A stretch of 64,000 bases of DNA, taken from NCBI GenBank assembly GCA_958296045.1, contig CATQHT010000001.1, positions 1-64,000 on the forward strand, read 5' to 3'. The number at the start of each line of letters is the position of its first letter. The stretch's first letter is position 1. This stretch comes from Rhodothermales bacterium. Its GTDB lineage: Bacteria; Bacteroidota; Rhodothermia; Rhodothermales; Bin80. Shown here in pieces: positions 1 to 64,000 of this stretch. Below the pieces are notes generated by a model. It was not told where the DNA came from. It did no database searches and was given only the letters and a program-made list of their open reading frames with translations. A program made the translations under genes and the position numbers.

Positions 1-1318
1 CAACCCCGCGCTCTGCCTTGCTGCGAAACGTGTGCCAGGAGGGGGGTATCGCGAAGATGGCCTCTGGCGGCGTGGAGGTGCGTGCCCATTCGGCGACCTG
101 CAGCGGGGCTGGGCTTTCAGTGGTGACTGGCGGTGGCCGAAAACCCAATGCGTCAGGGCTTAATGCCGTAAGCATGCCCAGCACCAGCACTGCGCCGAGC
201 GTGGCCAAGCGGGAATGGTCAAAAACCCAATCTGCCAACCGGCGCACAGTTTGCGGCAGATGGCGGCCGATCGCAGCCGACACCAACAGTGCAAGTACGA
301 CTTTGGCAAACACGGTCATCCTGAATAGCTGCAGCTTACCGACAAACTCGCTTCTGAAGAGCTCTATGCCGACGAGGCCGATCAGGCACATGCCCCCAAT
401 AATTCCGAGCGCCCGCAGCGGAAATACGCGCTGGTCAGAGGGAATCAGCCGCAGACTGACGAGCCCCATCACGAGCAGCCCAAAGAAGGCGAGCGCGCTT
501 GGTCTGTAGAATCGGGTCGGGATATAGTGGTGCGGCGCTCTGAATTCAAACAGGATATAGAACAGGGAGGGCTCTGTGGTGCTGGCGTGCCACTGCTGCA
601 GCACCATGGGACCAAGCGCAAGTATTGCACATCCCACGAAGATACCAGCATAGGTGAATATGGCGCGCCACGGGCGGTGCTCCCAGAGCATCAGTACGCC
701 TCCAAGGAGCGCGACATGCAATCCGACAAGGGCTTGCAGAGAGGCGGCCAAGCCAAACAGCAGTGCAGTTATCGCTGTTCGCTGTCGTAAATGCATCACC
801 ATTCCCCAAATAGACAGCGTCCAGGCTGCTAGGCTGGGTGACAGCTGCGGGCCGACAATATCGTTGCCCCCGAGCGTGAATTTGGGTGTGGCCAGGAGTA
901 CGGCGACGACTGCGCCTGCTGCTGTAAGGCGGTCCCGGGTGATTTCGAAGGTGAGCGCGTAGATCGCGGCTGCGATGGCGCCGAAGCAGGCCAAGAAGCC
1001 TACGGCGAAGGCGGTGGACGGGCCCAGCAACTTCGACGGTAGGAGCATTACATATAGAAACACAGTACGCGGTCCGAATTGCTCCGCCTGCGATGCCACA
1101 TACCAGTCCGTCGCCAGGGTTCCCGGATCTAGAAGGTGGAGCAGGTGCGGCACGAAGTCGTCATGATCGCCGTCACCAAAGCCGTAGTCCTTAAGGAGGA
1201 GGTAGCCGGCAAGGGTGAGGAGCACTAAAAACCATGGGATATGGCTCGCATCGGATGCGGGGCGTGCCGTGCGCCCTTGGGGTTTTAGCAACGATAAGAG
1301 GTTGGACTTGGGCGTCAT
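1..1318 (-). CDS. Polytopic membrane protein, DUF6798/DUF6311-like (partial, 3' end outside window)
   Basis: About 439 residues are present and the gene runs off the left edge. I translated it by hand from ATG at 1318, which overlaps the stop of the upstream acyltransferase gene by 4 bases (ATGA), so the two are probably translationally coupled. The protein has about ten hydrophobic segments. Visible landmarks are an acidic loop GDGDHDDFVPHLLHLLDP (residues 48-65) after the first membrane segment, a FRAPHHYIPTRF stretch (about 259-270), and AIFAIPPSWHTFR near residue 420. I associate this set with uncharacterised glycosyltransferase-like membrane proteins found in polysaccharide loci. The family name is from memory; the biochemical role is unknown. 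Confidence 0.72.
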   Translation of the reverse strand, partial: MTPKSNLLSLLKPQGRTARPASDASHIPWFLVLLTLAGYLLLKDYGFGDGDHDDFVPHLLHLLDPGTLATDWYVASQAEQFGPRTVFLYVMLLPSKLLGPSTAFAVGFLACFGAIAAAIYALTFEITRDRLTAAGAVVAVLLATPKFTLGGNDIVGPQLSPSLAAWTLSIWGMVMHLRQRTAITALLFGLAASLQALVGLHVALLGGVLMLWEHRPWRAIFTYAGIFVGCAILALGPMVLQQWHASTTEPSLFYILFEFRAPHHYIPTRFYRPSALAFFGLLVMGLVSLRLIPSDQRVFPLRALGIIGGMCLIGLVGIELFRSEFVGKLQLFRMTVFAKVVLALLVSAAIGRHLPQTVRRLADWVFDHSRLATLGAVLVLGMLTALSPDALGFRPPPVTTESPAPLQVAEWARTSTPPEAIFAIPPSWHTFRSKAERGV

Positions 1319-2262
1319 CGGGGAGTCTTTATAGCAAAGTACTGAGTAAGTTCGCCGCCAAACTGCCGCTTGAATTCTGCAATCGACGCGGTATTGGCGC
1401 CTACCATGTCGAACGTGGTGATGCCGGCGTCATGCAGGAGTTCAAGCACATGGCCGATCAGCACGGTCATGGAGGGTCCCTTGGTGCTGCCCGCGACCCA
1501 GTAGTGAGCGGTACGTCCATCGTGTAGCACGGCTAGCCCAGCTTCGGGATGCGCGGCGTCTGGGCGCGCGGTGACAAAGCACCGCACACTGGGCCCAAGG
1601 TGTTCAATCAGCCGGAGCAGGGTACCTTCGCTGGCCGGGAGCTTGCGGCCATGGCGCTGGTAGCTGGCTTCGCAGAGTCGGATTATGGTCTGTGCTCTGT
1701 CCTGGGATTCGGTGGTCTTAAAGACCCGTCCGTATTTGCGCCAGGTGCGCCGCGTGGTGGTGGACCAGGGCGTCTGTCTAAGCGCTGGGTCTAGGCGGTA
1801 GGTGAAGAGCGGCGATACGCGCCAGTGGCGCCACTGGGCTGGACGAGGATCTGCGACGTCAAGAAGCAAGAGCAGGCCCTTGTACCGTGCCTTAAGCCCT
1901 TGTAGCAGTGCTTCAAGTGGTGCCTGGCGCCGGTTTATGGCGGCCGGTGTTGGGGTCTTGCGTGTTACTACGGCGGAATACTGCGTAAACGGAGGGAGCG
2001 TTGCCTGGCGGGTGCCCAGGCGCTGCCGCCACCATATGAAGGCCCCGGCTTCGTCGATGCCGTCGCGGCTGACCAGGTGCATATTCAGGCGCAGCCCAAA
2101 GGCGGCTGCTGCGCCTTGGGCATATGCTATGGAAGAGAAGGCAGAGCGTTGGGGTGAGTTTTCCCAGAGAGCCTTCCATCTGGCCTCTGCTGCAGGATCG
2201 CCCGCGGCAAGGCTTTCGAACACAAGAGTGGGACGTAGACGCTTATGCTGCGACTTACCCAT
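1315..2262 (-). CDS. FemAB-like / GNAT-fold acyltransferase
   Basis: The 315-residue protein has the layout of the FemAB-related GNAT group: an N-terminal half-domain (about 10-150), then an RRTWRKYGR segment (about 178) and a second GNAT half ending in FDMVGANTASIAEFKRQFG (about 287-305), the strongest family signature. Such enzymes transfer an acyl or aminoacyl group to cell-wall or exopolysaccharide precursors in the cytoplasm. The coupled downstream membrane protein fits a surface-glycan role. The substrate cannot be read from the sequence. Arginine-rich patches suggest contact with a phosphate-bearing substrate, which is inference. Confidence 0.72.
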   Translation of the reverse strand: MGKSQHKRLRPTLVFESLAAGDPAAEARWKALWENSPQRSAFSSIAYAQGAAAAFGLRLNMHLVSRDGIDEAGAFIWWRQRLGTRQATLPPFTQYSAVVTRKTPTPAAINRRQAPLEALLQGLKARYKGLLLLLDVADPRPAQWRHWRVSPLFTYRLDPALRQTPWSTTTRRTWRKYGRVFKTTESQDRAQTIIRLCEASYQRHGRKLPASEGTLLRLIEHLGPSVRCFVTARPDAAHPEAGLAVLHDGRTAHYWVAGSTKGPSMTVLIGHVLELLHDAGITTFDMVGANTASIAEFKRQFGGELTQYFAIKTPR

Positions 2263-2455
2263 TCGATTCTATGCTGTAGCTGCGTCTTGTGCTCTGACGG
2301 CGCGGCACCAGCTCCACACCGGACTTGGTATCAGGCTGGATCATCCCGAGTGTGAGCCTAATTGCGATCGCCTTGATTTCAGCATCCTTAAGGAGACTTG
2401 TGTTGGCAGCTTTCATGGCACGATCGACACCTTTTGTGTGATACGCGTATGCCAT
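2255..2455 (-). CDS. Small ORF overlapping the acyltransferase start (hypothetical, doubtful)
   Basis: This is a 66-codon reading frame ending 8 bases inside the acyltransferase gene. It begins MAYAYHTKGVDRAMKAANTS and has a lysine/arginine-rich, non-hydrophobic composition. I do not recognise it. The stop/start overlap with the next gene is the only reason to list it; the surrounding 800 bases look non-coding or decayed, so it may be chance. Confidence 0.18.
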   Translation of the reverse strand: MAYAYHTKGVDRAMKAANTSLLKDAEIKAIAIRLTLGMIQPDTKSGVELVPRRQSTRRSYSIESNG

Positions 2456-3068
2456 CTGTTTTGCCCGGACCGTCAGGCAGAACGCTGTAGATTCTGCACT
2501 GCCGTGTGGTGCTCCGAGGCTCTACCAGCACGAAGCTGCCGATTTTGCAAGGTCTTAGATCACCGAGGCGGTGCCTGGGCCCAGCAAGGTGCGGCTCACG
2601 CCACGATGTAAGCTACACACTGGCGGGTAGTGACAAGCATGTTAGGCTTCGCGCGCCACGTTGCTAATTTATCAGCGACGTCAGTCGGGTTTTCGCGCAC
2701 GAGGGCGCTCAGGCATCGTGTCAGACAGAAGAACGCGCCGCGCACGATTGCATTGCGATGTGGCTGTCTGCAGGGGAGGGGTACGTTTGCCCCGCCGCCG
2801 AAGCTCTTGGGGCCCAAGGCGCTGTTTCAGTCTGCTTGACGCCGTTCCATCCTGCTCTCTTCGCTAACCTCTGTTTCTACTTGCGAGCACACTGACCTGC
2901 TTGCATATGTTGCGCTTCGGAGTTAAACTGGCGGGTTGAAATAAACGGATTTCCAGACGGATACGAAAAAGTGGCCGCTGCCTCTCTCAGGATGTCAAAG
3001 ACTGGGCCCGCGAACATCCGTCTGGCTCCTTGACGGATTGACTCGTTGCTTTGCACTAACAGTTCTGC
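2456..3068. other. Intergenic stretch without a recognisable gene
   Basis: Short frames occur on both strands but none resembles a protein I know. The one structural item is a perfect 10-base inverted repeat, CCAGACGGAT at 2953-2962 and ATCCGTCTGG at 3016-3025, about 53 bases apart and downstream of the hslU stop. It may be part of a decayed repeat or of a long-range hairpin. Confidence 0.4.
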
Positions 3069-3092
3069 GCCCCCAAAGGTCGCTGCGGGGGC
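3069..3092 (-). terminator. GC-rich hairpin directly after hslU
   Basis: GCCCCC (3069-3074) pairs with GGGGGC (3087-3092) around a 12-base loop, starting immediately after the hslU stop codon. There is no T-run behind it on the minus strand, so it is at best an imperfect intrinsic terminator or an mRNA 3'-end stabilising stem. Confidence 0.35.
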
Positions 3093-3093
3093 C

Positions 3094-4446
3094 CTACAGG
3101 ATGTATTGGCTCAGGTTGCGGTTTCTGACGATAGATGTGAGCTTGTCGCGTACCTGCGAAGCATCCATCTCTACCGTGGCCGGAGTGGTGCCGTCGGCTT
3201 CGAAAAGGATGTCCTCGAGCAGCGTGGTCATGACCGTATGCAGCCGGCGGGCGCCGATATTCTCCACATCGCTGTTGACCTCGGCCGCTGTACGCGCGAT
3301 TTCGCGCACCGCACCGTCGGTAAACTTCAGATCTATGGCGTCCGACTGCATTAGGGCCCGATACTGTTTCAGCAGCGCATTCCTGGGCTGCGTCAGGATC
3401 TTGTAAAAGTCGTCTTCGGTCAGGCTTCGCAGCTCCACGCGGATAGGGAAACGACCCTGCAACTCGGGTATAAGGTCGCTGGGTTTGGCCACATGAAAGG
3501 CCCCGCTGGCTACGAAAAGGATGTGGTCTGTGCGGACCATTCCGTACTTCGTAGTGACGTTGGATCCCTCTACGATAGGCAGCAGGTCGCGCTGCACCCC
3601 TTCACGCGATACATTGGGGCCGCTCTTGGCCGAGCCGGCGCCGCCAGCCACCTTGTCAATCTCATCGATAAACACGATGCCTGATTCCTGGACCCTCTCG
3701 AGCGCCTCGCGCGTCACCTTGTCCATGTCGATGAGCTTCTGTGCCTCCTGTGGCGTGAGGACCTCGTACGCCTCTTTGACCGTCATCCGTCGCCGCTTGC
3801 GCCGCTGCGGTCCTAGGCTTCCGAACAGCTCCTTCAGGTTCATCCCCATCTCTTCCATGCCCATGGGTCCGAACACCTGCAGCATTGAAGGCTGATCCGC
3901 GCGAACCTCCACCTCAATCTCCCGCTCATCGAAATACCCCGCATGTAGCATGGTCCGCATGCGCTCGCGTGTGCGCTGGGCAGGGTCGGTGTCGGCGTCG
4001 GCGGACTGCGTCTTGGTTGCCGTGTCGTGGCGCGGCAGAAGCGCATCCAGTACCCGCTCGTCAGCCAGTGTGCGCGCACGCTCCTTGACGAGCGCCTCGT
4101 GCTCTTCGCGCACCATGCTGACTGCGATGTCGGCCAGATCACGGATCATGCTGTCCACATCGCGCCCGACGTAACCGACTTCCGTGAACTTGGTGGCCTC
4201 GACCTTCATGAACGGGGCGTCAGCCAAGCGGGCCAGTCGCCGTGCGATCTCCGTCTTACCCACGCCGGTAGGACCGATAAGAATGATGTTGCTGGGCATG
4301 ATTTCATCCCGCATCTCCGGCGTGGCATTGCGGCGCCGCCACCGATTGCGTAACGCGATGGCAACGGTCCGTTTGGCGGCCGCCTGTCCGATGATGTACC
4401 GGTCAAGCTCCGAGACAATCTGACGCGGTGTCAGCTCCTTTTGCAT
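3094..4446 (-). CDS. hslU: HslU, ATPase subunit of the HslVU (ClpYQ) protease
   Basis: The 450-residue protein matches the family length. It is the AAA+ unfoldase that feeds substrates to the HslV peptidase in the cytoplasm. Seen: Walker A GPTGVGKT (58-65), the pore loop GYVG (91-94), an extended intermediate (I) domain (about 110-240, with an acidic/Arg-rich insert), Walker B IVFIDEID (about 257-264), sensor/Arg region GRFPIRVEL, and the C-terminal tail NLSQYIL, which in this family docks into HslV. It lies in the same orientation as hslV but is separated from it by a NYN-domain gene and a 194-base gap, so it may have its own promoter. Confidence 0.97.
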
Positions 4447-4640
4447 ACCTGCGACCTAGGTGGGGCGAAGGCTCAGGGGTCGTCAGCGAGGTGCCCTCAG
4501 CCCGCATCGGAGCGGGCGGCTGTACGATTCTGTTCCTGAGCCGATACTAGTCTCCTTCTGCGCCATCTCCATATTCAGGCGACTGAGCGACGCTCCCGTA
4601 CGGAGGGCCCGAACCCGCTACGCCAGCATATGGGTCGACG

Positions 4641-5918
4641 TTACCGCAACGGGCGGGCCGTGTCCTCGGTCCCTTCATAAGAGTCCACATCCCGGAAATA
4701 GGTGTCCTCCTGCACGAGCGTCTCCTCGCCTGGATAGGGTTCCTCAGCCGCGCCAGACGTCTGGTTAAGACGCCCGTAACCTCTCGTCGTGTCCTCCTCT
4801 TCATACCGGGGCGGCAGGTCCACCTCGTCATCTGGATGCCCCATGTCCTCATGCTGAGGTGGCAATACCTCCTCCTCGTCTGGACGCCCTACGTCTACAT
4901 ACCGGGGTGGCAAATTCGCAGATGTGTCCGCCATTTCCACGCCTTCGGGCGATTCGGCAAATCCGGGTCCATGCACGCGTAACTGGATGGCGGCCACGGT
5001 GGGATGTGCCGAGTCCGTCAAAAGCACCGTGTAATCGTATGGAAACCCTTTGCGCTTCTCAAGCCAAGCCGCGCCCGACTGCTCAATCACGCTGATAAGC
5101 GCCTTCGGATCGTACTCCTGGTCACCCACCACCTCAGAAAGCTTGCGCAACAAGGGCGTCAGATATATCTCGTCGTATTGGCCGAAGTGCTCCTCGATCA
5201 CCTCTAGAGCTGCCAGTGCCCCTGGATGTGTGACCTCGCGGTGTTTGGACGGATCCATTCGCCCCGATGGCCGGTGCTCCTGCGGTCGCTGGTAGGCCGG
5301 ACGCGTGTCGTGGACCGGTCGCGCGCTTTGAGGGGGCTGGGCACCCAGGACCGGACTGTGGCCGCCAAACTCCCTTGAAACTGAGTCGCGTAAAAGCCGG
5401 GAAGCGTCAAGAATAACATGGTCACTCCCGGAACGACGGTCGGTATCCGGCGGCCTGAGCATGAAAATCATCGGTCGCCGCTGCGAACGCAATGAATGCT
5501 GGATCAGCGGCAGGTATGGCCGATCCCCCGTAACAATCACCACCACCCGCACATCTGGATGCGTATACAAGGATTCGACCACGTCGACGGTGAGCTGCAG
5601 CTCCGCTGCGTTCTCCTGCATGGTACCAGGCACGAAACGCGGCTCCACCCCCTGCATATACAGGCTGTTCTTGATGTCCTGGGCACCGCCCGGAATCTCC
5701 TCAAAGTCGGCATAGGCCGCCATCATTGAGGCCGTGGCCCGAACCTTGCGGCTAATGTGCTGCCGTACACCGTGCAAAAGCTCGGAAATGACGTCTACCG
5801 GGTGCGATCGTGAACCGGTACGCCCGTGCAGGCAGCTGAATAGATTGTCGTAATCCACAAAAATCACGGCACGCTCACGGCGTGATGCACGTTGGGATGC
5901 TCCTGGGTTGTATTGCAT
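4641..5918 (-). CDS. NYN-domain (LabA-like PIN-fold) protein with winged-helix-like domain and acidic repeat tail
   Basis: This 425-residue protein starts 12 bases after the hslV stop. Residues about 16-180 form a NYN (PIN-like nuclease) domain: VIFVDYDNLF carries the first catalytic aspartates, MMAAYADF follows, and VVVIVTGDRPYLPLI supplies the conserved GD segment. Residues about 230-315 (ALEVIEEHFGQYDEIYL onward) look like an OST-HTH/winged-helix RNA-binding module. The C-terminus is acidic and low in complexity, with three approximate copies of a 16-residue repeat beginning LPPRY/LPPQH. NYN proteins are usually RNases or RNA-binding factors. Its place between hslV and hslU suggests co-expression with the protease; any functional link is inference. 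Confidence 0.85.
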   Translation of the reverse strand: MQYNPGASQRASRRERAVIFVDYDNLFSCLHGRTGSRSHPVDVISELLHGVRQHISRKVRATASMMAAYADFEEIPGGAQDIKNSLYMQGVEPRFVPGTMQENAAELQLTVDVVESLYTHPDVRVVVIVTGDRPYLPLIQHSLRSQRRPMIFMLRPPDTDRRSGSDHVILDASRLLRDSVSREFGGHSPVLGAQPPQSARPVHDTRPAYQRPQEHRPSGRMDPSKHREVTHPGALAALEVIEEHFGQYDEIYLTPLLRKLSEVVGDQEYDPKALISVIEQSGAAWLEKRKGFPYDYTVLLTDSAHPTVAAIQLRVHGPGFAESPEGVEMADTSANLPPRYVDVGRPDEEEVLPPQHEDMGHPDDEVDLPPRYEEEDTTRGYGRLNQTSGAAEEPYPGEETLVQEDTYFRDVDSYEGTEDTARPLR

Positions 5919-5930
5919 AGCAAAGATTTC

Positions 5931-6515
5931 TTATTTAAGACCGTCCGCCTCTGTGGCGGCGGCACTGATTTCCAGAATGGTAGAATGCGTATTCGTGTAG
6001 ATGCAGATCTCGGCAGCGGCAGCCAGCGCACGAGTCACTATTGTCCGCGCACCCAGGTGCGGCGCATGCTCTGCCAATACGCGGGCCGCCGCCAGCCCAT
6101 AGGGTCCGCCGGAGCCGATCGCAACAATGTCGTCATCGGGCTCAATGACGTCTCCGCTTCCGCTAAGCACCAGCATCCGGTCCGGTGCACCCACGGCCAG
6201 GAGCGCCTCAAGGCGGCGCAGATATCGATCTGTGCGCCAATCTTTGGCCAGCTCCACCGCCGCCCGGAGTACGTTGCCGGAGTACTGATCCAGCTTCCCC
6301 TCGAATCGCTCAAATAGCGTAAACGCATCTGCCGTCGACCCAGCAAACCCGACAAGAATTTTGCCACCGTACAGGGCTCGGACCTTTTTTGCCCGATGCT
6401 TCATAATTGTGCTGCCAATCGTGGCTTGGCCGTCCGATCCCAGCACCACCGATCCGCCCAGCCGCATACCTACGACCGTGGTGGCGTGCATAGCAAAGGA
6501 TCGGGATGCCTCCAT
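5931..6515 (-). CDS. hslV: HslV, proteolytic subunit of the HslVU protease
   Basis: The 194-residue threonine peptidase of the proteasome-beta fold forms the double-hexamer chamber capped by HslU. The segment [13 protein letters not shown] places the catalytic threonine at the pair [23 protein letters not shown] holds the conserved Lys region, and [17 protein letters not shown] the family glycine motif. The first ATG (6515) gives an eight-residue leader; a second ATG at 6491 would put Met two residues before the TT pair. Both arrangements are known in the family, so the exact start is open. It heads the hslV-NYN-hslU cluster. Confidence 0.96.
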
Positions 6516-7056
6516 CCTGAGGGCGCAGTAACCGGAATTCTTATCGGATCGCAGCTCGGGCGCAGCCGATTATTGCAGCAGGGCCGCAGCGCTTCCGGGA
6601 AACGAGCTAGTGTACTATTAAAGCTTGAACGCTATAAGAGTCCCCGAAGTTTCTGCGTAACCGTCCCGTAGAGAGCATTTAAGCCGGGAGGTTTGCCCTG
6701 CTTATATTTTGGTGCGGTCTTCTATGGCTATGCGGTAGCCTCGGCTTCGGGCAGGTTGAGGTATCCTCAACTCGGCAGAGCAGCCATGATTGGTAGCTCT
6801 GACAGGTATCGCTATTCGCCGATGTTCTTTGGGAGTCTGGTTGCGGGTGCGGGTGATCTTCTATTGAGGGCGCACCTAGTCAATGATCGAGCGGCTATGT
6901 GGCTGCAGTGCGGACTGGGATTGAAGTGCTGTTTTGGCATGTAGGCGGCGTAGTCACGCAGGTATAGCCGCGTATGCAAGGGCGGATCGTAGGTGCAGTA
7001 TTACGTACGGATGGAGGTAGCAGAGTATGGTTCATGGTCTTGCTCCGCGCATCCTT
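6516..7056. other. Intergenic region between hslV and the IS66 element
   Basis: No convincing gene was seen. The region should contain the hslV promoter on the minus strand, but I could not pick a clear -35/-10 pair. A small perfect palindrome, GTTGAGG (6755-6761) / CCTCAAC (6765-6771) with a TAT spacer, could be an operator or part of the decayed IS66 right end. The right inverted repeat of the IS66 element should also lie here, but I could not match it. Confidence 0.4.
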
Positions 7057-8691
7057 CTATGGAGGTGCCGGGGGATGGAGTGGCTGCCACTGGTGAGGTA
7101 GTAGCAGGTGGATCTTTTTGGCTGGATGTCCCGCTGCAATGCGTGGCAGCACATCTTCGAGCCATTTTACGGGATTAACGCCATGCAACCGGCACGTTGC
7201 CAGGAGCGTGTAGAAGGTGGCCATCTGCTTGGCTGCGTGGTGGGATCCGCAGAAGAGGTAGTTTTTGCGGCCGATCGCAACCGTGCGCATGGCCCTTTCG
7301 ACGGCGTTGGTATCAATTTCCAGGCGTCCGTCGTCGATGTATCGGCACAGCCGGTCCCACCGCGCCAGCGTGTAGTGCTTGGCCTTGCCCAGTAATCCCT
7401 TTGGGAGCGTATTCTGCTGCTGGAGCCACGATTTAAGGTGGCGCAATACGGGTTTGGCCTTTTGCTGCCGCGCGATGCGTCGTTGTTCTGCAGAGGCATG
7501 GTTCTCGCGCAGCTGCGCTTCTATCCGGTAGAGCTTTCCTATTTGCTTCAGCACGAAGGCAGCTCTGTCGGGATCGGTACGGAGGGCTTGGTAAAATTTG
7601 CGTCGCGTATGGGCCCAGCAGTTGGCCAGTATGATGCCGACATCCCGAATGAAGGTCTCGTAGGCGACATATCCGTCGGTATGCAGCACGCCCTGGAACC
7701 CATGCAGGAATCCTCGTGGCACCTTGCTTCCGCGTCCGGGTGCGTATTGGTAGACCAGCAGCTTCTGTTTAGGGCAATGGTAGACCCAGAAGTATCCGCG
7801 ATGAGTGGACCCTTTCTTCTTGCGATCCTGCACGCGGATCGTGGTCTCGTCCACCTGCAGGTATCCGCTCTTGCGTACCTGATCGGCCACGGCAAGCGCG
7901 AGCTGTTCCAGGTCAAAGCCTACCTTATCCATCCAGTTTCCCATGGTGGACGATGGGATCTTATAGCCCGAGCCGCGCTCTATTATCTTGGCTAGGCGGT
8001 AAAGCGGTAGACCATCCTCGACTTTGGACGTAACAAGGTGCGCCAGCAACGATTCATGTACTCGCCCGCTGGGAATAGTGCGCGCAGGGAGTGGAGCGAT
8101 ACGCAGCCCCTTCGAAGGATCGGTGCTATGCGCAAATACGCGGCGCCTATAGTGGATCTCCTTCAGGTACCCTGGCACCCACGCTACCACCTTGGTACTC
8201 TCAATTCGAATCAGTTTCCAGCCTTCCAGGTCCCCTTCGGGGTTAAGAAAGATCTCTTCACTTGGCAGGTCGTCTGGCAGTTTGCTACGCTGCCCTTGGC
8301 GCCGCGTCTTGGGTTTGGCGTTCGCGCGATGGTCCTTAGTCGGTGTGCCCTGTACACCCGGACGCGAGGCCGACGTATCTGCGGTCGCTGACGGTGGCGG
8401 CTTCTGATCCGCTGTCACGCGGATGTCGTCGCTCACAGGCGCCTTTAAGCGCTCGCTTGTGCTGCCGAAGAGCTTTTGGGAGAGCTCACTGAGCTGGTCA
8501 TTGAGCTTGGCCATATCCTCGGCCAGACCTGCGCGCGTTGCCTCCAACCGCCGCCGTTGCGTACGCTCCTCGCTATGCAGGCGCCGCCAATGGTCACGCT
8601 CCGAACGAAGTCGCTCGACCACCGCGCAATGGTCCGGCTCGAGCCTCGCGCAACGCGGACAGGGGTGCTCCTGGGCAGGGATACTTGGCAC
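7057..8691 (-). CDS. tnpC: IS66-family transposase TnpC (DDE)
   Basis: The 544-residue protein is full length for the family. An N-terminal coiled region (about 25-80, ending in LSQKLFGSTSERL, the IS66 leucine-zipper/helix-turn-helix signature) precedes a Lys/Arg-rich linker and the zinc-binding region. The catalytic domain shows YLQVDETTIRVQDRK (first Asp), VLHTDGYVAYE (second Asp) and DTNAVERAMR (Glu), all intact. The C-terminal YTLLATCRLHGVNP and WLEDVLPRI are the usual IS66 tail. It catalyses strand transfer, apparently needing TnpA and TnpB. The ORF is uninterrupted, so this subunit could be active. Confidence 0.95.
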   Translation of the reverse strand: MPSIPAQEHPCPRCARLEPDHCAVVERLRSERDHWRRLHSEERTQRRRLEATRAGLAEDMAKLNDQLSELSQKLFGSTSERLKAPVSDDIRVTADQKPPPSATADTSASRPGVQGTPTKDHRANAKPKTRRQGQRSKLPDDLPSEEIFLNPEGDLEGWKLIRIESTKVVAWVPGYLKEIHYRRRVFAHSTDPSKGLRIAPLPARTIPSGRVHESLLAHLVTSKVEDGLPLYRLAKIIERGSGYKIPSSTMGNWMDKVGFDLEQLALAVADQVRKSGYLQVDETTIRVQDRKKKGSTHRGYFWVYHCPKQKLLVYQYAPGRGSKVPRGFLHGFQGVLHTDGYVAYETFIRDVGIILANCWAHTRRKFYQALRTDPDRAAFVLKQIGKLYRIEAQLRENHASAEQRRIARQQKAKPVLRHLKSWLQQQNTLPKGLLGKAKHYTLARWDRLCRYIDDGRLEIDTNAVERAMRTVAIGRKNYLFCGSHHAAKQMATFYTLLATCRLHGVNPVKWLEDVLPRIAAGHPAKKIHLLLPHQWQPLHPPAPP

Positions 8692-8746
8692 GCCCTATTA
8701 ACTCACGGCATTTGCAAGTAGTTTCGAGAATTTTATGTGAAGATAC

Positions 8747-9085
8747 TTATGAATCGGAACCCCGAAACCGGCGTCGATAGCGTACCGTCGAAAGCTGCAC
8801 CCCGTCCAAGGGCATCATGAGCTCCGTCCATAAAGGCGTCGCGGTCTCTAGAAGCTCAAACGTCCGCGACTCGAGGCGCTTGTAGTACAAAACCCAGCCG
8901 CTGCGGTCCCAAACCAGAAATGTGATATATGTCCGACGGCGGTTGATGAAAACGAACACATCGCCCAAGAAAGGATCACGCTTCATGCCCGAGCGCACCA
9001 GACCGCACAACCCGTCAAAGCCCTTGCGCATGTCCGTAGGCTCCCGGTAAAAATGAAACACGTGCGACGGCCCCAATGCTAACAT
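8747..9085 (-). CDS. tnpB: IS66 accessory protein TnpB (IS66 Orf2)
   Basis: The 112-residue protein has the Orf2 signature: VFHFYREPTDMRKGFDGLCGLV (split here over residues 10-31), DVFVFINRRRTYITFLVWDRSGWVL-like core (48-72), and YKRLESRTFELLE. The start overlaps the end of tnpA by 7 bases, normal for IS66. Its molecular role is undefined in the family, but it is required for transposition in studied members. No defect is visible. This gene is unrelated to the RNA-guided TnpB nucleases elsewhere in the window. Confidence 0.92.
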   Translation of the reverse strand: MLALGPSHVFHFYREPTDMRKGFDGLCGLVRSGMKRDPFLGDVFVFINRRRTYITFLVWDRSGWVLYYKRLESRTFELLETATPLWTELMMPLDGVQLSTVRYRRRFRGSDS

Positions 9086-9392
9086 GACTGGCTCCGCTCA
9101 CGCTGTAACGCCGATCCGAGAAAGTCCGCCAATACGGGCGTGTACCCGCGCAGACGCGCGCCGCCTGGAAACTCGACCTTTATCAACGCCGGCTCATGTA
9201 CCTCCAGTAACGATACCTCCACCAAGGCGCCCGAAGCCCGAGACACAGATGCCGCGTACTTCTTGCGCCAGTAGTAAAAACCACGCTCCGACAAGCCGTG
9301 CCCAAGGCACAACGCCTTCAGACTCTGCGCACCACCAAAAAACGCGCCACCAGCGGAAACATGTCCTCCGAACTACGACGTAACGATGCCAT
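9079..9392 (-). pseudogene. tnpA: IS66 accessory protein TnpA, split by a -1 frame change at a T6 run
   Basis: Read from ATG 9392 the frame gives MASLRRSSEDMFPLVARFLV and then stops within a few codons. The family-typical continuation (LKALCLGHGLSERGFYYWRK, then the downstream 60 residues) is in the -1 frame. The switch falls at CGTTTTTTGG (T6 at 9337-9342), where zero-frame codons form the heptamer T TTT TTG. Either a one-base indel has inactivated the gene or -1 ribosomal slippage joins the halves. TnpA is a helix-turn-helix protein needed for IS66 transposition. The second half alone could start at TTG 9312, giving 77 residues. Confidence 0.75.
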
Positions 9393-9694
9393 TGCATCCC
9401 CCAGTTAAGCTGCTCACTGACCGATGTAACAATATCGGCAACTCAAGCCCCTCAGCGTAATATGTACACTACGGGACACTTATTCCCCGCCGGTGACGAC
9501 CACTACATGCCTGAAGCAATCCCATAGAGACCTGCTCGGTATCGCAAATCCAAGCCGTCAGGTCACGACTGAGGATGCTCCCAACCTGCCTGGAGCAGAG
9601 GCTACGGCATAACCACATAGAACCCCATCAAAACATAAGATGGCCACACGGCCTGCATTCAATGTAGTCTACGGGACGGTTACGTTTCTGCACG

Positions 9695-11206
9695 TTACAG
9701 GCGGCTGGCAAGAAGTGTGACCAGCTGGTCTTGGGTCTGCCTGACCGGGCGCACGGATCCTGTGAAGTGATTGCAAAACAGCGCAAATGCGAGCCGGCGT
9801 CCGCCCGCGGTGTCAACGTAGCCGCTTAGCGTGCTGACGTTGCCCATGGACCCGGTCTTAGCCAACACCGTGGTACGCCCCGCACGAAAACGGTAATCCA
9901 GCGTGCCATCTTTGCCGCCTACGGCCAGTGAGGCCGTAAAAGCGGTGCGTACCGCCATGTCTGGATGCTGAGACATATACCTGAGAAGCCGGACTGCCAT
10001 AAACGGGGTGACCAGGTTCTTGCGCGAAAGGCCGGAACCATCCACAAGCTGCAGGCGGCTCGTGTCAATCTCCGCCCTAGCGAAGATCTGCTTCGCTACG
10101 GCTACCCCCATGTTCGCTGAACCGTGTTCGAGCGTCCGCTTCAGCAAAGGATACGTCGCTGCGACGGTACGCAGAAGCAGCTCCGCATACAGGTTTTGGC
10201 TCTCCTTGTTGATAACCCGAACGATATCGGACAGTGGCGGCGAGCGATGCGACGCCACACGCATCAGCGATGCGTAAGAAGGCTTGATAGACAGCTCATC
10301 TGTGTCAATGGCATTGCCTCCTATGCTGATGCCTTCCTGAAGCAGCACTTCGCGAAGCACATGCACAAAAAACAGCGTTGGGTTGTGAATGGCGATGGAT
10401 TCCCGATCTGTGCTTCCTGCCGGGACCTGACTGCGGAGTCGGATCCTGTTGGTACCGCGTGCGCGATCGTATCCCTCTTGGAGCCGTTGACCTTGGGCGA
10501 CTGATACGGTGGCGTTCTGGACCTGGACGTAACCCGTGCCGCCCGGCTCCCAGGACACGATGCCGGCTGAACCCTCCGCGCCTCCCCTAATAACCACCTC
10601 CACGACGTTGTCATGAAACGAGAGCGCGCTAATCTGCGCGGAGTACCCGTACACCTCATCGTCCCACGCCCAGTTGCTACCCAGCGGTGTATCTGCAAAG
10701 AGGTCGTTATCGCCAATGATGTCGCCGCTGATGCGAGTGATGCCGCGGGCCTTTAGCGAGTCTGCCCACGCCTTAAACACCGTCATCGGCGGCGTCGCAT
10801 ACTCTTGGCTTCCGATCGTGGGATCTCCAGACCCGCGCACGACAAGGTTACCTTCAAGCACGCCGTTCTCGAGCACGCCATCGGCAAGGAGGCGAGTATC
10901 ATAGCGGAAGTCGGGTCCTAGAAGCTCCAGCGCTGCAGCCGTGGTGAACAGCTTTGTCACGGAGGCGGGTATGAAGCTGCGGCTGGCATTCTCGCCATAG
11001 AACACTTCGCCGGTCCGAACATCGGCCACATATACGCCCCACCAGGCGCTCGCACCAGTATTGCGGTCAAGGATGTCCTGTATTTCAAGCTCTAAGGGGC
11101 GCCGCATGGGTTGAGCATCGGACAGCGGCGCCACGGCAGACCACATCACCAGAGCCGCAAGAACGAGACCGAAGCAGGTGCCTTTGCGTAACGAATCAGA
11201 GATCAT
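9695..11206 (-). CDS. dacB: D-alanyl-D-alanine carboxypeptidase/endopeptidase, PBP4 family (S13)
   Basis: About 503 residues from the chosen ATG at 11206; an in-frame start at 11278 exists, but 11206 places a signal peptide (MISDSLRKGTCFGLVLAALV...SDAQ) at the N-terminus. Penicillin-binding motifs are complete: SxxK in PASVTKLFTTAAALELLG, SxN in KESQNLYAELLLR, and KTG in LAKTGSMGNVSTLSGYVDT. The long insertion between SxxK and SxN (about 200 residues) is diagnostic of S13/PBP4. It acts in the periplasm, trimming or cleaving peptide crosslinks in peptidoglycan. It follows mreC, where mreD would be expected, so it belongs to a cell-shape/wall cluster. Confidence 0.93.
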   Translation of the reverse strand: MISDSLRKGTCFGLVLAALVMWSAVAPLSDAQPMRRPLELEIQDILDRNTGASAWWGVYVADVRTGEVFYGENASRSFIPASVTKLFTTAAALELLGPDFRYDTRLLADGVLENGVLEGNLVVRGSGDPTIGSQEYATPPMTVFKAWADSLKARGITRISGDIIGDNDLFADTPLGSNWAWDDEVYGYSAQISALSFHDNVVEVVIRGGAEGSAGIVSWEPGGTGYVQVQNATVSVAQGQRLQEGYDRARGTNRIRLRSQVPAGSTDRESIAIHNPTLFFVHVLREVLLQEGISIGGNAIDTDELSIKPSYASLMRVASHRSPPLSDIVRVINKESQNLYAELLLRTVAATYPLLKRTLEHGSANMGVAVAKQIFARAEIDTSRLQLVDGSGLSRKNLVTPFMAVRLLRYMSQHPDMAVRTAFTASLAVGGKDGTLDYRFRAGRTTVLAKTGSMGNVSTLSGYVDTAGGRRLAFALFCNHFTGSVRPVRQTQDQLVTLLASRL

Positions 11207-11292
11207 CAGAGCCCGCCGAAATGGTGAATCGCGAATATTGTCTCCACATAATAGTTCTGACAAGAGCGCGCGCCGCATTTGTGCCGGTGCGC

Positions 11293-12120
11293 TTATTGCA
11301 CGGGGGTTGCCTCAAGCTCGACCTGCTCCAGATCACGCTGGTGTAGCAGCACGAAGGCGTGCCGCGCGCGGCTGATCATCGCAAAAGGCTCCACGGAAGC
11401 ATGCAAGTAGTTGAGGCCAGGCAAGGTGTCCAATGCCACAATCATGCCGACCGGAACCCCCTCTGGAAAGATGCGGCTGGTGGAGCTGGTAATTACCGTG
11501 TCGCCCAGGTTGACCACCTCGGTCTTGACCAGGTTCTCCAATTGAAGACGGTCCGACCGGACGCCAGACCAACTTACCATGCCTGCAGCTACGCTGGGGA
11601 GCACCTCCACAGGTACGCGAAACCCTGTGTTCAAGTACGACATCACGCGGGAATGCCGCGCGCTTACCAGCACCACCCTGCCCAGAATGCCCTGGTGACT
11701 TACCGCCGGCATGTCGGGCTTGACCCCGTCACGGGCGCCGACATCGAGCGTTAGAAAGCCGTTCTGGCCGAAGATATCTTTCGACACGATGCGTGCGGCC
11801 ACCATGTTGAAGTCCGCTGTCTCTTTGAATTCCAGTGCCGCGGACAACGCCTCGTTTTCGCGCAACGCTACATTAAGGCGGGCCAACTGGCTGTTCAGAA
11901 GGACGTTTTCGCGCCTGAGGTCGCCATTTTCTGCCACGGCGCCGACGAACTGTCCAGCCCAAGAGACCCTGGACTCGATGCTGCTGATAAGTTCCAGATT
12001 TAAGGCCCGGGTGCCGCGGACAATAGGGTCGTTGCGCGCAAGCATGGTGATCAAAGAGGCCAAGAGCAGCACTCCCAGCACCAGCCAGTCGCGTATGTGA
12101 TCCCACCGTCCTGTGCGCAT
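11293..12120 (-). CDS. mreC: Rod-shape-determining protein MreC
   Basis: The 275-residue protein has a single N-terminal membrane anchor (WLVLGVLLLASLITMLAR, about 12-29), a coiled-coil (about 60-95, ENVLLNSQLARLNVALREN), then the two periplasmic beta domains: RIVSKDIFGQNGFLTLDVG, KPDMPAVSHQGILGRVV and GDTVITSSTSRIFPEGVPVG are family signatures. MreC links cytoskeletal MreB to the elongation peptidoglycan synthases. It starts 24 bases after mreB in the same orientation. No mreD follows; the next gene is dacB. Confidence 0.95.
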   Translation of the reverse strand: MRTGRWDHIRDWLVLGVLLLASLITMLARNDPIVRGTRALNLELISSIESRVSWAGQFVGAVAENGDLRRENVLLNSQLARLNVALRENEALSAALEFKETADFNMVAARIVSKDIFGQNGFLTLDVGARDGVKPDMPAVSHQGILGRVVLVSARHSRVMSYLNTGFRVPVEVLPSVAAGMVSWSGVRSDRLQLENLVKTEVVNLGDTVITSSTSRIFPEGVPVGMIVALDTLPGLNYLHASVEPFAMISRARHAFVLLHQRDLEQVELEATPVQ

Positions 12121-12144
12121 ACAGCCTCAAGTGTAGTGGCAACC

Positions 12145-13152
12145 CTACACCAGCACATTGCGATACTTACTAATGTCTTCCAGTACGCGCCCTGTGCCCC
12201 GAACTACGGCGGTGAGAGGCTCTTCCGCTACGAATACAGGTAGCTCCACCTTGTTGCGGATCATGTCGTCCATCCCGTTCAGGAGCGCTCCGCCTCCGGT
12301 AAGCATGATGCCGCGATCCAGGATGTCGGCGCCAAGCTCCGGCTGCGTGTTTTCCAGGCAGCGCATCACCGCGGCAGCAATGTTCTCAACGGTGTTGCGC
12401 AGCGCCTCGCGCACTGCCTCCGATGAGACCGACCGGATCTTCGGAATACCAGTGAGCAGGTCCTGTCCTTTGACGGAAATCTCCAGCTCTGGATTCAAGG
12501 GCACCGCGCTGCCCACCTCGCATTTGAGGCGCTCCGCGGTGCGTTGGCCGATAAGAAGCTTGTAGTAACGTTTGAAGTACTGTAGGATGGATTTGTCGAT
12601 CCGGTTCCCAGCCATGCGGATCGATTCGTCGACGACGATGCCGCTTAAGGTGATGACCGCAATCTCGGTCGTGCCGCCCCCGATATCCACGATCATGTTA
12701 CCCACCGGTTCGCTGACATCGAGCCCGATGCCGATGGCCGCGGCCATGGGTTCCGCGATGAGGTACACCTTCTTAGCACCCGCGTGCTCAGCGCTATCCC
12801 GTACAGCTCGCTTCTCGACCTCCGTGATGCCGCTGGGGATGCAGACCACCATCCGTCTGATAGAGGATAGCCACCCCTTCTGGACCTTCTTGATGAGGCC
12901 ACGAATGAGCTGTTCGGCCAGCTCAAAGTCAGCTATCACGCCGTCTTTGAGGGGGCGGACAGTTTCCGTGTCGCGGTTGGTCCGTTCGTGCATCTGCAAC
13001 GCTTCACTTCCGACCGCGATAACTTTGCGTGAAGTGCGGTTAATGGCAACGATGCTGGGCTCACTTAGCGTGACGCCTTTGCCTCTTATGTAGATAAGCG
13101 TATTGGCCGTGCCGAGGTCAATGGCGACGTCCGAAGCGAAACGGAAATGCAA
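12145..13152 (-). CDS. mreB: Rod-shape-determining protein MreB (bacterial actin)
   Basis: The 335-residue actin-fold ATPase matches the family length. Phosphate-1 motif DLGTANTLIYIRGKGV (12-27), EPMAAAIGIGLDV, phosphate-2 motif VDIGGGTTEIAVI, IDKSILQYFKRYYKLLIG, and the adenosine motif GIMLTGGGALLNGMD are all present. It assembles membrane-associated filaments that direct lateral wall growth. It is followed closely by mreC; purH lies 83 bases upstream in the same direction. Confidence 0.97.
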   Translation of the reverse strand: MHFRFASDVAIDLGTANTLIYIRGKGVTLSEPSIVAINRTSRKVIAVGSEALQMHERTNRDTETVRPLKDGVIADFELAEQLIRGLIKKVQKGWLSSIRRMVVCIPSGITEVEKRAVRDSAEHAGAKKVYLIAEPMAAAIGIGLDVSEPVGNMIVDIGGGTTEIAVITLSGIVVDESIRMAGNRIDKSILQYFKRYYKLLIGQRTAERLKCEVGSAVPLNPELEISVKGQDLLTGIPKIRSVSSEAVREALRNTVENIAAAVMRCLENTQPELGADILDRGIMLTGGGALLNGMDDMIRNKVELPVFVAEEPLTAVVRGTGRVLEDISKYRNVLV

Positions 13153-13235
13153 GGATGCTCGATTTGTTGGGTGTATCGTGCCAGTAGACGTGACCGTCAG
13201 CGTGTTCTAGCACCGATACAGGAAAATACCATTGA

Positions 13236-14813
13236 TTAGTGTCGAAAATGCCGGTTGCCCGCAAATACCATGGCGATAGCATTCGCATCAGCAGCCCGGA
13301 TCACCTCCTGGTCGCGAATCGATCCTCCAGGCTGCACTACCGCGTGCGCGCCAGCCTTGGCCGCAGCCAACAGACCATCGGCAAAAGGGAAGAAGGCGTC
13401 TGACGCCAGCACGCTGCCAGAGATGTCTAGCCCCGACTTGCGCGCCTTCCACACAGCGAGTTCCGATGCGTCAATGCGGCTCATCTGCCCAGCGCCAATA
13501 CCCAGCGTGCGCTGGCCTTTCGCAAAGACGATGGCATTACTCTTGACATGCTTAACTACGCGCCAAGCAAAATCAAGGTCCCGACGTTCGGCGTGCGAGG
13601 GCGCGCGGTGGGTGACGCATCTGCAGTTGTGCAAGAACTCGGCCGCTAATGGTTTATCGGTCTCTTGGCAGAGCACTCCGGCTGCCACATGCCGGGCTTC
13701 CACTTGGGGCAGGCTTACCTTGCCAGCCTCAATAAGACGACGATTGCGCTTCCGTTTGAGAAAGTCCAGCGCATCCGCCTCGAAACGCGGTGCAATCACG
13801 ATCTCGGTAAAGACGCGATCGATGGCGCGTGCTACACTCAGCGTGCACGCTCGGTTCATGGCGACAATGCCGCCGAACGGCGATTGCGTATCGGTCGCAA
13901 ACGCGTGCGCATAGGCTTCGTCCAGCGACGGGGCGCTGGCTACGCCGCACGGGTTGGTGTGCTTGAAGATGGCTACCACGGGCTCGGCACCTTCCCACGC
14001 AAACTCCGCCATCAGCCGCAATGCCGCGTCGGTGTCAAGGAAGTTGTTGTACGAGAGCGCTTTGCCATGCAGCTTCTGGATGCCGCGCAATTCGAACCCA
14101 TACACGGCCCCGGCCTGATGAGGGTTTTCGCCGTATCGGAGCTTGAACCGCATCGGTAGGTGCACCCCATATGTGCCTGGCAATCTGGCGACGCCTTTTT
14201 CCAGGTATCGCGCGATGGCCCGGTCGTATGCGGCCGTGTGTCTGAAGGCCGCCAGCGCGAGGTGTCGCCTGGTAGCCAGTGTGAGTGCGCCCCGGTGCTG
14301 GCGCAGCTCGTGGAGTACGGCATCATAGCTTTCTGGCGCAGTGACCGCCGCTACATGAAAAAAGTTTTTCGCTGCCGCCCGGACCAGGGCAGGGCCGCCG
14401 ATATCGATATTCTCGGTAGCGGCAGCATCGGACACACCCAGGCCCGATACCGCTTCCTCAAACGGGTACAGGTTCGCTACCACCAGGTCTATCGGGAGAA
14501 TCCCCAGCCTGGCACATTCGGCCGCGTCGGCCGCGTCGCCTCGGCGCATGAGCAGACCGCCATGCACCCTGGGGTGGAGCGTCTTGACGCGTCCGCCCAG
14601 GATCTCAGGAAAACCCGTCGCTTGCGATACCGCCTCCACCTCGAGCCCCGCCGCCCGCAAACACCGCGCCGTACCGCCGCTGGAAACGAGCGCAACCCCC
14701 AGGTCGGCCAATGCTGCGGCAAACGGCGCTAGGCCTGCCTTATCGTAGGTGGAGAGCAGGGCCCGTTGAACACGAACCTTGTTCGGGGGCGCGCCAGGTC
14801 GTGCTTCGATCAT
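13236..14813 (-). CDS. purH: Bifunctional AICAR transformylase / IMP cyclohydrolase PurH
   Basis: The 525-residue enzyme performs the last two steps of purine synthesis: formylation of AICAR and ring closure to IMP. The N-terminal IMP cyclohydrolase domain (about 14-150) shows ALLSTYDKAGL, SSGGTARCLR, GFPEILGGRVKTLHPRVHGG and VVANLYPFEEAV; the transformylase domain contains LRYGENPHQAGAVYGF, KALSYNNFLDTDAALRL, FKHTNPCGVA (catalytic Lys-His region) and DAFFPFADGLLAAAKAG. The gene begins 21 bases after purN, so the two are very likely co-transcribed. Confidence 0.97.
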   Translation of the reverse strand: MIEARPGAPPNKVRVQRALLSTYDKAGLAPFAAALADLGVALVSSGGTARCLRAAGLEVEAVSQATGFPEILGGRVKTLHPRVHGGLLMRRGDAADAAECARLGILPIDLVVANLYPFEEAVSGLGVSDAAATENIDIGGPALVRAAAKNFFHVAAVTAPESYDAVLHELRQHRGALTLATRRHLALAAFRHTAAYDRAIARYLEKGVARLPGTYGVHLPMRFKLRYGENPHQAGAVYGFELRGIQKLHGKALSYNNFLDTDAALRLMAEFAWEGAEPVVAIFKHTNPCGVASAPSLDEAYAHAFATDTQSPFGGIVAMNRACTLSVARAIDRVFTEIVIAPRFEADALDFLKRKRNRRLIEAGKVSLPQVEARHVAAGVLCQETDKPLAAEFLHNCRCVTHRAPSHAERRDLDFAWRVVKHVKSNAIVFAKGQRTLGIGAGQMSRIDASELAVWKARKSGLDISGSVLASDAFFPFADGLLAAAKAGAHAVVQPGGSIRDQEVIRAADANAIAMVFAGNRHFRH

Positions 14814-14834
14814 GTGACAGATGGCGACAGGTTA

Positions 14835-15452
14835 TTAGGACACAGTGACAGTGCGGCCCTGGACGTTGACCCGATTCTCTGCCAGGAGCCGAAGCACTCG
14901 GGGATAAAGCTTGTGCTCCGCCTTAAGGACGCGCGCCGCAAGGGTAGCCGCTGTGTCATGTGGTAGCACCGGGACCCGTGCCTGCTGAATGATAGGCCCG
15001 GTGTCGTAGCCCTCGTCCACAAAGTGTACCGTGGCTCCGCTCTCATGGTCCCCGGCCGCTAAGACGGCGGCATGTACGCGTCTGCCGTAGAGCCCCTTGC
15101 CTCCGTGCCGAGGCAGCAGTGCCGGATGGATGTTCACGATGCGGCGTGGGAACGCCGCCACCACGCTGGCGGGGATCTTTTTCAGGTAGCCGGCTAGTGC
15201 GACCACCTCTGCGTTATGCTGCGCAAACAAGTCCAAAAGGGTACGGGCAAAGGCGGATTCGTCAGGCAATGCACTCGGGCGCACCACCTTTGCTGGCACG
15301 CCATGGGCGCGCGCGATACCCAGGGCTCCCGCAGAAGGAGTGCTGGTCACCAGAAGCACGCATCGCATAGGAAGAGCTCCGTCCTCGATGGCCTCCAGGA
15401 TGGAGCGGAAGTTGGATCCGCCGCCTGACGCCATAACAGCTAATCGATGCAC
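14835..15452 (-). CDS. purN: Phosphoribosylglycinamide formyltransferase PurN
   Basis: The 205-residue enzyme transfers formyl from N10-formyltetrahydrofolate to GAR in purine synthesis. Visible: the N-terminal MASGGGSNFRSILEAI phosphate-binding stretch, the catalytic Asn-His pair in RIVNIHPALLP, and the catalytic Asp in GATVHFVDEGYDTGPII. It directly precedes purH on the same strand. The start at 15452 leaves the normal short N-terminus before the first beta strand. Confidence 0.95.
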   Translation of the reverse strand: MHRLAVMASGGGSNFRSILEAIEDGALPMRCVLLVTSTPSAGALGIARAHGVPAKVVRPSALPDESAFARTLLDLFAQHNAEVVALAGYLKKIPASVVAAFPRRIVNIHPALLPRHGGKGLYGRRVHAAVLAAGDHESGATVHFVDEGYDTGPIIQQARVPVLPHDTAATLAARVLKAEHKLYPRVLRLLAENRVNVQGRTVTVS

Positions 15453-15537
15453 GATACGCTTGCCAGATTAGTGAGAACCTCCAGCCCTTATACGTCGTTG
15501 TGGGCCCCAAGGGTTTTGAAAAAGCAGCGCGGCAGGC

Positions 15538-16470
15538 CTATTCGCAGATGGGTTCCAGCATGGTAAGGGTGCCACGTTTTGTGGTGACTTCGAGGCGGAC
15601 GCGGGCACCTATTCCCAGCGGCAGGCGGCTTGGAAAGTGACCGTAGTGCAATCCGGTGGCTACCGGATAGGGGGCATCGCCAAAGTAATCCGCAAAGATG
15701 TCGGCGGGTGTGCGCGTAGGCGGTCGGTTCCGCGGCTCCCAGCCGGTAAATGCGCCCAGGACCAGGCCACCCAAACGTTGCAGGAGGCCTGCCAGGCGCA
15801 GTTGCGCAAATAGGGCGTCTATGCGGTAGGGCGCTTCGTGCACTTCCTCAACCACCAGGATGGCGCCCTCGAGCGCGGGCAGGAACGGCGTCCCGACGAG
15901 GCGCACCAAGACGGCGAGGTTGCCGGCGAGGAGAGGACCCTCTGCCAGTCCGGTACGCATTGCACCTGGCACATCCAATGGAGGCGGCACCTCGCCTCGA
16001 ACCAGTGCCAAAAAACGTGCTTGCGCTCTGGGTCCCGCCTTAGCGAAGTCCGTTACAAGGGGTCCCGAGATACCTTTGGCGCCTGCATGCCGGTACAGTG
16101 CCAGATGCAGCGCCGTGATGTCGCTGAACCCGATAAGAAGCTTCGGCTGGCCCCGCGCAGCGGGATAATCCAGCCGATCGAGGATTCGCATGGCGCCGTA
16201 GCCGCCCCTTGTGGCCATGATGGCCTTGGATGCAGGATCGCGCATCGCACGATTGAGCATGGTGGCCCGCTCCCAATCACTGCCTGCCAGGTATCCCTGC
16301 GCCCGCAGTTTTTTGGGTCGCCAGTCGGGGTTTAATCCAGCAGCAGTAAGCGCGGCTAAGCCCTGCTTAAGGCGCTTGTGCTCACGCACAGCGCTGCTTG
16401 GCGCAACGATTGAAATAGTGTCGCCCGGGTCGAGTGAAAATGGCAAGGGAGCGGGGGCCAAGGGCGCCAC
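15538..16470 (-). CDS. ldcA: LD-carboxypeptidase (muramoyltetrapeptide carboxypeptidase, S66 family)
   Basis: The 310-residue enzyme cleaves the terminal D-Ala of murein tetrapeptides during cytoplasmic peptidoglycan recycling. ISIVAPSSAV begins the N-terminal domain; ATRGGYGAMRILDRLDY and LIGFSDITALHLALYRH follow, the latter with the presumed nucleophile Ser. AILVVEEVHEAPYRIDALF supplies the catalytic Glu and TGLHYGHFPSRLPLGIGA the His. Spacing (about 310 residues) is typical. It lies divergent from the WbqC-like gene with 36 bases between start codons, so the promoters must overlap. Confidence 0.9.
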   Translation of the reverse strand: MAPLAPAPLPFSLDPGDTISIVAPSSAVREHKRLKQGLAALTAAGLNPDWRPKKLRAQGYLAGSDWERATMLNRAMRDPASKAIMATRGGYGAMRILDRLDYPAARGQPKLLIGFSDITALHLALYRHAGAKGISGPLVTDFAKAGPRAQARFLALVRGEVPPPLDVPGAMRTGLAEGPLLAGNLAVLVRLVGTPFLPALEGAILVVEEVHEAPYRIDALFAQLRLAGLLQRLGGLVLGAFTGWEPRNRPPTRTPADIFADYFGDAPYPVATGLHYGHFPSRLPLGIGARVRLEVTTKRGTLTMLEPICE

Positions 16471-16506
16471 AGACTGGTATAAGTCACGAAATGTACGGAC
16501 AACGGC

Positions 16507-17172
16507 ATGGTGGCGGTCCGGCCTCCAGAGTATTTTCCCAACCTTGATTACTTGGCCTTGATGGCCACCGTGTCCACGTTTGTGCTAGCCGACACCTTTC
16601 AGTACAGCCGCCAGTCTCTGCAGAACCGTACACGCCTGTGCAGCCGTGACGGCGTGCACTGGCTCACGGTGCCGCTCAAAGGAGGGCAGCATGGCCGCTC
16701 CCAAGATGCGACGGCCCTGGGATCAGACCCCACATGGCGCAAGCGCCATTGGAAAGCGTTCCTGTACAACTATACGGGCACGCCCTACTTTGTGCACTAC
16801 CAGGCGGCGGTGGCAAAGTATTTCGCGCATCGTCCAAAGATGCTGGCCGATGCCACTTGCGCCTCGGTCCGCCTGGTGCACCAGCTGTTCGGCCTATCGT
16901 CGCGGCTGATTCGCGCTTCGGACCTTCCAGGCAGGCCGGACACGCTGCTGGCTGCCGTGCGCCAGTTACCGCAAAAGACGCTACTTTTGCCGCGGTTAAG
17001 CGCGCATTTCGATCGCCCGCAGGTGCCCGGCAGCCGCGTAATGGATTTTGAGCCTCCCGCCTATCGCCACAATTGTGAGGGCTTTGCGGCAAGGGTGACC
17101 TCCCTGGATATGCTGTTCCATTGCGGCCCAGAGAGTATGGCCCGCATCAGGGCTGGCGTTCGGGTCACATAA
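16507..17172 (+). CDS. WbqC-like family protein
   Basis: The 221-residue protein opens with RPPEYFPNLDYLALMATVSTF and continues DTFQYSRQSLQNRTRL, HWLTVPLKGGQ and RKRHWKAFLYNYTGTPYF, the order of conserved blocks in the WbqC family. Members occur in O-antigen and surface-glycan loci, but their reaction is not settled; a cysteine-protease-like or amino-sugar-modifying role has been suggested for relatives. The gene starts 36 bases from the divergent LD-carboxypeptidase and is followed by the MscS channel 21 bases downstream. Confidence 0.82.
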   Translation: MVAVRPPEYFPNLDYLALMATVSTFVLADTFQYSRQSLQNRTRLCSRDGVHWLTVPLKGGQHGRSQDATALGSDPTWRKRHWKAFLYNYTGTPYFVHYQAAVAKYFAHRPKMLADATCASVRLVHQLFGLSSRLIRASDLPGRPDTLLAAVRQLPQKTLLLPRLSAHFDRPQVPGSRVMDFEPPAYRHNCEGFAARVTSLDMLFHCGPESMARIRAGVRVT

Positions 17173-17193
17173 GAACCCCTCTTTGCTACAGCT

Positions 17194-18291
17194 ATGACGG
17201 ATCTGGACTTCCTGCAGCAACAGCTGTTATGGGGCGTCGAGCTCTGGCGGCTCCTGGTGGCGGCGCTGCTTCTGGTGGTGGGGTTGGCGAGCCGGCCGTT
17301 TTTGCGGTGGCTCGTGCGCCATACCGCGGTGATCCGACACACCACGGAGGTTCCTTGGGTCAAGGATGTGATTCGCCTCGTGCCCAAGCCCCTCAGCTAT
17401 GTGGTGCAGGTCGGGTTATGGTATGGTATGGGTCAGTTGCTGCTCCTGCCCCAGGAGCCTGTCAATGTGCGTCAGATCGTCATGAACGGGCTGTTGATTG
17501 CCGTTGCGGTCGCCGCGGCGGGGGTGGTGTTCAAACTTATCGAGGTCGCCTCGGAGGCCGCCGTGCGCAAGGCGGCAAAAACGGAGACACGCCTAGATGA
17601 TCAGCTTGTCCCGCTGATCCGGACCGTCCTCAAGGTGGGGATTTGCATCATCGTCGGCATCGCGATCATCGATAAGCTGGGCTATTCGGTGACCAGCCTG
17701 ATCGCCAGCCTCAGCGTGGGCGGGCTTGCCCTGGCACTGGCGGCCAAAGATTTGATTGCCAACCTGTTTGGATCCGTAGTGGTCTTCACCGACCAGCCGT
17801 TTGCAGTGGGTGATTTGGTATGCATCAGCGGGATCGTCGGCGTCATCGAAGAGGTGGGTCTGCGCGTGACGCGCGTTCGACAGCCCGACCGGTCTGTGGC
17901 CAGCATCCCGAACCAGTCGTTTACGACGGAAACCGTGGTGAACTATTCCAGCCGTACCCAGCGCCGCATCCGACTGAAGGTGGGACTGAGCTACGACACG
18001 ACGACGGACCAGATCACGCAATACGTGGCTTCGGTGCGCGCCATGCTAGACGGTATACCCGCGATTGACAGCAGCACCGTGGTGGTGCACCTGGAGTCCT
18101 TGGACGAATCGAGCATTGGCATCTTTGTCCAAGCCTTCACCACCGGACCCCAGTACAGCCTGTTAATGGAGACGCAGGAGGAGGTGCTCATGGAGATTAT
18201 GCGCTTGATTGAACAGCACAATCTCAGCCTCGCCTTTCCTTCCCGAACGCTGTACCTTGAGCCGCCACAGCCCTTTACAGCACCGCGATGA
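17194..18291 (+). CDS. MscS-family small-conductance mechanosensitive channel
   Basis: The 365-residue protein has an N-terminal membrane portion (hydrophobic segments about 15-35, 65-85, 90-112, 145-160) and the pore-lining helix SVGGLALALAAKDLIANLFG (about 178-197), followed by the cytoplasmic beta domain beginning VVVFTDQPFAVGDLVCISG and IPNQSFTTETVVNYS. It releases solutes upon membrane tension and could buffer ion/solute load from the adjacent symporter. Its stop overlaps the next start (ATGA at 18288-18291), so translation is likely coupled to the DUF4212 gene. Confidence 0.92.
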   Translation: MTDLDFLQQQLLWGVELWRLLVAALLLVVGLASRPFLRWLVRHTAVIRHTTEVPWVKDVIRLVPKPLSYVVQVGLWYGMGQLLLLPQEPVNVRQIVMNGLLIAVAVAAAGVVFKLIEVASEAAVRKAAKTETRLDDQLVPLIRTVLKVGICIIVGIAIIDKLGYSVTSLIASLSVGGLALALAAKDLIANLFGSVVVFTDQPFAVGDLVCISGIVGVIEEVGLRVTRVRQPDRSVASIPNQSFTTETVVNYSSRTQRRIRLKVGLSYDTTTDQITQYVASVRAMLDGIPAIDSSTVVVHLESLDESSIGIFVQAFTTGPQYSLLMETQEEVLMEIMRLIEQHNLSLAFPSRTLYLEPPQPFTAPR

Positions 18292-18530
18292 ATCCTTACT
18301 GGAAAACCAACCTGCGCTATCTGGCCATATTACTTTCCATATGGTTTGTGGTGTCGTTCGGGTGCGGGGTTTTGCTGGCTGATGAGTTGGATGCCATCCG
18401 TGTGGGCGGATTCAAGCTTGGGTTCTGGTTTGCGCAGCAGGGAGCCATCTATGTCTTTGTGGTTCTCATCTTCGTGTACGTCCAGCTGATGAACCGGCTG
18501 GATCGCGTGCACACCGAAGGTATCCGGTAG
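18288..18530 (+). CDS. DUF4212 small subunit of a sodium:solute symporter
   Basis: This 80-residue protein has two membrane segments (YLAILLSIWFVVSFGCGVLLA, about 10-30, split by the short extracytoplasmic stretch DELDAIRVGGFKLGFWFAQQG, and IYVFVVLIFVYVQLM, about 52-66). The arrangement and the adjacent symporter gene 6 bases downstream are characteristic of DUF4212 partners of the VC_2705-type sodium:solute symporters. It presumably assists assembly or gating. It begins inside the stop of the mscS gene. Confidence 0.88.
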   Translation: MNPYWKTNLRYLAILLSIWFVVSFGCGVLLADELDAIRVGGFKLGFWFAQQGAIYVFVVLIFVYVQLMNRLDRVHTEGIR

Positions 18531-18535
18531 CGGCC

Positions 18536-20221
18536 ATGGAAGCACAGACCTGGACTTTCGTCCTGGTAGGGTTCAGCTTTGCCCTCTATATAGGTGTCGC
18601 CATCTGGTCGCGTGCCGGAAGCACGGGCGAATTCTATGTCGCTGGCGGGCGCGTGCCGCCCCTGCTTAACGGCATGGCCACCGCTGCGGACTGGATGAGC
18701 GCTGCCTCATTCCTTTCCATGGCTGGCCTTATCGCCTTTATGGGGCGTGACGGCAGCGTGTACCTGATGGGCTGGACCGGCGGGTATGTGTTGCTTGCGC
18801 TCCTGTTAGCGCCATACCTGCGCCGGTTCGGCAAGTTTACCGTGCCCGACTTCGTGGGGGACCGGTACTATTCGCAGACGGCCCGCTTTGTCGCAGTCAT
18901 CTGCGCTGTCTTCGTGTCTTTCACATATGTGGCGGGCCAGATGCGTGGCGTAGGGATCGTGTTTTCGCGATTCCTCGAGATTGACATTCTGCCCGGCGTG
19001 CTCATAGGCATGGGCATCGTGTTTTTCTACGCGGTGCTTGGTGGCATGAAGGGAATCACCTATACGCAGGTGGCGCAGTACTGCGTGCTGATTTTCGCAT
19101 ATCTGGTGCCAGCGATCTTTATCTCGCTATTGATGACAGGCCATGTGGTGCCGCAGGTTGGGTTTGGTAGCACGTTGGCGGACGGGTCTGGCACGTTTCT
19201 GCTCGATAAGCTGGATGGCTTAAGCCAGGAGCTGGGATTTGATGCCTACACGCAGGGCACCAAAGGCATGATTGACGTGTTTGCCATCACGGCTGCCCTC
19301 ATGGTGGGGACTGCCGGGTTGCCCCATGTGATTGTGCGCTTCTATACGGTACCACGAGTGTCCGCAGCGCGAAGCAGCGCGGGTTGGGCGCTCGTATTTA
19401 TCGCCCTGTTGTACACCAGTGCGCCCGCAGTGGCCGCCTTTGCGCGCACGAACTTGCTTACCACGGTGTCCGATGCTCCGTATGAGGAAGTGCCGCCATG
19501 GTTCACGAACTGGGAAGCGACGGGGCTCATCACGTTTGAAGACAAGAATGGCGACGGTCTTATCCGCTATGTGGGTGATGCCGATGCCAACGAGTTGACG
19601 ATTGATCCAGACATCATGGTGTTGGCCAACCCGGAGATTGCGAACCTCCCCAACTGGGTCATCGGTCTAGTGGCGGCGGGCGGATTGGCCGCGGCGCTGT
19701 CCACGGCCGCAGGTCTGCTCTTGGTGATTTCCACCTCTGTTGCTCGGGACTTGCTCAAGAAGGGGTTGCGGCCCTCTATCACCGAGAAGCAGGAGCTCTT
19801 AACGGCCCGCATCACAGCGGGTGTGGCGGTATGTATCGCCGGGTACTTTGGGATTGATCCGCCAGGCTTTGTCGCTCAGGTGGTAGCGTTCGCGTTCGGG
19901 CTGGCGGCTGCGTCATTTTTTCCTGCCATCATCCTGGGCATCTTCACGCGACGGATGAACAAGTACGGGGCCATCAGCGGCATGATCAGCGGGATTGCCT
20001 TCACGGCGGCCTACATCATCTTTTTCAAGTTCGTCAGTCCTGAGCTCAACAGCGAAGCATACTGGCTATTTGGCATCTCCCCAGAGGGCATCGGCGCCAT
20101 TGGCATGCTAATCAATTTCGCTGTTGCGCTGACGGTTTCGCGATTCACGCCGGTACCGCCAGCCACGGTGCGGGAGCTCGTCAATCAAATCAGGCGGCCA
20201 GAGCGTGATAAGGCCCCTTAA
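18536..20221 (+). CDS. Sodium:solute symporter (SSS family, VC_2705-type, acetate-permease-like)
   Basis: The 561-residue polytopic transporter has about 13 membrane helices. EFYVAGGRVPPLLNGMATAADWMSAASFLSMAG is the SSS helix-1/2 signature (split over residues 32-64), followed by YVAGQMRGVGIVFSRFLEI and GLPHVIVRFYTVP. An extracytoplasmic insert with a calcium-loop-like DKNGDGLIRYVGDAD (about 332-346) interrupts two helices. Relatives take up monocarboxylates such as acetate or propionate with sodium, but the substrate here is inference. The partner DUF4212 subunit sits directly upstream. Confidence 0.92.
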   Translation: MEAQTWTFVLVGFSFALYIGVAIWSRAGSTGEFYVAGGRVPPLLNGMATAADWMSAASFLSMAGLIAFMGRDGSVYLMGWTGGYVLLALLLAPYLRRFGKFTVPDFVGDRYYSQTARFVAVICAVFVSFTYVAGQMRGVGIVFSRFLEIDILPGVLIGMGIVFFYAVLGGMKGITYTQVAQYCVLIFAYLVPAIFISLLMTGHVVPQVGFGSTLADGSGTFLLDKLDGLSQELGFDAYTQGTKGMIDVFAITAALMVGTAGLPHVIVRFYTVPRVSAARSSAGWALVFIALLYTSAPAVAAFARTNLLTTVSDAPYEEVPPWFTNWEATGLITFEDKNGDGLIRYVGDADANELTIDPDIMVLANPEIANLPNWVIGLVAAGGLAAALSTAAGLLLVISTSVARDLLKKGLRPSITEKQELLTARITAGVAVCIAGYFGIDPPGFVAQVVAFAFGLAAASFFPAIILGIFTRRMNKYGAISGMISGIAFTAAYIIFFKFVSPELNSEAYWLFGISPEGIGAIGMLINFAVALTVSRFTPVPPATVRELVNQIRRPERDKAP

Positions 20222-20325
20222 GATGGAGGCCAACGATGCGCATTGTGAAGAATGAGTAATTTTTTTGACGTTTTCTCTGCGTATATTGATTTCGTCTCTT
20301 CATTAGGCTAGTGGAGCTATCAATG

Positions 20326-20817
20326 AACACTCTTTGCACAGCCGCAGCGGTAGCGGCCTTGGTTCTTTTTGCCAGCTTGGGCTGTGGAGAGGCGCCCGAG
20401 GACTCCCAGATGGAGCCGTACGCATCGGAGCAGGAAGCAGGCACCAGCATTTCGGATCCTTGCCCCCGCTTGGTGGGCTCCTGGGAGCTTGTCCGCATCA
20501 ACGAGGAGTCTGGCGCTCTTTCCGGCGAATACGACGAAGATCCCGACTACCAGGAGGCGCCGACGCTTAAAATTCTTAATGGGACGCACTGGATGTTCAT
20601 TCGGCAGTCTGCGGAGGAGTTTGTCCATGCCCAGGGCGGACGATATACGCTGGAAGCGGGAGGATTCTATACGGAGGTCGTCGAATACAGTGCTATTCCA
20701 GCCAACGTGGGCCATGTGTTCGAATTTGAATGCACAGTCGAAGGGGATTCCATCTGGCATCATGTAAGTGGGGAGGGGGACAATCGCTACGATGAGGTGT
20801 GGCGCCGGGTCCGATAG
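20326..20817 (+). CDS. Small lipoprotein with lipocalin-like domain
   Basis: From ATG 20326 (preferred over 20311 because it begins the signal peptide MNTLCTAAAVAALVLFASLGC directly) the protein is 163 residues with a lipobox ending LGC. The mature part begins with an acidic linker and then LVGSWELVRINEESG, GRYTLEAGGFYTEVVEYS and WHHVSGEGDNRYDEVWRRV, the strand pattern of small lipocalin-like/DUF4488-type domains. It would sit on the periplasmic side or the cell surface. It stands alone after the symporter; I cannot give a ligand. Confidence 0.72.
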   Translation, partial: NTLCTAAAVAALVLFASLGCGEAPEDSQMEPYASEQEAGTSISDPCPRLVGSWELVRINEESGALSGEYDEDPDYQEAPTLKILNGTHWMFIRQSAEEFVHAQGGRYTLEAGGFYTEVVEYSAIPANVGHVFEFECTVEGDSIWHHVSGEGDNRYDEVWRRVR

Positions 20818-20841
20818 AACCGCCCCCCAAGGGCGCGCTTA

Positions 20842-20864
20842 GGGCTGGCGAAATATTAACCTAG
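20842..20864 (+). repeat. Left terminal inverted repeat of tnpB element copy 1
   Basis: Starts GGGCTGGCGAAATATTAACC. Its reverse complement matches the right end (22412-22434) with one mismatch over the first 20 bases. The same sequence, slightly diverged (GGGCTGGCGACATATTAAC), forms the outer end of copy 2 at 52100 reading inward on the minus strand. Confidence 0.8.
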
Positions 20865-20933
20865 CCTAACCGGAACCATCGGCTCCGTAACTGCGCAGAT
20901 GCTATGCACGCCGATCACCGCTCCCGCCTGTGA

Positions 20934-21125
20934 ATGTCGGAAATAGTCCTTGTTTACGTTTCACGTAGCGCCCTTGACGCTGCTTTCGGTCTTGCCCTGC
21001 GCGAAGGGGCGCCGTACATGGACGTCGTGCGCCGAGCCGTTGTCGATGAGGCCATTGCGTACTCGAAGCGGATACGGGCTGCCCAGACGGCACGCCTGCA
21101 AGCCGGCCCACGAGAGCGCTCGTAG
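20934..21125 (+). CDS. Small ORF upstream of tnpB, ribbon-helix-helix-like (hypothetical)
   Basis: The 63-residue frame starts MSEIVLVYVSRSALDAAF and continues with two predicted helices (LDAAFGLALREG and VVRRAVVDEAIAYSKRIRAA), a strand-helix-helix order like small RHH DNA-binding proteins. It ends 2 bases before the tnpB start. Copy 2 of the element retains the same start and first 22 codons but has a 4-base insertion that destroys the rest. Conservation inside both copies suggests it is a genuine gene of the element, possibly a regulator. The fold is inferred by eye. Confidence 0.5.
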   Translation: MSEIVLVYVSRSALDAAFGLALREGAPYMDVVRRAVVDEAIAYSKRIRAAQTARLQAGPRERS

Positions 21126-21127
21126 CC

Positions 21128-22420
21128 TTGCTCCTGGGCCAGACATACCGCTGCTATACAAAGAAGGCGGGCTATGCACGCCTGCGGCGGATGTTCGCAA
21201 ACGGTAAGTGGGTCCGTAACTGGGCGGTCGAACAATGCCGCAACGCACACAAGGTAGTAGAGAAGCATCCGAGCTATTTCACATTGACGAAGCGCTGGAC
21301 GGCCGCCCGCAACGCCGATGAGCGCAATCTCGAGTTCGGCGTGACGGAGCAGCGTTCTGTGATCAGGGGCGTGACGGAGGGTTACAAGCGCTTTTTCAAT
21401 AAGCACCATGCGCGCCCGCCGCGTTTCAGCGGCGACTTGGTGAAGAGCGTCAGGCTGCTACGAAAGCCCGAACGCGTCAGGCGCCAAGACTATCGCGTTC
21501 GCATCAAGGGCGTCGGGTACGTCCGTTTCACCGATCGGCGCGGGTTGATCAAGCGCTACGGCTGCAAGTTCGTGCGCATCGTGCGGTCGTCGCTGGGTAC
21601 CGAATACACGATACAAGTCGTGTACGAGCGCCCCGAGGCGCCAGAGAGCAGCTGCGCAGACACGCCGATGGCCGTGGACCTTGGCCGCAAGGCCATCGCG
21701 ACGCTGGCGGATGGAAAGAGCTACGCGCCCATCACAAAGAGTGAGCCCCGCAGGGACGCTTTGCGGCGTCGGGCTGCTAAGACGAAGAAAGGCACGCGTC
21801 TGCGCCGAAAGCGGTTCGGTGCTTGGCGCAAGGAGGCCGAGCGCGTAGTAAGACGCCACCGCGGGTACCGCCACGAGGTGGCTGCCGACGTCGTCAAGCG
21901 ATCCGCGAATCTGTTTCTGGAAGACCTGAAAGTAGAACGCATGCCACGCGCCGGTGGCAGCCGCAAGACGGGGCTGAACCGATCGATGCGCGCGCAAGGG
22001 CTGTACGCATTGGTGCAGCTGTTGAAGTACAAATCCGCTTTGCTTGGCGGCAAGGTGGAGCTGGTTCCGCCGAACGATACAACGCAGAGATGCAGCGCTT
22101 ACCACCACAAGCCGGAGGAAAGGCTACGCCTGGCTGACAGGAAGCATCGTTGTGCCATGTGCGGAAAGACCCAGTGCCGCGACGTTAACGCGGCGTTGAA
22201 CGTGTGGTATCGGGGCCTTTGCCCTGATGAATGGGCGGCGAGCCTATCGTACGCGCAACACATGTCTGCTCACCCGGACGCTGAGCGGCATCCGCTGTTG
22301 GATGCTGTAGCGGGTCTGGGGAGTGTACAGCATCGTGCTCGTGAGCTGCATCCGCAGGGGTGTTGCGCACCCACGAGTTCAGGCGAAATTGACCACCGGC
22401 CAACTAGGCAGATAGGTTAA
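21128..22420 (+). CDS. tnpB: TnpB-type RNA-guided nuclease (IS200/IS605 OrfB family)
   Basis: The 430-residue frame begins at TTG 21128 and reads into the usual TnpB N-terminus (QTYRCYTKKAGYARLRRMFA). RuvC residues are visible: Asp in MAVDLGRKAIATLADG (about 176), Glu in LFLEDLKVERM (about 263) and Asp in CRDVNAALNVW. The zinc ribbon is odd: its first pair reads CSAY instead of CxxC, while the second (CAMC) is intact. The C-terminal 65 residues extend beyond the RuvC motif and overlap the region where the guide (omega) RNA scaffold is usually encoded. The stop codon lies inside the right terminal repeat. Confidence 0.88.
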   Translation: MLLGQTYRCYTKKAGYARLRRMFANGKWVRNWAVEQCRNAHKVVEKHPSYFTLTKRWTAARNADERNLEFGVTEQRSVIRGVTEGYKRFFNKHHARPPRFSGDLVKSVRLLRKPERVRRQDYRVRIKGVGYVRFTDRRGLIKRYGCKFVRIVRSSLGTEYTIQVVYERPEAPESSCADTPMAVDLGRKAIATLADGKSYAPITKSEPRRDALRRRAAKTKKGTRLRRKRFGAWRKEAERVVRRHRGYRHEVAADVVKRSANLFLEDLKVERMPRAGGSRKTGLNRSMRAQGLYALVQLLKYKSALLGGKVELVPPNDTTQRCSAYHHKPEERLRLADRKHRCAMCGKTQCRDVNAALNVWYRGLCPDEWAASLSYAQHMSAHPDAERHPLLDAVAGLGSVQHRARELHPQGCCAPTSSGEIDHRPTRQIG

Positions 22421-22434
22421 TTTTTCGCCAGCCC
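22412..22434 (-). repeat. Right terminal inverted repeat of tnpB element copy 1
   Basis: Read on the minus strand from 22434 it starts GGGCTGGCGAAAAATTAACC, matching the left end at 19 of 20 positions. The tnpB stop codon (22418-22420) is contained in it. Confidence 0.8.
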
Positions 22435-22842
22435 TTAGTGTACGCTGATATACATGTGACGGTGGCCAGCCGGGCTGTCCTTAGCAGGGTACGGGCCGTC
22501 TGCGTCTGATACGGCAGCAGCCCCGCCGCTGTGCGGCATGCAACGCGCAGCAAACCGATTGCGCTGCCCTCGGCCCAATGACCAGGACATCTGCGAAGGG
22601 GAAAATCTGAACAACAGCCGAGCTTGGCGCCGTTATTTCGCTCAATGAGCCGTGGCGTCTTTTTCGTTTCTTCTTCAGGGCAGGGATTTCCGCTGCGCGC
22701 AAAGCGTTTCTGTGGCGTTGCGATAAGCCAAGAGGTTGCCGCTCGATGCGGCGTGCGTCGTTACCTTTAGCACAAGGCTCATAGTTTGTTGGCAGTGCAC
22801 TCTTGGGTGCCGTGCTCTACAGTCGCATCAGCTTCGCTCTGG
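22435..22842 (+). other. Intergenic region upstream of the SGLT-type symporter
   Basis: No gene was recognised; short frames on both strands have no familiar motifs. Any promoter of the symporter gene should lie here, but I saw no convincing -35/-10 pair. Confidence 0.35.
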
Positions 22843-24444
22843 ATGGAATTCGCAACGATTGACTATGTCGTATTCGCGGCCTACTGCCTGCTCATCGTCT
22901 GTGTCGGGCTTTGGGTGTCGCGGGAAAAGAAGGGACACAAAAAGGATGCGGCGGATTACTTCCTGGCGAGCAAGGCGCTGCCGTGGTGGGCGATAGGCGC
23001 ATCGCTGATCGCATCTAACATCTCCGCCGAGCAGTTTATCGGCATGAGCGGATCTGGCTTCCGGCTGGGCCTAGCCATTGCCAGCTACGAGTGGATGGCG
23101 GCGATTACGCTGCTCCTGGTAGCGTGGTTTTTCATCCCCATCTATTTGAAGAAAGGCATTTTCACGATGCCGCAGTTTCTGGAGGTGCGCTATGATGCCC
23201 GCGTGCGCACGCTTCTGGCGGTGTTCTGGCTGCTGGTATATGTCTTTGTGAACCTCACCAGCGTGCTGTACTTGGGTGCGCTGGCCCTCAAAGGCATCAT
23301 GGGCGTGGAGATGTTGACCGGCATTATTGCGCTGGCCGTCTTTGCAGCCGTCTACAGCGTGTACGGGGGCCTCAAAGCGGTCGCTTGGACGGATGTGGTG
23401 CAGGTAGCGTTCCTGGTCGTCGGCGGCCTGCTGACCACCGTCCTAGCACTGAATGCATTCGGTGGCGGCGTGGGCCCGCTGGCTGGGCTGGGAAGGCTCA
23501 TAGAGGAGGTGCCTGAACGGTTCAACATGATTCTATTTGAGGACGAGCTGCTCTACACCGACGACAAGGGAGTGGTGCAGGATGCCTACGACCTACTGCC
23601 GGGTCTGGGGGTGCTTCTGGGTGGCATGTGGATCGCTAACCTCTTCTATTGGGGGTGCAACCAGTATATCATCCAGCGCACGCTGGCGGCCCGCAGCCTG
23701 AAGGAGGCGCAGCGGGGCGTTGCCTTTGCAGCCTACCTGAAACTGCTGCTTCCACTGATTGTCGTGGTGCCGGGCATCGTGGCATATGCGCTTCATGCAC
23801 CGATCGATGCGGCCGATGAAGCCTACCCCTGGCTCCTCAATGAATACGTGGGGCCTGGCCTTAAGGGGCTGGCATTCGCGGCGCTGATCGCGGCGATAGT
23901 TTCGTCCCTGGCTTCGATGATGAACAGCACTGCCACGATATTCACGATGGACATCTATCGCAACTATGTGTCCAAAGGCGCCTCAGAGCAGGCGCTGGTG
24001 CGCACCGGTCGCCTGGTGGCACTCGCTTGCATGGCTATCGCCGTGTGTCTGGCGCCGCTCTTGTCTTCTTTGGACCAGGTCTTTCAGTACATCCAGGAGT
24101 ACACGGGCTTTGTCAGCCCGGGCGTGCTAGCCATCTTCATGATGGGACTGTTCTGGAAAAAGGCTACGGCCAACTCCGCGCTCATTACCGCGCTGCTTAG
24201 CATCCCGCTCACCTGGTCATTGAAATGGCTCTTCCCCGGGCTGCCATTCCTGGACAGGATGGGTATTGCGTTCCTGATATCTGTAGCACTCATCGTAGCC
24301 TATTCGCTCATTGAAGGTAAGGGTCGTGAAAGTGGTAAGGGCATCAGTCTGGGGTCGGGCTTGCTGCGCGCGGACCCGCTGTTTGCTGCACTTGCCTTCG
24401 GGGCTTTGGGAATCTCCGCCGCGCTGTACGCGCTGTTCTGGTAG
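22843..24444 (+). CDS. Sodium/sugar (SGLT-type) symporter, SSS family
   Basis: I start at ATG 22843, which gives 533 residues and begins MEFATIDYVVFAAYCLLIVC, the normal first membrane helix; an upstream in-frame start at 22786 would add 19 non-conserved residues. ADYFLASKALPWWAIGASLI, ASNISAEQFIGMSGSGFRLG and YEWMAAITLL are SGLT landmarks, and FYWGCNQYIIQRTLAARSLKEA and IVSSLASMMNSTATIFTMDIYR complete the family pattern. It imports sugars or related solutes with sodium. It precedes the TonB-dependent receptor, so it may move the final product of outer-membrane uptake, which is inference. Confidence 0.92.
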   Translation: MEFATIDYVVFAAYCLLIVCVGLWVSREKKGHKKDAADYFLASKALPWWAIGASLIASNISAEQFIGMSGSGFRLGLAIASYEWMAAITLLLVAWFFIPIYLKKGIFTMPQFLEVRYDARVRTLLAVFWLLVYVFVNLTSVLYLGALALKGIMGVEMLTGIIALAVFAAVYSVYGGLKAVAWTDVVQVAFLVVGGLLTTVLALNAFGGGVGPLAGLGRLIEEVPERFNMILFEDELLYTDDKGVVQDAYDLLPGLGVLLGGMWIANLFYWGCNQYIIQRTLAARSLKEAQRGVAFAAYLKLLLPLIVVVPGIVAYALHAPIDAADEAYPWLLNEYVGPGLKGLAFAALIAAIVSSLASMMNSTATIFTMDIYRNYVSKGASEQALVRTGRLVALACMAIAVCLAPLLSSLDQVFQYIQEYTGFVSPGVLAIFMMGLFWKKATANSALITALLSIPLTWSLKWLFPGLPFLDRMGIAFLISVALIVAYSLIEGKGRESGKGISLGSGLLRADPLFAALAFGALGISAALYALFW

Positions 24445-24505
24445 ACAGACCGCAGCGTGAACCGGCCGTTAAAACTGTGTGAAGGCAATCGGAAGCGGTT
24501 CCAGG

Positions 24506-24535
24506 TTGACAATAAACTGCTTTTTGCAAGATATT
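24506..24535 (+). promoter_or_regulatory. Possible promoter for the TonB-dependent receptor cluster
   Basis: TTGACA (24506-24511) is followed after 18 bases by GATATT (24530-24535, four of six matches to TATAAT). It lies about 110 bases upstream of the receptor start codon. Rhodothermota/Bacteroidota promoters often deviate from this consensus, so the call is weak. Confidence 0.3.
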
Positions 24536-24647
24536 GCCTAGGCGAACGTGGGCTGAGCATCCAGAGCCGGTCTGGGTGCCTCGGCTGCAGGTGTTTGCGG
24601 CGATCCGTACTGGTACAGAGAACATTAACAACGTGGAGGAACGTGCT

Positions 24648-27600
24648 ATGAGGCATGGGAAGCTACTGGGTGTTTTGGCAGCACTTTTGCTATTTGCATC
24701 GCCCGCCCTTGCGCAACGCGGCAAAATTGCTGGGACGGTAACAGATGCCGCGACTGGCGAAACGTTGCCGGGCGTCAATGTGCTTGTGGTTGAGACGCAG
24801 CAAGGGACGGCATCGGACATTGACGGATATTTCTTCATCAACAATGTCCGTCCTGGCACCTACACGCTGCGCATCTCGCTGGTTGGTTACACCGAGCGTG
24901 TAGTTCAGGATGTGCGCGTATCCACAGGCCTAACCACGACCACCAATGTTGAGATGCGGGAAGAGGAGATCGGCCTTGACGAAATCGTAGTCGTCAGTGA
25001 GCGTCCGATCGTCCAGCTCGATGTGTCTGCCAATGTGGCCAGCCTTAATGCGGAGGCTTTTGAAGACCTTCCGGTGGCCGGCGTCACCGAGGTGCTGGAC
25101 CTGCAGGCTGGCATTGAGCCAGGGCTGCGAGTGCGCGGTGGAGGGCTCAATGAGGTGGCCTTCGTCGTAGACGGCATGAACCTGCGCACAGGCCGCTCGC
25201 AGCAACCGTTCACCAACATCAGCTACACCTCGCTCGAGGAGGTACAGGTGCAGACGGGCGGTTTCAACGCGGAGTACGGCAATGTCCGCAGCGGTATCGT
25301 CAACGTAACCACCAAGGAGCCTTCCAGAACCCGCTTCAACGTGGATGCGCTGATGCGATACATCCCGGCGCAGCCTAAGACGTTAGAAGGATTGGGCGGC
25401 GTTAACCTGAACGACTGCGACTACAGCGGCAGCGGGATGGTGGCCGGAGACTGCGATAGCTGGTACATCCGGCCTTTCCTGGATCCGGCGGTCGCCATGG
25501 ACGGCACCGAAAGCGGAGCCTGGGATATCTACAAGCAACGCCAGTACAACGGATTTGAGGGATGGACTACGCTGGCCGAGCGCCTCAGGAATGACGAGGG
25601 CTTCGACGTCACCGAGAAGGACATGCAGGACTATTTCAAGCACACGCACCGCAAAGATAACGCGATCAGTGTGCCTGACTATGAGGCGGACGTTTCGCTG
25701 AGCGGGCCTGTGATCCCAGGCAGCGGTTCCTCACTTGGGGATCTGCGCTTCCTGGTATCGTATCGCGGTACGCAGACGGCCTACCTCTATCCCCAGTCTC
25801 GGAATGCCTTCACAAGCAACACAATTCAGGGCAAGCTCGTCTCGAACGTGAGCCGCGGCATGAAGCTGACGATCAATGGCATGACAAGCCAGGAGCGCGG
25901 CATCAACCAAAGCCAGGGGTCGGCGGACCTTCGGATGTACAGTGGTAACCTGCCTGCCTACCCTTGGTGGGGCGCTGGCGCGGATATCGTGGACGGCATC
26001 AACCGCCGTGGCCGCGTCATTCTGTCGGACGGTGCGTTCCCTTTGGCTGACGTCGACCATTCGCTGTACGGAGCGACGTTCACGCATACGCTTAGTCCAA
26101 GCACCTTCTACGAGGTAAGCCTGCAGAATCTTGCCACGAAGTATCGCAGCCACTTCCCGAACCTGCGGGATGGTTCGTACATCGACGAGAACGGCAACTT
26201 TGTCCAAGTCCCCTGGACGAACAACCTTGGTCGTCCTACCGAAGCCGGTTTGCAAAATGAGGACCGGCTCACCAAGTTCGGCGGCACCGAAGATCTCAAC
26301 GGCGACGGCGTGCTTACGCCCTATGTGGTCGGTGATGAGCCGTTTGGCTTTCTTGGGCAGGGTGGCAACCTTATTGGTGGTGCAGAAACCACTGGCGGCC
26401 ACTGGGTCAAGACCCGTGATACCTCTGATGTGAGCGTATTTACGGGACGCTTTGACCTGACCAGTCAGCTGACGCGCGTGCTGCAGCTAAAGACCGGCGC
26501 CGAGCTCATCATCAGCGATTACGACCTAAATTACCAGCGCGTAAACTTGGCGCTGGTCGGACCAGAGCCCGAGGCGGATTACCCGTTCTCACGGACGCCG
26601 ATTCAGGGTGCGGCATATGCACAGGGGAAACTTGAGTTTCAGGGCATGATCGCCAACCTGGGCGTTCGCCTTGACTTCTTTGATGCTAATACGCCGTGGT
26701 GGGTTACGGACAACCCGTACGATGCCGCCTTTCGGCAGCGCGTAGATGGCCTGGACGAGCTTCTGGAAAAAGAGGACCCCGCTGCGCAGATCTTTGTCAG
26801 CCCACGCCTTGGCATCTCTTTCCCGATCTCGCTGGATAGTAAGCTGTATTTCAACTACGGCCATTTCCGGCAGATGCTCAACCCGTTTGATATCTTCGGC
26901 ATCCAGCAATCCCGTAACGGTGGCATAGATGTGCTTGGCAATCCTGAACATCCCATGCCGCTCACGGTGGCCTATGAGCTGGGGTTTGACCAGAACATTG
27001 CGGACCAGTTTCTGCTGCGCATCTCTGGATTCTATCGTGACATCAAGAATCAGCCGCGCGGGGTGACCTACCGCTCACTGGGCAGCGTGGTGGCCTACTC
27101 CACCCGGGAGCCGTGGAACTACCGTGATGTACGTGGTGCGGAAGTCACGCTAACCAAGAGCCGTGGCGCATGGGTACGTGGATTCTTGAACTACACCTAT
27201 CTGCAGACAAAGGGTGGCAATTTCGGGTACGGGCAGTTCAGCGAGAACACGTTTGAGCAGCGCAACTATTTGCGTACCTCTACGGACTACCGTCAGGGGA
27301 CGCCTTTGGCGGAGCCGTTTGCCCGGGGCAACTTGCTGTTTTTGACGCCGTCAAAGTTTGTGCCCAGCGTGCTCAATGGCGACCTGCTTGGCGACTGGCG
27401 CGTCAGCCTTTTGGGCGAGTGGCGTGCGGGCTCACAGTGGACATGGGCTGGTGGGGCGACGGCACCGCCGGAGCTTCAGGAGAATGTTCGCTGGCGCAGC
27501 TACGTTAAGTTTGACCTTCGTTTCACGAAGCATATCAACACCCAGTTTGGTGCGGCGCAGCTGTTTCTTGACGTCGACAACGTCTTTAACCGTCGGCACT

Positions 27601-28049
27601 TGTACAGTGTGACGGGCTTCCACCCGGACAACCGGGACTTTGATCGGTACATGTGGTCGCTGCACCTGCCTGGAGACATCTATGACGAGCTCAATGCAGT
27701 AGACGGCAGCAAGAAGTACAACGAAAAAGTTAAGGCTGGCGTGCTTCCGTATGTGTGGGTGCCGGGCAATGATCAGCCTGGCGTGTTCCGTCACCCGGAT
27801 GTCGCCTACCAGCCCGTAGAGGCTGTGGGTACCCTAGCGAACGTGAGCGATCCGCAGGCCGCTGCCTGGTACTGGGCTGCTGACACTGGCATGTACTCGC
27901 AGTGGAACGGATCGGCGTGGACGGAGGTACCGCAGGACCAGGTGGATCAGATGCTCAAAGACAAGGCATACATCGATATGCCGAACCTGCGATTCAACAC
28001 GTTTCTGAATATCCGGCGGGTAACCCTCGGTGTACGACTGACCTTCTAA
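24648..28049 (+). CDS. TonB-dependent outer-membrane receptor with carboxypeptidase-like N-terminal domain
   Basis: About 1,133 residues from ATG 24648, chosen because GGAGGA sits just upstream and the signal peptide MRHGKLLGVLAALLLFASPA follows; the longer frame adds unrelated residues. Residues about 25-100 are a carboxypeptidase-D-like beta domain (GTVTDAATGETLPGVNVLV). A TonB-box-like DEIVVVSERPIV (about 110) leads into the plug, with VRGGGLNEVAFVVDGMNLR and VQTGGFNAEYGNVRSGIVNV. The rest is a beta-barrel ending in VTLGVRLTF with a terminal Phe. It imports a substrate or handles a surface complex. No SusD gene follows; a secreted Fn3-type protein does. Confidence 0.93.
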   Translation: MRHGKLLGVLAALLLFASPALAQRGKIAGTVTDAATGETLPGVNVLVVETQQGTASDIDGYFFINNVRPGTYTLRISLVGYTERVVQDVRVSTGLTTTTNVEMREEEIGLDEIVVVSERPIVQLDVSANVASLNAEAFEDLPVAGVTEVLDLQAGIEPGLRVRGGGLNEVAFVVDGMNLRTGRSQQPFTNISYTSLEEVQVQTGGFNAEYGNVRSGIVNVTTKEPSRTRFNVDALMRYIPAQPKTLEGLGGVNLNDCDYSGSGMVAGDCDSWYIRPFLDPAVAMDGTESGAWDIYKQRQYNGFEGWTTLAERLRNDEGFDVTEKDMQDYFKHTHRKDNAISVPDYEADVSLSGPVIPGSGSSLGDLRFLVSYRGTQTAYLYPQSRNAFTSNTIQGKLVSNVSRGMKLTINGMTSQERGINQSQGSADLRMYSGNLPAYPWWGAGADIVDGINRRGRVILSDGAFPLADVDHSLYGATFTHTLSPSTFYEVSLQNLATKYRSHFPNLRDGSYIDENGNFVQVPWTNNLGRPTEAGLQNEDRLTKFGGTEDLNGDGVLTPYVVGDEPFGFLGQGGNLIGGAETTGGHWVKTRDTSDVSVFTGRFDLTSQLTRVLQLKTGAELIISDYDLNYQRVNLALVGPEPEADYPFSRTPIQGAAYAQGKLEFQGMIANLGVRLDFFDANTPWWVTDNPYDAAFRQRVDGLDELLEKEDPAAQIFVSPRLGISFPISLDSKLYFNYGHFRQMLNPFDIFGIQQSRNGGIDVLGNPEHPMPLTVAYELGFDQNIADQFLLRISGFYRDIKNQPRGVTYRSLGSVVAYSTREPWNYRDVRGAEVTLTKSRGAWVRGFLNYTYLQTKGGNFGYGQFSENTFEQRNYLRTSTDYRQGTPLAEPFARGNLLFLTPSKFVPSVLNGDLLGDWRVSLLGEWRAGSQWTWAGGATAPPELQENVRWRSYVKFDLRFTKHINTQFGAAQLFLDVDNVFNRRHLYSVTGFHPDNRDFDRYMWSLHLPGDIYDELNAVDGSKKYNEKVKAGVLPYVWVPGNDQPGVFRHPDVAYQPVEAVGTLANVSDPQAAAWYWAADTGMYSQWNGSAWTEVPQDQVDQMLKDKAYIDMPNLRFNTFLNIRRVTLGVRLTF

Positions 28050-28058
28050 AGGTGACCG

Positions 28059-28090
28059 GCAGCCGGCGGCGTGATCGCGCTGTCGGCTGC
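28059..28090 (+). promoter_or_regulatory. Intercistronic hairpin between receptor and secreted-protein genes
   Basis: GCAGCCG (28059-28065) pairs with CGGCTGC (28084-28090), and CG-rich bases in the loop can extend the stem. There is no T-run, so it is more likely an mRNA processing or differential-stability element than a terminator. Confidence 0.35.
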
Positions 28091-28119
28091 GCTATTCACT
28101 TCATCAAATCAGCAAGCAC

Positions 28120-30441
28120 ATGAAACTTTCTTGCTACTCGAAACACCTTGTTGCTGCTTCGCTCCTGTTGCTAATGGGTGCACACGTGGCACAGGCGCAG
28201 TTCACCGCGCAGTGGCTCGACATCGGTACGTTCCATGGGACATACACGGAGTCGGGTGCACAGCACGAGGGGAACAGCTCGGCCGCAGACGGCATGGAAT
28301 GGCCAGCGATCTTGCGCAACAGTAGCCACTTTAGGGCAAAAGCGTTCTGGCTCGGAACGAAAGACTGGACGGACCCGAATGGTCAGAGATGGCCCTACTT
28401 CGTGGCGCGTATCGGACCCAGGACCGCAGGCGCGGATGTCTCGTTTCCAGTGCAGAATGTCCTCAAGAGCCGCACGGAGGATACGGAGGTAGAAGTGGAC
28501 GGCGCGCTCTCATTTGACAACGTGGCGGTGATCGATGAGATCGATCCGGGTCTGCCGTCCGACCGCATGGTTCACAACATCCACAACACCCTTATCGGTA
28601 TCACGGTAGATCGAAGGGCCTACGGATGGGTCAATCAGGTCCACGACGACTATCACATCATCGAATACGTATATACCAACACGGGCAACAGCGATGATGA
28701 CGATGAAATAGAGCTTCCCAACCAGACGCTCAAGGACACCTACTTCTTTCGGATTCACCGTTGGAGAGGCAGCCTACAGGGTGCATGGACGGTCAGTGGC
28801 GGCCAGGTGTGGGGTAAGTTCAGCATGGTGGATGTCGTTGGTGACGGGCATGCGGACTATCCGATTTCGTTTACCGCGCAGTACCTATGGATCGGGGTGG
28901 ACCCCGAGGCGCAGTCGCAGTATGACAGGATTGGCTCGCCCGTATTTACGGAGCACACATGGGTGGCTTCCGGCGACTCGCTGGGCCGTCTAGCGGGCAG
29001 CTCGTTCATCGGACGAACCACGATCCACGCGGATAACTCGCCTACGGACATGAGCTATATCCGATGCACGATGGCTACCATTGATTCGTGTCAGCCGCGT
29101 TCCATGGGCTATATGGACCAGGATGAGGCGCTAACTTCGGACGGCTCGCCACACGAGGACTATTACGAGTGGGGCATCCGGACGCGTGAGAATCCTGACC
29201 GGATTACCGGCGGATCGCAGCACATGTTTCCGCATTATGCGGACAGGATTGAGCCAAGCGGCAAGTTCTGGGAAGCCAAGAATGATGCTTCCACAGGTAA
29301 GCAGGGCGGCCATGCTGTCACTACCGCGTACGGTCCCTACGACATCGGTCCCGGGGAGAGTGTGCGTATCGTCATTGTAGAAGGTATTGGCGGGTTGGGC
29401 TTCGATGCCGACTACAAAGTTGGACGATCTTACAAGCGTGGCGGCTCGGCCCGTGACATGAAAATGATCGCGTTCGATGCCAATGGTGACGGCATGATCC
29501 AGACGGGAGACTTCAATTATGAAATCAACCAGATGGATACGGACAACGACGGCATGTTTGACACCTTTGGTTGGGGTCTGGAGGAGATGACTAAGAACCA
29601 GTGGGTCATGACGTCACGGGATTCGCTGTTCACCGTGTTGCAGCGCGGAATCAATTTGTATGCGGCGAGCAACAACATGAGCACGTATCCGATTCCAGAA
29701 GCGCCGCATGCACCATTGGAGTTCAGTGTGTTCGGCCGCCCTGACAAGGTGGATATTGAGTGGACGCCTCCTGCAGGCGGTCCCAGCCGTACCAAATGGC
29801 TGCTGTATCGCGCGGACTTGTGGGAAGACCATCTGTACACCAACGGGTGCACGGACGAGTCTAACTTTGGCTCTGGCATCATTGACGGCTCACCCTCCCA
29901 GATGGCGTGCGGCTATGAGATGGTTGCGGAGCTGGATGCCAGCGCGACCTCGTATGCGGATACGGGTCCGGTTCGCGGTACCGACTATTACTACTTCTTA
30001 CAGGCGGTCGGCGGCTCGCAGCCGAATGATCCAGATGGCATCACTGGTACGCCGGGTGGCGTTGCGTTGCGCAGCTCACGCTATCTGACGCAGACCTACC
30101 AGCCGGTAAACCTGAAGCGGCCGCCTTACGGTAGCACGGGCACGGTTGCAGACGCGCGTGTCGTGCCGAATCCGGTCAACCTGGGTGCCGATAACACGGT
30201 ACGCTTTGAGCAGGAAGATCGCCTCGCGTTCTTTAACATTCCAGGTGACTGCACCATCAAGATCTTCACTGAAATTGGAGAGCTTGTGCACACGATCGTG
30301 CATGATGATGGTAGCGGGGACGAGCTGTGGAACATGACGACGCGGTCGCGGCAGCTGCTGGTGAGTGGCATTTATATCGCGGTGATCACGGACAACTCCA
30401 ACGGCGAGGAGTCTGTGCTGAAATTCACGGTCATCCGTTAG
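28120..30441 (+). CDS. Large secreted protein with Fn3-like domain and C-terminal sorting-like domain
   Basis: The 773-residue protein begins with a signal peptide (about 1-26, ending HVAQAQF). The long N-terminal region contains several Asp-rich calcium-loop-like stretches, for example DANGDGMIQTGD and DTDNDGMFD (about 455-485). Residues about 525-640 (HAPLEFSVFGRPDKVDIEWTP and following) look like a fibronectin type III domain. The last 90 residues (VVPNPVNLGADNTVRFE, then LVSGIYIAVITDN, KFTVIR) resemble type IX secretion C-terminal domains. I infer a surface-attached partner of the preceding TonB receptor. No enzymatic motif was recognised. Confidence 0.8.
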   Translation: MKLSCYSKHLVAASLLLLMGAHVAQAQFTAQWLDIGTFHGTYTESGAQHEGNSSAADGMEWPAILRNSSHFRAKAFWLGTKDWTDPNGQRWPYFVARIGPRTAGADVSFPVQNVLKSRTEDTEVEVDGALSFDNVAVIDEIDPGLPSDRMVHNIHNTLIGITVDRRAYGWVNQVHDDYHIIEYVYTNTGNSDDDDEIELPNQTLKDTYFFRIHRWRGSLQGAWTVSGGQVWGKFSMVDVVGDGHADYPISFTAQYLWIGVDPEAQSQYDRIGSPVFTEHTWVASGDSLGRLAGSSFIGRTTIHADNSPTDMSYIRCTMATIDSCQPRSMGYMDQDEALTSDGSPHEDYYEWGIRTRENPDRITGGSQHMFPHYADRIEPSGKFWEAKNDASTGKQGGHAVTTAYGPYDIGPGESVRIVIVEGIGGLGFDADYKVGRSYKRGGSARDMKMIAFDANGDGMIQTGDFNYEINQMDTDNDGMFDTFGWGLEEMTKNQWVMTSRDSLFTVLQRGINLYAASNNMSTYPIPEAPHAPLEFSVFGRPDKVDIEWTPPAGGPSRTKWLLYRADLWEDHLYTNGCTDESNFGSGIIDGSPSQMACGYEMVAELDASATSYADTGPVRGTDYYYFLQAVGGSQPNDPDGITGTPGGVALRSSRYLTQTYQPVNLKRPPYGSTGTVADARVVPNPVNLGADNTVRFEQEDRLAFFNIPGDCTIKIFTEIGELVHTIVHDDGSGDELWNMTTRSRQLLVSGIYIAVITDNSNGEESVLKFTVIR

Positions 30442-30462
30442 GTGGTTGGCAATCAAAAAGCT

Positions 30463-30478
30463 CCGGCCGCAAGGCCGG
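30463..30478 (+). promoter_or_regulatory. Short perfect hairpin upstream of the PorV-like gene
   Basis: CCGGCC, loop GCAA (a GNRA tetraloop), GGCCGG: a very stable 6-bp stem between the secreted-protein stop (30441) and the PorV-like start (30490). With no following T-run it probably affects mRNA stability or translation rather than ending transcription. Confidence 0.4.
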
Positions 30479-30489
30479 GGCACGACTAA

Positions 30490-31581
30490 ATGGCAACGAA
30501 AACACGTACAGCTGCTATGAACAAGCGCTACAGCACAATCCTGGTTATCCTGGTGCTTCTTGCGGGCATCGCGCCTTCGCCGGCGCTGGCTCAGCAGGGT
30601 CTTACGCCTGACACGGAGGTTACCACCCAGAAGCGTGCACAGACGGGAATGAAGTTTCTCAGTACGTCTGTCGACCCGAGGGCATCGTCCTTGGGGTCGG
30701 CATTGACGGCGGAGTTTCAGGGGTCGTCGACCTCCATGTTTTACAACCCGGCCAGTATGGCGTTTATGCCGGGCCGGTTTTCCGCTTCAGGAGGCATCCT
30801 GCAGTTTATTGCGGATATCCAGTACACACAGGCCAGCGTGGCATTTAAGCCTGGTGGTGGCAATTTGGGTGTGATCGGTTTGTCGTTGGTGAGTGTGAAC
30901 TACGGGGACTTTATGGGCACGATCCGGGCGAACAACGAGGACGGGTTTGTCGATACGGGCGTGTTCTCTCCTACTGCCATGGCAGTAGGATTGGGGTATG
31001 CGCGTTCCTTCGGTGATCGCTTTTCTGCTGGCGCGAACATCAAGCTTGCGATGCAGGATCTTGGCAGCGATTTTGTGACGAGTCAGGACTTCGATACCGG
31101 GGTGTCCGCGTCCATGGACAGCTACAGCACCCAGACGTTCGCATTTGACTTCGGTGTTCTGTATTCCACGGGATTCCGCAGTTTGACCATTGCTATGATG
31201 GCGCGCAACTTTGCGGCGGAGCAGACTTATGTCCGGGAGCGGTTCGAGTTGCCGCTGACGTTTCAGATTGGTGTTTCCATGGACCTTGTGGACTTAACCA
31301 CGTTGGATCCAGACATGCATCAGTTGCAGTTCAATGTGGATGCGCAGCGTCCTCGCGACTTTTCTGAGCATCTCCGATTTGGGCTTGAGTATACGTTCAT
31401 GGGTGCTGGGTCTCTCCGTGCCGGTTTTGAGCAGGCGGCCGTAAGCGAAGAGCAGGGCTTCAGCGCGGGTGCTGGTTTCCGGCTTGGCCGGGGTGACTTT
31501 CAGTTCGGTGCGGATTACGCGTACACCGACTTCGGCTTGTTCGGTGCGGTGCACCGCATGGGAGTGAATGTCGGCTTGTAG
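30490..31581 (+). CDS. PorV/PorQ-family outer-membrane protein
   Basis: The 363-residue protein has a signal peptide (from Met 1 or Met 10, ending SPALAQQG) and then the typical PorV opening GMKFLSTSVDPRASSLGSAL, followed by FYNPASMAFMPGRFSASGG, which matches the FadL/PorV-like barrel start. It ends MGVNVGL. PorV and relatives accept type IX secretion cargo at the outer membrane or act as surface shuttles. Directly behind a protein with a sorting-like C-terminal domain, it may serve that cargo. No other type IX component is present in the window. Confidence 0.85.
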   Translation: MATKTRTAAMNKRYSTILVILVLLAGIAPSPALAQQGLTPDTEVTTQKRAQTGMKFLSTSVDPRASSLGSALTAEFQGSSTSMFYNPASMAFMPGRFSASGGILQFIADIQYTQASVAFKPGGGNLGVIGLSLVSVNYGDFMGTIRANNEDGFVDTGVFSPTAMAVGLGYARSFGDRFSAGANIKLAMQDLGSDFVTSQDFDTGVSASMDSYSTQTFAFDFGVLYSTGFRSLTIAMMARNFAAEQTYVRERFELPLTFQIGVSMDLVDLTTLDPDMHQLQFNVDAQRPRDFSEHLRFGLEYTFMGAGSLRAGFEQAAVSEEQGFSAGAGFRLGRGDFQFGADYAYTDFGLFGAVHRMGVNVGL

Positions 31582-31612
31582 CGACAATAGGAGTTTGTAG
31601 GCGGTCCAGCGG

Positions 31613-33370
31613 ATGCTGGGGCGTGCTGATCGGGCGGGAGATGTGGCGTGGCGCCGCGTTTTCCGCCCGTTGCGTTGTTTTCGGCCAGCGCTGCTTTTAA
31701 CCTCAGTACTTGCCGCCGCGTCGCAGTGGGGGGGATGCGAGTTGGCTGAGGACCTTGACTCGGTGCAGGCTCCGGGACTGGCAAGTGGTATCCAGTTCAC
31801 GGAGGTGACGGTAGAGGCAGGGTTGGGTGCGTTTGTGCACGACAACGGTGCTGCCGGGGATAAGTACTATGCGGAGCAGATGGGGTCTGGAGGTGGTTGG
31901 CTGGACTATGACGGAGACGGTTGGCTGGATGTTCTGCTGATGGGAGGGGGCCAGTGGGATCGTGCCCCCAAGGCGGGGTATAGGGCGTTGTGGCTGTACA
32001 GGAACCTAGGTGGCGAAACGTTTGTGGATCGGACCGAGGAGGCCGGGCTGGCTGAGGTGGTCGCCTACACCATCGGAATGGCGGCTGCCGATTATGACAA
32101 TGACGGTGACACGGACTTTCTACTGACGAGCCTCAACCACAACATGCTGTTTCGTAATGATGCTGGTGTGTTCACAGAGGTTGGGGGCCCCGCGGGGCTG
32201 TCTAACGAAGACGAGTGGAGCAGCTCCGCGTTGTGGCTGGATTCAAACCGGGACGGATGGCTGGATGTCTATGTCGGTAACTACGCGAACTGGGCGCCAG
32301 AGAGGGATAAGTTTTGCCCTGAGGGCGCAGAAGTGAAGCTTTACTGCGTACCGGCCGACTATCAGGGAATGCCCAGTCGTTTCTATCTAGGAGGCCCTGA
32401 CGGGGTGTTTTCCGATGTGACGCGAGAGGCAGGCGTATTTGTAGCCTACGGGAAGGCGCTTGGCATGGCGGAGTTTGATTACAACCGTGACGGTTGGAGC
32501 GACTTTGTCGTGGCCAATGATGGTGAGGGGGACCTACTGTTTCACAACCGGGGTGACGGCACGTTTGAGGAGCGCGGGGTGATCAGCGGGGTGGCGTTTA
32601 GTGAGCATGGGGAGGCGCGCGCTGGCATGGGCATCGACATAGGTGTAGTTGATGAGACGGGCGAGCCGTCCATCTTTGTGGGCAACTTTTCGGAGGAGAT
32701 GATCGGGGTGTACCGCCATATGGGTAACGGTTTGTTTCTGGATCGAGCGGCCTCGTCCAGGATCGGACAGCCCAGTCTTAACACGCTGGCGTTTGGCCTT
32801 TTCCTATTCGACGTGGATCTGGATGGGGATCTGGATTTGTTTTCTGCCAATGGCCATGTGTACCCGGATCGTCTGGTGAATCAGGACAAGATCACATATA
32901 GGCAGCGGTCGCAGGTTTTTGAGAACGTGGGTGAGGGCAGGTTTGAGGAGTTTGCTGCGACCGAGGGCTCGCCGCTTACGGTCCGCATGGTTGCCCGGGG
33001 AGCGGCGTATGCAGATTATGATAAGGACGGGGATGTGGATATTCTCATCACCGAAAACGATGGTCCGGCCCACCTGTGGCGCAACGACCATGTGGGTCAT
33101 GGCTTTTTGCGGTTTGCAATAACGCCGCGGTGGGGGAACCGTGACGGGCTGGGTACCAGGATCGTGATCTTAGCGGAAGGACGGCGGCAGGAGCGGCGCG
33201 TGCGCGGCGGCTCCAGCTATCTGTCGCAGAGTGAGCTAGCGGTGACGTTCGGGCTCGGGGTGGCTACCCAGGCGGATAGCGCCTGGGTGTATTGGCCGTC
33301 TGGGTCGGTGACGGCGTTGGGGCCGCTGGAGGCAAATCAGGAGGTCCACGTTGTTGAAAGCGATCTATAG
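31613..33370 (+). CDS. CRTAC1-family protein (FG-GAP/VCBS repeats + ASPIC/UnbV), copy 1
   Basis: The 585-residue protein starts after a stretch that may be a lipoprotein signal (VLAAASQWGGCELA). Six or more Asp-rich blade motifs follow, for example LDYDGDGWLDVLL, ADYDNDGDTDFLL, LDSNRDGWLDVYV, FDVDLDGDLDLFS and ADYDKDGDVDILI, indicating a beta-propeller with calcium sites. The C-terminal domain (about 500-580: RDGLGTRIVI, GGSSYLSQSELAVTFGLG, VYWPSG) is ASPIC/UnbV. Such proteins are extracellular; no catalytic function is established. It is the first of three tandem paralogues. The start codon is not certain. Confidence 0.88.
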   Translation: MLGRADRAGDVAWRRVFRPLRCFRPALLLTSVLAAASQWGGCELAEDLDSVQAPGLASGIQFTEVTVEAGLGAFVHDNGAAGDKYYAEQMGSGGGWLDYDGDGWLDVLLMGGGQWDRAPKAGYRALWLYRNLGGETFVDRTEEAGLAEVVAYTIGMAAADYDNDGDTDFLLTSLNHNMLFRNDAGVFTEVGGPAGLSNEDEWSSSALWLDSNRDGWLDVYVGNYANWAPERDKFCPEGAEVKLYCVPADYQGMPSRFYLGGPDGVFSDVTREAGVFVAYGKALGMAEFDYNRDGWSDFVVANDGEGDLLFHNRGDGTFEERGVISGVAFSEHGEARAGMGIDIGVVDETGEPSIFVGNFSEEMIGVYRHMGNGLFLDRAASSRIGQPSLNTLAFGLFLFDVDLDGDLDLFSANGHVYPDRLVNQDKITYRQRSQVFENVGEGRFEEFAATEGSPLTVRMVARGAAYADYDKDGDVDILITENDGPAHLWRNDHVGHGFLRFAITPRWGNRDGLGTRIVILAEGRRQERRVRGGSSYLSQSELAVTFGLGVATQADSAWVYWPSGSVTALGPLEANQEVHVVESDL

Positions 33371-35051
33371 CGTCTGTGCGGCTGGGGCCATCATGGTGGT
33401 ATATGCTGCCTGCGGCGGGTCTCGGCCTGCCGATGAGGTGGAGCATGCGTCACCGACGCTCTTTACGGACGTGACAGAGGAAGCTGGTCTGCAGGGCTTT
33501 GCGCATTCGAATGGCGGGTTTGGAGAGGCTTGGGCGCCGGAGATTGTGGGTGCGGGTGCAGGGTTTCTGGATTACGATGGCGACCGATGGCAGGACCTAG
33601 TGCTGGTGGCGGGAGGTTCATTCGCCGGGCATGAGCGGTACCGAGGACCGTGTGTACGCCTGTTTCGCAACTTGGGTGATGGCACCTTTGAGGAAACTAC
33701 CGGTCAGATGGGGCTGCATGAGGCAGTGTCATACGCTTTTGGCGTGACCGTTGGCGATTATGACAACGATGGCGATCCCGACCTCTTTGTTGCTACGTTA
33801 TATCGGGATCTACTATTGCGCAATGACGATGGGCGCCGGTTTGTGGAGGTCGGCCAAGAGGTTGGCGTGGGCGCGGTGAGTGAGTGGAGCACATCGGCGA
33901 TGTTCGTTGATGCGGACCATGACGGGTGGCTGGATCTGTATGTCGGTACGTACGTGTCGTGGTCACCGGACACGGACCACTACTGTGGTTTCGACGGCGA
34001 AAAGGTGTATTGTACGCCGGAGGTCTATGACGGGATTGCATCCCGTTACTACCGGAACATGGGGGATGGCACTTTTCGGCTGTGGACGGCTGAGGCCGGT
34101 TTCCTGTCGGGCATTGATGCCAGGCGCGACAAGACGCTAGGGGTAGCGGCCTTTGATGCGAACGGGGATGGATTGACGGATGTGGCGGTCGCCAACGACA
34201 CCGAGCGCGACCTGTTGTTTATGAACGATGGTGACGGCACGTTTACCGAGACCGGTATCCGCAGCGGCATAGCGTACGACCTGCATGGTGTACCGCGCGC
34301 TGGCATGGGCATCGACATTGGCGTGGTGGATCCATCGGGAGAACCTTCCTGGTTTGTCGGCAACTTCTCGGGAGAGATGGTAGGCGTGTATCGTCACACG
34401 GGCGATGGCTTGTTTATGGATCGCGCAGCGGCTTCGCTGGTGGGACGTCCGACGCTGAAGACGTTGACTTTCGGGTTATTCCTGTTTGATGTGGACCTGG
34501 ACGGCGACCTGGACCTCTTTGTGGCCAACGGCCACGTACAGACGCATATCGATCGAATTGTGGAGGGTATCACTTTCCGACAGAGGGCGCAGCTGTTCTT
34601 TAATGACGGCAGCGGCCGCTTCAGCGAAGCGCCGGCTGAGGGCGCGCTTGCAGCGGAGATGGTAGCGCGTGGTGCGACGTACGCGGATTTCGACAAAGAT
34701 GGTGACCTGGATGTGGTGGTGACAGAAAATGATGGGCGGGCGCACTTGTGGCGCAATGAGACGCAAGGCAAGACATGGCTGCGTGTGCGTCTGCAAGGTC
34801 GCGTATCCAATCGCGACGGGTATGGTGCGACGGTGGTGGTCACCAGTGGCGGTATGGATCAGGTGCGCACGGTGTCGGCCGGATCCAGCTACCTTTCGCA
34901 CTTAGAATCCGTAGCGACGTTCGGGTTGGGGTCTATAGATACGGTGGACAGCGTGGCGGTGTACTGGCCGAGCGGGATGGTGGATGTGGTACGCGCACCG
35001 GCTTCAGGAAGCGAGATCGTTGTTACAGAAGGAGCGACAGATGCGCTCTGA
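33351..35051 (+). CDS. CRTAC1-family lipoprotein, copy 2
   Basis: From TTG 33351 the frame is 566 residues and overlaps the end of copy 1 by 20 bases. The signal peptide ends VVYAACGG, a lipobox. Blade motifs LDYDGDRWQDLVL, GDYDNDGDPDLFV, VDADHDGWLDLYV, FDANGDGLTDVAV, FDVDLDGDLDLFV and ADFDKDGDLDVVV follow, and the ASPIC/UnbV tail ends SYLSHLESVATFGLG and VYWPSGMVDV. The TTG start is preceded by GGAGG. Overlap and shared architecture point to tandem duplication and coupled translation with both neighbours. Confidence 0.88.
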   Translation: MLKAIYSVCAAGAIMVVYAACGGSRPADEVEHASPTLFTDVTEEAGLQGFAHSNGGFGEAWAPEIVGAGAGFLDYDGDRWQDLVLVAGGSFAGHERYRGPCVRLFRNLGDGTFEETTGQMGLHEAVSYAFGVTVGDYDNDGDPDLFVATLYRDLLLRNDDGRRFVEVGQEVGVGAVSEWSTSAMFVDADHDGWLDLYVGTYVSWSPDTDHYCGFDGEKVYCTPEVYDGIASRYYRNMGDGTFRLWTAEAGFLSGIDARRDKTLGVAAFDANGDGLTDVAVANDTERDLLFMNDGDGTFTETGIRSGIAYDLHGVPRAGMGIDIGVVDPSGEPSWFVGNFSGEMVGVYRHTGDGLFMDRAAASLVGRPTLKTLTFGLFLFDVDLDGDLDLFVANGHVQTHIDRIVEGITFRQRAQLFFNDGSGRFSEAPAEGALAAEMVARGATYADFDKDGDLDVVVTENDGRAHLWRNETQGKTWLRVRLQGRVSNRDGYGATVVVTSGGMDQVRTVSAGSSYLSHLESVATFGLGSIDTVDSVAVYWPSGMVDVVRAPASGSEIVVTEGATDAL

Positions 35052-36717
35052 TCGTACGCTCTTGTGGGTGCTGGTGGTTGTCGCTGCATGCGGTTCGCCC
35101 CGTGACGAAAACGTAGCGGAGGAGGTTGCGCCAGCATCGCTGCCTGTGCTTGCCTTTGAGGACGTGACGTTCCAGATGGGTCTGGGCGGGTTTTCACATG
35201 TTACCGGGGCGTTTGGCCAAAAGTGGTTTCCAGAAACGATGGGTGGGGGCGGCGGCTTTCTGGATTACGACCAGGACGGCTGGCTGGACCTGTTGCTGGT
35301 CAATGGCAATCCGTTTCCGTCGCGCGGCGAGCTCAAGCCATCGGCACTTCGTCTGTATCGGAACGTGGAGGGTACCGCATTTGAGGAAGTCACCCAAGAG
35401 GCTGGGCTTGGAGAATTGCACGCGTACGCGTTTGGCATCACGGCGGCGGATTACGACAATGATGGCGATACGGATGTCATGGTGACCACGCTATTTCAGA
35501 ACCTTTTGTTGCGTAATGACGGGGGAGTCTTCACCGACGTAGCTTCAGAGGTGGGACTGGCGGACGAAGCGGTATGGAGTGCGGCTGCGGTCTTTTTTGA
35601 TGCGAATCGGGACGGCTGGCTGGATCTGTATGTGGGCAACTATGTGGATTGGTCGCCAGAGAAGGACATCACCTGTACGCGCGTCGCAAATCGCAAAGCG
35701 TATTGCACGCCTGAGCTGTATCGTGGCCTGACTGGAGCGTTCTACCTCAGCCGCGGGGATGGCACGTTTGCGCGCCAGTCGGGATTGTTTGACAGCGCGC
35801 CGGGCAAGACGCTGGCTGCCATCAGCGTGGACTACAACAGGGACGGATGGTCGGACCTTATCGTGGCCAATGACACGCAGCGCGACTTGCTCTTTGAAAA
35901 CCAGGGGGACGGCACCTTCGTCGAAAAGGGCGTATTCAGCGGCATTGCTTTTGACGAAAACGGCCGCGCCCGCGCGGGCATGGGGCTGGATGTGGGTGTG
36001 GTGGACGAAACGGGCGAGGTGACGCTCTTTGTAGGTCACTTCACTGCCGAGATGGTCGGTGTGTACCGGCACACGCAGAACGGCTTCTTTATGGATCGGG
36101 CCGCGGCCTCACAGATAGGGCGCCCCAGTCTGCGCACGTTGACGTTCGGGCTATTCCTGTTTGATGTGGATCACGACGGCGACCTGGATCTGTTTACTGT
36201 CAACGGGCACATCACCGAGGAGATCGGGCTGGTGGAGGAGGGGATCACGTACCGGCAGCAACCGCAGCTGTACATCAACCGGGGCGGCGGTCTGTTTGAG
36301 GAGATGCCTGCGGGCGAGGACGGGCTTCTGGCCCGACCGCTTGTTGGTCGTGGCGCGGCCTATGCGGATTGGGACCGGGATGGAGACCTTGACGTGTTGG
36401 TTACCGAGAATGGTGGTCCGGTGCATCTGTGGCGCAACGATTCCGTAATTGCGGGATATTTGCAGGTAGAACTCACAGGCAGGACCAGCAACAGAGATGC
36501 GATTGGTGCCCGCGTGGTGATATTCGCTAATGGAAGACGCCAGGAGCGTGAGGTTCGCGCGGGTGGCAGCTACCTTTCGCAGTCTCAGCAGTCGGTGCAT
36601 TTCGGGTTGGGGCAGGCGTCCGAGGTGGACAGCCTCCATATTTACTGGCCGGGTGGCCAGGTACATCGGCAGGGTTTGGTGGTGGCCAACCAGGTGGTGC
36701 ATGTCGTTGAGCGTTAG
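35041..36717 (+). CDS. CRTAC1-family lipoprotein, copy 3
   Basis: I start at ATG 35041 (558 residues) because AGAAGGAG lies 8 bases upstream and the next residues form a lipoprotein signal MRSDRTLLWVLVVVAACGSP; the longer frame from 34984 reads the previous gene out of frame. The overlap with copy 2 is 11 bases. Blade motifs include LDYDQDGWLDLLL, ADYDNDGDTDVMV, FDANRDGWLDLYV, VDYNRDGWSDLIV, FDVDHDGDLDLFT and ADWDRDGDLDVLV, followed by the ASPIC/UnbV domain ending IYWPGGQVHR. Extracellular, lipid-anchored; function unknown. Confidence 0.9.
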   Translation: MRSDRTLLWVLVVVAACGSPRDENVAEEVAPASLPVLAFEDVTFQMGLGGFSHVTGAFGQKWFPETMGGGGGFLDYDQDGWLDLLLVNGNPFPSRGELKPSALRLYRNVEGTAFEEVTQEAGLGELHAYAFGITAADYDNDGDTDVMVTTLFQNLLLRNDGGVFTDVASEVGLADEAVWSAAAVFFDANRDGWLDLYVGNYVDWSPEKDITCTRVANRKAYCTPELYRGLTGAFYLSRGDGTFARQSGLFDSAPGKTLAAISVDYNRDGWSDLIVANDTQRDLLFENQGDGTFVEKGVFSGIAFDENGRARAGMGLDVGVVDETGEVTLFVGHFTAEMVGVYRHTQNGFFMDRAAASQIGRPSLRTLTFGLFLFDVDHDGDLDLFTVNGHITEEIGLVEEGITYRQQPQLYINRGGGLFEEMPAGEDGLLARPLVGRGAAYADWDRDGDLDVLVTENGGPVHLWRNDSVIAGYLQVELTGRTSNRDAIGARVVIFANGRRQEREVRAGGSYLSQSQQSVHFGLGQASEVDSLHIYWPGGQVHRQGLVVANQVVHVVER

Positions 36718-36721
36718 CGTG

Positions 36722-37690
36722 ATGCGTGGTGCACCTTGGCTTAGTGGCAGCTTCTTACTGCTTCTATTGGCTTGTCAGCCACGCACTGAGGAGCCTCCGG
36801 CTGAGGTTCGCATGCTGCTCTGGGAATTCCAGGATGCCCACAGTCTGGGTAGCTTTGTGTACGCTCTGGCACTGTTAGACAGCGCAACAGCGCTGACGCC
36901 GGCCTTGGCGCGCCTTCATTTTATGCGCGGCGAGCTCTTGACGAAGCTGTATCGGTTTGAGGAAGCGGACGAGGCCTTTGCCGAGGTGTTACGCCACAGT
37001 CCTCGTCACCTTGGTGTAGAGTACCGGCGGGGCAACAACGCCTTCTTTGTGGGGCAGACGCGTCGCGCTTCGGGGCATTATTTCAGTGAGTGGGCGCTTT
37101 TGGGACCAAGCCCAGACGCTGGTGCTGCCAGCCGGGTCTGGGCGCAGATCGGGCGCGTGTATGCTCGGCTGGGCGTTGTCGACAGTGCGCGGATGGCATA
37201 CGAACGATCGCTGAGCCGGGACACTGAGCAGCCGGAGGTCTGGCTATGGATGGCGGAGCTTGCCGAAGATGGCGGCAGCCTGAAAGAGGCGCTGTCGCAC
37301 GCGGAAGAGGCGATCGCGTTGGACTCCGCGAATGCCGGGTATCGATATCTGGCAGGGGCTCTTCAGTACCGTCTTAGCAACCCGGCAAAGGCGATACCTC
37401 ACCTTAAGGCAGCCATCCAGGCTGAGCCATGGCATGCAGGCGCACATTATAATTTGGGCCGCAGCCTAGTGGCGTTGGGACGAGCGGGTGAGGGGGCCCC
37501 ACACCTGGAGGCTACCGATTCGCTGCAGGTGCTTCAGGCAGACATTGTGCTGGCCACGTTTGCGGTGCGCCAGTCTCCTGAGGGTGCCAGAGAGTGGGCC
37601 GTATTGGCTGGGCTCTACGAGCGTGCTGGGCGGATGGAGGAGGCGCGCAGTGCGTACAGCATGGCGCGCCAGCTTCTGAGTTCGAACTAA
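36722..37690 (+). CDS. TPR-repeat lipoprotein 1
   Basis: About 322 residues from ATG 36722, 5 bases after the third CRTAC1 gene. The signal MRGAPWLSGSFLLLLLACQP contains a lipobox ending LAC. The rest is a series of tetratricopeptide units, clearest at LARLHFMRGELLTKLYRFEEA, VWAQIGRVYARLGVVDSARM and AGAHYNLGRSLVALGRAGEG-type segments. TPR proteins scaffold other proteins; here it presumably sits on the periplasmic or surface face with the CRTAC1 lipoproteins. An ATG at 36701 overlapping the upstream gene is an alternative start. Confidence 0.85.
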   Translation: MRGAPWLSGSFLLLLLACQPRTEEPPAEVRMLLWEFQDAHSLGSFVYALALLDSATALTPALARLHFMRGELLTKLYRFEEADEAFAEVLRHSPRHLGVEYRRGNNAFFVGQTRRASGHYFSEWALLGPSPDAGAASRVWAQIGRVYARLGVVDSARMAYERSLSRDTEQPEVWLWMAELAEDGGSLKEALSHAEEAIALDSANAGYRYLAGALQYRLSNPAKAIPHLKAAIQAEPWHAGAHYNLGRSLVALGRAGEGAPHLEATDSLQVLQADIVLATFAVRQSPEGAREWAVLAGLYERAGRMEEARSAYSMARQLLSSN

Positions 37691-37740
37691 CAGCCCCCGG
37701 CAGGCGTTTATCGCGCCCCGGTCGATCCTTTGCCACTCTA

Positions 37741-38979
37741 ATGCGCATCTTTGTACACCTTGGCTTTGTCGGGTTGTTGCTGGTCGGGTGTCAGCAGCAG
37801 GGGCGCTCGGTCACCGAGCGGCAGCGCAGGGCGTTGCCCCAGCGCGTGGCGCTGATGCTTATTGAAGGACAGCGGGCGTTTGAGGAGGGCCGGTACGATC
37901 TGGCCTTGGCCTACACCGACAGCGTGGACGCATTTGCGCCGGATCTTGCGGATCTGCACTTTTTACGTGGGGCGATATATACCCGCCTAAACCGTCCAGA
38001 CGTGGCAGAGGCAGCCTACAATACTGTTCTGGAGCTGGACCCGTGGTACGCTGGTGCGCGCCACAATATGGGGCTCAATGCTTATCGTCGCGGACGTCTG
38101 CGCAGCGCCATCACCTTGTATCACGAAGAGGAGGAGCGGGTTGGAGGCACCGCAGCACTTTATCACGAGCTGGGGCGCGCCTATGCAAAGCTTGGCGAGC
38201 CTGATAGTGCCCGTGCCGCCTATGAGGCGGCGATCGCGCAGGACAGCCTCCATGCGACCTCATACATGTGGCTGGGGCAGCTACTAGAGGAGGCGGGAGA
38301 TCTAGAGGAGGCACTGACGTTTTCGCTCAAGGGCCTTCGGCTTCGTCCAGACAACCTGGATTATCAATACATCGTGGGCACGTTGTACCGGCGTCTTGAG
38401 CAGCCCGAGGAGGCGCTGCCTTTCCTGGAGCCTGTCGCGCAAGCCAAGCCGTGGCATCAGGGAGCGCAGACAAATCTGGGGCAGGTGTTGGTGCAGCTCG
38501 GTAGGACCGGGGAGGCGCAGCGTTTCCTTGCCCAGGCCGAGGTGGCTCAGCAGCAAGCGCAGGCGATCAGCGAGGCAGAGGAGGCCATCAACCAGGACCC
38601 GGATATGCTGGACAATTGGCTTCAACTGAGCGACCTACTTCGCCAGAGCGGGCAGTATGGGAGGGCCATTGAGGCGCTCAAGAACGCTGCGGCTCGGGAC
38701 ATGCCACGCGGCATGTGGCTGGCGCTACAAAGTAATCTGGCATTTTTGTATCTGCAGGATGGGGATGCGGCGCAGGCTTCTGCCATATTCGAAATGGTGC
38801 TCCTGAACGATTCTTCGATGGCTGCAGCTTGGGTAGGGTTGGGTGCCGCGTATGGCACGATGCATCGGACAGCGGACGCCCGGCGGGTGCTTGCGCGTGC
38901 GCTTGCGCTTGAGCCAAACAACGAGGCGGCCTTGCAGAATATGGCAGAGCTTGATGCCATGATAGCGGACCGGGAGTAG
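37741..38979 (+). CDS. TPR-repeat lipoprotein 2
   Basis: About 412 residues from ATG 37741. The signal MRIFVHLGFVGLLLVGCQQQ ends in a lipobox VGC. At least eight tetratricopeptide units follow, for example LHFLRGAIYTRLNRPDVAEA, LYHELGRAYAKLGEPDSARA, SYMWLGQLLEEAGDLEEALT and WVGLGAAYGTMHRTADARR. It shares the layout WHxGAxxNLGxxLVxLGR with the preceding TPR gene, so the two are probably duplicates. It likely scaffolds the same complex as the CRTAC1 proteins, by position only. Confidence 0.86.
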   Translation: MRIFVHLGFVGLLLVGCQQQGRSVTERQRRALPQRVALMLIEGQRAFEEGRYDLALAYTDSVDAFAPDLADLHFLRGAIYTRLNRPDVAEAAYNTVLELDPWYAGARHNMGLNAYRRGRLRSAITLYHEEEERVGGTAALYHELGRAYAKLGEPDSARAAYEAAIAQDSLHATSYMWLGQLLEEAGDLEEALTFSLKGLRLRPDNLDYQYIVGTLYRRLEQPEEALPFLEPVAQAKPWHQGAQTNLGQVLVQLGRTGEAQRFLAQAEVAQQQAQAISEAEEAINQDPDMLDNWLQLSDLLRQSGQYGRAIEALKNAAARDMPRGMWLALQSNLAFLYLQDGDAAQASAIFEMVLLNDSSMAAAWVGLGAAYGTMHRTADARRVLARALALEPNNEAALQNMAELDAMIADRE

Positions 38980-38987
38980 ATAGCGGC

Positions 38988-40310
38988 ATGGGTCGGAATC
39001 ACAGTGCAGAGCGCGGGCCCGCCCCGAGTCTTTCCAGGTGGCCGCGGCGAGTCGGGCTATGGCGACGAGCTGCGTGCGCGTTGGTTACTATTCTGGCGTT
39101 ATGCGCCATGGCCGCTTCTTCGCCAGCTCAGCATCTGGAGGATGGCGCTTGGGTGGGTCGTATCATCCATCTGACGGGGCGGAGCATGGACGTCGTGTAC
39201 CAGGTGCGCGGCGGTGCTGAGGGGCCGATCATCACTATGGAGGTGGACGGGTACGGTCCGTTCGAATTCAAGAATATTCGTTCTACGTCCGACAGCCTAC
39301 GTTTCACGTGGGAGCCTTCCTTTGAGCTGGCCTGTTCGCTGGCGCGGCTTGAGGGTGGGGAGTTCCAGGGTGCTTGCATGGATCCGTGGGGCGGCTTTGG
39401 TGGCATTGTGATGGCGCCGCCGGGGTCGAATGTCGGCGCCATTGCTATTCACGACGAGACTATAGAGAGTATTGCTGGGTGGACGGAGCCGCCCAAGGGC
39501 GACACGTTGCCTGACCTCGGATCGACCTATCCGTTTGGACGACAAGTCATGGTTCACGGGCGAGAGGTCAACTTGGTCGAGGCAGGTGACGGTCCGGTCA
39601 CGGTGGTGCTGGAGGCGGGGCTTGGTGACAACCTATCCTCTTTTGAGCGCCTGCATCAGCTGCTTGCTCTCGACGTGCGTGTGGTGGCGTATGACCGCGC
39701 GGGCCTGGGATTTTCGGAGGCCTCGGCTGCGCCCAGGAGTCTGGAGCAGGTCGCCACTGAGCTGCGCGGGATGCTTCGCGAGGCTGGCATTGCGCCGCCG
39801 TACGTGTTGGTCGCCCATGCGGAGGGCGCGCTTTATGCGCAGCGCTTTGCGGCATTGTACCAGGACGCAGTGGTTGGAATGGTGCTGGTGGACCCTCACC
39901 TGGAGACGTTTGCTACGACTTGGCGGGCATTGGACGCGGAGTCCTTAGAGCACTACTGGGAAGGGCGAAAGGCGTTGCATCAGCACATGCCGAGCGCTGT
40001 GCAGGCGGAGTTTGCTGGCTACGTGGACGTCATCGAAAAGGGGCATCTGGATGGAAGCGACCGCCTTTTGTCCCTTCCCGTGACCGTGCTGACGGCGGGT
40101 CGCATCAGCGAGCAGCCCCGTTGGGTGGGAGAAAGTGCTACGGGTCGCGAGGCATGGGTCGAGGCGCATGCCGCGTGGGTCCGGCGCATCGACGGCAACC
40201 ATATTGTAGTGCCCGGAAGCGGTTCATATATCCACCAGGAGCAGCCGGTCCGCGTCATGCAGGCGATCCATGCGCTCTTGCGCGAGAAGTCTGTATCCAT
40301 CGACCGGTAG
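38988..40310 (+). CDS. Exported alpha/beta-hydrolase-fold protein with altered catalytic residues
   Basis: The 440-residue protein has a signal peptide (about 24-48, ending ASSPAQH), an N-terminal beta-rich domain (about 50-165) and an alpha/beta-hydrolase domain: VVLEAGLGDNLSSFERLHQL, VVAYDRAGLGFSE and VDPHLE follow the fold. The nucleophile elbow, normally G-H-S-x-G, reads A-H-A-E-G, so the serine is alanine. Near the C-terminus the usual SGH region reads GSGSYIHQEQP, with serine where catalytic histidine is expected. The protein therefore probably binds rather than hydrolyses. It starts 8 bases after the second TPR gene and closes the cluster. Confidence 0.85.
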   Translation: MGRNHSAERGPAPSLSRWPRRVGLWRRAACALVTILALCAMAASSPAQHLEDGAWVGRIIHLTGRSMDVVYQVRGGAEGPIITMEVDGYGPFEFKNIRSTSDSLRFTWEPSFELACSLARLEGGEFQGACMDPWGGFGGIVMAPPGSNVGAIAIHDETIESIAGWTEPPKGDTLPDLGSTYPFGRQVMVHGREVNLVEAGDGPVTVVLEAGLGDNLSSFERLHQLLALDVRVVAYDRAGLGFSEASAAPRSLEQVATELRGMLREAGIAPPYVLVAHAEGALYAQRFAALYQDAVVGMVLVDPHLETFATTWRALDAESLEHYWEGRKALHQHMPSAVQAEFAGYVDVIEKGHLDGSDRLLSLPVTVLTAGRISEQPRWVGESATGREAWVEAHAAWVRRIDGNHIVVPGSGSYIHQEQPVRVMQAIHALLREKSVSIDR

Positions 40311-40467
40311 CGCCATCCTCGTGTGTGTATGTCAGGTGGTATTACTCGTGGCTTCGGTTCGTGTATCCTACGCAGCGTTTTCGGCCTTTTTTGAAAACTG
40401 GGCGCCGGTAGTTACGGCCTGTCCGCTTATCTTGGCTCCGTCGTAGAAAAGGATCATTGATCTTGCT

Positions 40468-40854
40468 GTGATGAGGGCTTTCAACCTGCATGGCATGGTG
40501 GACCACGCCCGGCTTGCTTCGACCATGGCGGCTAGGCTCGACACGTCCGGGTCTTCTGCGGAATCCATCAGCGAGGTTCCTGAGCTGGTGCTGCACGTCA
40601 ATTACCATAACGCGTTCACAGAGCCGACGGCGGTGACGTCTAGCCAGCCCGATCCAGGGATGGTGACCATTGAGGTGCCTAATGTGCTCGGGCGTCGTTT
40701 ACAGGTCGTAGCGCCCGCTGTGAAGAGTGCCGGAATCAAGCGCATGAACGTGGAACACAGCGGCTTGGCCGCAGGTGGTTATGCATGCAGAGTCAAGAGC
40801 AGCAGCGCTTCTGGAACCGCTGCTTTCACAAGAATGCTGGTCATGGGGAGGTAA
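40468..40854 (+). pseudogene. Orphan type IX-like C-terminal sorting domain fragment
   Basis: Within this 128-codon frame, residues about 42-128 match the layout of a sorting domain: NYHNAFTEPTAVTSSQPDPG recalls the usual NYPNPFxxxTxIxFxLPxxG, then MVTIEVPNVLGRRLQVV, SAGIKRMNVEHSGLAAGGYA and MLVMGR. Key positions have changed (P to H, F to P, Y to C), and no long upstream reading frame supplies the passenger domain. I read it as the decayed 3' end of a secreted-protein gene. Confidence 0.55.
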
Positions 40855-41310
40855 CGCTTGTGCCGTTGGGCACAGGCGGCACATGCCCAAGATGTGGCTT
40901 GCTCAGCTGGAGGAGCTTACCTTGCCAGAGACGCCACCAGTGCGGTTGCGATCCAGAGTCTCGCTCAAGTACCGCACTCTCAGCGTTCGCGCGTGTGTTA
41001 GCAGCCATGAACGGAGTGAAGGGATGAGGGGGCCTCCGCTCTTGTGGTTCACTCATGATGCCATGGCGTTACCGCGTAGCAAGCCATGCCCTAGGGGCAC
41101 GACGGCATCGAGCTCTGCAGTAACCTTAACTGCGAGTCTGTTCTGGTGAATTTGCTGCTTGGCCAGTGCCCTAAGCAAAGCCGTGTTCTGGGCTGCGCGC
41201 AGCATGCGCACACTATTGAGATCGGAACGTGAAGTCGGCTCTATGAGTTCGTGGTCTACGGCTGTGCTCCATCGCAGTCCGCGACATAGCCACAGGAACG
41301 AGTTTGCCAC
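40855..41310. other. Intergenic/decayed region
   Basis: Short frames exist on both strands, but none shows a recognised motif or a convincing ribosome-binding site. The region lies between two gene remnants and is probably eroded sequence. Confidence 0.35.
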
Positions 41311-41571
41311 ATGGATCCCAATCTGCATCAGAAAAAAGGGCTGGAGCACTTGAACAAAGTGTTGCGCTATGCGCCTATGGTGGCGGCAGGCGGCGAGGCA
41401 ACGGTGCACCTCACGTACGAAGATTGGCATGTGCTTGCCGACACGTTGTTTCGCATGAATACGCCGCGCGAGCTTTTGCCTGCTTCCGTGACGGATTACC
41501 GTCTAGCACCGCACCAGCAGAGCATCATTCTCGATACTTCAGAGTTGGCTATAACGGTGAAGAAGTTTTGA
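41311..41571 (+). CDS. Hypothetical 86-residue protein (uncertain)
   Basis: The frame starts MDPNLHQKKGLEHLNKVLRY and includes HLTYEDWHVLADTLFRM and APHQQSIILDTSELAITVKK. Composition is that of a soluble protein with helices, but I do not recognise it, and there is no clear Shine-Dalgarno sequence. It could be a real small gene or a remnant in this degraded region. Confidence 0.3.
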   Translation: MDPNLHQKKGLEHLNKVLRYAPMVAAGGEATVHLTYEDWHVLADTLFRMNTPRELLPASVTDYRLAPHQQSIILDTSELAITVKKF

Positions 41572-41796
41572 GCCCGGGATCGGCATTTTCATTGGCGGCC
41601 GATCCCAGGACGATGCGCCCTTATCAGGGTCCAGAGTGCTTGCCATAGATGAGCATGCTGCACTTAGCTTTGTAGTGGAGGCGCCGAGGACTGCTCAACA
41701 GGTTCCGCAATTCGCCGAAGGATTCTTCGACGGACTGATGATGGGAGGGCTCCAGGACTTCTCTTTCTTGGCCCTACCCCTTTGTGGTGGGTGAGT

Positions 41797-41976
41797 TCAC
41801 CTGCGGACGCTTTCGGGGTAGAGATCCAGGCTTCCGAGGTGAGAGTAAATGGCGTTGGCAAATCGTCGTTTGTTGCGGAAGCCCCTACAGCGCACTTTGA
41901 TTGATTTGATCCGGTTGTTGATGCTTTCCGCGGGGTGCGCAACCAACAGAAAGATCACCTCCGATGTGCCCATGAC
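41797..41976 (-). pseudogene. Transposase C-terminal remnant (ISL3-like)
   Basis: About 58 residues in frame read AESINNRIKSIKVRCRGFRN then KRRFANAIYSHLGSLDLYP before a stop. This is the order of the catalytic-Glu helix and C-terminal tail of ISL3-type DDE transposases (ExxNNxIKxIK...GFRN...HxGxLDLYP). No upstream catalytic domain is present, so only the 3' end of a transposase gene survives. The family assignment is by motif memory. Confidence 0.55.
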
Positions 41977-42168
41977 CTGTTGCCAGGGCCCGACATCCCG
42001 GATTGGCGGTGGATAGAGTGTCCGACAATGTCGCACAACAACATCACCAATTCAAGGTGCATACTTTCGGATGGACGCCAAAAAAGAGCTGAACAGCAAA
42101 TTCTGCGGTCCGCTTTGCAAGCACTGCGTACCAGCGAATCTTGGACAGGCAAATAGGGCATGTTGCTG

Positions 42169-42809
42169 CTACCCACCGGGCCTGCCCAGTGATTCAAGTT
42201 GCGTCACCCAAGCATCGAACCGAGGGCACTCTGCACGGATCTCATTCAGACCTATTCCTTTAGCCAACAGCGGTCCGTAAGCCTTCTTGTTATATCTGGG
42301 CCACAGACTATGGATGCGCTTACTGGGTGCCGTATGCGTGCTGTCGTTGATGTCTTCGGGAGTCGGAAAATTGGAACGAATCTTCTGTAATGAAGCCACC
42401 AAGTCCTCGGGCGCATCCGGCAGTGAAGAGAAGGCACGCACATCTGCAAACAGGAGGCTCTCAAATTCATGGCGTTGGACGTATGGCAGGATCATTCGCT
42501 GATCCAGTTTACGAGCGATCAATTGTTGCGTCCGCTCTCTCAAGCGCTCCTCTAGCTCTTCGACCGTCCAACCACCCTTAGCGCGAAAACCGTAATAGTC
42601 TACGAGCGACGTTACAGCACAAAAGCTCCAGAAGTATTTTCCATCGACTTAGCAACTCTTTCTACGGTCACATTCCCGCCACCCTTGCCACGCCCTATTC
42701 CAATCAATATCGGTATCGTCACGATGTCCTCCCCTGACAGGTACGGTGCGAGAACGTGCTTTACGAACTCCTTTTACGAATCCCCCTCAACTACAATTGC
42801 GAGTCGCAT
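42169..42809 (-). pseudogene. DUF4276-family protein, broken by a nonsense codon and a frameshift
   Basis: Starting at ATG 42809 the translation is MRLAIVVEGDS, then TAA where the family has Glu (VEGxxE), then KEFVKHVLAPYLSGEDIVTI and IGIGRGKGG in the same frame. After about residue 62 the frame shifts; the continuation VTSLVDYYGFRAKGGWTVEE and YVQRHEFESLLFADVRAFSS is typical DUF4276. The gene overlaps the stop of the AAA ATPase gene by one base (TGATG), so they formed a two-gene module. DUF4276 has a TOPRIM-like look (EG and DxxG motifs), which is inference. The product is not made intact. Confidence 0.8.
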
Positions 42810-43957
42810 CACGGATGGCCTCCCAGCAAGTTCTTCTGCCACAGCTCACCCGCAGTGTACTCTTCCAGCCATTCGCGTTTCGTGCGTCGATTGGCACGGA
42901 TCGGCTCCGTTCGCCCTTCCTTCAGGTTGAGCACGATGATTTCGTCGATATCGAAGGAGTCCACTAACAATGGCGATTGCGTCGCCACAATGACTTGCCG
43001 ATCAGTGGATAGAGACTTAATCATCGCGCCAACCAGCGAGACCGCTGCCGGGTGCAGGCCTAGCTCAGGTTCGTCGAGCAATAATACCTGTGGTAGCATC
43101 TCGGGCGGCAGGTTGAGAAGCGTTACCAAAGCAAAAGACCGAAGCGAACCATCGGACGTGAGATGTGCTCCGAACACCTTGTCTTGCCCTTTTACTTTCC
43201 AGCTCAAGAATGCTTTTCCATAGTTCGGATCGATGCTAAAGCGATCGAAGGTCGGTAGCACCCTGTTGATCTGACGGCAAATCCACTCGTAGCGCCGCAA
43301 GTCCTCCTGCTCCACGCGGTACAAGACGGCGGCCAGATTCCCGCCGTGGCTGTAAAGACGGTTGCTGTAGCTGTTAATATCCCATTTCTTCTTAAATCCA
43401 GACGTATCTGAGGTATTATGGAACTGATAAACGGCGCAGCTCTTAAGCAGACTAACAATAACACGGGCCGTGTTGTAATTCACGGCATGAACCGCTGAAC
43501 CCTGCGCTGCTTCAACGATCTCCGCCTCCCGATGGCCGCTACCTAGATACTGCCACGGGGCCACATCTGGAAGCTCTACTTTACTGAACCGAAAGGCCTC
43601 CTTGCTGAAGAAGAATCGGTCTGGATGCGCATGGGCAAGGGCAAACCAATAGTCATGTCGTCCGCTGTCCGTGCACAAACGTATTTCGGCCTCCATGGTC
43701 GGCGTGGCCGCTCTACCACCGAAGAGCTGATCATCCGCACCCCCTTGCCGTTCTACAAACTCGCCGAGGCTTCGGGAGCGGAGCATCCAGCTCAGCATTT
43801 CGAAAAAGCGAATGAGGTTGGACTTTCCCGATCCGTTAGCGCCGATGAGAGCAACGGACCGCCCCAAATCATCGAATCTCACATCTGCCAACGAACGAAA
43901 CCCTCGAATTCTAACCGACTCAATTGTCGTTCGGGTAAATTGCGGAGGCAGACTCAT
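42809..43957 (-). CDS. AAA-family ATPase (OLD/SMC-like, AAA_21), partner of DUF4276
   Basis: The 382-residue protein shows Walker A GANGSGKSNL (39-48) after the IRGFRSLADVRFDDLG opening common to OLD/RecF-like ATPases, a D-loop/signature region HLTSDGSLRSFALVTLLNLP (about 265-284), Walker B QVLLLDEPELGLHP (about 290-303) and switch ATQSPLLVDSFD. The reading frame is intact. Such ATPases paired with small nuclease-like partners often occur in defence islands; here the partner is a pseudogene, so the module is probably inactive. Confidence 0.88.
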   Translation of the reverse strand: MSLPPQFTRTTIESVRIRGFRSLADVRFDDLGRSVALIGANGSGKSNLIRFFEMLSWMLRSRSLGEFVERQGGADDQLFGGRAATPTMEAEIRLCTDSGRHDYWFALAHAHPDRFFFSKEAFRFSKVELPDVAPWQYLGSGHREAEIVEAAQGSAVHAVNYNTARVIVSLLKSCAVYQFHNTSDTSGFKKKWDINSYSNRLYSHGGNLAAVLYRVEQEDLRRYEWICRQINRVLPTFDRFSIDPNYGKAFLSWKVKGQDKVFGAHLTSDGSLRSFALVTLLNLPPEMLPQVLLLDEPELGLHPAAVSLVGAMIKSLSTDRQVIVATQSPLLVDSFDIDEIIVLNLKEGRTEPIRANRRTKREWLEEYTAGELWQKNLLGGHP

Positions 43958-44577
43958 GACAAGTTCGTACCCTTTGGGGGAATCTCTGGTATATCCGCAT
44001 AGACGGAAAGAACAGGATCCGGTTCCCTTGAATGGAGGCCCAAGCGTATCCGCACGCTAACTTGAGGCCCGCAATACTCCCAAGTGCAGCCTATGTGCGA
44101 GCGCGGCCCTGTCGCTGGCCATCATAGGTATCCATAGGGGCGTGTGCCCTGCAAGGCAACTTCAGATGCGCACGCGTGGCTCGTGAAGCCTTGCGCCGGT
44201 TGTGACGGGACTCTTACGTCATTGCTTTAACGCGCATAGCGCTGCCCTTTACTCACTTAAGCGACCTATCAACAAATCTACATGGGGCATAGAATAGGCA
44301 CAGCTGGGGTTCCCAGTTGCATGGTTATCTGATAAGTGAGGTATAGTCCGTTGTAGCGGGTGTCACAGCTTCGTGCTGCTCTCCGTTTTCGCCCTGCGTT
44401 GAGCACAGGGTACGACATTGGTCAAGGCCCCCCGCGTAGCCTGCGTTCGCCACGGGTAGTACTGCTGCTGGACGTGGACCCGCAGCAACCCGTCGCGTAG
44501 CGTGCGTGGGCTAAGGGCATGCTTCCTTTGTAAAGTGCGTTGAATGGGCCAATTAAATGGCAGGCCTAGGAGTATAT
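43958..44577. other. Intergenic region without recognisable gene
   Basis: No coding frame of note. Two similar short segments (CGCGTAGCCTGCGT near 44433 and CGCGTAGCGTGCGT near 44493) form a direct repeat. The minus-strand promoter for the AAA ATPase/DUF4276 pair should lie in the low-coordinate part. Confidence 0.35.
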
Positions 44578-45901
44578 CTAACGGATCCGGACCACGGTCC
44601 GCGTGCCGTGTACTCTCCCGCCTGCAAAGAAGCGGAGAAAGTAGGTCCCGCTACTCAGATCATTGCCATCGATGGATATCGGCACCGGCATGTGGGCTGG
44701 AGGGACGCGACGGTACAAGGTCCTGACAAGGCGGCCAGCAGCATCAAACAGGTCCACGCGAACGGACTGCTGCGTACCAGACGAGAAGGTCACGGTAGCG
44801 CTGGTCCTAAACGGAACGGGAAAAGGCTCCCCGATGGTAAGGCCTTCTGGAACCAGCGACACCGAAACAGATGCACTATAGGCATCAGCGTTCTGAGGCG
44901 TGGTCTGCCTGACGCGAAACGTATGTGTCCCCGGGCCCAGGTCTGTGATTATGTGCCGGTAGCGTGTACCTCCCGATGCGATAGAGGCAACGGGCACAAA
45001 TTCGCCATGCGCCTGAAGCAGCTGCACCTCGAACATATTCGCCAGAGGTGCCTGCGTAGTTTCCCATAGCAGTGCTACCCCGTCGTACAGAGCCTTTGCT
45101 TCTAGAGCCTTGAATGCCACGATGCTGCTGGGTGAGCACGGCGTAGTCAGAGGTAGACCGCAGATTGACACGCGGCCGATGGCTTGGTACTCAGAATCGT
45201 CAGGAATGCACAATCCCACGCTACCGGTGAGATTGCAGGATGCCATGCCCGCTCCAAGGATGGCCACATCCAGCGGCACATGGCCTGAAAAGTCATTTGC
45301 ACTCAGATCAAGGCGGGTTAGGGAGGCGAGCTGGGCAAGTTCTGACGGCAAGGCACCGCTAAGTGCGTTGCCAGACAGATCCACCTCAGTCAGGGATGTA
45401 ATCTGCCCTAGTGCGGGCGCAAGTGTGCCGCTCAGGCCGTTGGAGGGAGTCTCCAGCCGCGTCAGCCGATCCGTGCTGTCGCAATGCGCGCCAAACCACT
45501 GGCAAGGCGAAGGCGTGGTGAGCCATCCATCTGCTTGGACCCAGTCAGGACCTCCAGCGCTATGGTATAATTCCTCCAGGGATGTGCAGGCGGGGCCTTT
45601 ACATATCTGGCAGGAATCGGCGGGAAGCAGCCCGCAGACAGGCTTGGAGCCCAAGGCAGAGTAGGGAGGATCCGACGGTAGACAAAGGTTGTTGCGCTGC
45701 ATTCGGCAGGTGCTCAGGCCAGCACCAAACGTAGCCAGATCCAGCGGTAACGCTCCCTCAAGGTTGTTGTCGGTCACGGAAAGCCACCTGAGTCGGGGAA
45801 GCGTCATCAGCACATCCGGCAGCGGACCCTCCAGGTTGTTGTTGCTGAGGTCAATCGCCTCCAGGTTTTGCAGCCTGCCGACTGCTTCGGGCAAAGGCCC
45901 G
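44578..45901 (-). pseudogene. Leucine-rich-repeat secreted protein, 3' part (split by IS256-like element)
   Basis: This open frame of about 438 codons is the downstream part of a gene whose 5' part lies at 48365-49061. It contains plant-type LRR units (NLEAIDLSNNNLEGPLP, SLTRLDLSANDFSGHVP), a repeat of the cysteine-containing LRR N-terminal cap (PSPCQWFGAHCDS), an Fn3-like segment (about 255-345) and a C-terminal sorting-like domain (GEPFPVPFRTSATVTF, VDLFDAAGRLVRTL, LSSGTYFLRFFAG). Its first in-frame start lies past the insertion, so translation here would lack an export signal. Joining it to the 5' part restores the frame exactly. Confidence 0.85.
45894..45901. repeat. Target-site duplication, left copy
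   Basis: AAGGCCCG here versus AAGGCCCC at 48365-48372, an 8-base direct repeat with one mismatch flanking the IS256-like element; 8 bases is usual for IS256. Confidence 0.65.
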
Positions 45902-45928
45902 GGGGGTGGGCCAAAATTAGTGGAAACG
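45902..45928 (+). repeat. Terminal inverted repeat (tnpA 3' side) of IS256-like element
   Basis: Begins GGGGGTGGGCCAAAATTAG and ends TGGAAACG; 23 of 27 bases match the other end. The transposase stop codon (45917-45919) lies within it. Confidence 0.85.
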
Positions 45929-47203
45929 TGGCTGGGGGGAGAAGGGGATTTTGGGGTTTGGCAGTCGGGTCTTGGCCTTTATAAGTGCCTCTCGGAGCTT
46001 GAGCAGGTGTTGGTGATTGGGGATGGTTTTCAGTTTGGGTTCTGCATACATGAGCGCCAGCGTCATCCAGCGGTGGACCTGTGCCGAGTTTTTCCAACTG
46101 CAAACATTGCGCGTCAATCTGCCGAGGGTACTATTGAGATTCTCAATACAGTTGGTGGTACGCAGGCTTTGGCCGAGCTCTTTGGCTATTCCGAGCCTTT
46201 GGATCGTGAGCGTTTCCTCCATGCCTTCCTCCAGACTCTTCATGGCCTTGAGTTGGTTGGAGGCTTCCAGGTCGTCCTTGATCGATAGGAGTTCCGCCTT
46301 CGCGTCTCTGTAGTCTGGAATTTGATAGGCTTTCTGCAGGCGCGCCCGATATACGAGCTTATCTTCTTTGCTCATGTGGGCCACGACGTTTTCCCGCTTG
46401 TGCCAACAGCAGCGCTGCACCTGCACGAAGCCGCCGAAGACCTCTTTGATAGCGGCGTGGAGCCCTTTGGCGCCGTCGACGACGCAGAGCAGGCCCTGAT
46501 GTATTTGCAGACCCCGGTCGAGCAGGTCTTCTAAGAGCCCCTTGGTGGCCTCTTGGCTCTCGGACCCCACTTCGACGCACCCAAGAACGACCTTCTTACC
46601 TTCAGAGGTCAGCCCCATGGCGATGAGCACCTGGTGCTTGCGAAAGTACTTGCCATCGATGAACAGACCTACCAGATCGTAGTCGTTCAGCGGGCGTTCA
46701 TAGAATTCCTTCAGTACCTTCGCAGCGCTGCGCCGGAAGATGCGACCTACCGATGATTGGCTCAGCCCGAACGCATCGGTGTACTCGTCCGCGATGGCCT
46801 CGTAGTTGCGTTGACTGACGCCGAAGAACAAGGTGCGCATGAGCGCATCTTCATTGATTCTCGCCTCGTGAAACGCGCGATAGCTGCGCAGGACACGCTC
46901 GCACTTTACCTTCACGTCGCGTACCCGGGGCACCCTGATCGGCACACGGCGCCCACTAATGCGGACCGTACCGGGGTTGGTGCCATGCCGGTAGCAAGGC
47001 CTCTGGCTGGCACCCTTCCTGCTGTAGCGTTTGCCGCAAAGCGCCTCGACCTCCGCAGCCATGACGGCTATGATCATTTTCAGATGCAGACTCGGCCAGT
47101 TGACCACGCGAGCGATGAGATCAACCAAGCTCATCTTCGAAAAGGCTTCCTGGATCCCTGTTATTCGCCCGTCAGCCGTGATTGTGATCGTAAATGCGCT
47201 CAT
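45917..47203 (-). CDS. tnpA: IS256-family transposase (DDE, intact)
   Basis: The 428-residue transposase is full length. The N-terminal region includes CYRHGTNPGTVRISGRRVPI and the helix-turn-helix ADEYTDAFGLSQSSVGRIFR. The DDE triad is complete: Asp in LVGLFIDGKYFRKH (about 188), Asp in LLCVVDGAKGLHAAI (about 250) and Glu in TTNCIENLNSTLGRLTR (about 363), with the C/D-x2-H-like RCCWHKRENV between. The start ATG (47203) overlaps the stop of the upstream paralogue (ATGA), implying that the ribosome re-initiates after translating that gene. Confidence 0.94.
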   Translation of the reverse strand: MSAFTITITADGRITGIQEAFSKMSLVDLIARVVNWPSLHLKMIIAVMAAEVEALCGKRYSRKGASQRPCYRHGTNPGTVRISGRRVPIRVPRVRDVKVKCERVLRSYRAFHEARINEDALMRTLFFGVSQRNYEAIADEYTDAFGLSQSSVGRIFRRSAAKVLKEFYERPLNDYDLVGLFIDGKYFRKHQVLIAMGLTSEGKKVVLGCVEVGSESQEATKGLLEDLLDRGLQIHQGLLCVVDGAKGLHAAIKEVFGGFVQVQRCCWHKRENVVAHMSKEDKLVYRARLQKAYQIPDYRDAKAELLSIKDDLEASNQLKAMKSLEEGMEETLTIQRLGIAKELGQSLRTTNCIENLNSTLGRLTRNVCSWKNSAQVHRWMTLALMYAEPKLKTIPNHQHLLKLREALIKAKTRLPNPKIPFSPQPRFH

Positions 47204-48279
47204 ATTCTCGTAGAGTGGGGTTGATTTAAGCCGGTAAGCTGCTCACGCAGCGCCGGAAGATACGCGGCGTGGCCCAAGCGGTACATCCCTGCTTCCATGG
47301 CCATCAGGTCAAGGGCCATAAAGGTACTGCGCTGATCCGATGGCATCCAGTCTGAGCGTTGGCGCAGGCGCCCACAGAGTCGCTGCGCCAGACGCGTAAT
47401 CACGCGCGTCGTCGTTAAGCTGCGCCCCAATGCCACATAGGCCCCGGCACGGTGCACGGTGAGCGTCTCTTCCAGCCCCTTGGCCAACGCGCGGCCAGCC
47501 GACTCATTGATGCGGTGCACCCGTTGTTGCAGCCGCTTCAGGGCCCCAAGAGCATCACCATATTCCAGCGCGCCCCATGCATGATGCAGCGCACGGCCCA
47601 CCTTCAGACGATACTCCTGCGGCAGAAAGCTCAGTACCCGCGCACGCTTCTCAGCAAGGCAGCGCTGCACAACGATGCGGTCACCAGAGTGGGCCACCAA
47701 CGCCCGCCTGAGCCCCACGGCGCCCGGTATTACGTACAACAGGCTTTCGCTCATGCGCAACCCGCGACGCGCAAGCTGCTCCAGCATTCCCTTTAATGCC
47801 TCCGTATGCTGCAACGAGCAGGCTGCCAGGCTCAATATCCGCTTGTACCCGGCTTCGGTGACGCCCACAACGAAGGTGTATTGCACCGCCTGGACGTATG
47901 CGGCACTCATCCAGAGAACCACGAAGTTCTCGTCAGTAAACGAGCGTGTGCAAAACTCCTCATAAGCACGATCCGCACGGTCTGCTTCCAGCCGATAATG
48001 CGATAAGAGCGGATCTTCAGCATTCTCTTGATGCTCGGAATCACTACCACACGTCGAGCACAACGGTACAGCCGACTTACCATCTGTGTTGCCCTGCGTC
48101 TCTGAACCCGCATCGTTAGCGGCCACCAGAGATTGCAATGGAGGATCGGGCCACTCGCGACCCAGAAGCTCAATGATCAGGTTGCATTGCTTCAAGAGAT
48201 ACAACCGCCAGTCGTCGACGCTCGTCAGAGCATCACCTGATACGGCAGGTATTACAGCATTTCGTCTTTCTAATGGCAT
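47200..48279 (-). CDS. Catalytically dead IS256 transposase paralogue
   Basis: The 359-residue protein aligns with its neighbour over about residues 118-320: ALKGMLEQLARRGLRMSESL against ATKGLLEDLLDRGLQIHQGL, VVQRCLAEKRARVLSFL against QVQRCCWHKRENVVAHM, and LEETLTVHRAGAYVALGRSL against MEETLTIQRLGIAKELGQSL. All three catalytic positions are altered: FIDGKYF is WMSAAYV, VVDGAKGL is VIPGAVGL, and IENL is ITRL. The N-terminal 110 residues are different and contain CSTCG. The frame is intact without stops, so the protein appears maintained. A regulatory or DNA-binding role in transposition is inferred. Confidence 0.85.
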   Translation of the reverse strand: MPLERRNAVIPAVSGDALTSVDDWRLYLLKQCNLIIELLGREWPDPPLQSLVAANDAGSETQGNTDGKSAVPLCSTCGSDSEHQENAEDPLLSHYRLEADRADRAYEEFCTRSFTDENFVVLWMSAAYVQAVQYTFVVGVTEAGYKRILSLAACSLQHTEALKGMLEQLARRGLRMSESLLYVIPGAVGLRRALVAHSGDRIVVQRCLAEKRARVLSFLPQEYRLKVGRALHHAWGALEYGDALGALKRLQQRVHRINESAGRALAKGLEETLTVHRAGAYVALGRSLTTTRVITRLAQRLCGRLRQRSDWMPSDQRSTFMALDLMAMEAGMYRLGHAAYLPALREQLTGLNQPHSTRI

Positions 48280-48337
48280 CGATAAAGTGCGTTGTGGTTA
48301 GGGAGCTCAGGTGCATTGTTCCCCCCTGAGCGTGCCG

Positions 48338-48364
48338 CGTTTCCACTAATAATGGCTCACCGCC
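48338..48364 (-). repeat. Terminal inverted repeat (5' side) of IS256-like element
   Basis: Read on the minus strand from 48364 it begins GGCGGTGAGCCATTATTAG and ends TGGAAACG. It supplies the first bases upstream of the dead paralogue and may contain the element promoter; about 58 bases separate it from the start codon. Confidence 0.85.
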
Positions 48365-49061
48365 AAGGCCCCCCGTCCAAGAGGTTGTCGGACAGGTACA
48401 GGAACACCAGTTTTTGGAGTAGCTCCAGCGAATCCGGGATCGCGCCGGCGAGGATATTGTCGCCCAGGTCGAGCGTCGTGAGGTTGACAAGATTGCCCAA
48501 GGCCGCCGGTACCGGGCCGGTAAGCTCGTTTTGACTTAATCCCAACGAGCGCAGGCTGGAAAGTTTGCCAAATTCTGGAGGGATGGTGCCGTCAAATTCA
48601 TTGTCATCAAGCCTGAGCACCTCCAGGTGAGTCAATTGACCCAGCACGGCGGGCAGGTTGCCGTTAAGTCTGGCGTAACGAATGCCAGCGCCCCGATTGT
48701 CGATCACCAGGTGGCGGAGCTCGGTCAGGAGCGATACTTCTCCAGGCAAGGTGCCACTTAGGTTGTTGCCTGGCAATTCAATGCGCGTGACTTTGCGTGG
48801 CCACGCGCCCGAGGCGCAAGTGATACCATACCAGTCACACGGCTGATTTGAGCGGAGCCAGCCGCGAGCGCGGAACCAGGTAGGTCCGCCAGTTTCCATA
48901 AAGAACGTCTCCAGCGCTTGACACTCTTCAAGTGTGACCTGCTGAATAAGCTCACAGCCCTGAAATTGCCCCTTAGCGGGGATGGCGGAGACAAGGCACG
49001 AGACTGTACCTAAGAGGGCGGCAACAACGATCTGCAGAATGCTGCGAAGGATGCCTTTCAT
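48365..49061 (-). pseudogene. Leucine-rich-repeat secreted protein, 5' part (interrupted)
   Basis: From ATG 49061 the product begins with a signal peptide (MKGILRSILQIVVAALLGTV, cleavage near AKGQF), an LRR N-terminal cap (FMETGGPTWFRARGWLRSNQ, CDWYGITCAS) and LRR units such as HLEVLRLDDNEFDGTIPPEFG and NLVNLTTLDLGDNILAGAIP. It reads into the insertion after LLDGGP and terminates four codons later. An upstream in-frame start at 49277 would add 72 residues without a signal sequence. It joins in frame to the 3' part at 45901 to give a surface protein of about 670 residues. Confidence 0.85.
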
Positions 49062-49644
49062 CTTCCAGATGCGGGTCTGAGCTATGGGTCGACTGAGTAT
49101 TAACGATGGAGCGACTCTAGCGCCAACCGTTGGTGAGCATCGGGTGCGTCTGCTGTTACCGTCGTAGCACGAGACTCGTCCGCACGATTGTGTCGAGACA
49201 GCCATCTGTCGCGATACGGAGGGCCCAAGCCGGGCATCATGGCACCGGCAATACGTGTGGGGTCCACCTCTTAACAAAGTACTTTAGCCCATGATCCCAG
49301 TACTCACTGAGTTCAGACCAGCGGCAACCTGCTCCACGATGCACCCACGATGCATCTCGCAGCGCGATCCAGTTTGCACATCCTGGCACTTGCGCGTTTT
49401 GCGACAGGATCTGCCACAATAATGGTGCCCCGGCGGGCTCAACTCGGAGGGTCGTGTAGCCCCAAATGAATGCGCCGCGGTTGCCGTCGGAGTGTGTGCG
49501 TCAGGGCCTACGGACAGGCACACTACATTGGTCCGTTATGCGCGGGGCACCCAGCCTCGAAGCAGTGCGGGCAGATTCGGAGGAATCCCTGGTCAGATCG
49601 GAGTCGCGGGCCACTGGGCGTGCCGATAAACAATGCAGGGAGAC
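49062..49644 (-). other. Intergenic region with an unrecognised minus-strand reading frame
   Basis: Between the LRR gene start and the DUF302 gene, a minus-strand frame without stops runs from about 49505 to 49237. It contains DGNRGAFIWGYTTLRVEPAG, CANWIALRDASWVH and SELSEYWDHGLKYF, which looks protein-like but has no ATG at its head and no family I can name. It may be a gene remnant. The LRR promoter should lie at 49062-49200. Confidence 0.3.
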
Positions 49645-50034
49645 TTACACGCTGCGGATCACGTCCTGCAACAGCTGCCTCACCTCTTCTGCTATCATGC
49701 GCAGTGCTTCAACGTCCGCCGCTTGCATCGACGCCACCGGATCAATGGCTGTGACCTCCGTCTGGCCGCCCCCTGTATCCTGTACAATGACGTTGCAGGG
49801 CATCATGGTGCCGATCTTGTCGTCCACCTGCAGGGCCTGATGCGCAAAATGCGGGTTGCAGGCCCCCAGTATCTTGTACGGCCGGAATTCGATGCCAAGC
49901 TTCTTCTTGAGTGTAGCCTTGACATCGATCTCCGTCAGCACGCCAAAGCCTTTTTGAGCCAATGCCGCGGTGACGCGGTCAACCGATTCGTTAAAGCCCA
50001 TGCTGAGGGTAGTGGAAAAGAAGTACTGAGCCAT
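49645..50034 (-). CDS. DUF302-domain protein
   Basis: From ATG 50034 (the longer frame from 50184 adds a non-conserved leader) the protein has 129 residues and is one DUF302 domain: MGFNESVDRVTAALAQKGFG, VLTEIDVKATLKKKLGIEF, YKILGACNPHFAHQALQVD, MMPCNVIVQ and VTAIDPVASM are the classic blocks. The family is small, soluble and uncharacterised, often near redox or metal genes. It is intact and stands alone between two mobile elements. Confidence 0.88.
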   Translation of the reverse strand: MAQYFFSTTLSMGFNESVDRVTAALAQKGFGVLTEIDVKATLKKKLGIEFRPYKILGACNPHFAHQALQVDDKIGTMMPCNVIVQDTGGGQTEVTAIDPVASMQAADVEALRMIAEEVRQLLQDVIRSV

Positions 50035-50549
50035 AAGAGGGCGATCGTAATGTGGATGATCTATCTGAGAGAGATGCCAAGGGTGCCCCTCGGAGGCTGG
50101 ATCGGGCCTTGCGCAGCCCGCGCAGCACAGATCCAAGGTGCGAAGGGTACTTCTAAGGATACTTCTTGTTCCGCGCCTAGCCACAGTACGGACGCCAGCG
50201 GTACGCTTAAAGTATCTAGGCGTTCAGGAAAACGCCAGCTATGCCGTGTCATTACCTCAAGATACGGATTGACATTCCCTGCACCACGCACGCAACTTTG
50301 GGCCTGCGCCACACCGGGCACGGAGATACGTCCCTAAGCGGGGCATCCAGCGTCGCGGTGTCCGCGATGGCGCAGCCTGCATGGTATGCAGCAATCCATT
50401 GCTCAGGTCATTCTGTCAGGGTTGCCTGCTGATTTCTCACGAAACCTGCGCATTATCACGCGTGACGGCGAAGCGTAGGCTTAGGGCCTCCCAGCATACA
50501 GCAGCCTCCACATGTGCAGTGTCCTGGGGACTTACATACCAAATGACAC
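50035..50549. other. Region between DUF302 and tnpB copy 2 with no recognised gene
   Basis: Only short frames. The 3' end of the tnpB copy 2 element should lie here or just above, but I could not find the GGGCTGGCG-type terminus; TTAGGGC at about 50480 is too short a match. The missing part of the sulfatase gene is also not found here. Confidence 0.35.
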
Positions 50550-51755
50550 TTACGCACATGATTTTGAGTTGCAGATGAGTCTAGTGCTCTGTTTGAGCAG
50601 CACCAGGGACTCGGCATATTCCACGTTCTTCCAGCTCAGGAGGCCTCCCGCCGCACGCAGGAGCTCAGCGCCTTTGCCAAGAGCATTGATCGAAGTGCTC
50701 AAGTCGCGATCGATAGCTTCTTTGCAATGTTCGCACATATCCTTCCTTACCCGCCGCGTGATTTTCTCAGCTGGCATTTGTACCACCCAAGATATGCACA
50801 GAGGGCTGTCAGCCAGGCGTAGCCTTTCCTCCGGCTTGTGATGGCAAGCGCTGCATCTCTGCGTTGTGTCGTTCGGCGGAACCAGCGCCACCTTGCCGCC
50901 AAGCAAAGCGGATTTGTACTTCAACAGCTGCACCAACTCGTACAGCCCTTGCGCGCGCATCGATCGGTTCAGCCCCGTCTTGCGGCTGCCACCGGCGCGT
51001 GTCATGCGTCCTACTTTCAGGTCTTCCAGAAACAGATTCGCGGATCGCTTGACGACGTCGGCAGCCACCTCGTGGCGGTACCCGCGGCTGCGTCTTACTA
51101 CGCGCTCGGCCTCCTTGCGCTAAGCACCGAACCGCTGTCGGCGCAGACGCGTGCCTTTCTTCGCCTTAGCAGCCCGACGCTGCAAAGCGTCCCTGCGGGG
51201 CGCACTCTTTTTGATGGGCGCGTAGCTCTTTCCATCCGCCATCGTCGCGATGGCCTTGCAGCTAACGTCCACGGCCATCGGTGTGTCTGCGCAGCTGTTC
51301 TCTGGCGCCTCGGGGCGCTCGTACACGACTTGTATCGTGTATTCGGTACCCAGCGAAGACCGCACGATGTGCACGAACTTGCAGCCGTAGCGCTTGATCA
51401 GCCCGCGCCGATCGGTGAAATGGACGTACCCGACGCCCTTGATGCGAACGCGATAGTCTTGGCGCCTGACGCGTTCGGGCTTTCGTAGCAGCCTGAAGCT
51501 CTTCACCAAGTCGCCGCTGAAACGCGGCGGGCGCGCATTGTGCTTATTGAAAAAGCGCTTGTAACCCTCCGTCACGTCCCTGATCACAGAACGCTGCTCA
51601 GCCACGCCGAACTCGAGATTGCGCTCATCGGCGTTGCGGGGGGCCGTCCAGAGCTTCGTCAACGTGAAATAGCTCGGATGCTTCTCTGCTACCTTGTGTG
51701 CGTTGCGGCATTGTTCGACCGCCCAGTTGCGGACCCACTTACCGTTAACGAACAT
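50550..51755 (-). pseudogene. tnpB: TnpB-type nuclease pseudogene (copy 2)
   Basis: Two same-frame pieces: 51755-51120 (N-terminal half, containing AVDVSCKAIATMADG with the RuvC Asp) and 51068-50550 (LFLEDLKVGRM with the Glu), separated by an amber codon after RRQRFGA where copy 1 has Trp. Here the first zinc pair is intact (CSACHH), unlike copy 1. After LADS the sequence departs from copy 1 and continues with RKDMCEHCKEAIDRDLSTSINAL, which has its own CxxC and DRD motif as in other TnpB proteins, suggesting a recombinant 3' end. Confidence 0.8.
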
Positions 51756-51815
51756 CCGCCGCAGATGGGCATAGCCGGCCTTCTTTGTAGCGGTATGTCT
51801 GGCTCAGGAGCAAGG

Positions 51816-52010
51816 CTACGACCGCTCTCGTGGACCGGCTTTCAGGCGTGCGTCTAGGCAGCCCGTATCCGCTTCGAGTACGCAAGGGCCTCATCGACAA
51901 CGGCTCGGTGCACGACGTCCGTGTACGGCGCCCCTTCGCGCGCGCAGGGCAAGACCGAAAGCAGCGTCAAGGGCGCTACGTGAAACGTAAATAAGGACTA
52001 TTTCCGACAT
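51816..52010 (-). pseudogene. Frameshifted copy of the small ORF upstream of tnpB
   Basis: Begins MSEIVLIYVSRSALDAAF as in copy 1 (one Val-to-Ile change), but four extra bases after codon 23 shift the frame and it stops after 39 codons. The remaining DNA is still clearly homologous to the copy 1 ORF. Confidence 0.6.
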
Positions 52011-52100
52011 TCAGGCGGGAGCGGTTATCGGCGTGCATAGCATCTGTCCAGTTACGGAGCCGATGGTACCGGTCAGGCTAAGTTAATATGTCGCCAGCCC

Positions 52101-52235
52101 TAAGCGCGGCCCCATATCCTCGGCGGAGATCCACACGATGTTGGGGCGCTCGAGCGTGGGCGGCGTCGGCGCGCTAGGCGGACTCTACGCTGCGCACCCA
52201 GCAGCGAAAAGGGACAGGAGTGTCAGGTATCTCAT
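52101..52235 (-). pseudogene. Sulfatase lipoprotein gene, 5' fragment
   Basis: The ATG at 52235 overlaps the stop of the cytochrome-LRR gene (ATGA). It encodes a lipoprotein signal MRYLTLLSLFAAGCAA, then TAG, and in the same frame PPTLERPNIVWISAEDMGPR and Leu, the start of a type I sulfatase (RPNIVxIxxEDMGPRLGCYGD). The frame then enters the tnpB element at 52100. The catalytic Cys/Ser region and everything downstream are absent from the window, so this is a dead remnant. Sulfatases are frequent companions of the PSD1/DUF1501 genes upstream. Confidence 0.7.
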
Positions 52236-53761
52236 TCTACGTCTTCGGTAGATTCTTCGGGTGACTCTGTGGTGGTCGTGTCCACCGGCGCTAGGCTGAG
52301 CCCCGTGTTGATGTAGAGGTTGGGCATGTCGGCCTTCAGGCGTGCTACCCCGTCTTCGGTGACCGCGGTCTGCCACAGGTACAACGACCGCAAGGATTCC
52401 AGACCGGCGAGCGCCGCAAGTCCAGAGTCACTCACGCTGGTGCCATACAGATTCAGGTATTCGAGGTATTCCAGGCTGCTCAGGTGGATAAGGCCTACAT
52501 CGGTGACGTTGGTCTGCTGCAGGTACAGACGCGTCAGGTGGGGCAGGTCTTGCACCGTTGCCAGTATGTTGTCATCCACATTGGTCCTTCCCAGATCCAG
52601 CCAGGCCACGTTGCGGGCGAGTGGCCTCAGGCCAGCGGCAAACTCGTCCGTGGCACAGGCGTCCAGGTTTGTGCAGCGGACCTGGACATAGGGGACCTCC
52701 TCGGCAAGGCCGGTGACGGCCACCCCCAGCGCCTCAAGTGCGGCGATATCGCCAGAATCCGGCGGTGCGGTGTCCAGTGCGAAGATGCCCGTCTTGATCT
52801 CATCCAGGCCGTAGCCGTCTAGGATGGCCTGGACTACCGGTGTGGTTTCGGCATCGCTCAGCATGCCCTCAAACGAAGCCCCTGCATCAATCCACCAGCG
52901 GATGAGCTCTGCTTCGGCCACGGTGAGTTGCTGGCTGCCTTCTGGCGGCATGTGCCCGTCCGCATATAACGGCAGCCAGATGCGATGCACGAGCTCGCTT
53001 TCTTCGGAGCGGCCTTCGATGATGACCGGCCCATCGTCTCCACCGGCCAACAGCGCTTCTTGCGAGTCCAAGGCGAGCCCACCACGCGCACGTTCCTCGC
53101 GGTGGCAGGTGGCACAGCGCTGCGCCAGGATCGGCGCGATAAGTGCGTCGTACGTCGTCGTCTTGGCGGGATCCTGCAGGCGAAGCTTTCCGATGTCGTC
53201 CTTGCTCGGAAGCCCCGCGACAGAGCGCAGCCCATCGGGCATGTAACGCGTCAGATAGGTGGCGCCATGGGTAAGGCGGCCCCCCAGATGTCCTGCCAGC
53301 CCGACGCAGACGGCTAGTGCCACTACCGCGCCTAGATAGCCCCGCTGCTCAATAAGTGAGGGCGGGCGCTGCGCGATGTCTGCCCATGAGCGGAGCGTGA
53401 AGGCGGCGGCGGCAATTATCGCAATTAGCACGCCCAGCCGCTTGTGCCAGATCAAGGTGATTGGATCATATCCGCCGCTCTGTGCCAGATAGAGGCCAGC
53501 GATGCCCGCAACGACGGCAGCCCAGGCTCCGGCATACAACAGAATCAGCACCGACTGCTCCAGGCGCGCCCAGCGGCGCGAAAACAGCTCGAGCAGGATG
53601 CCAATAGCCAGGATTCCAATAGGAAGGTGCACCACCGCCGGATGAAACCGCCCCAGAAAAAGGGTGAAATCCGAGGGGCGGCCCCCGCCCGGCACCAGCA
53701 CGAGCATCAGCGCGAGATACACCAGCCCTGCGGCCAGGAAAATGAGCGCCTTTTTGGTCAT
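52232..53761 (-). CDS. Membrane protein with DUF2231-type helices, planctomycete-type cytochrome c and LRR domain
   Basis: The 509-residue protein has four to five N-terminal membrane helices including FHPAVVHLPIGILAIGILLE (about 39-58, DUF2231-like), then a c-type cytochrome segment with LAQRCATCHREERARGG (heme motif CATCH, about 216-220) and DGHMPPEGSQQLTVAEAELI (distal Met region), then a leucine-rich-repeat region (about 385-480: LTRLYLQQTNVTDVGLIHLS, LEYLNLYGTSVSDSGLAALA). The heme domain would face the periplasm. It follows a DUF1501 gene by 12 bases and is translationally coupled to the sulfatase remnant. Confidence 0.85.
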   Translation of the reverse strand: MTKKALIFLAAGLVYLALMLVLVPGGGRPSDFTLFLGRFHPAVVHLPIGILAIGILLELFSRRWARLEQSVLILLYAGAWAAVVAGIAGLYLAQSGGYDPITLIWHKRLGVLIAIIAAAAFTLRSWADIAQRPPSLIEQRGYLGAVVALAVCVGLAGHLGGRLTHGATYLTRYMPDGLRSVAGLPSKDDIGKLRLQDPAKTTTYDALIAPILAQRCATCHREERARGGLALDSQEALLAGGDDGPVIIEGRSEESELVHRIWLPLYADGHMPPEGSQQLTVAEAELIRWWIDAGASFEGMLSDAETTPVVQAILDGYGLDEIKTGIFALDTAPPDSGDIAALEALGVAVTGLAEEVPYVQVRCTNLDACATDEFAAGLRPLARNVAWLDLGRTNVDDNILATVQDLPHLTRLYLQQTNVTDVGLIHLSSLEYLEYLNLYGTSVSDSGLAALAGLESLRSLYLWQTAVTEDGVARLKADMPNLYINTGLSLAPVDTTTTESPEESTEDVE

Positions 53762-53773
53762 AATGTTACCGGT

Positions 53774-55225
53774 TCACGCAAGCACTTGATGTACGACCTT
53801 GCCGTGCACATCGGTCAGTCGGAAGTCGCGTCCCTGGAATGGATACGTCAGGCGCAGGTGGTCTAACCCCAATAGGTGGAGGATGGTGGCCTGCAGGTCG
53901 TGGATATGCACCCTGCCTCGGATACCGCTGTAGCCGATGGGGTCGGTAGCGCCATGGGTGATTCCCCTCTTGATGCCGCCGCCAGCCATCCACATCGTAT
54001 AAGCGTCGCTGTGATGGTCTCGCCCAACAAACGGATTGTCCACGCCGGTGCGGTTTTCGAGCATGGGCGTGCGCCCAAATTCGCCGCCCCAGATGATAAG
54101 CGTATCGTCGAGCAGCCCACGCTGCTTGAGGTCCAGAATAAGGGCGGCCACCGGACGGTCTGTCTCTTTGCAGCGCTTAAGAAATCCGTCGTTGAGCGCC
54201 TCGCTCGCACCAGCCCCGTGCGAATCCCAGCCCCAATGGAACAGCTGTACAAAGCGGACGCCCCGCTCAAGGAGGCGCCGGGCCAGAAGGCAGTTGTTGC
54301 TGAACGCGTTCTCTGATGGCTGCGTGCCGTACATCTGATGGATATACTCCGGCTCTTTGGCGATATCCATCGCCTCAGGCACCGAGGTTTGCATCCGGAA
54401 CGCCATCTCGTACTGAGCGATACGCGTCAGAATCTCTGGATCGCCCACATCCGCATGGCGCTGCGCATTGATGCGGTTGATGGCTTCCACCGAGGCTTTG
54501 CGCAAGCTGCGCGGCAGGCCCTGTGGATCATTCAAAAACAACACCGGATCCCCGACGGATCGGCATTGTACGCCCTGGTATACGGTGGGCAGAAAGCCGC
54601 TTCCATACACGCTCGCCCCCGCGTCCGGCGCCGCACCGCCTGAAAGCAGCACCACAAACGCCGGAAGGTTGTCATTCTCGGTGCCCAGCCCATACGTGAC
54701 CCAGGCGCCCATACTGGGGCGACCGAGGCGGGGGCTTCCCGAATGGACGAGCAACTGCGCCGGTGCGTGGTTGAACTCGTCCGTATGCATGGCCTTAAGG
54801 AAGGCCACTTCGTCGACCACTTGGGCAAAGTGTGGCAGGTGGTTCGACACCCATGCCCCGGATTCGCCGTACCGCTGGAACGTGGCCTGCGGGCCCAGCA
54901 TTTTGGGAACCCCGCGAATAAACGCAAACCGCTTGCCCTCCAGAAGAGAGTCTGGGCACCGCTCACCGTGAAGGCGCGCTAAGTCCGGCTTATAGTCGAA
55001 CAGCTCCAGCGACGACGGACCTCCGGCCATATGCAGAAATATTACGCGCCTGGCGCGAGGAGCGAAGTGTGGGCGCTTGGGCGTTAGCGGGTCAGGTGCC
55101 GCTTGGGGCACTGATCCCATCGAGGCGAGCGCAATGGCACCCAGACTGGCGCCGGTGCTGCGCAAAAAGTGGCGGCGCGTCACATGGCCCAGGCGCATGC
55201 GGTGAGCCTCGTGAAGCAGGTTCAT
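53774..55225 (-). CDS. DUF1501 protein (sulfatase-like fold, Tat-exported), copy 3
   Basis: The 483-residue protein has a twin-arginine signal (TRRHFLRSTGASLGAIALAS). Family blocks: VIFLHMAGGPSSLELFDYKP, GESGAWVSNHLPHFAQVVDE, FNHAPAQLLVHSGSPRLGRP, TLIIWGGEFGRTPMLEN and VGRDHHSDAYTMWMAGGGIK with the His-His pair, and LTDVHGKVV at the end. DUF1501 proteins resemble alkaline-phosphatase-superfamily enzymes; their substrate is unknown. The start overlaps the upstream PSD1 stop (ATGA). Confidence 0.93.
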   Translation of the reverse strand: MNLLHEAHRMRLGHVTRRHFLRSTGASLGAIALASMGSVPQAAPDPLTPKRPHFAPRARRVIFLHMAGGPSSLELFDYKPDLARLHGERCPDSLLEGKRFAFIRGVPKMLGPQATFQRYGESGAWVSNHLPHFAQVVDEVAFLKAMHTDEFNHAPAQLLVHSGSPRLGRPSMGAWVTYGLGTENDNLPAFVVLLSGGAAPDAGASVYGSGFLPTVYQGVQCRSVGDPVLFLNDPQGLPRSLRKASVEAINRINAQRHADVGDPEILTRIAQYEMAFRMQTSVPEAMDIAKEPEYIHQMYGTQPSENAFSNNCLLARRLLERGVRFVQLFHWGWDSHGAGASEALNDGFLKRCKETDRPVAALILDLKQRGLLDDTLIIWGGEFGRTPMLENRTGVDNPFVGRDHHSDAYTMWMAGGGIKRGITHGATDPIGYSGIRGRVHIHDLQATILHLLGLDHLRLTYPFQGRDFRLTDVHGKVVHQVLA

Positions 55226-57696
55226 TCTTTCATTAGAAAGCTGTCAAGGTTCAGGATGGCCTGCGCGGCTAGCGTCAGCGCGGCCAGCTCCGCGGATTCG
55301 GCCGCACCAGTCAGCGCCGCAGCATCCGCTGGATGCTCCCGGTAGTGGGCCTCCGCTTCTTCGTAGAGGGACATCAGTGTCTGGCGGGCTTTGTTGTTTG
55401 GCATGTGCGCCAGAGCCAGCACATATCCAGCCGCCAGGCGGCTTGGGGCATCCTCACCGCGCGAAGCCATGCGGCGCGCCAGCGCCTGCGCGGCCTCCAC
55501 AAAGACAGGGTCATTCAGACCCACCAGTGCCTGCAGCGGCGTGTTGGTGCGCAGGCGCCTGGAAACACAGTACTCGCGCGTCGGGCTGTCAAACGTCACC
55601 ATAGATGGGTATGGGATTGTGCGCCGCCAATAGGTGTATAGTGCGCGTCGGTAGCGATCGTCACCCTCGCTGGTGGTCCATCGTCGTCCGTCATAAGGGT
55701 TGTTCCAGAGCCCGTCAGGCTGGGGAGGCATAACTGGGGGGCCATACATCGCCGGGCTGAGAAGGCCGCTCACATGCAGTGCCTGGTCGCGAATCTGTTC
55801 TGCCGAAAGACGAAAGCGTGGCCCGCGAGCCAGAAGGCGGTTGTAAGGATCCGCAGCCTTGAGTTCTGGTGTTACGCTCGACGATTGCTGGTAAGTGGAA
55901 CTCGTGACAATGCTGCGCAAGAGGCACTTTATGCTCCACGCGCAGTCCTCACGCAGTGACACCGCCAGATGGTCCAGCAGCTCCAGGTGTGAAGGCGCAT
56001 ATCCCTGGGTGCCGAAATCCTCAAGCGACTCCACTATGCCGGTGCCGAAGAGCTGCTCCCAGAATCGGTTGACCGTCACGCGAGCCGTGAGCGGATTCGC
56101 ATCGCTGACTAGCCACTGGGCCATGCCCAGCCGATTGCGCGGTGCATCCTCGGGTAAGGGGGGCAGCGCCCGCGGCGTGCCAGCAGTCACTTCTTCCCCG
56201 CGCGCTAAGAAACTTCCTCTTTCGAACACGTACGTGCGCCGGCGCTGGTGTGCAGGCAGTTCTTGCATGATGGGCGTCTGCAGCGGATTGAGCTCGCCCA
56301 TGGTGCGCCGAATGTCGCCCTGGCGCTCCCGCAGCGCGATAAGCTGCGAATCTGGACTGATCCTGGCATACACCGATGCGATAAGCGTGCGCTGCGCGGC
56401 ATCCCGCTGTGCCTCTGGGACCAACGAGACGCGGCGCACCTCATTCTGCAACATGTTGCGCACCTGCCCGATAACTTCCGGGCGGTTCAGCTGCGTCTCC
56501 CACAGCTGTCGCGCCTTCGCGATAGCGTCTTCTTCGGCTAGGCGCAGGATGGCGCGCTCTAGAGCCTCAAGCTCTTCCAGAAGGGCCGCGCCCTCCGCTA
56601 CATCTGCCTCGTCAAACTGCGGCAGGGTAGGGTACTCGTCGTCGAAGTCCCGGTCGGCCGTGTTGTTGAAAAAAGCAAAGAATTCATAGTACTCGTGGTG
56701 CCGAAATGGGTCATACGGATGACCGTGGCACTGCACACAAGAAAATGAGGTCCCCTGCCACACCTCCCACGTCGTGTTGACCCGATCTACCACCGCCGCC
56801 GTACGAAACTCCTCATCGTCGGTGCCGCCCTCCGTGTTGGTCATCGTGTTCCGGTTGAACGCCGTAGCGATGAGCTGATCTTCGGACGGATTTGGCAAGA
56901 GGTCTCCCGCCAATTGCTCTACAGTGAACTGGTCAAATGGCTTGTCTTTGTTAAATGCTTGCACCACCCAGTCGCGGTAGCGCCAGATGGTGCGGCCGAT
57001 ATCTTTTTCATACCCTTTGGAATCCGCATAGCGTGCGAGGTCCAGCCACATGGCGGCCCAGCGCTCACCGTAGCGGGGCGAGTCCAAGAGCTGATCCACA
57101 TACTGTTCGTACCGTAAGGGTCCGTTGCACACGGCATGGGTAGCTTCGGGCTCAGGAGGCAGGCCGGTAAGGTCAAGCGTTACGCGGCGTACCAAGGTTG
57201 GGCAAGGCGCCGGCGGCGAAGGCTCCAGCCCTTCGGCATCCAGGCGCGCAAGAATAAAGAAGTCGAGATCCCGCTGGGGCCAACCTGGCCAGGACACTGC
57301 AGGCACCGATGGGCGCTCTGGCGCGACATACGCCCAGTGCTGTTCCCAGGCGGCACCCTCGCGGATCCACTGGCGCAGCGCACGGACCTCTTCGGAAGCG
57401 AGTGGCGCATCGTCCTGGGGCATGCGGTACTCAGGATCGGAGTGGGCGACGCGGCGGATAAGCTCGCTCTGACCCGGCTGGCCAGGCACGATAGCCGGCT
57501 TACCAGACTCTGCCATCGCGGTGGCCTCCGACCGGAATAACAAGTTCAGGTCCCCCTGACGCTGGATGCCCCCATGACAACCGACACACCGCTCATTGAG
57601 TATGGGCCGGATGTCCGTATTGAATTCAACGTCGGGACCGCGCGCGCAGCCGGCGATAAGTCCGATATAGAAGGCAGCAAGGATATGGTAGCGCAT
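55222..57696 (-). CDS. PSD1 and planctomycete cytochrome C protein (DUF1549/DUF1553), copy 2
   Basis: The 824-residue lipoprotein has a signal ending FYIGLIAGCARG. NTDIRPILNERCVGCHGG carries the heme motif CVGCH (about 37-41). DUF1549 follows (DFFILARLDAEGLEPSPPAP, RVTLDLTGLPPEP, RYADSKGYEKDIGRTIWRYR), with SCVQCHGHPYDPF as a second CxxCH, and then DUF1553 (RLGMAQWLVSDANPLTARVT, VNRFWEQLFGTGIVESLEDF, RTNTPLQALVGLNDPVFVEA). These exported proteins probably carry electrons, but the reaction is unknown. It overlaps the following DUF1501 gene. Confidence 0.93.
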   Translation of the reverse strand: MRYHILAAFYIGLIAGCARGPDVEFNTDIRPILNERCVGCHGGIQRQGDLNLLFRSEATAMAESGKPAIVPGQPGQSELIRRVAHSDPEYRMPQDDAPLASEEVRALRQWIREGAAWEQHWAYVAPERPSVPAVSWPGWPQRDLDFFILARLDAEGLEPSPPAPCPTLVRRVTLDLTGLPPEPEATHAVCNGPLRYEQYVDQLLDSPRYGERWAAMWLDLARYADSKGYEKDIGRTIWRYRDWVVQAFNKDKPFDQFTVEQLAGDLLPNPSEDQLIATAFNRNTMTNTEGGTDDEEFRTAAVVDRVNTTWEVWQGTSFSCVQCHGHPYDPFRHHEYYEFFAFFNNTADRDFDDEYPTLPQFDEADVAEGAALLEELEALERAILRLAEEDAIAKARQLWETQLNRPEVIGQVRNMLQNEVRRVSLVPEAQRDAAQRTLIASVYARISPDSQLIALRERQGDIRRTMGELNPLQTPIMQELPAHQRRRTYVFERGSFLARGEEVTAGTPRALPPLPEDAPRNRLGMAQWLVSDANPLTARVTVNRFWEQLFGTGIVESLEDFGTQGYAPSHLELLDHLAVSLREDCAWSIKCLLRSIVTSSTYQQSSSVTPELKAADPYNRLLARGPRFRLSAEQIRDQALHVSGLLSPAMYGPPVMPPQPDGLWNNPYDGRRWTTSEGDDRYRRALYTYWRRTIPYPSMVTFDSPTREYCVSRRLRTNTPLQALVGLNDPVFVEAAQALARRMASRGEDAPSRLAAGYVLALAHMPNNKARQTLMSLYEEAEAHYREHPADAAALTGAAESAELAALTLAAQAILNLDSFLMKE

Positions 57697-57716
57697 GATA
57701 TCGTGCGCGAAGCGGC

Positions 57717-59126
57717 TCAGACCAACAGCGCTCTTGTGACGTGTCCGTGCACGTCCGTTAGACGATACCGGCGGCCCTGGTGCTTGAACGTGAGCTTTTC
57801 GTGGTCAATGCCCAGGATATGAAGCAAGGTCGCCTGCAAGTCATGCACGTGGACCGGGTCTTGGACGATGTTGTACCCGAAGTCGTCGGTACGTCCGTAG
57901 CTGAGGCCAGCCTTAACACCGCCGCCCGCCATCCACAGCGTGAAGCAGCGGGGATGGTGGTCGCGCCCATAGTCTTCGTCGGTAAGGCGTCCCTGGCAGT
58001 AGTTGGTGCGCCCGAATTCCCCTCCCCAGACGACCAGCGTATCGTCGAGCATGCCGCGCTGCTTGAGGTCGGTCACTAGTGCCGCGGAGGGTTGGTCGGT
58101 TTCGCGGCACTGCACGCGGATACCTCCGGGTAACCCCCCATGGTGATCCCACCCCTGGTGGAAGAGCTGGATGAACCGCACGCCGCATTCAGCCAAGCGC
58201 CTAGCCAGCAGGCAGTTCGCCGCAAAGGTGCCCGGGTTGCGGGCGTCCGGGCCGTACATGTTGACCACATGGTCAGGCTCGTCCGAGAGGTCCATCACGT
58301 CCGGGACGGACGTCTGCATGCGGTATGCCATCTCGTACTGCGCGATGCGCGCCTCGATCTCTTCGAAGCCCGGCTCCTGGGCTTTGAGCTCGTGCAACTC
58401 GCGCAGCCGGGTCAGCATGCGACGGCGCACCTTGGCCGACACACCCTCCGGGTTGTTGAGGTATAAGACCGGGTCTGCGCCCGAACGAAACTGCACCCCC
58501 TGGTGCAGCGACGGCAGGAAGCCGTTGCCCCAGAGGCGCGAATAGAGCGGCTGGCCCGACTTGTCTTTCGTAATAAGGACGCAGAAGGCCGGCAGGTTGT
58601 CGTTTTCTGACCCAAGGCCGTAGCTCAGCCACGATCCCATCGACGGTCGTCCGGCGATCTGACTGCCGGTCAGAAAAAAGGTGATGGCCGGATCATGGTT
58701 GATGGCCTCCGTATGCATCGAGCGGACGAAGCACAGCTCATCGGCGATGGATGCGACATGCGGCATCAGCTCACTCACCCATGCACCGCTTTGGCCATGC
58801 TGCGCGAAGTCGAAATGCGAGCGTGCCAATGGCAGCGAGTTCTGAAACCCTGTCATGCCGGTCAGGCGTTGCCCCTGGCGCACGGACGCTGGTAGCTCCT
58901 CGCCGTGCATCTGGTTCACCAGCGGCTTGTAGTCAAACAGCTCAAACTGGGACGGACCGCCACTCTGAAAGAGGTAGATGATGCGGCGCGCACGAGCGAC
59001 AGGTCCAGGGGGCGGCTTCATCGCCACCAGCGACGCCAGAGCGACGCCGCCCAGCCCCAGCCCCATCCTCCCTAGGAAGTCGCGCCGGGAAGTGATCGGG
59101 CGATAGTTGTGACACTCGTGCGCCAT
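57717..59126 (-). CDS. DUF1501 protein (Tat-exported), copy 2
   Basis: About 469 residues from ATG 59126, chosen because it overlaps the upstream stop (TGATG) and begins the protein just before the Tat motif SRRDFLGRMGLGLGGVALAS; the longer frame adds 78 residues out of the upstream gene. Blocks IIYLFQSGGPSQFELFDYKP, GQSGAWVSELMPHVASIADE, TLVVWGGEFGRTNYCQG, YGRDHHPRCFTLWMAGGGVK and YRLTDVHGHV are complete. It shares these with the other two DUF1501 genes, which are duplicates within the operon. Confidence 0.93.
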   Translation of the reverse strand: MAHECHNYRPITSRRDFLGRMGLGLGGVALASLVAMKPPPGPVARARRIIYLFQSGGPSQFELFDYKPLVNQMHGEELPASVRQGQRLTGMTGFQNSLPLARSHFDFAQHGQSGAWVSELMPHVASIADELCFVRSMHTEAINHDPAITFFLTGSQIAGRPSMGSWLSYGLGSENDNLPAFCVLITKDKSGQPLYSRLWGNGFLPSLHQGVQFRSGADPVLYLNNPEGVSAKVRRRMLTRLRELHELKAQEPGFEEIEARIAQYEMAYRMQTSVPDVMDLSDEPDHVVNMYGPDARNPGTFAANCLLARRLAECGVRFIQLFHQGWDHHGGLPGGIRVQCRETDQPSAALVTDLKQRGMLDDTLVVWGGEFGRTNYCQGRLTDEDYGRDHHPRCFTLWMAGGGVKAGLSYGRTDDFGYNIVQDPVHVHDLQATLLHILGIDHEKLTFKHQGRRYRLTDVHGHVTRALLV

Positions 59127-62100
59127 CAGTACTTGACCACTGCTTCGTCGTAAGATAGCAGTGCGCTGGCTAGCATCGTAAACGCAGCTAGGCTGGCGGG
59201 CTCGAGGCTCTGGTCCCACTCCGATGATCCTGTGCCAAGTAGCGCAAGCGCCTCTGGATGGTGCTTGGCAAAGTGGGTCGACTCCTCCTGGTAGAGGGCT
59301 GCCAGGACCTGGATTTCGTCGGAAGTCGGGGTGCGGCTCATCACCCGGCGAAAGGCCCACGTGATCTGCTCTTTAACGGAAGGAGTGGAGGCCTGGAGAG
59401 CGTGCTGTGCCAGATGGCGCGCGGCTTCGACATACTGGGGGTCATTAAGCAGTACCAGCGCTTGCATGGGTGTCGTAGTACGCTGGCGGCGCATGACACA
59501 GTGCGCGCGCGACGGCAGATCAAATGTTATCAGCGACGGGGGCGGCGAGGTGCGCTTGAAATAGGTGTAGAGGCTACGCCGGTAAAGGTCTGATCCGGTG
59601 CCAGGGTCGTAGCGGATTCCTGCCTTCTCTTCCCAGAGCCCCTCTGGCTGGTAAGGCTTTACGCTGGGGCCGCCCACGGCTGTATCGAGTAGGCCACTGA
59701 CGGCCAAGGCTTGATCGCGCACCATCTCTGCGGTAAGGCGCAGCCTGGGCCCGCGTGCAAGAAGCGTGTTGGAAGGGTCTCGCCGCAGAATCAGGGAGTC
59801 CGCGCCTGAGCTTTGTCGGTAGATGCTGGATGTCACGATACTTCGTTGTAGCGCCTTCATATCCCATCCGTTCTCGACAAAGGTGGTGGCAAGGTGGTCC
59901 AGCAGCTGGGGGTGCGTGGGGAGTGCGCCCTGGCTGCCGAAGTCTTCTGCGGTCGCCACGAGGCCGGTGCCGAAGTAACGCTGCCAGAACCGGTTCACCG
60001 CAACACGCGCAGTGAGCGGGTGCCTGGGATCGAAGAGCCACTTGGCCAGCCCGAGCCGGTTGCGCGGCAAGTTTGTGCTCCACGGCAGGATGGCGTCAGG
60101 GGTGCCAGCCGCTACCGGGGCGCCTTTGTTATCATATTGGCCGCGCCGCAGCACATATGCCGGGCGTTCGGGGGTCATTTCGCGCATCACCATGATTCGG
60201 GGTGCCGTATCCTGCAGTGCGTTGCGTCGCGCGCGAAGCGTGCGGAGCTCTTCCCTGGCCTGCCGCACTGGAGCGGACAAGCGTGCCGAATAGTATTCCT
60301 GGCGTGCGTTGGCACCCCCTTGCACTTCGCGTCCGGCTAGGCGTTGCACATCGAGCATGGGAAGTGCTTCATCGAACAGTCGTAGCTGATCTATTGCGCC
60401 GCCTTTAAATCCTGTGTCACGAAACCGGTAGCCCACGGCCAGCGCCACCTTTAGGTTTTCGTACCGGATGGTGCCGTGCAGGTTGTTGCGCGCGGTGTCT
60501 ACTGCAATGGGCGCTCCGTCGACAAAGAGGCGCAGGCCGCGTGCACGGCTGGAGCCGTCGTAGGTCATGGCGACATGCACCCACTGGCCGACGGGTACGG
60601 GTGTTTGTGCCACGATGCGCATCGCATTGCCGGGCCACATATGTGCGAGTTGCCCCAGGAGGTGACCTTCGTGAAGTGAAAGTTCCCATCCGCGGCTGCC
60701 TGCATCAAGTGCTGCCTGGGTCCGATGGACCAGGACGTTGGTCATGTCCGTCTCGTGCATACGCATCCAGAAGCTGACAGTAAATGGGTCGCTTCGCGCG
60801 AAGGCACCTGCCCCGTCGAAGTTGATGCCGCTCTCACCATCAAACGACAGCGCGCGCCCGAAGCGTCCCTCGGTGACCTGGGGCTCAAATATCGCCTGGC
60901 CGTTTGGCCCCCGCTCCGAAGGTGTATGGCCGTCCTTGAGCACATCAAACTCGGCGGCCAGGGTTGCCGCGGGCAAAGGGAGCAGCGCGCTGTTACCAGT
61001 CACCCAGGCCGAATGAGCGGGTGAGGCGCCGAGGCGGATAGTATCGAAGGCGGCTTCGCTTGTTGCTACGGCGTCGCTGAGTGATTCCATCTCCGCCTCG
61101 GTAACGGCATCAGGCACGCTCAGAGCCGGGACCGGGACTGCCTGCGTAAAGTGTGACGTCTGGCCCGACTCGTCAATGTTGTTGAAAAAGCTGAACAGAC
61201 TGTAATAGTCTTGCTGAGAAATCGGGTCGTACTTGTGGTCGTGGCAGCGGGCACATTCCATCGTTAGACCCATAAAGGCGGTTCCCACCGTGTTAGTGCG
61301 GTCCGCTACGTACTCGGTACGGAACTCCTCTTCGATACTGCCACCCTCGTTGGTCTGTCGGTGGTTGCGATTGAAGGCGGTGGCCAGCTGTTGCTCACGC
61401 CCCGCATTAGGCAACAAGTCGCCTGCCAGCTGCCAAGTCCCGAACACGTCAAACGGCATGTTACTATTGAAGGCGTTAATTACCCAGTCTCTCCAGGGCC
61501 ACATCCGGCGCGCCCGGTCGTTTTGGTAGCCATGCGTGTCCGCATACCGCGCCACATCCATCCATTCTGACGCCATATGTTCGCCATAGGCAGGCGAGGC
61601 CAATAGGCGGTCCACGACCCGCTCATAGGCACCCGCCGTGGTGTCAGCCACAAAGTGCTCGACGGCCTGCAGCGTCGGTGGCAGTCCTGTCAGATCCAAT
61701 GTTACGCGCCGGATCAGCGTTTCTCGGCTTGCAGGCGGGCTGGGCGCAAGGCCCTCCCTCTCCAGGCGCGCCAGCACAAACCGGTCGATTACGTTGGTAG
61801 ACCAAACCGTGTCGCTGATACCGGGCAGGGGCGGCGCCTCGGGCGTGATAAACGCCCAGTGGGGCTTGAATGCAGCGCCTTGGTCAATCCATCGTCCTAT
61901 GAGGCGCACCTCATGCGTCGTCAGCGACAGCTCCGATGTCGCCGGTGGCATACGCTCTTGCGCGTCCCGGGCGGTGATGCGCCGCCAGACCTGGCTCCTT
62001 CCCAGGCTGCCAGGGACAATAGCCAAACCGCCGGACTCCAGCTCCTTCTCTTTGGCGCCCGCCTCATGGTGAAGACTCAGGCCCGCCTGGCGCGCGGCCT

Positions 62101-62260
62101 TGTCAGGTCCGTGGCACGCATAGCAGCGGTCCGCAAGGATCGGCTTGATGTGGTAGTTGTAATCTACCACTTCGGGTAGTGCGTCGCCCGCAGGACGGGA
62201 GCAACTCAGGACCCAGAGCGTGGTCGCTACAAGCAGCAGGAAGGTGAGTGCGCAGCGCAT
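59126..62260 (-). CDS. PSD1 cytochrome C protein with LamG-like domain (DUF1549/DUF1553), copy 1
   Basis: The 1,044-residue lipoprotein (signal ending TLWVLSCSRP) has the heme motif CYACH in ADRCYACHGPDK (about 42-53), DUF1549 (DRFVLARLEREGLAPSPPAS, RYADTHGYQNDRARRMWPWR, a second CARCHDHKYDPIS) and DUF1553 (NRFWQRYFGTGLVATAEDFG). Between them, about 485-645, is a laminin-G/concanavalin-like domain (SFWMRMHETDMTNVLVH, WVHVAMTYDGSSRARGLRLF), often a carbohydrate-binding module. Its presence suggests attachment to a polysaccharide. It overlaps the following DUF1501 gene by one base. Confidence 0.93.
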   Translation of the reverse strand: MRCALTFLLLVATTLWVLSCSRPAGDALPEVVDYNYHIKPILADRCYACHGPDKAARQAGLSLHHEAGAKEKELESGGLAIVPGSLGRSQVWRRITARDAQERMPPATSELSLTTHEVRLIGRWIDQGAAFKPHWAFITPEAPPLPGISDTVWSTNVIDRFVLARLEREGLAPSPPASRETLIRRVTLDLTGLPPTLQAVEHFVADTTAGAYERVVDRLLASPAYGEHMASEWMDVARYADTHGYQNDRARRMWPWRDWVINAFNSNMPFDVFGTWQLAGDLLPNAGREQQLATAFNRNHRQTNEGGSIEEEFRTEYVADRTNTVGTAFMGLTMECARCHDHKYDPISQQDYYSLFSFFNNIDESGQTSHFTQAVPVPALSVPDAVTEAEMESLSDAVATSEAAFDTIRLGASPAHSAWVTGNSALLPLPAATLAAEFDVLKDGHTPSERGPNGQAIFEPQVTEGRFGRALSFDGESGINFDGAGAFARSDPFTVSFWMRMHETDMTNVLVHRTQAALDAGSRGWELSLHEGHLLGQLAHMWPGNAMRIVAQTPVPVGQWVHVAMTYDGSSRARGLRLFVDGAPIAVDTARNNLHGTIRYENLKVALAVGYRFRDTGFKGGAIDQLRLFDEALPMLDVQRLAGREVQGGANARQEYYSARLSAPVRQAREELRTLRARRNALQDTAPRIMVMREMTPERPAYVLRRGQYDNKGAPVAAGTPDAILPWSTNLPRNRLGLAKWLFDPRHPLTARVAVNRFWQRYFGTGLVATAEDFGSQGALPTHPQLLDHLATTFVENGWDMKALQRSIVTSSIYRQSSGADSLILRRDPSNTLLARGPRLRLTAEMVRDQALAVSGLLDTAVGGPSVKPYQPEGLWEEKAGIRYDPGTGSDLYRRSLYTYFKRTSPPPSLITFDLPSRAHCVMRRQRTTTPMQALVLLNDPQYVEAARHLAQHALQASTPSVKEQITWAFRRVMSRTPTSDEIQVLAALYQEESTHFAKHHPEALALLGTGSSEWDQSLEPASLAAFTMLASALLSYDEAVVKY

Positions 62261-62266
62261 CTTCTG

Positions 62267-63733
62267 CTATGCCAACAGGTCTTGCACGACATGGCCATGC
62301 ACATCGGTCAGGCGGTACCGCCGGCCCTGGTGCTTGTAGGTAAGCCGTCGGTGCTCGATACCCAAAAGGTGCAGGATCGTCGCCTGGAAGTCATGCACAT
62401 GCACAGGACCTTCGGCGATGTTATATCCCAGGTCGTCGGTTTTACCGTACGTGAGTCCGTGGCGCACGCCGCCGCCAGCCATCCACACCGTGAAGCAGCG
62501 CGGGTGGTGGTCACGTCCGTAGTTGGCTTCTGTCAGGGCGCCCTGGCTGTAGTTGGTGCGACCAAATTCTCCGCCCCAGATCACCAGCGTGTCGTCCAGG
62601 AGGCCCCGCTGCTTAAGATCCATGACCAACGCTGCTGAAGGCTGGTCGGTGTCTTTGCACTGCAGGGCGATGTCTCGCGGCAGGTTGCCGTGCTGGTCCC
62701 ACCCCATATGGTAGAGCTGCACAAAACGGACGTCCCGCTCGGCCAGGCGTCGCGCCAGGAGGCAGTTGGCCGCATAAGTGCCTGGGATCCGGGCGGCTTC
62801 GCCGTACAGTTCAAACGTGGACTCGGGCTCGTCCGACAGGTCGGTGACGGCTGGCACTGATGTCTGCATCCGGTAAGCCATCTCGTACTGCGCGATGCGT
62901 GACTGAATATGCGAAGCGCCAGCAGCCGCTGCCTGCATCTGGTTCAGCTCGGCTAGGTGGTGCAGCATGCGCCGACGATCCCTGGACCCTATCCCCGGCG
63001 GGTTGTTCAGGTACAGTACTGGGTCGTTGCCTGGCCGAAACTGTACCCCTTGGTGCAGCGCCGCCAGAAATCCGTTGCCCCAGAGGCGCGAATAGATCGG
63101 CTGCGGGCGTTGCAGCCCGCGGGACAGCAGCACGCAAAAGGTGGGCAGATTCTCGTTGGCGCTGCCCAGGCCGTAGCTCAGCCATGCACCTATGCTGGGG
63201 CGGCCCGGCTGCTGAGAGCCGGTCTGAAAAAACGTGATCGCCGGGTCATGATTGATGGCTTCCGTATACATCGACCGGACGATGCACAGCTCGTCGGCGA
63301 TCTGCGCCGTGTAGGGGAGTAGGTCGCTGATCCATGCCCCGCTCTTGCCGCGTTGCTCAAAGGGGTATATCGTGGGTGCCAGGGGCAGTGTTTCCTGGTA
63401 GGCGGTCATCCCGGTCAGGCGTTGACCCATGCGGACCGAGGCTGGCAGGTCTTCTCCGCGGCGCCCAGCCAGCGCTGGCTTGTAGTCAAACAGCTCCAGC
63501 TGCGAAGGTCCTCCGCTCTGAAAAAGGTAGATCACGCGGCGCGCCCTGGGCGCTAGGTGCGGGCGCCCCAGGATGCCACTGAGCACGCTAGGTGCGGGCG
63601 CATCGTAGTCGGTGCGGCATCCCAATAGGGTGGACAAAGCAGCGCCGCCAATGCCCAGGCTGAGCCGCGAAAAGAAGTGGCGGCGGTTCATCTGGCAGCT
63701 GCATTCTACCAGCGGGTCCTGATTGCTTATCAT
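62267..63733 (-). CDS. DUF1501 protein (Tat-exported), copy 1
   Basis: The 488-residue protein contains the twin-arginine motif NRRHFFSRLSLGIGGAALST. Blocks VIYLFQSGGPSQLELFDYKP, GKSGAWISDLLPYTAQIADE, AINHDPAITFFQTGSQQPGR, TLVIWGGEFGRTNYSQG, YGRDHHPRCFTVWMAGGGVR and YRLTDVHGHVVQDLL match copy 2 more closely than copy 3. The start codon overlaps the upstream partial PSD1 stop (ATGA). Alkaline-phosphatase-superfamily-like; substrate unknown. Confidence 0.93.
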   Translation of the reverse strand: MISNQDPLVECSCQMNRRHFFSRLSLGIGGAALSTLLGCRTDYDAPAPSVLSGILGRPHLAPRARRVIYLFQSGGPSQLELFDYKPALAGRRGEDLPASVRMGQRLTGMTAYQETLPLAPTIYPFEQRGKSGAWISDLLPYTAQIADELCIVRSMYTEAINHDPAITFFQTGSQQPGRPSIGAWLSYGLGSANENLPTFCVLLSRGLQRPQPIYSRLWGNGFLAALHQGVQFRPGNDPVLYLNNPPGIGSRDRRRMLHHLAELNQMQAAAAGASHIQSRIAQYEMAYRMQTSVPAVTDLSDEPESTFELYGEAARIPGTYAANCLLARRLAERDVRFVQLYHMGWDQHGNLPRDIALQCKDTDQPSAALVMDLKQRGLLDDTLVIWGGEFGRTNYSQGALTEANYGRDHHPRCFTVWMAGGGVRHGLTYGKTDDLGYNIAEGPVHVHDFQATILHLLGIEHRRLTYKHQGRRYRLTDVHGHVVQDLLA

Positions 63734-64000
63734 CGCATCTGGGCTTCATCAAGGTTCATGACGGTGCTCACGACAACCGTCCATGCGGCCACCTCTGCAG
63801 CACGTATGCGGTTGTTCGGTCGCCTCGCGCCCACATGTACTAGGCGCGTTGCGCGCTCCAGCCCACGTTCATAGGCGATGCGCTGCTTCTGCAGCAGTAT
63901 CTGAAGGTTTTCCAGCTCACTCTGCAGCGGACGGCGGGACGTGAACAGTCGGAACGCGCGTGTGATGCGCGCGGCGTCATTTAGTGTTTCGATGGCAGCA
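63730..64000 (-). CDS. PSD1/DUF1553 cytochrome C protein, C-terminal part (partial)
   Basis: The last about 90 residues run in from the right edge: ARITRAFRLFTSRRPLQSEL, LENLQILLQKQRIAYERGLE, and the end AAWTVVVSTVMNLDEAQMR. This is the usual DUF1553 C-terminus (FRxxxxRxPxxxELxxLxxL ... VxxxxNLDEAxxR). The gene therefore completes a third PSD1-DUF1501 pair. Everything upstream lies outside the window. Confidence 0.85.
   Translation of the reverse strand, partial: AAIETLNDAARITRAFRLFTSRRPLQSELENLQILLQKQRIAYERGLERATRLVHVGARRPNNRIRAAEVAAWTVVVSTVMNLDEAQMR

Follow-up and report, generated by a model that had tools for sequence, protein, structure and literature searches.

The nine plus-strand genes between positions 24648 and 40310 of the window (the whole 64,000-nucleotide stretch of Rhodothermales DNA that was analyzed) have as their core a triad consisting of a TonB-dependent receptor (TBDT), a secreted partner protein and an outer-membrane barrel of the PorV/PorQ family. 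On balance, we lean toward reading the cluster as a SusCD-like TBDT uptake complex, probably for glycans, in which a T9SS-exported partner, held by the barrel, would take the role of SusD. Gene calls and profile matches place these genes with short gaps or overlaps between neighbors; together with the symporter gene upstream, the features are as follows.

22843 to 24444, plus strand: SSS-family sodium/solute symporter (PF00474, 1e-70; TIGR00813, 362 bits)
24648 to 28049, plus strand: TBDT with N-terminal CarboxypepD_reg domain (PF13715, 1e-22) and plug (PF07715, 1e-7)
28120 to 30441, plus strand: secreted partner with signal peptide, beta-supersandwich, Fn3 domain and T9SS C-terminal domain (CTD) (predicted model, hhalign)
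30127 to 30441, plus strand: PorZ-like conserved CTD of the partner (alignment A5, mean column identity 60%)
30461 to 30482, plus strand: GC-rich hairpin between the partner and barrel genes (fold -23.4 kcal/mol, z -2.9)
30490 to 31581, plus strand: PorV/PorQ-family outer-membrane barrel (NF033709, 173 bits, cutoff 90; alternative start ATG 30517)
31613 to 33370, plus strand: CRTAC1-type lipoprotein 1 (PF13517, 5e-35; PF07593, 6e-16; lipobox WGGC; six DxDxDG motifs)
33351 to 35051, plus strand: CRTAC1-type lipoprotein 2 (PF13517, 2e-38; PF07593, 4e-15; lipobox present)
35041 to 36717, plus strand: CRTAC1-type lipoprotein 3 (PF13517, 3e-35; PF07593, 2e-19; lipobox present)
36722 to 37690, plus strand: TPR lipoprotein 1 (TPR models; lipobox LLAC at the start)
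37741 to 38979, plus strand: TPR lipoprotein 2 (TPR models; lipobox LVGC)
38988 to 40310, plus strand: exported protein of alpha/beta-hydrolase fold, with an additional domain at the N terminus (PF12697, 3e-10)

All genes named in the initial annotation (receptor, Fn3 protein, PorV-like protein, three CRTAC1 and two TPR proteins) were recovered on the plus strand, and its count of "eight or nine" is completed by a previously unnamed ninth gene, the one encoding the hydrolase-fold protein. The conservation of gene order, which it had put forward as a check, was found in those related genomes whose contigs cover the cluster: the order is identical in loci L057, L060, L061, L062 and L063, apart from the absence of the TPR lipoprotein 1 gene from L061 and L063 (sister genus g2), and L058 and L059 match the window as far as their contigs extend. 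Since the order is kept in these loci and variants of the cluster are present in other families and phyla, the arrangement is not due to chance. For high-GC relatives, longest-ORF calling was replaced by profile-guided gene calling; a 1424-amino-acid ORF in L064, without any family match, was discarded as a false gene produced by the former procedure. Promoters could not be placed, since a sigma-70 scan returned fewer sites (2) than were found in shuffled sequence (6), and Rfam gave zero matches within the window. The hairpin between the partner and barrel genes has no T tail on the plus strand and is possibly an RNA stability or attenuation element; strong hairpins were found at the equivalent position in 12 of 27 related loci.

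A conventional SusC was rejected as the identity of the receptor, which, with 71.8 bits over residues 26 to 232 only, stays far under the cutoff (368) of the SusC/RagA model TIGR04056. In line with the earlier statement that the neighbor of the receptor is not SusD, none of the SusD Pfam models matches any cluster protein. The SSS symporter directly upstream, which scores just below the NF007790 cutoff, is a possible inner-membrane partner of the receptor; within the same family of genomes, a symporter of this kind keeps this position, as in L060, L062, L063, L078 to L081, L084, L085, L090, L095 and L096.

No Pfam family matched the partner, and the NCBIfam PorZ model matches its last 97 residues only. 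The structure predicted from an 84-sequence alignment (pLDDT, 89.6; pTM, 0.87), superseding an earlier fold based on 16 sequences (pLDDT, 65; matches mostly to Fn3 folds and PorZ), consists of a beta-supersandwich (residues ~27 to 525), an Fn3 domain (~530 to 640) and a T9SS CTD (~673 to 773). The description of this protein as "Fn3-type" therefore holds for residues ~530 to 640, but its bulk is the supersandwich, which aligns with the N-domains of GH116/GH94-type sugar enzymes (VIA-align Z, 17.5); this similarity is confined to the N-terminal domain, after which the model runs into the Fn3 domain and the CTD. In GH94/GH116-type enzymes, the supersandwich is followed by a catalytic (alpha/alpha)6 barrel. 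Among relatives, clustering divided the N-terminal parts into two main size classes (~660 to 830 and 1000 to 1300 amino acids); clustering of whole ectodomains returned a single family through chaining.

With a signal peptide, read off the sequence, and a C-terminal Ig-like CTD, the partner, which has no lipobox, combines the two features that mark T9SS cargo. The CTD is also its best-conserved part, with a column identity of 60% (A5) versus 32% for the whole protein (alignment A3). Compared with 56 type A CTDs, the CTD profile reached an hhalign probability of 97%, against 0.5% for an Fn3 control; its top PDB match, a weak one (E 0.025), was PorZ, with whose CTD the predicted domain aligns at a VIA-align Z of 11.9 and an rmsd of 2.3 over 89 residues. 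Both the profile and the predicted fold thus identify the "sorting-like end" seen at first as a T9SS CTD, though one that lies outside TIGR04183 (type A), not being among the 41 matches to that model in the genome; a match of the partner to TIGR04131 (type B) was likewise not found at E 0.01. Its length is 93, versus 79 for cargo CTDs; the longer length class is also that of PorU and PorZ, whose CTDs are not cleaved (PMC11285876). By analogy with PorZ, we infer that the partner CTD is not cleaved but kept.

The barrel scores above the cutoff of the PorV/PorQ family model NF033709 and stays below both the PorV equivalog NF033710 (48.8 of 250) and the PorQ equivalog NF033711 (90.7 of 220). Because the canonical PorV sits elsewhere in the genome (C1:664020-665096), next to PorU, the window gene was rejected as the T9SS shuttle of the genome, and we propose instead that it serves the partner as a cognate anchor or shuttle. 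Such pairings are known: PorZ is anchored by PorQ (PMC5562754), and type B cargo is held by PorP/SprF barrels (PMC9143113, PMC12618676). The genome encodes a T9SS (SprA, 1689 bits; PorU, 941 bits; PorV, 262 bits). SprA, which exceeds its cutoff in 112 of the 114 genomes of the order, is uninformative across the order because it is near-universal. The TPR genes were ruled out as T9SS PorW/PorE, their scores being far below the cutoff.

The triad recurs well beyond the window. Of 83 partner genes, 76 have a TBDT as neighbor, and 71 of 82 lie next to a PorV-family gene; a profile built on the CTD only gave 76 matches in eight genomes of Rhodothermales and Neomarinimicrobiota, 67 of them directly followed by a PorV-family gene, and, in the stretches examined, a TBDT directly precedes 58 of 67 partner-type CTD genes. 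In the window's own genome, a PorV-family gene directly follows five of six partner-type CTDs, versus 2 of 41 type A CTDs. Relatives were found in Ignavibacteriota, KSB1 and Calditrichota, the order of the triad is conserved across the FCB superphylum, and the genomes read carry about five to eleven copies each; two partner genes in one Neomarinimicrobiota genome (L132/L162) are exceptions, with neither TBDT nor barrel. The receptor, partner, CTD and barrel trees correlate with one another (r, 0.76 to 0.88), whereas within-genome shuffles gave an r of ~0.05 and none of 1000 reached the observed correlation. Such agreement is no proof of contact, because genes that are linked and have been duplicated together have a common history even if their products never touch. 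The unconventional SusCD-like complex initially suggested thus holds up as a conserved, co-inherited pairing of the receptor with a non-SusD protein bearing a T9SS CTD, but it is not SusCD by membership. As to the wider generalization, we judge the chances evenly balanced that these CTDs form an additional T9SS class, served by dedicated anchors of PorV/PorQ type, present across the FCB group and building an equivalent of SusCD around a TonB receptor, with clade-specific accessories (CRTAC1 proteins, or IPT/TIG lipoproteins and T9SS proteins).

Several known systems resemble the triad in part. As in SusC/SusD (RagA/RagB), a CarboxypepD_reg TBDT has a single partner gene after it, dedicated to it and co-inherited with it, and there are multiple copies per genome, some beside sulfatases; unlike SusD, the window partner has a supersandwich-Fn3-CTD architecture, and window-type triads nearly always add a PorV/PorQ-family barrel. 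With PorZ-PorQ and PorU-PorV, the triad shares a CTD of uncleaved length, structurally nearest that of PorZ, and a cognate PorV/PorQ-family barrel, but the ectodomain of the partner is unrelated to the PorZ propellers or the PorU sortase, and the triads are receptor-linked and occur in many copies beyond the canonical PorU and PorV. Pairs of type B CTD and PorP/SprF (SprB-SprF, Fjoh_3952-3951) also have a dedicated barrel gene directly after the CTD gene; in the window, however, the CTD has a type A-like Ig fold, the barrel belongs to the PorV/PorQ family, and a receptor completes the triad.

Carbohydrate is the likeliest ligand, because the supersandwich of the partner resembles sugar enzymes. 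The supersandwich fold is also found in proteins without carbohydrate binding. A Pfam search revealed no carbohydrate-active enzyme among the ten cluster proteins, so that the locus does not count as a polysaccharide utilization locus, and none of these proteins was identified as a sulfatase, a glycoside hydrolase or a lyase. In the same genome, the paralogous triad L052 precedes two sulfatases; another paralogous triad precedes a heparinase II/III-like protein. Sulfatases are modestly enriched near triads (13 versus 5.5 expected; p 0.017), and the neighbors identified are mostly sugar related (besides sulfatases and the heparinase-like protein, GH3, Gfo/Idh/MocA, a PQQ glucose-type dehydrogenase and rhamnose isomerase). 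Glycan capture, one of the functions initially suggested, is therefore favored by the partner fold and by the sulfatase, heparinase-like, Gfo/Idh/MocA and PQQ-dehydrogenase neighbors of paralogous or related clusters. Since the present results do not fix the substrate, and an N-acetylmuramoyl-L-alanine amidase (PF01510) follows one paralogous triad, the system might instead import proteins, peptides or another non-glycan ligand; with no peptidase in the clusters scanned and with neighbors of the kind just listed, we hold this to be very improbable, and the protein uptake initially suggested found no support.

The three CRTAC1-type proteins, all above both Pfam cutoffs, consist of FG-GAP propeller repeats followed by ASPIC/UnbV, as in the CRTAC1 (cartilage acidic protein 1) family, whose human member (9etn) was their sole PDB sequence match; unlike that family, they are bacterial lipoproteins, which accompany the triad singly or in groups of up to three. 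The start of the third was fixed at ATG 35041 from its lipoprotein signal, and relatives of the second occur in 57 of the 114 genomes of the order. Every CRTAC1-type cluster that was read in the family retains TPR lipoprotein 2. The cultured relative Roseithermus sacchariphilus (CP030158, near 2268211) also has a CRTAC1-type triad. The hydrolase-fold protein has a nucleophile elbow without serine (A, D or G in 11 of 11 aligned sequences, A4), which suggests a probable pseudoenzyme.

If the triad alone formed a real complex, the CRTAC1, TPR and hydrolase-fold genes might be passengers with a separate job (adhesion or matrix building), sharing only the operon. Triads are indeed common without CRTAC1, with none of 28 accompanied by it in one clade of the partner tree, and 43 of the 67 CRTAC1 genes in the eight genomes are located elsewhere, some beside SusC/SusD-like pairs. 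However, in these genomes CRTAC1 genes are strongly overrepresented in the neighborhood of triads (24 versus 3.6 expected; p <= 0.0002), and they are confined to the other partner clade (26 of 34), which they accompany in Rhodothermales, Neomarinimicrobiota, KSB1 and Calditrichota, making this explanation unlikely. Distinctly more doubtful is a T9SS-exported adhesin or scaffold complex whose TBDT would serve signaling or energy transfer rather than uptake. Consistent with such a role, most type B CTD/PorP pairs involve adhesins, either known or predicted (PMC12618676), the record names suggest sponge-associated metagenomes as the origin of many relatives, and each CRTAC1 protein has five or six DxDxDG loops, the sole basis of the calcium-dependent adhesion initially suggested. 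On the other hand, the partner has no adhesin repeats and a sugar-enzyme-like fold, and the receptor is almost always there, as is the solute symporter in the window's family.

In the uptake complex that we favor, the partner would cross the outer membrane via the T9SS, and its PorZ-like CTD would stay on it after export. By analogy with PorQ and PorZ, its own PorV/PorQ-like barrel would hold it beside the receptor, for which it would capture ligand as SusD does for SusC. The CRTAC1 beta-propeller lipoproteins would enlarge the assembly on the cell surface, with the TPR lipoproteins serving as scaffolds, and the SSS symporter may carry the product across the inner membrane. In the open-access PMC literature, we found no earlier description linking CRTAC1 proteins with TBDTs or bacterial TPR proteins, or PorV with TBDTs in these phyla, and the triad is possibly a hitherto undescribed alternative to the SusCD pair. 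If so, TonB-dependent uptake and the T9SS, which have been studied separately, would be joined in one recurring module, many unexplained PorV-family paralogues would gain a job, and the view that one PorV handles all CTDs of type A fold would be challenged. Uptake systems would also be assigned to FCB phyla difficult to grow in the laboratory; some members, such as Roseithermus, are in culture.

The genome holding the window (G000:C1:1-64000) measures 4.78 Mb, and its family includes Rhodothermales metagenome genomes, several of them sponge derived, to judge from their record names. The cluster described in the initial annotation, combining a TonB-dependent receptor (TBDT) with a PorV-like protein and CRTAC1 and TPR lipoproteins, was indeed present, with an alpha/beta-hydrolase-fold gene to position 40310 as an addition. 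Its intergenic gaps are short or negative, and a sodium/solute symporter gene lies 203 nt upstream.

24648-28049, plus strand: TBDT
28120-30441, plus strand: secreted partner protein
30490-31581, plus strand: PorV/PorQ-family barrel
After the barrel, up to 36717, plus strand: three CRTAC1 proteins
After the CRTAC1 genes, up to 38979, plus strand: two TPR lipoproteins
38988-40310, plus strand: alpha/beta-hydrolase-fold protein, last gene of the cluster

The signal peptides of the four proteins that are not lipoproteins (starts at 24648, 28120, 30517, and 38988) all seemingly end near a glutamine, a pattern resembling the Bacteroidetes Q-rule (PMC5837995).

The proposed SusCD-like surface complex was supported in part; the significance of the locus is wider than first claimed, since the unusual element, and the core of the cluster, is the triad of receptor, partner, and barrel. 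The individual parts all come from known families; for their combination, its class of T9SS C-terminal domain (CTD), and its spread, no description was found in the literature searched.

In an AlphaFold2 model of the partner, based on 84 relatives (pLDDT, 89.6; pTM, 0.87), residues ~27 to 525 matched the beta-supersandwich at the N terminus of sugar enzymes such as GH116 and GH94 (Z, 17.5; rmsd, 3.8; 280 aligned). An Fn3 domain follows, and residues 673 to 773 superposed on the PorZ CTD (Z, 11.9; rmsd, 2.3; 89 aligned; 20% identity). A profile of the partner CTD matched 56 type A T9SS CTDs with 97% probability, versus 0.5% for an Fn3 control. Measured from the PNP motif, CTDs of this class have a median length of 93 residues, versus 79 for ordinary cargo; in Porphyromonas gingivalis, cleaved CTDs span 67 to 88 residues, and PorZ and PorU, whose CTDs stay uncleaved, have longer ones (96 and 108) with a beta-ribbon after strand 5 (PMC11285876). 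The model of the window CTD places short bridges (740 and 746) between strands 5 and 6; this agrees with the uncleaved type but is a weak sign.

A profile search found relatives of the partner in Rhodothermales, Melioribacteraceae, Ignavibacteriaceae, Neomarinimicrobiota, KSB1, and Calditrichota, as well as in a few records labeled Chlorobiota or Bacteroidetes. The adjacent upstream gene was a TBDT in 76 of 83 cases, and the next one downstream belonged to the PorV family in 71 of 82. The last 110 residues of the partner are its most conserved part (mean column identity, 60% versus 32% overall). When a CTD-only profile was run on eight genomes (six Rhodothermales and two Neomarinimicrobiota), 67 of the 76 matches were followed, 69 to 296 nt on, by a PorV-family gene, and these account for 67 of the 111 PorV-family genes counted there. 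In the window's genome, this held for five of six new-class CTDs versus 2 of 41 matching TIGR04183, the curated type A model; one of those two is PorU, ahead of the canonical PorV, and the other is itself a new-class member. In the genomic stretches retrieved, 58 of 67 new-class genes directly followed a TBDT gene, and 55 were part of complete triads; with the window counted, genomes have 5 to 11 triads each. In one Neomarinimicrobiota locus (L162; G114:C1:774255-786257), two partner proteins are encoded in tandem with neither TBDT nor barrel, directly adjoining four or more clustered sulfatase genes.

Tree distances for receptor, ectodomain, CTD, and barrel, computed over 56 triads, correlated at 0.76 to 0.88, versus means of 0.02 to 0.07 when partners were shuffled within genomes (0 of 1,000 shuffles came near the observed values), which shows that triad members are cognate units. 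This agreement is not proof of contact, since jointly duplicated adjacent genes have a common history. Between the partner and barrel genes lies a strong, GC-rich hairpin (30461-30482); of 27 related loci, 12 have a similar hairpin of differing sequence in the same gap, and the clade that lacks CRTAC1 contributes none of these.

The window's genome encodes SprA, PorU, and PorV, along with 41 type A CTDs. PorZ is held at the surface by PorQ (PMC5562754), type B cargo is held by PorP/SprF barrels encoded directly downstream (PMC9143113, PMC12618676), and, according to a review, cognate PorV-like barrels may shield the CTD from cleavage (PMC10202324). By analogy with PorQ-PorZ and PorP/SprF-type B cargo, the partner would be exported via the T9SS, would retain its CTD uncleaved, and would be held beside the receptor by a barrel of its own, in the position that SusD takes relative to SusC.

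No carbohydrate-active enzyme was found among the proteins of the window cluster. Of the paralogous triads in the same genome, one (L052) is followed by two sulfatases and a weakly GH127-like protein and another (L051) by a heparinase II/III-like T9SS protein. Elsewhere, the CRTAC1 clusters of L076, L117, and L150 end in Gfo/Idh/MocA oxidoreductases, genes for PQQ glucose-type dehydrogenases are found within or next to L114 and L127, and L097 has a GH3 gene beside it. Sulfatases were modestly enriched near triads (13 versus 5.5 expected; P = 0.017). Together with the fold of the partner, these neighbors and this enrichment favor carbohydrate as the cargo.

The cluster order is kept in same-family loci L057 and L060 to L063, with the first TPR gene absent from L061 and L063 (sister genus g2), and in L058 and L059 up to their contig ends. 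The three CRTAC1 genes are old paralogues, each forming a separate clade across the family. Outside the family, CRTAC1 and TPR gene numbers vary and receptor, partner, and barrel remain together. One clade of the partner tree, with 34 members, has CRTAC1 downstream in 26, and none of the 28 members elsewhere in the tree does; of the eight exceptions, two stop at a contig end, and in L100 and L125 a CRTAC1 gene stands upstream, on the opposite strand. Of the 67 ASPIC/UnbV genes in the eight genomes, 24 lie within 13 kb of a triad (3.6 expected). Being confined to one clade and enriched near triads, CRTAC1 is a clade-specific accessory; the clade without it has IPT/TIG lipoproteins and type A CTD proteins instead. 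Calcium binding is likely, given five or six DxDxDG motifs per window copy. A lipobox is present in 65 of 79 CRTAC1 and 51 of 54 TPR homologues. The protein at 38988-40310, an alpha/beta-hydrolase fold with an extra N-terminal domain, has HAEG at its nucleophile elbow rather than the usual GHSxG; since the serine is missing from all 11 aligned sequences, it is probably a conserved pseudoenzyme and not a hydrolase.

Beside a CRTAC1 gene, three relatives encode a cytochrome c554-like and TPR protein (L070:9523-12408, L071:12856-15726, and L075:3612-6332), a hint of a redox step. CRTAC1 proteins of >1,000 residues occur in other clusters of the window's genome (L046, G000:C2:735-746 kb; L044, C3:742-752 kb), that of L046 adjoining a SusC/SusD-like pair.

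Elsewhere in the window, on the minus strand at 44578-49277, a gene encoding leucine-rich repeats (LRR) and a T9SS CTD is apparently split by two adjacent Mutator/IS256-like transposase frames (45917-47203 and 47200-48279); an unbroken LRR gene adjoins the cluster in the relatives L062 and L063. A TnpB-like gene (21128-22420; Cas12f1-like TNB domain) is inserted between conserved upstream genes, with a second, partial copy on the opposite strand (50838-51755). On the minus strand at 52232-63733, tandem DUF1501 genes alternate with planctomycete-type PSCyt1/DUF1549/DUF1553 genes, one carrying a laminin-G insert; the stretch also encodes a PSCyt1-DUF2231-LRR protein.
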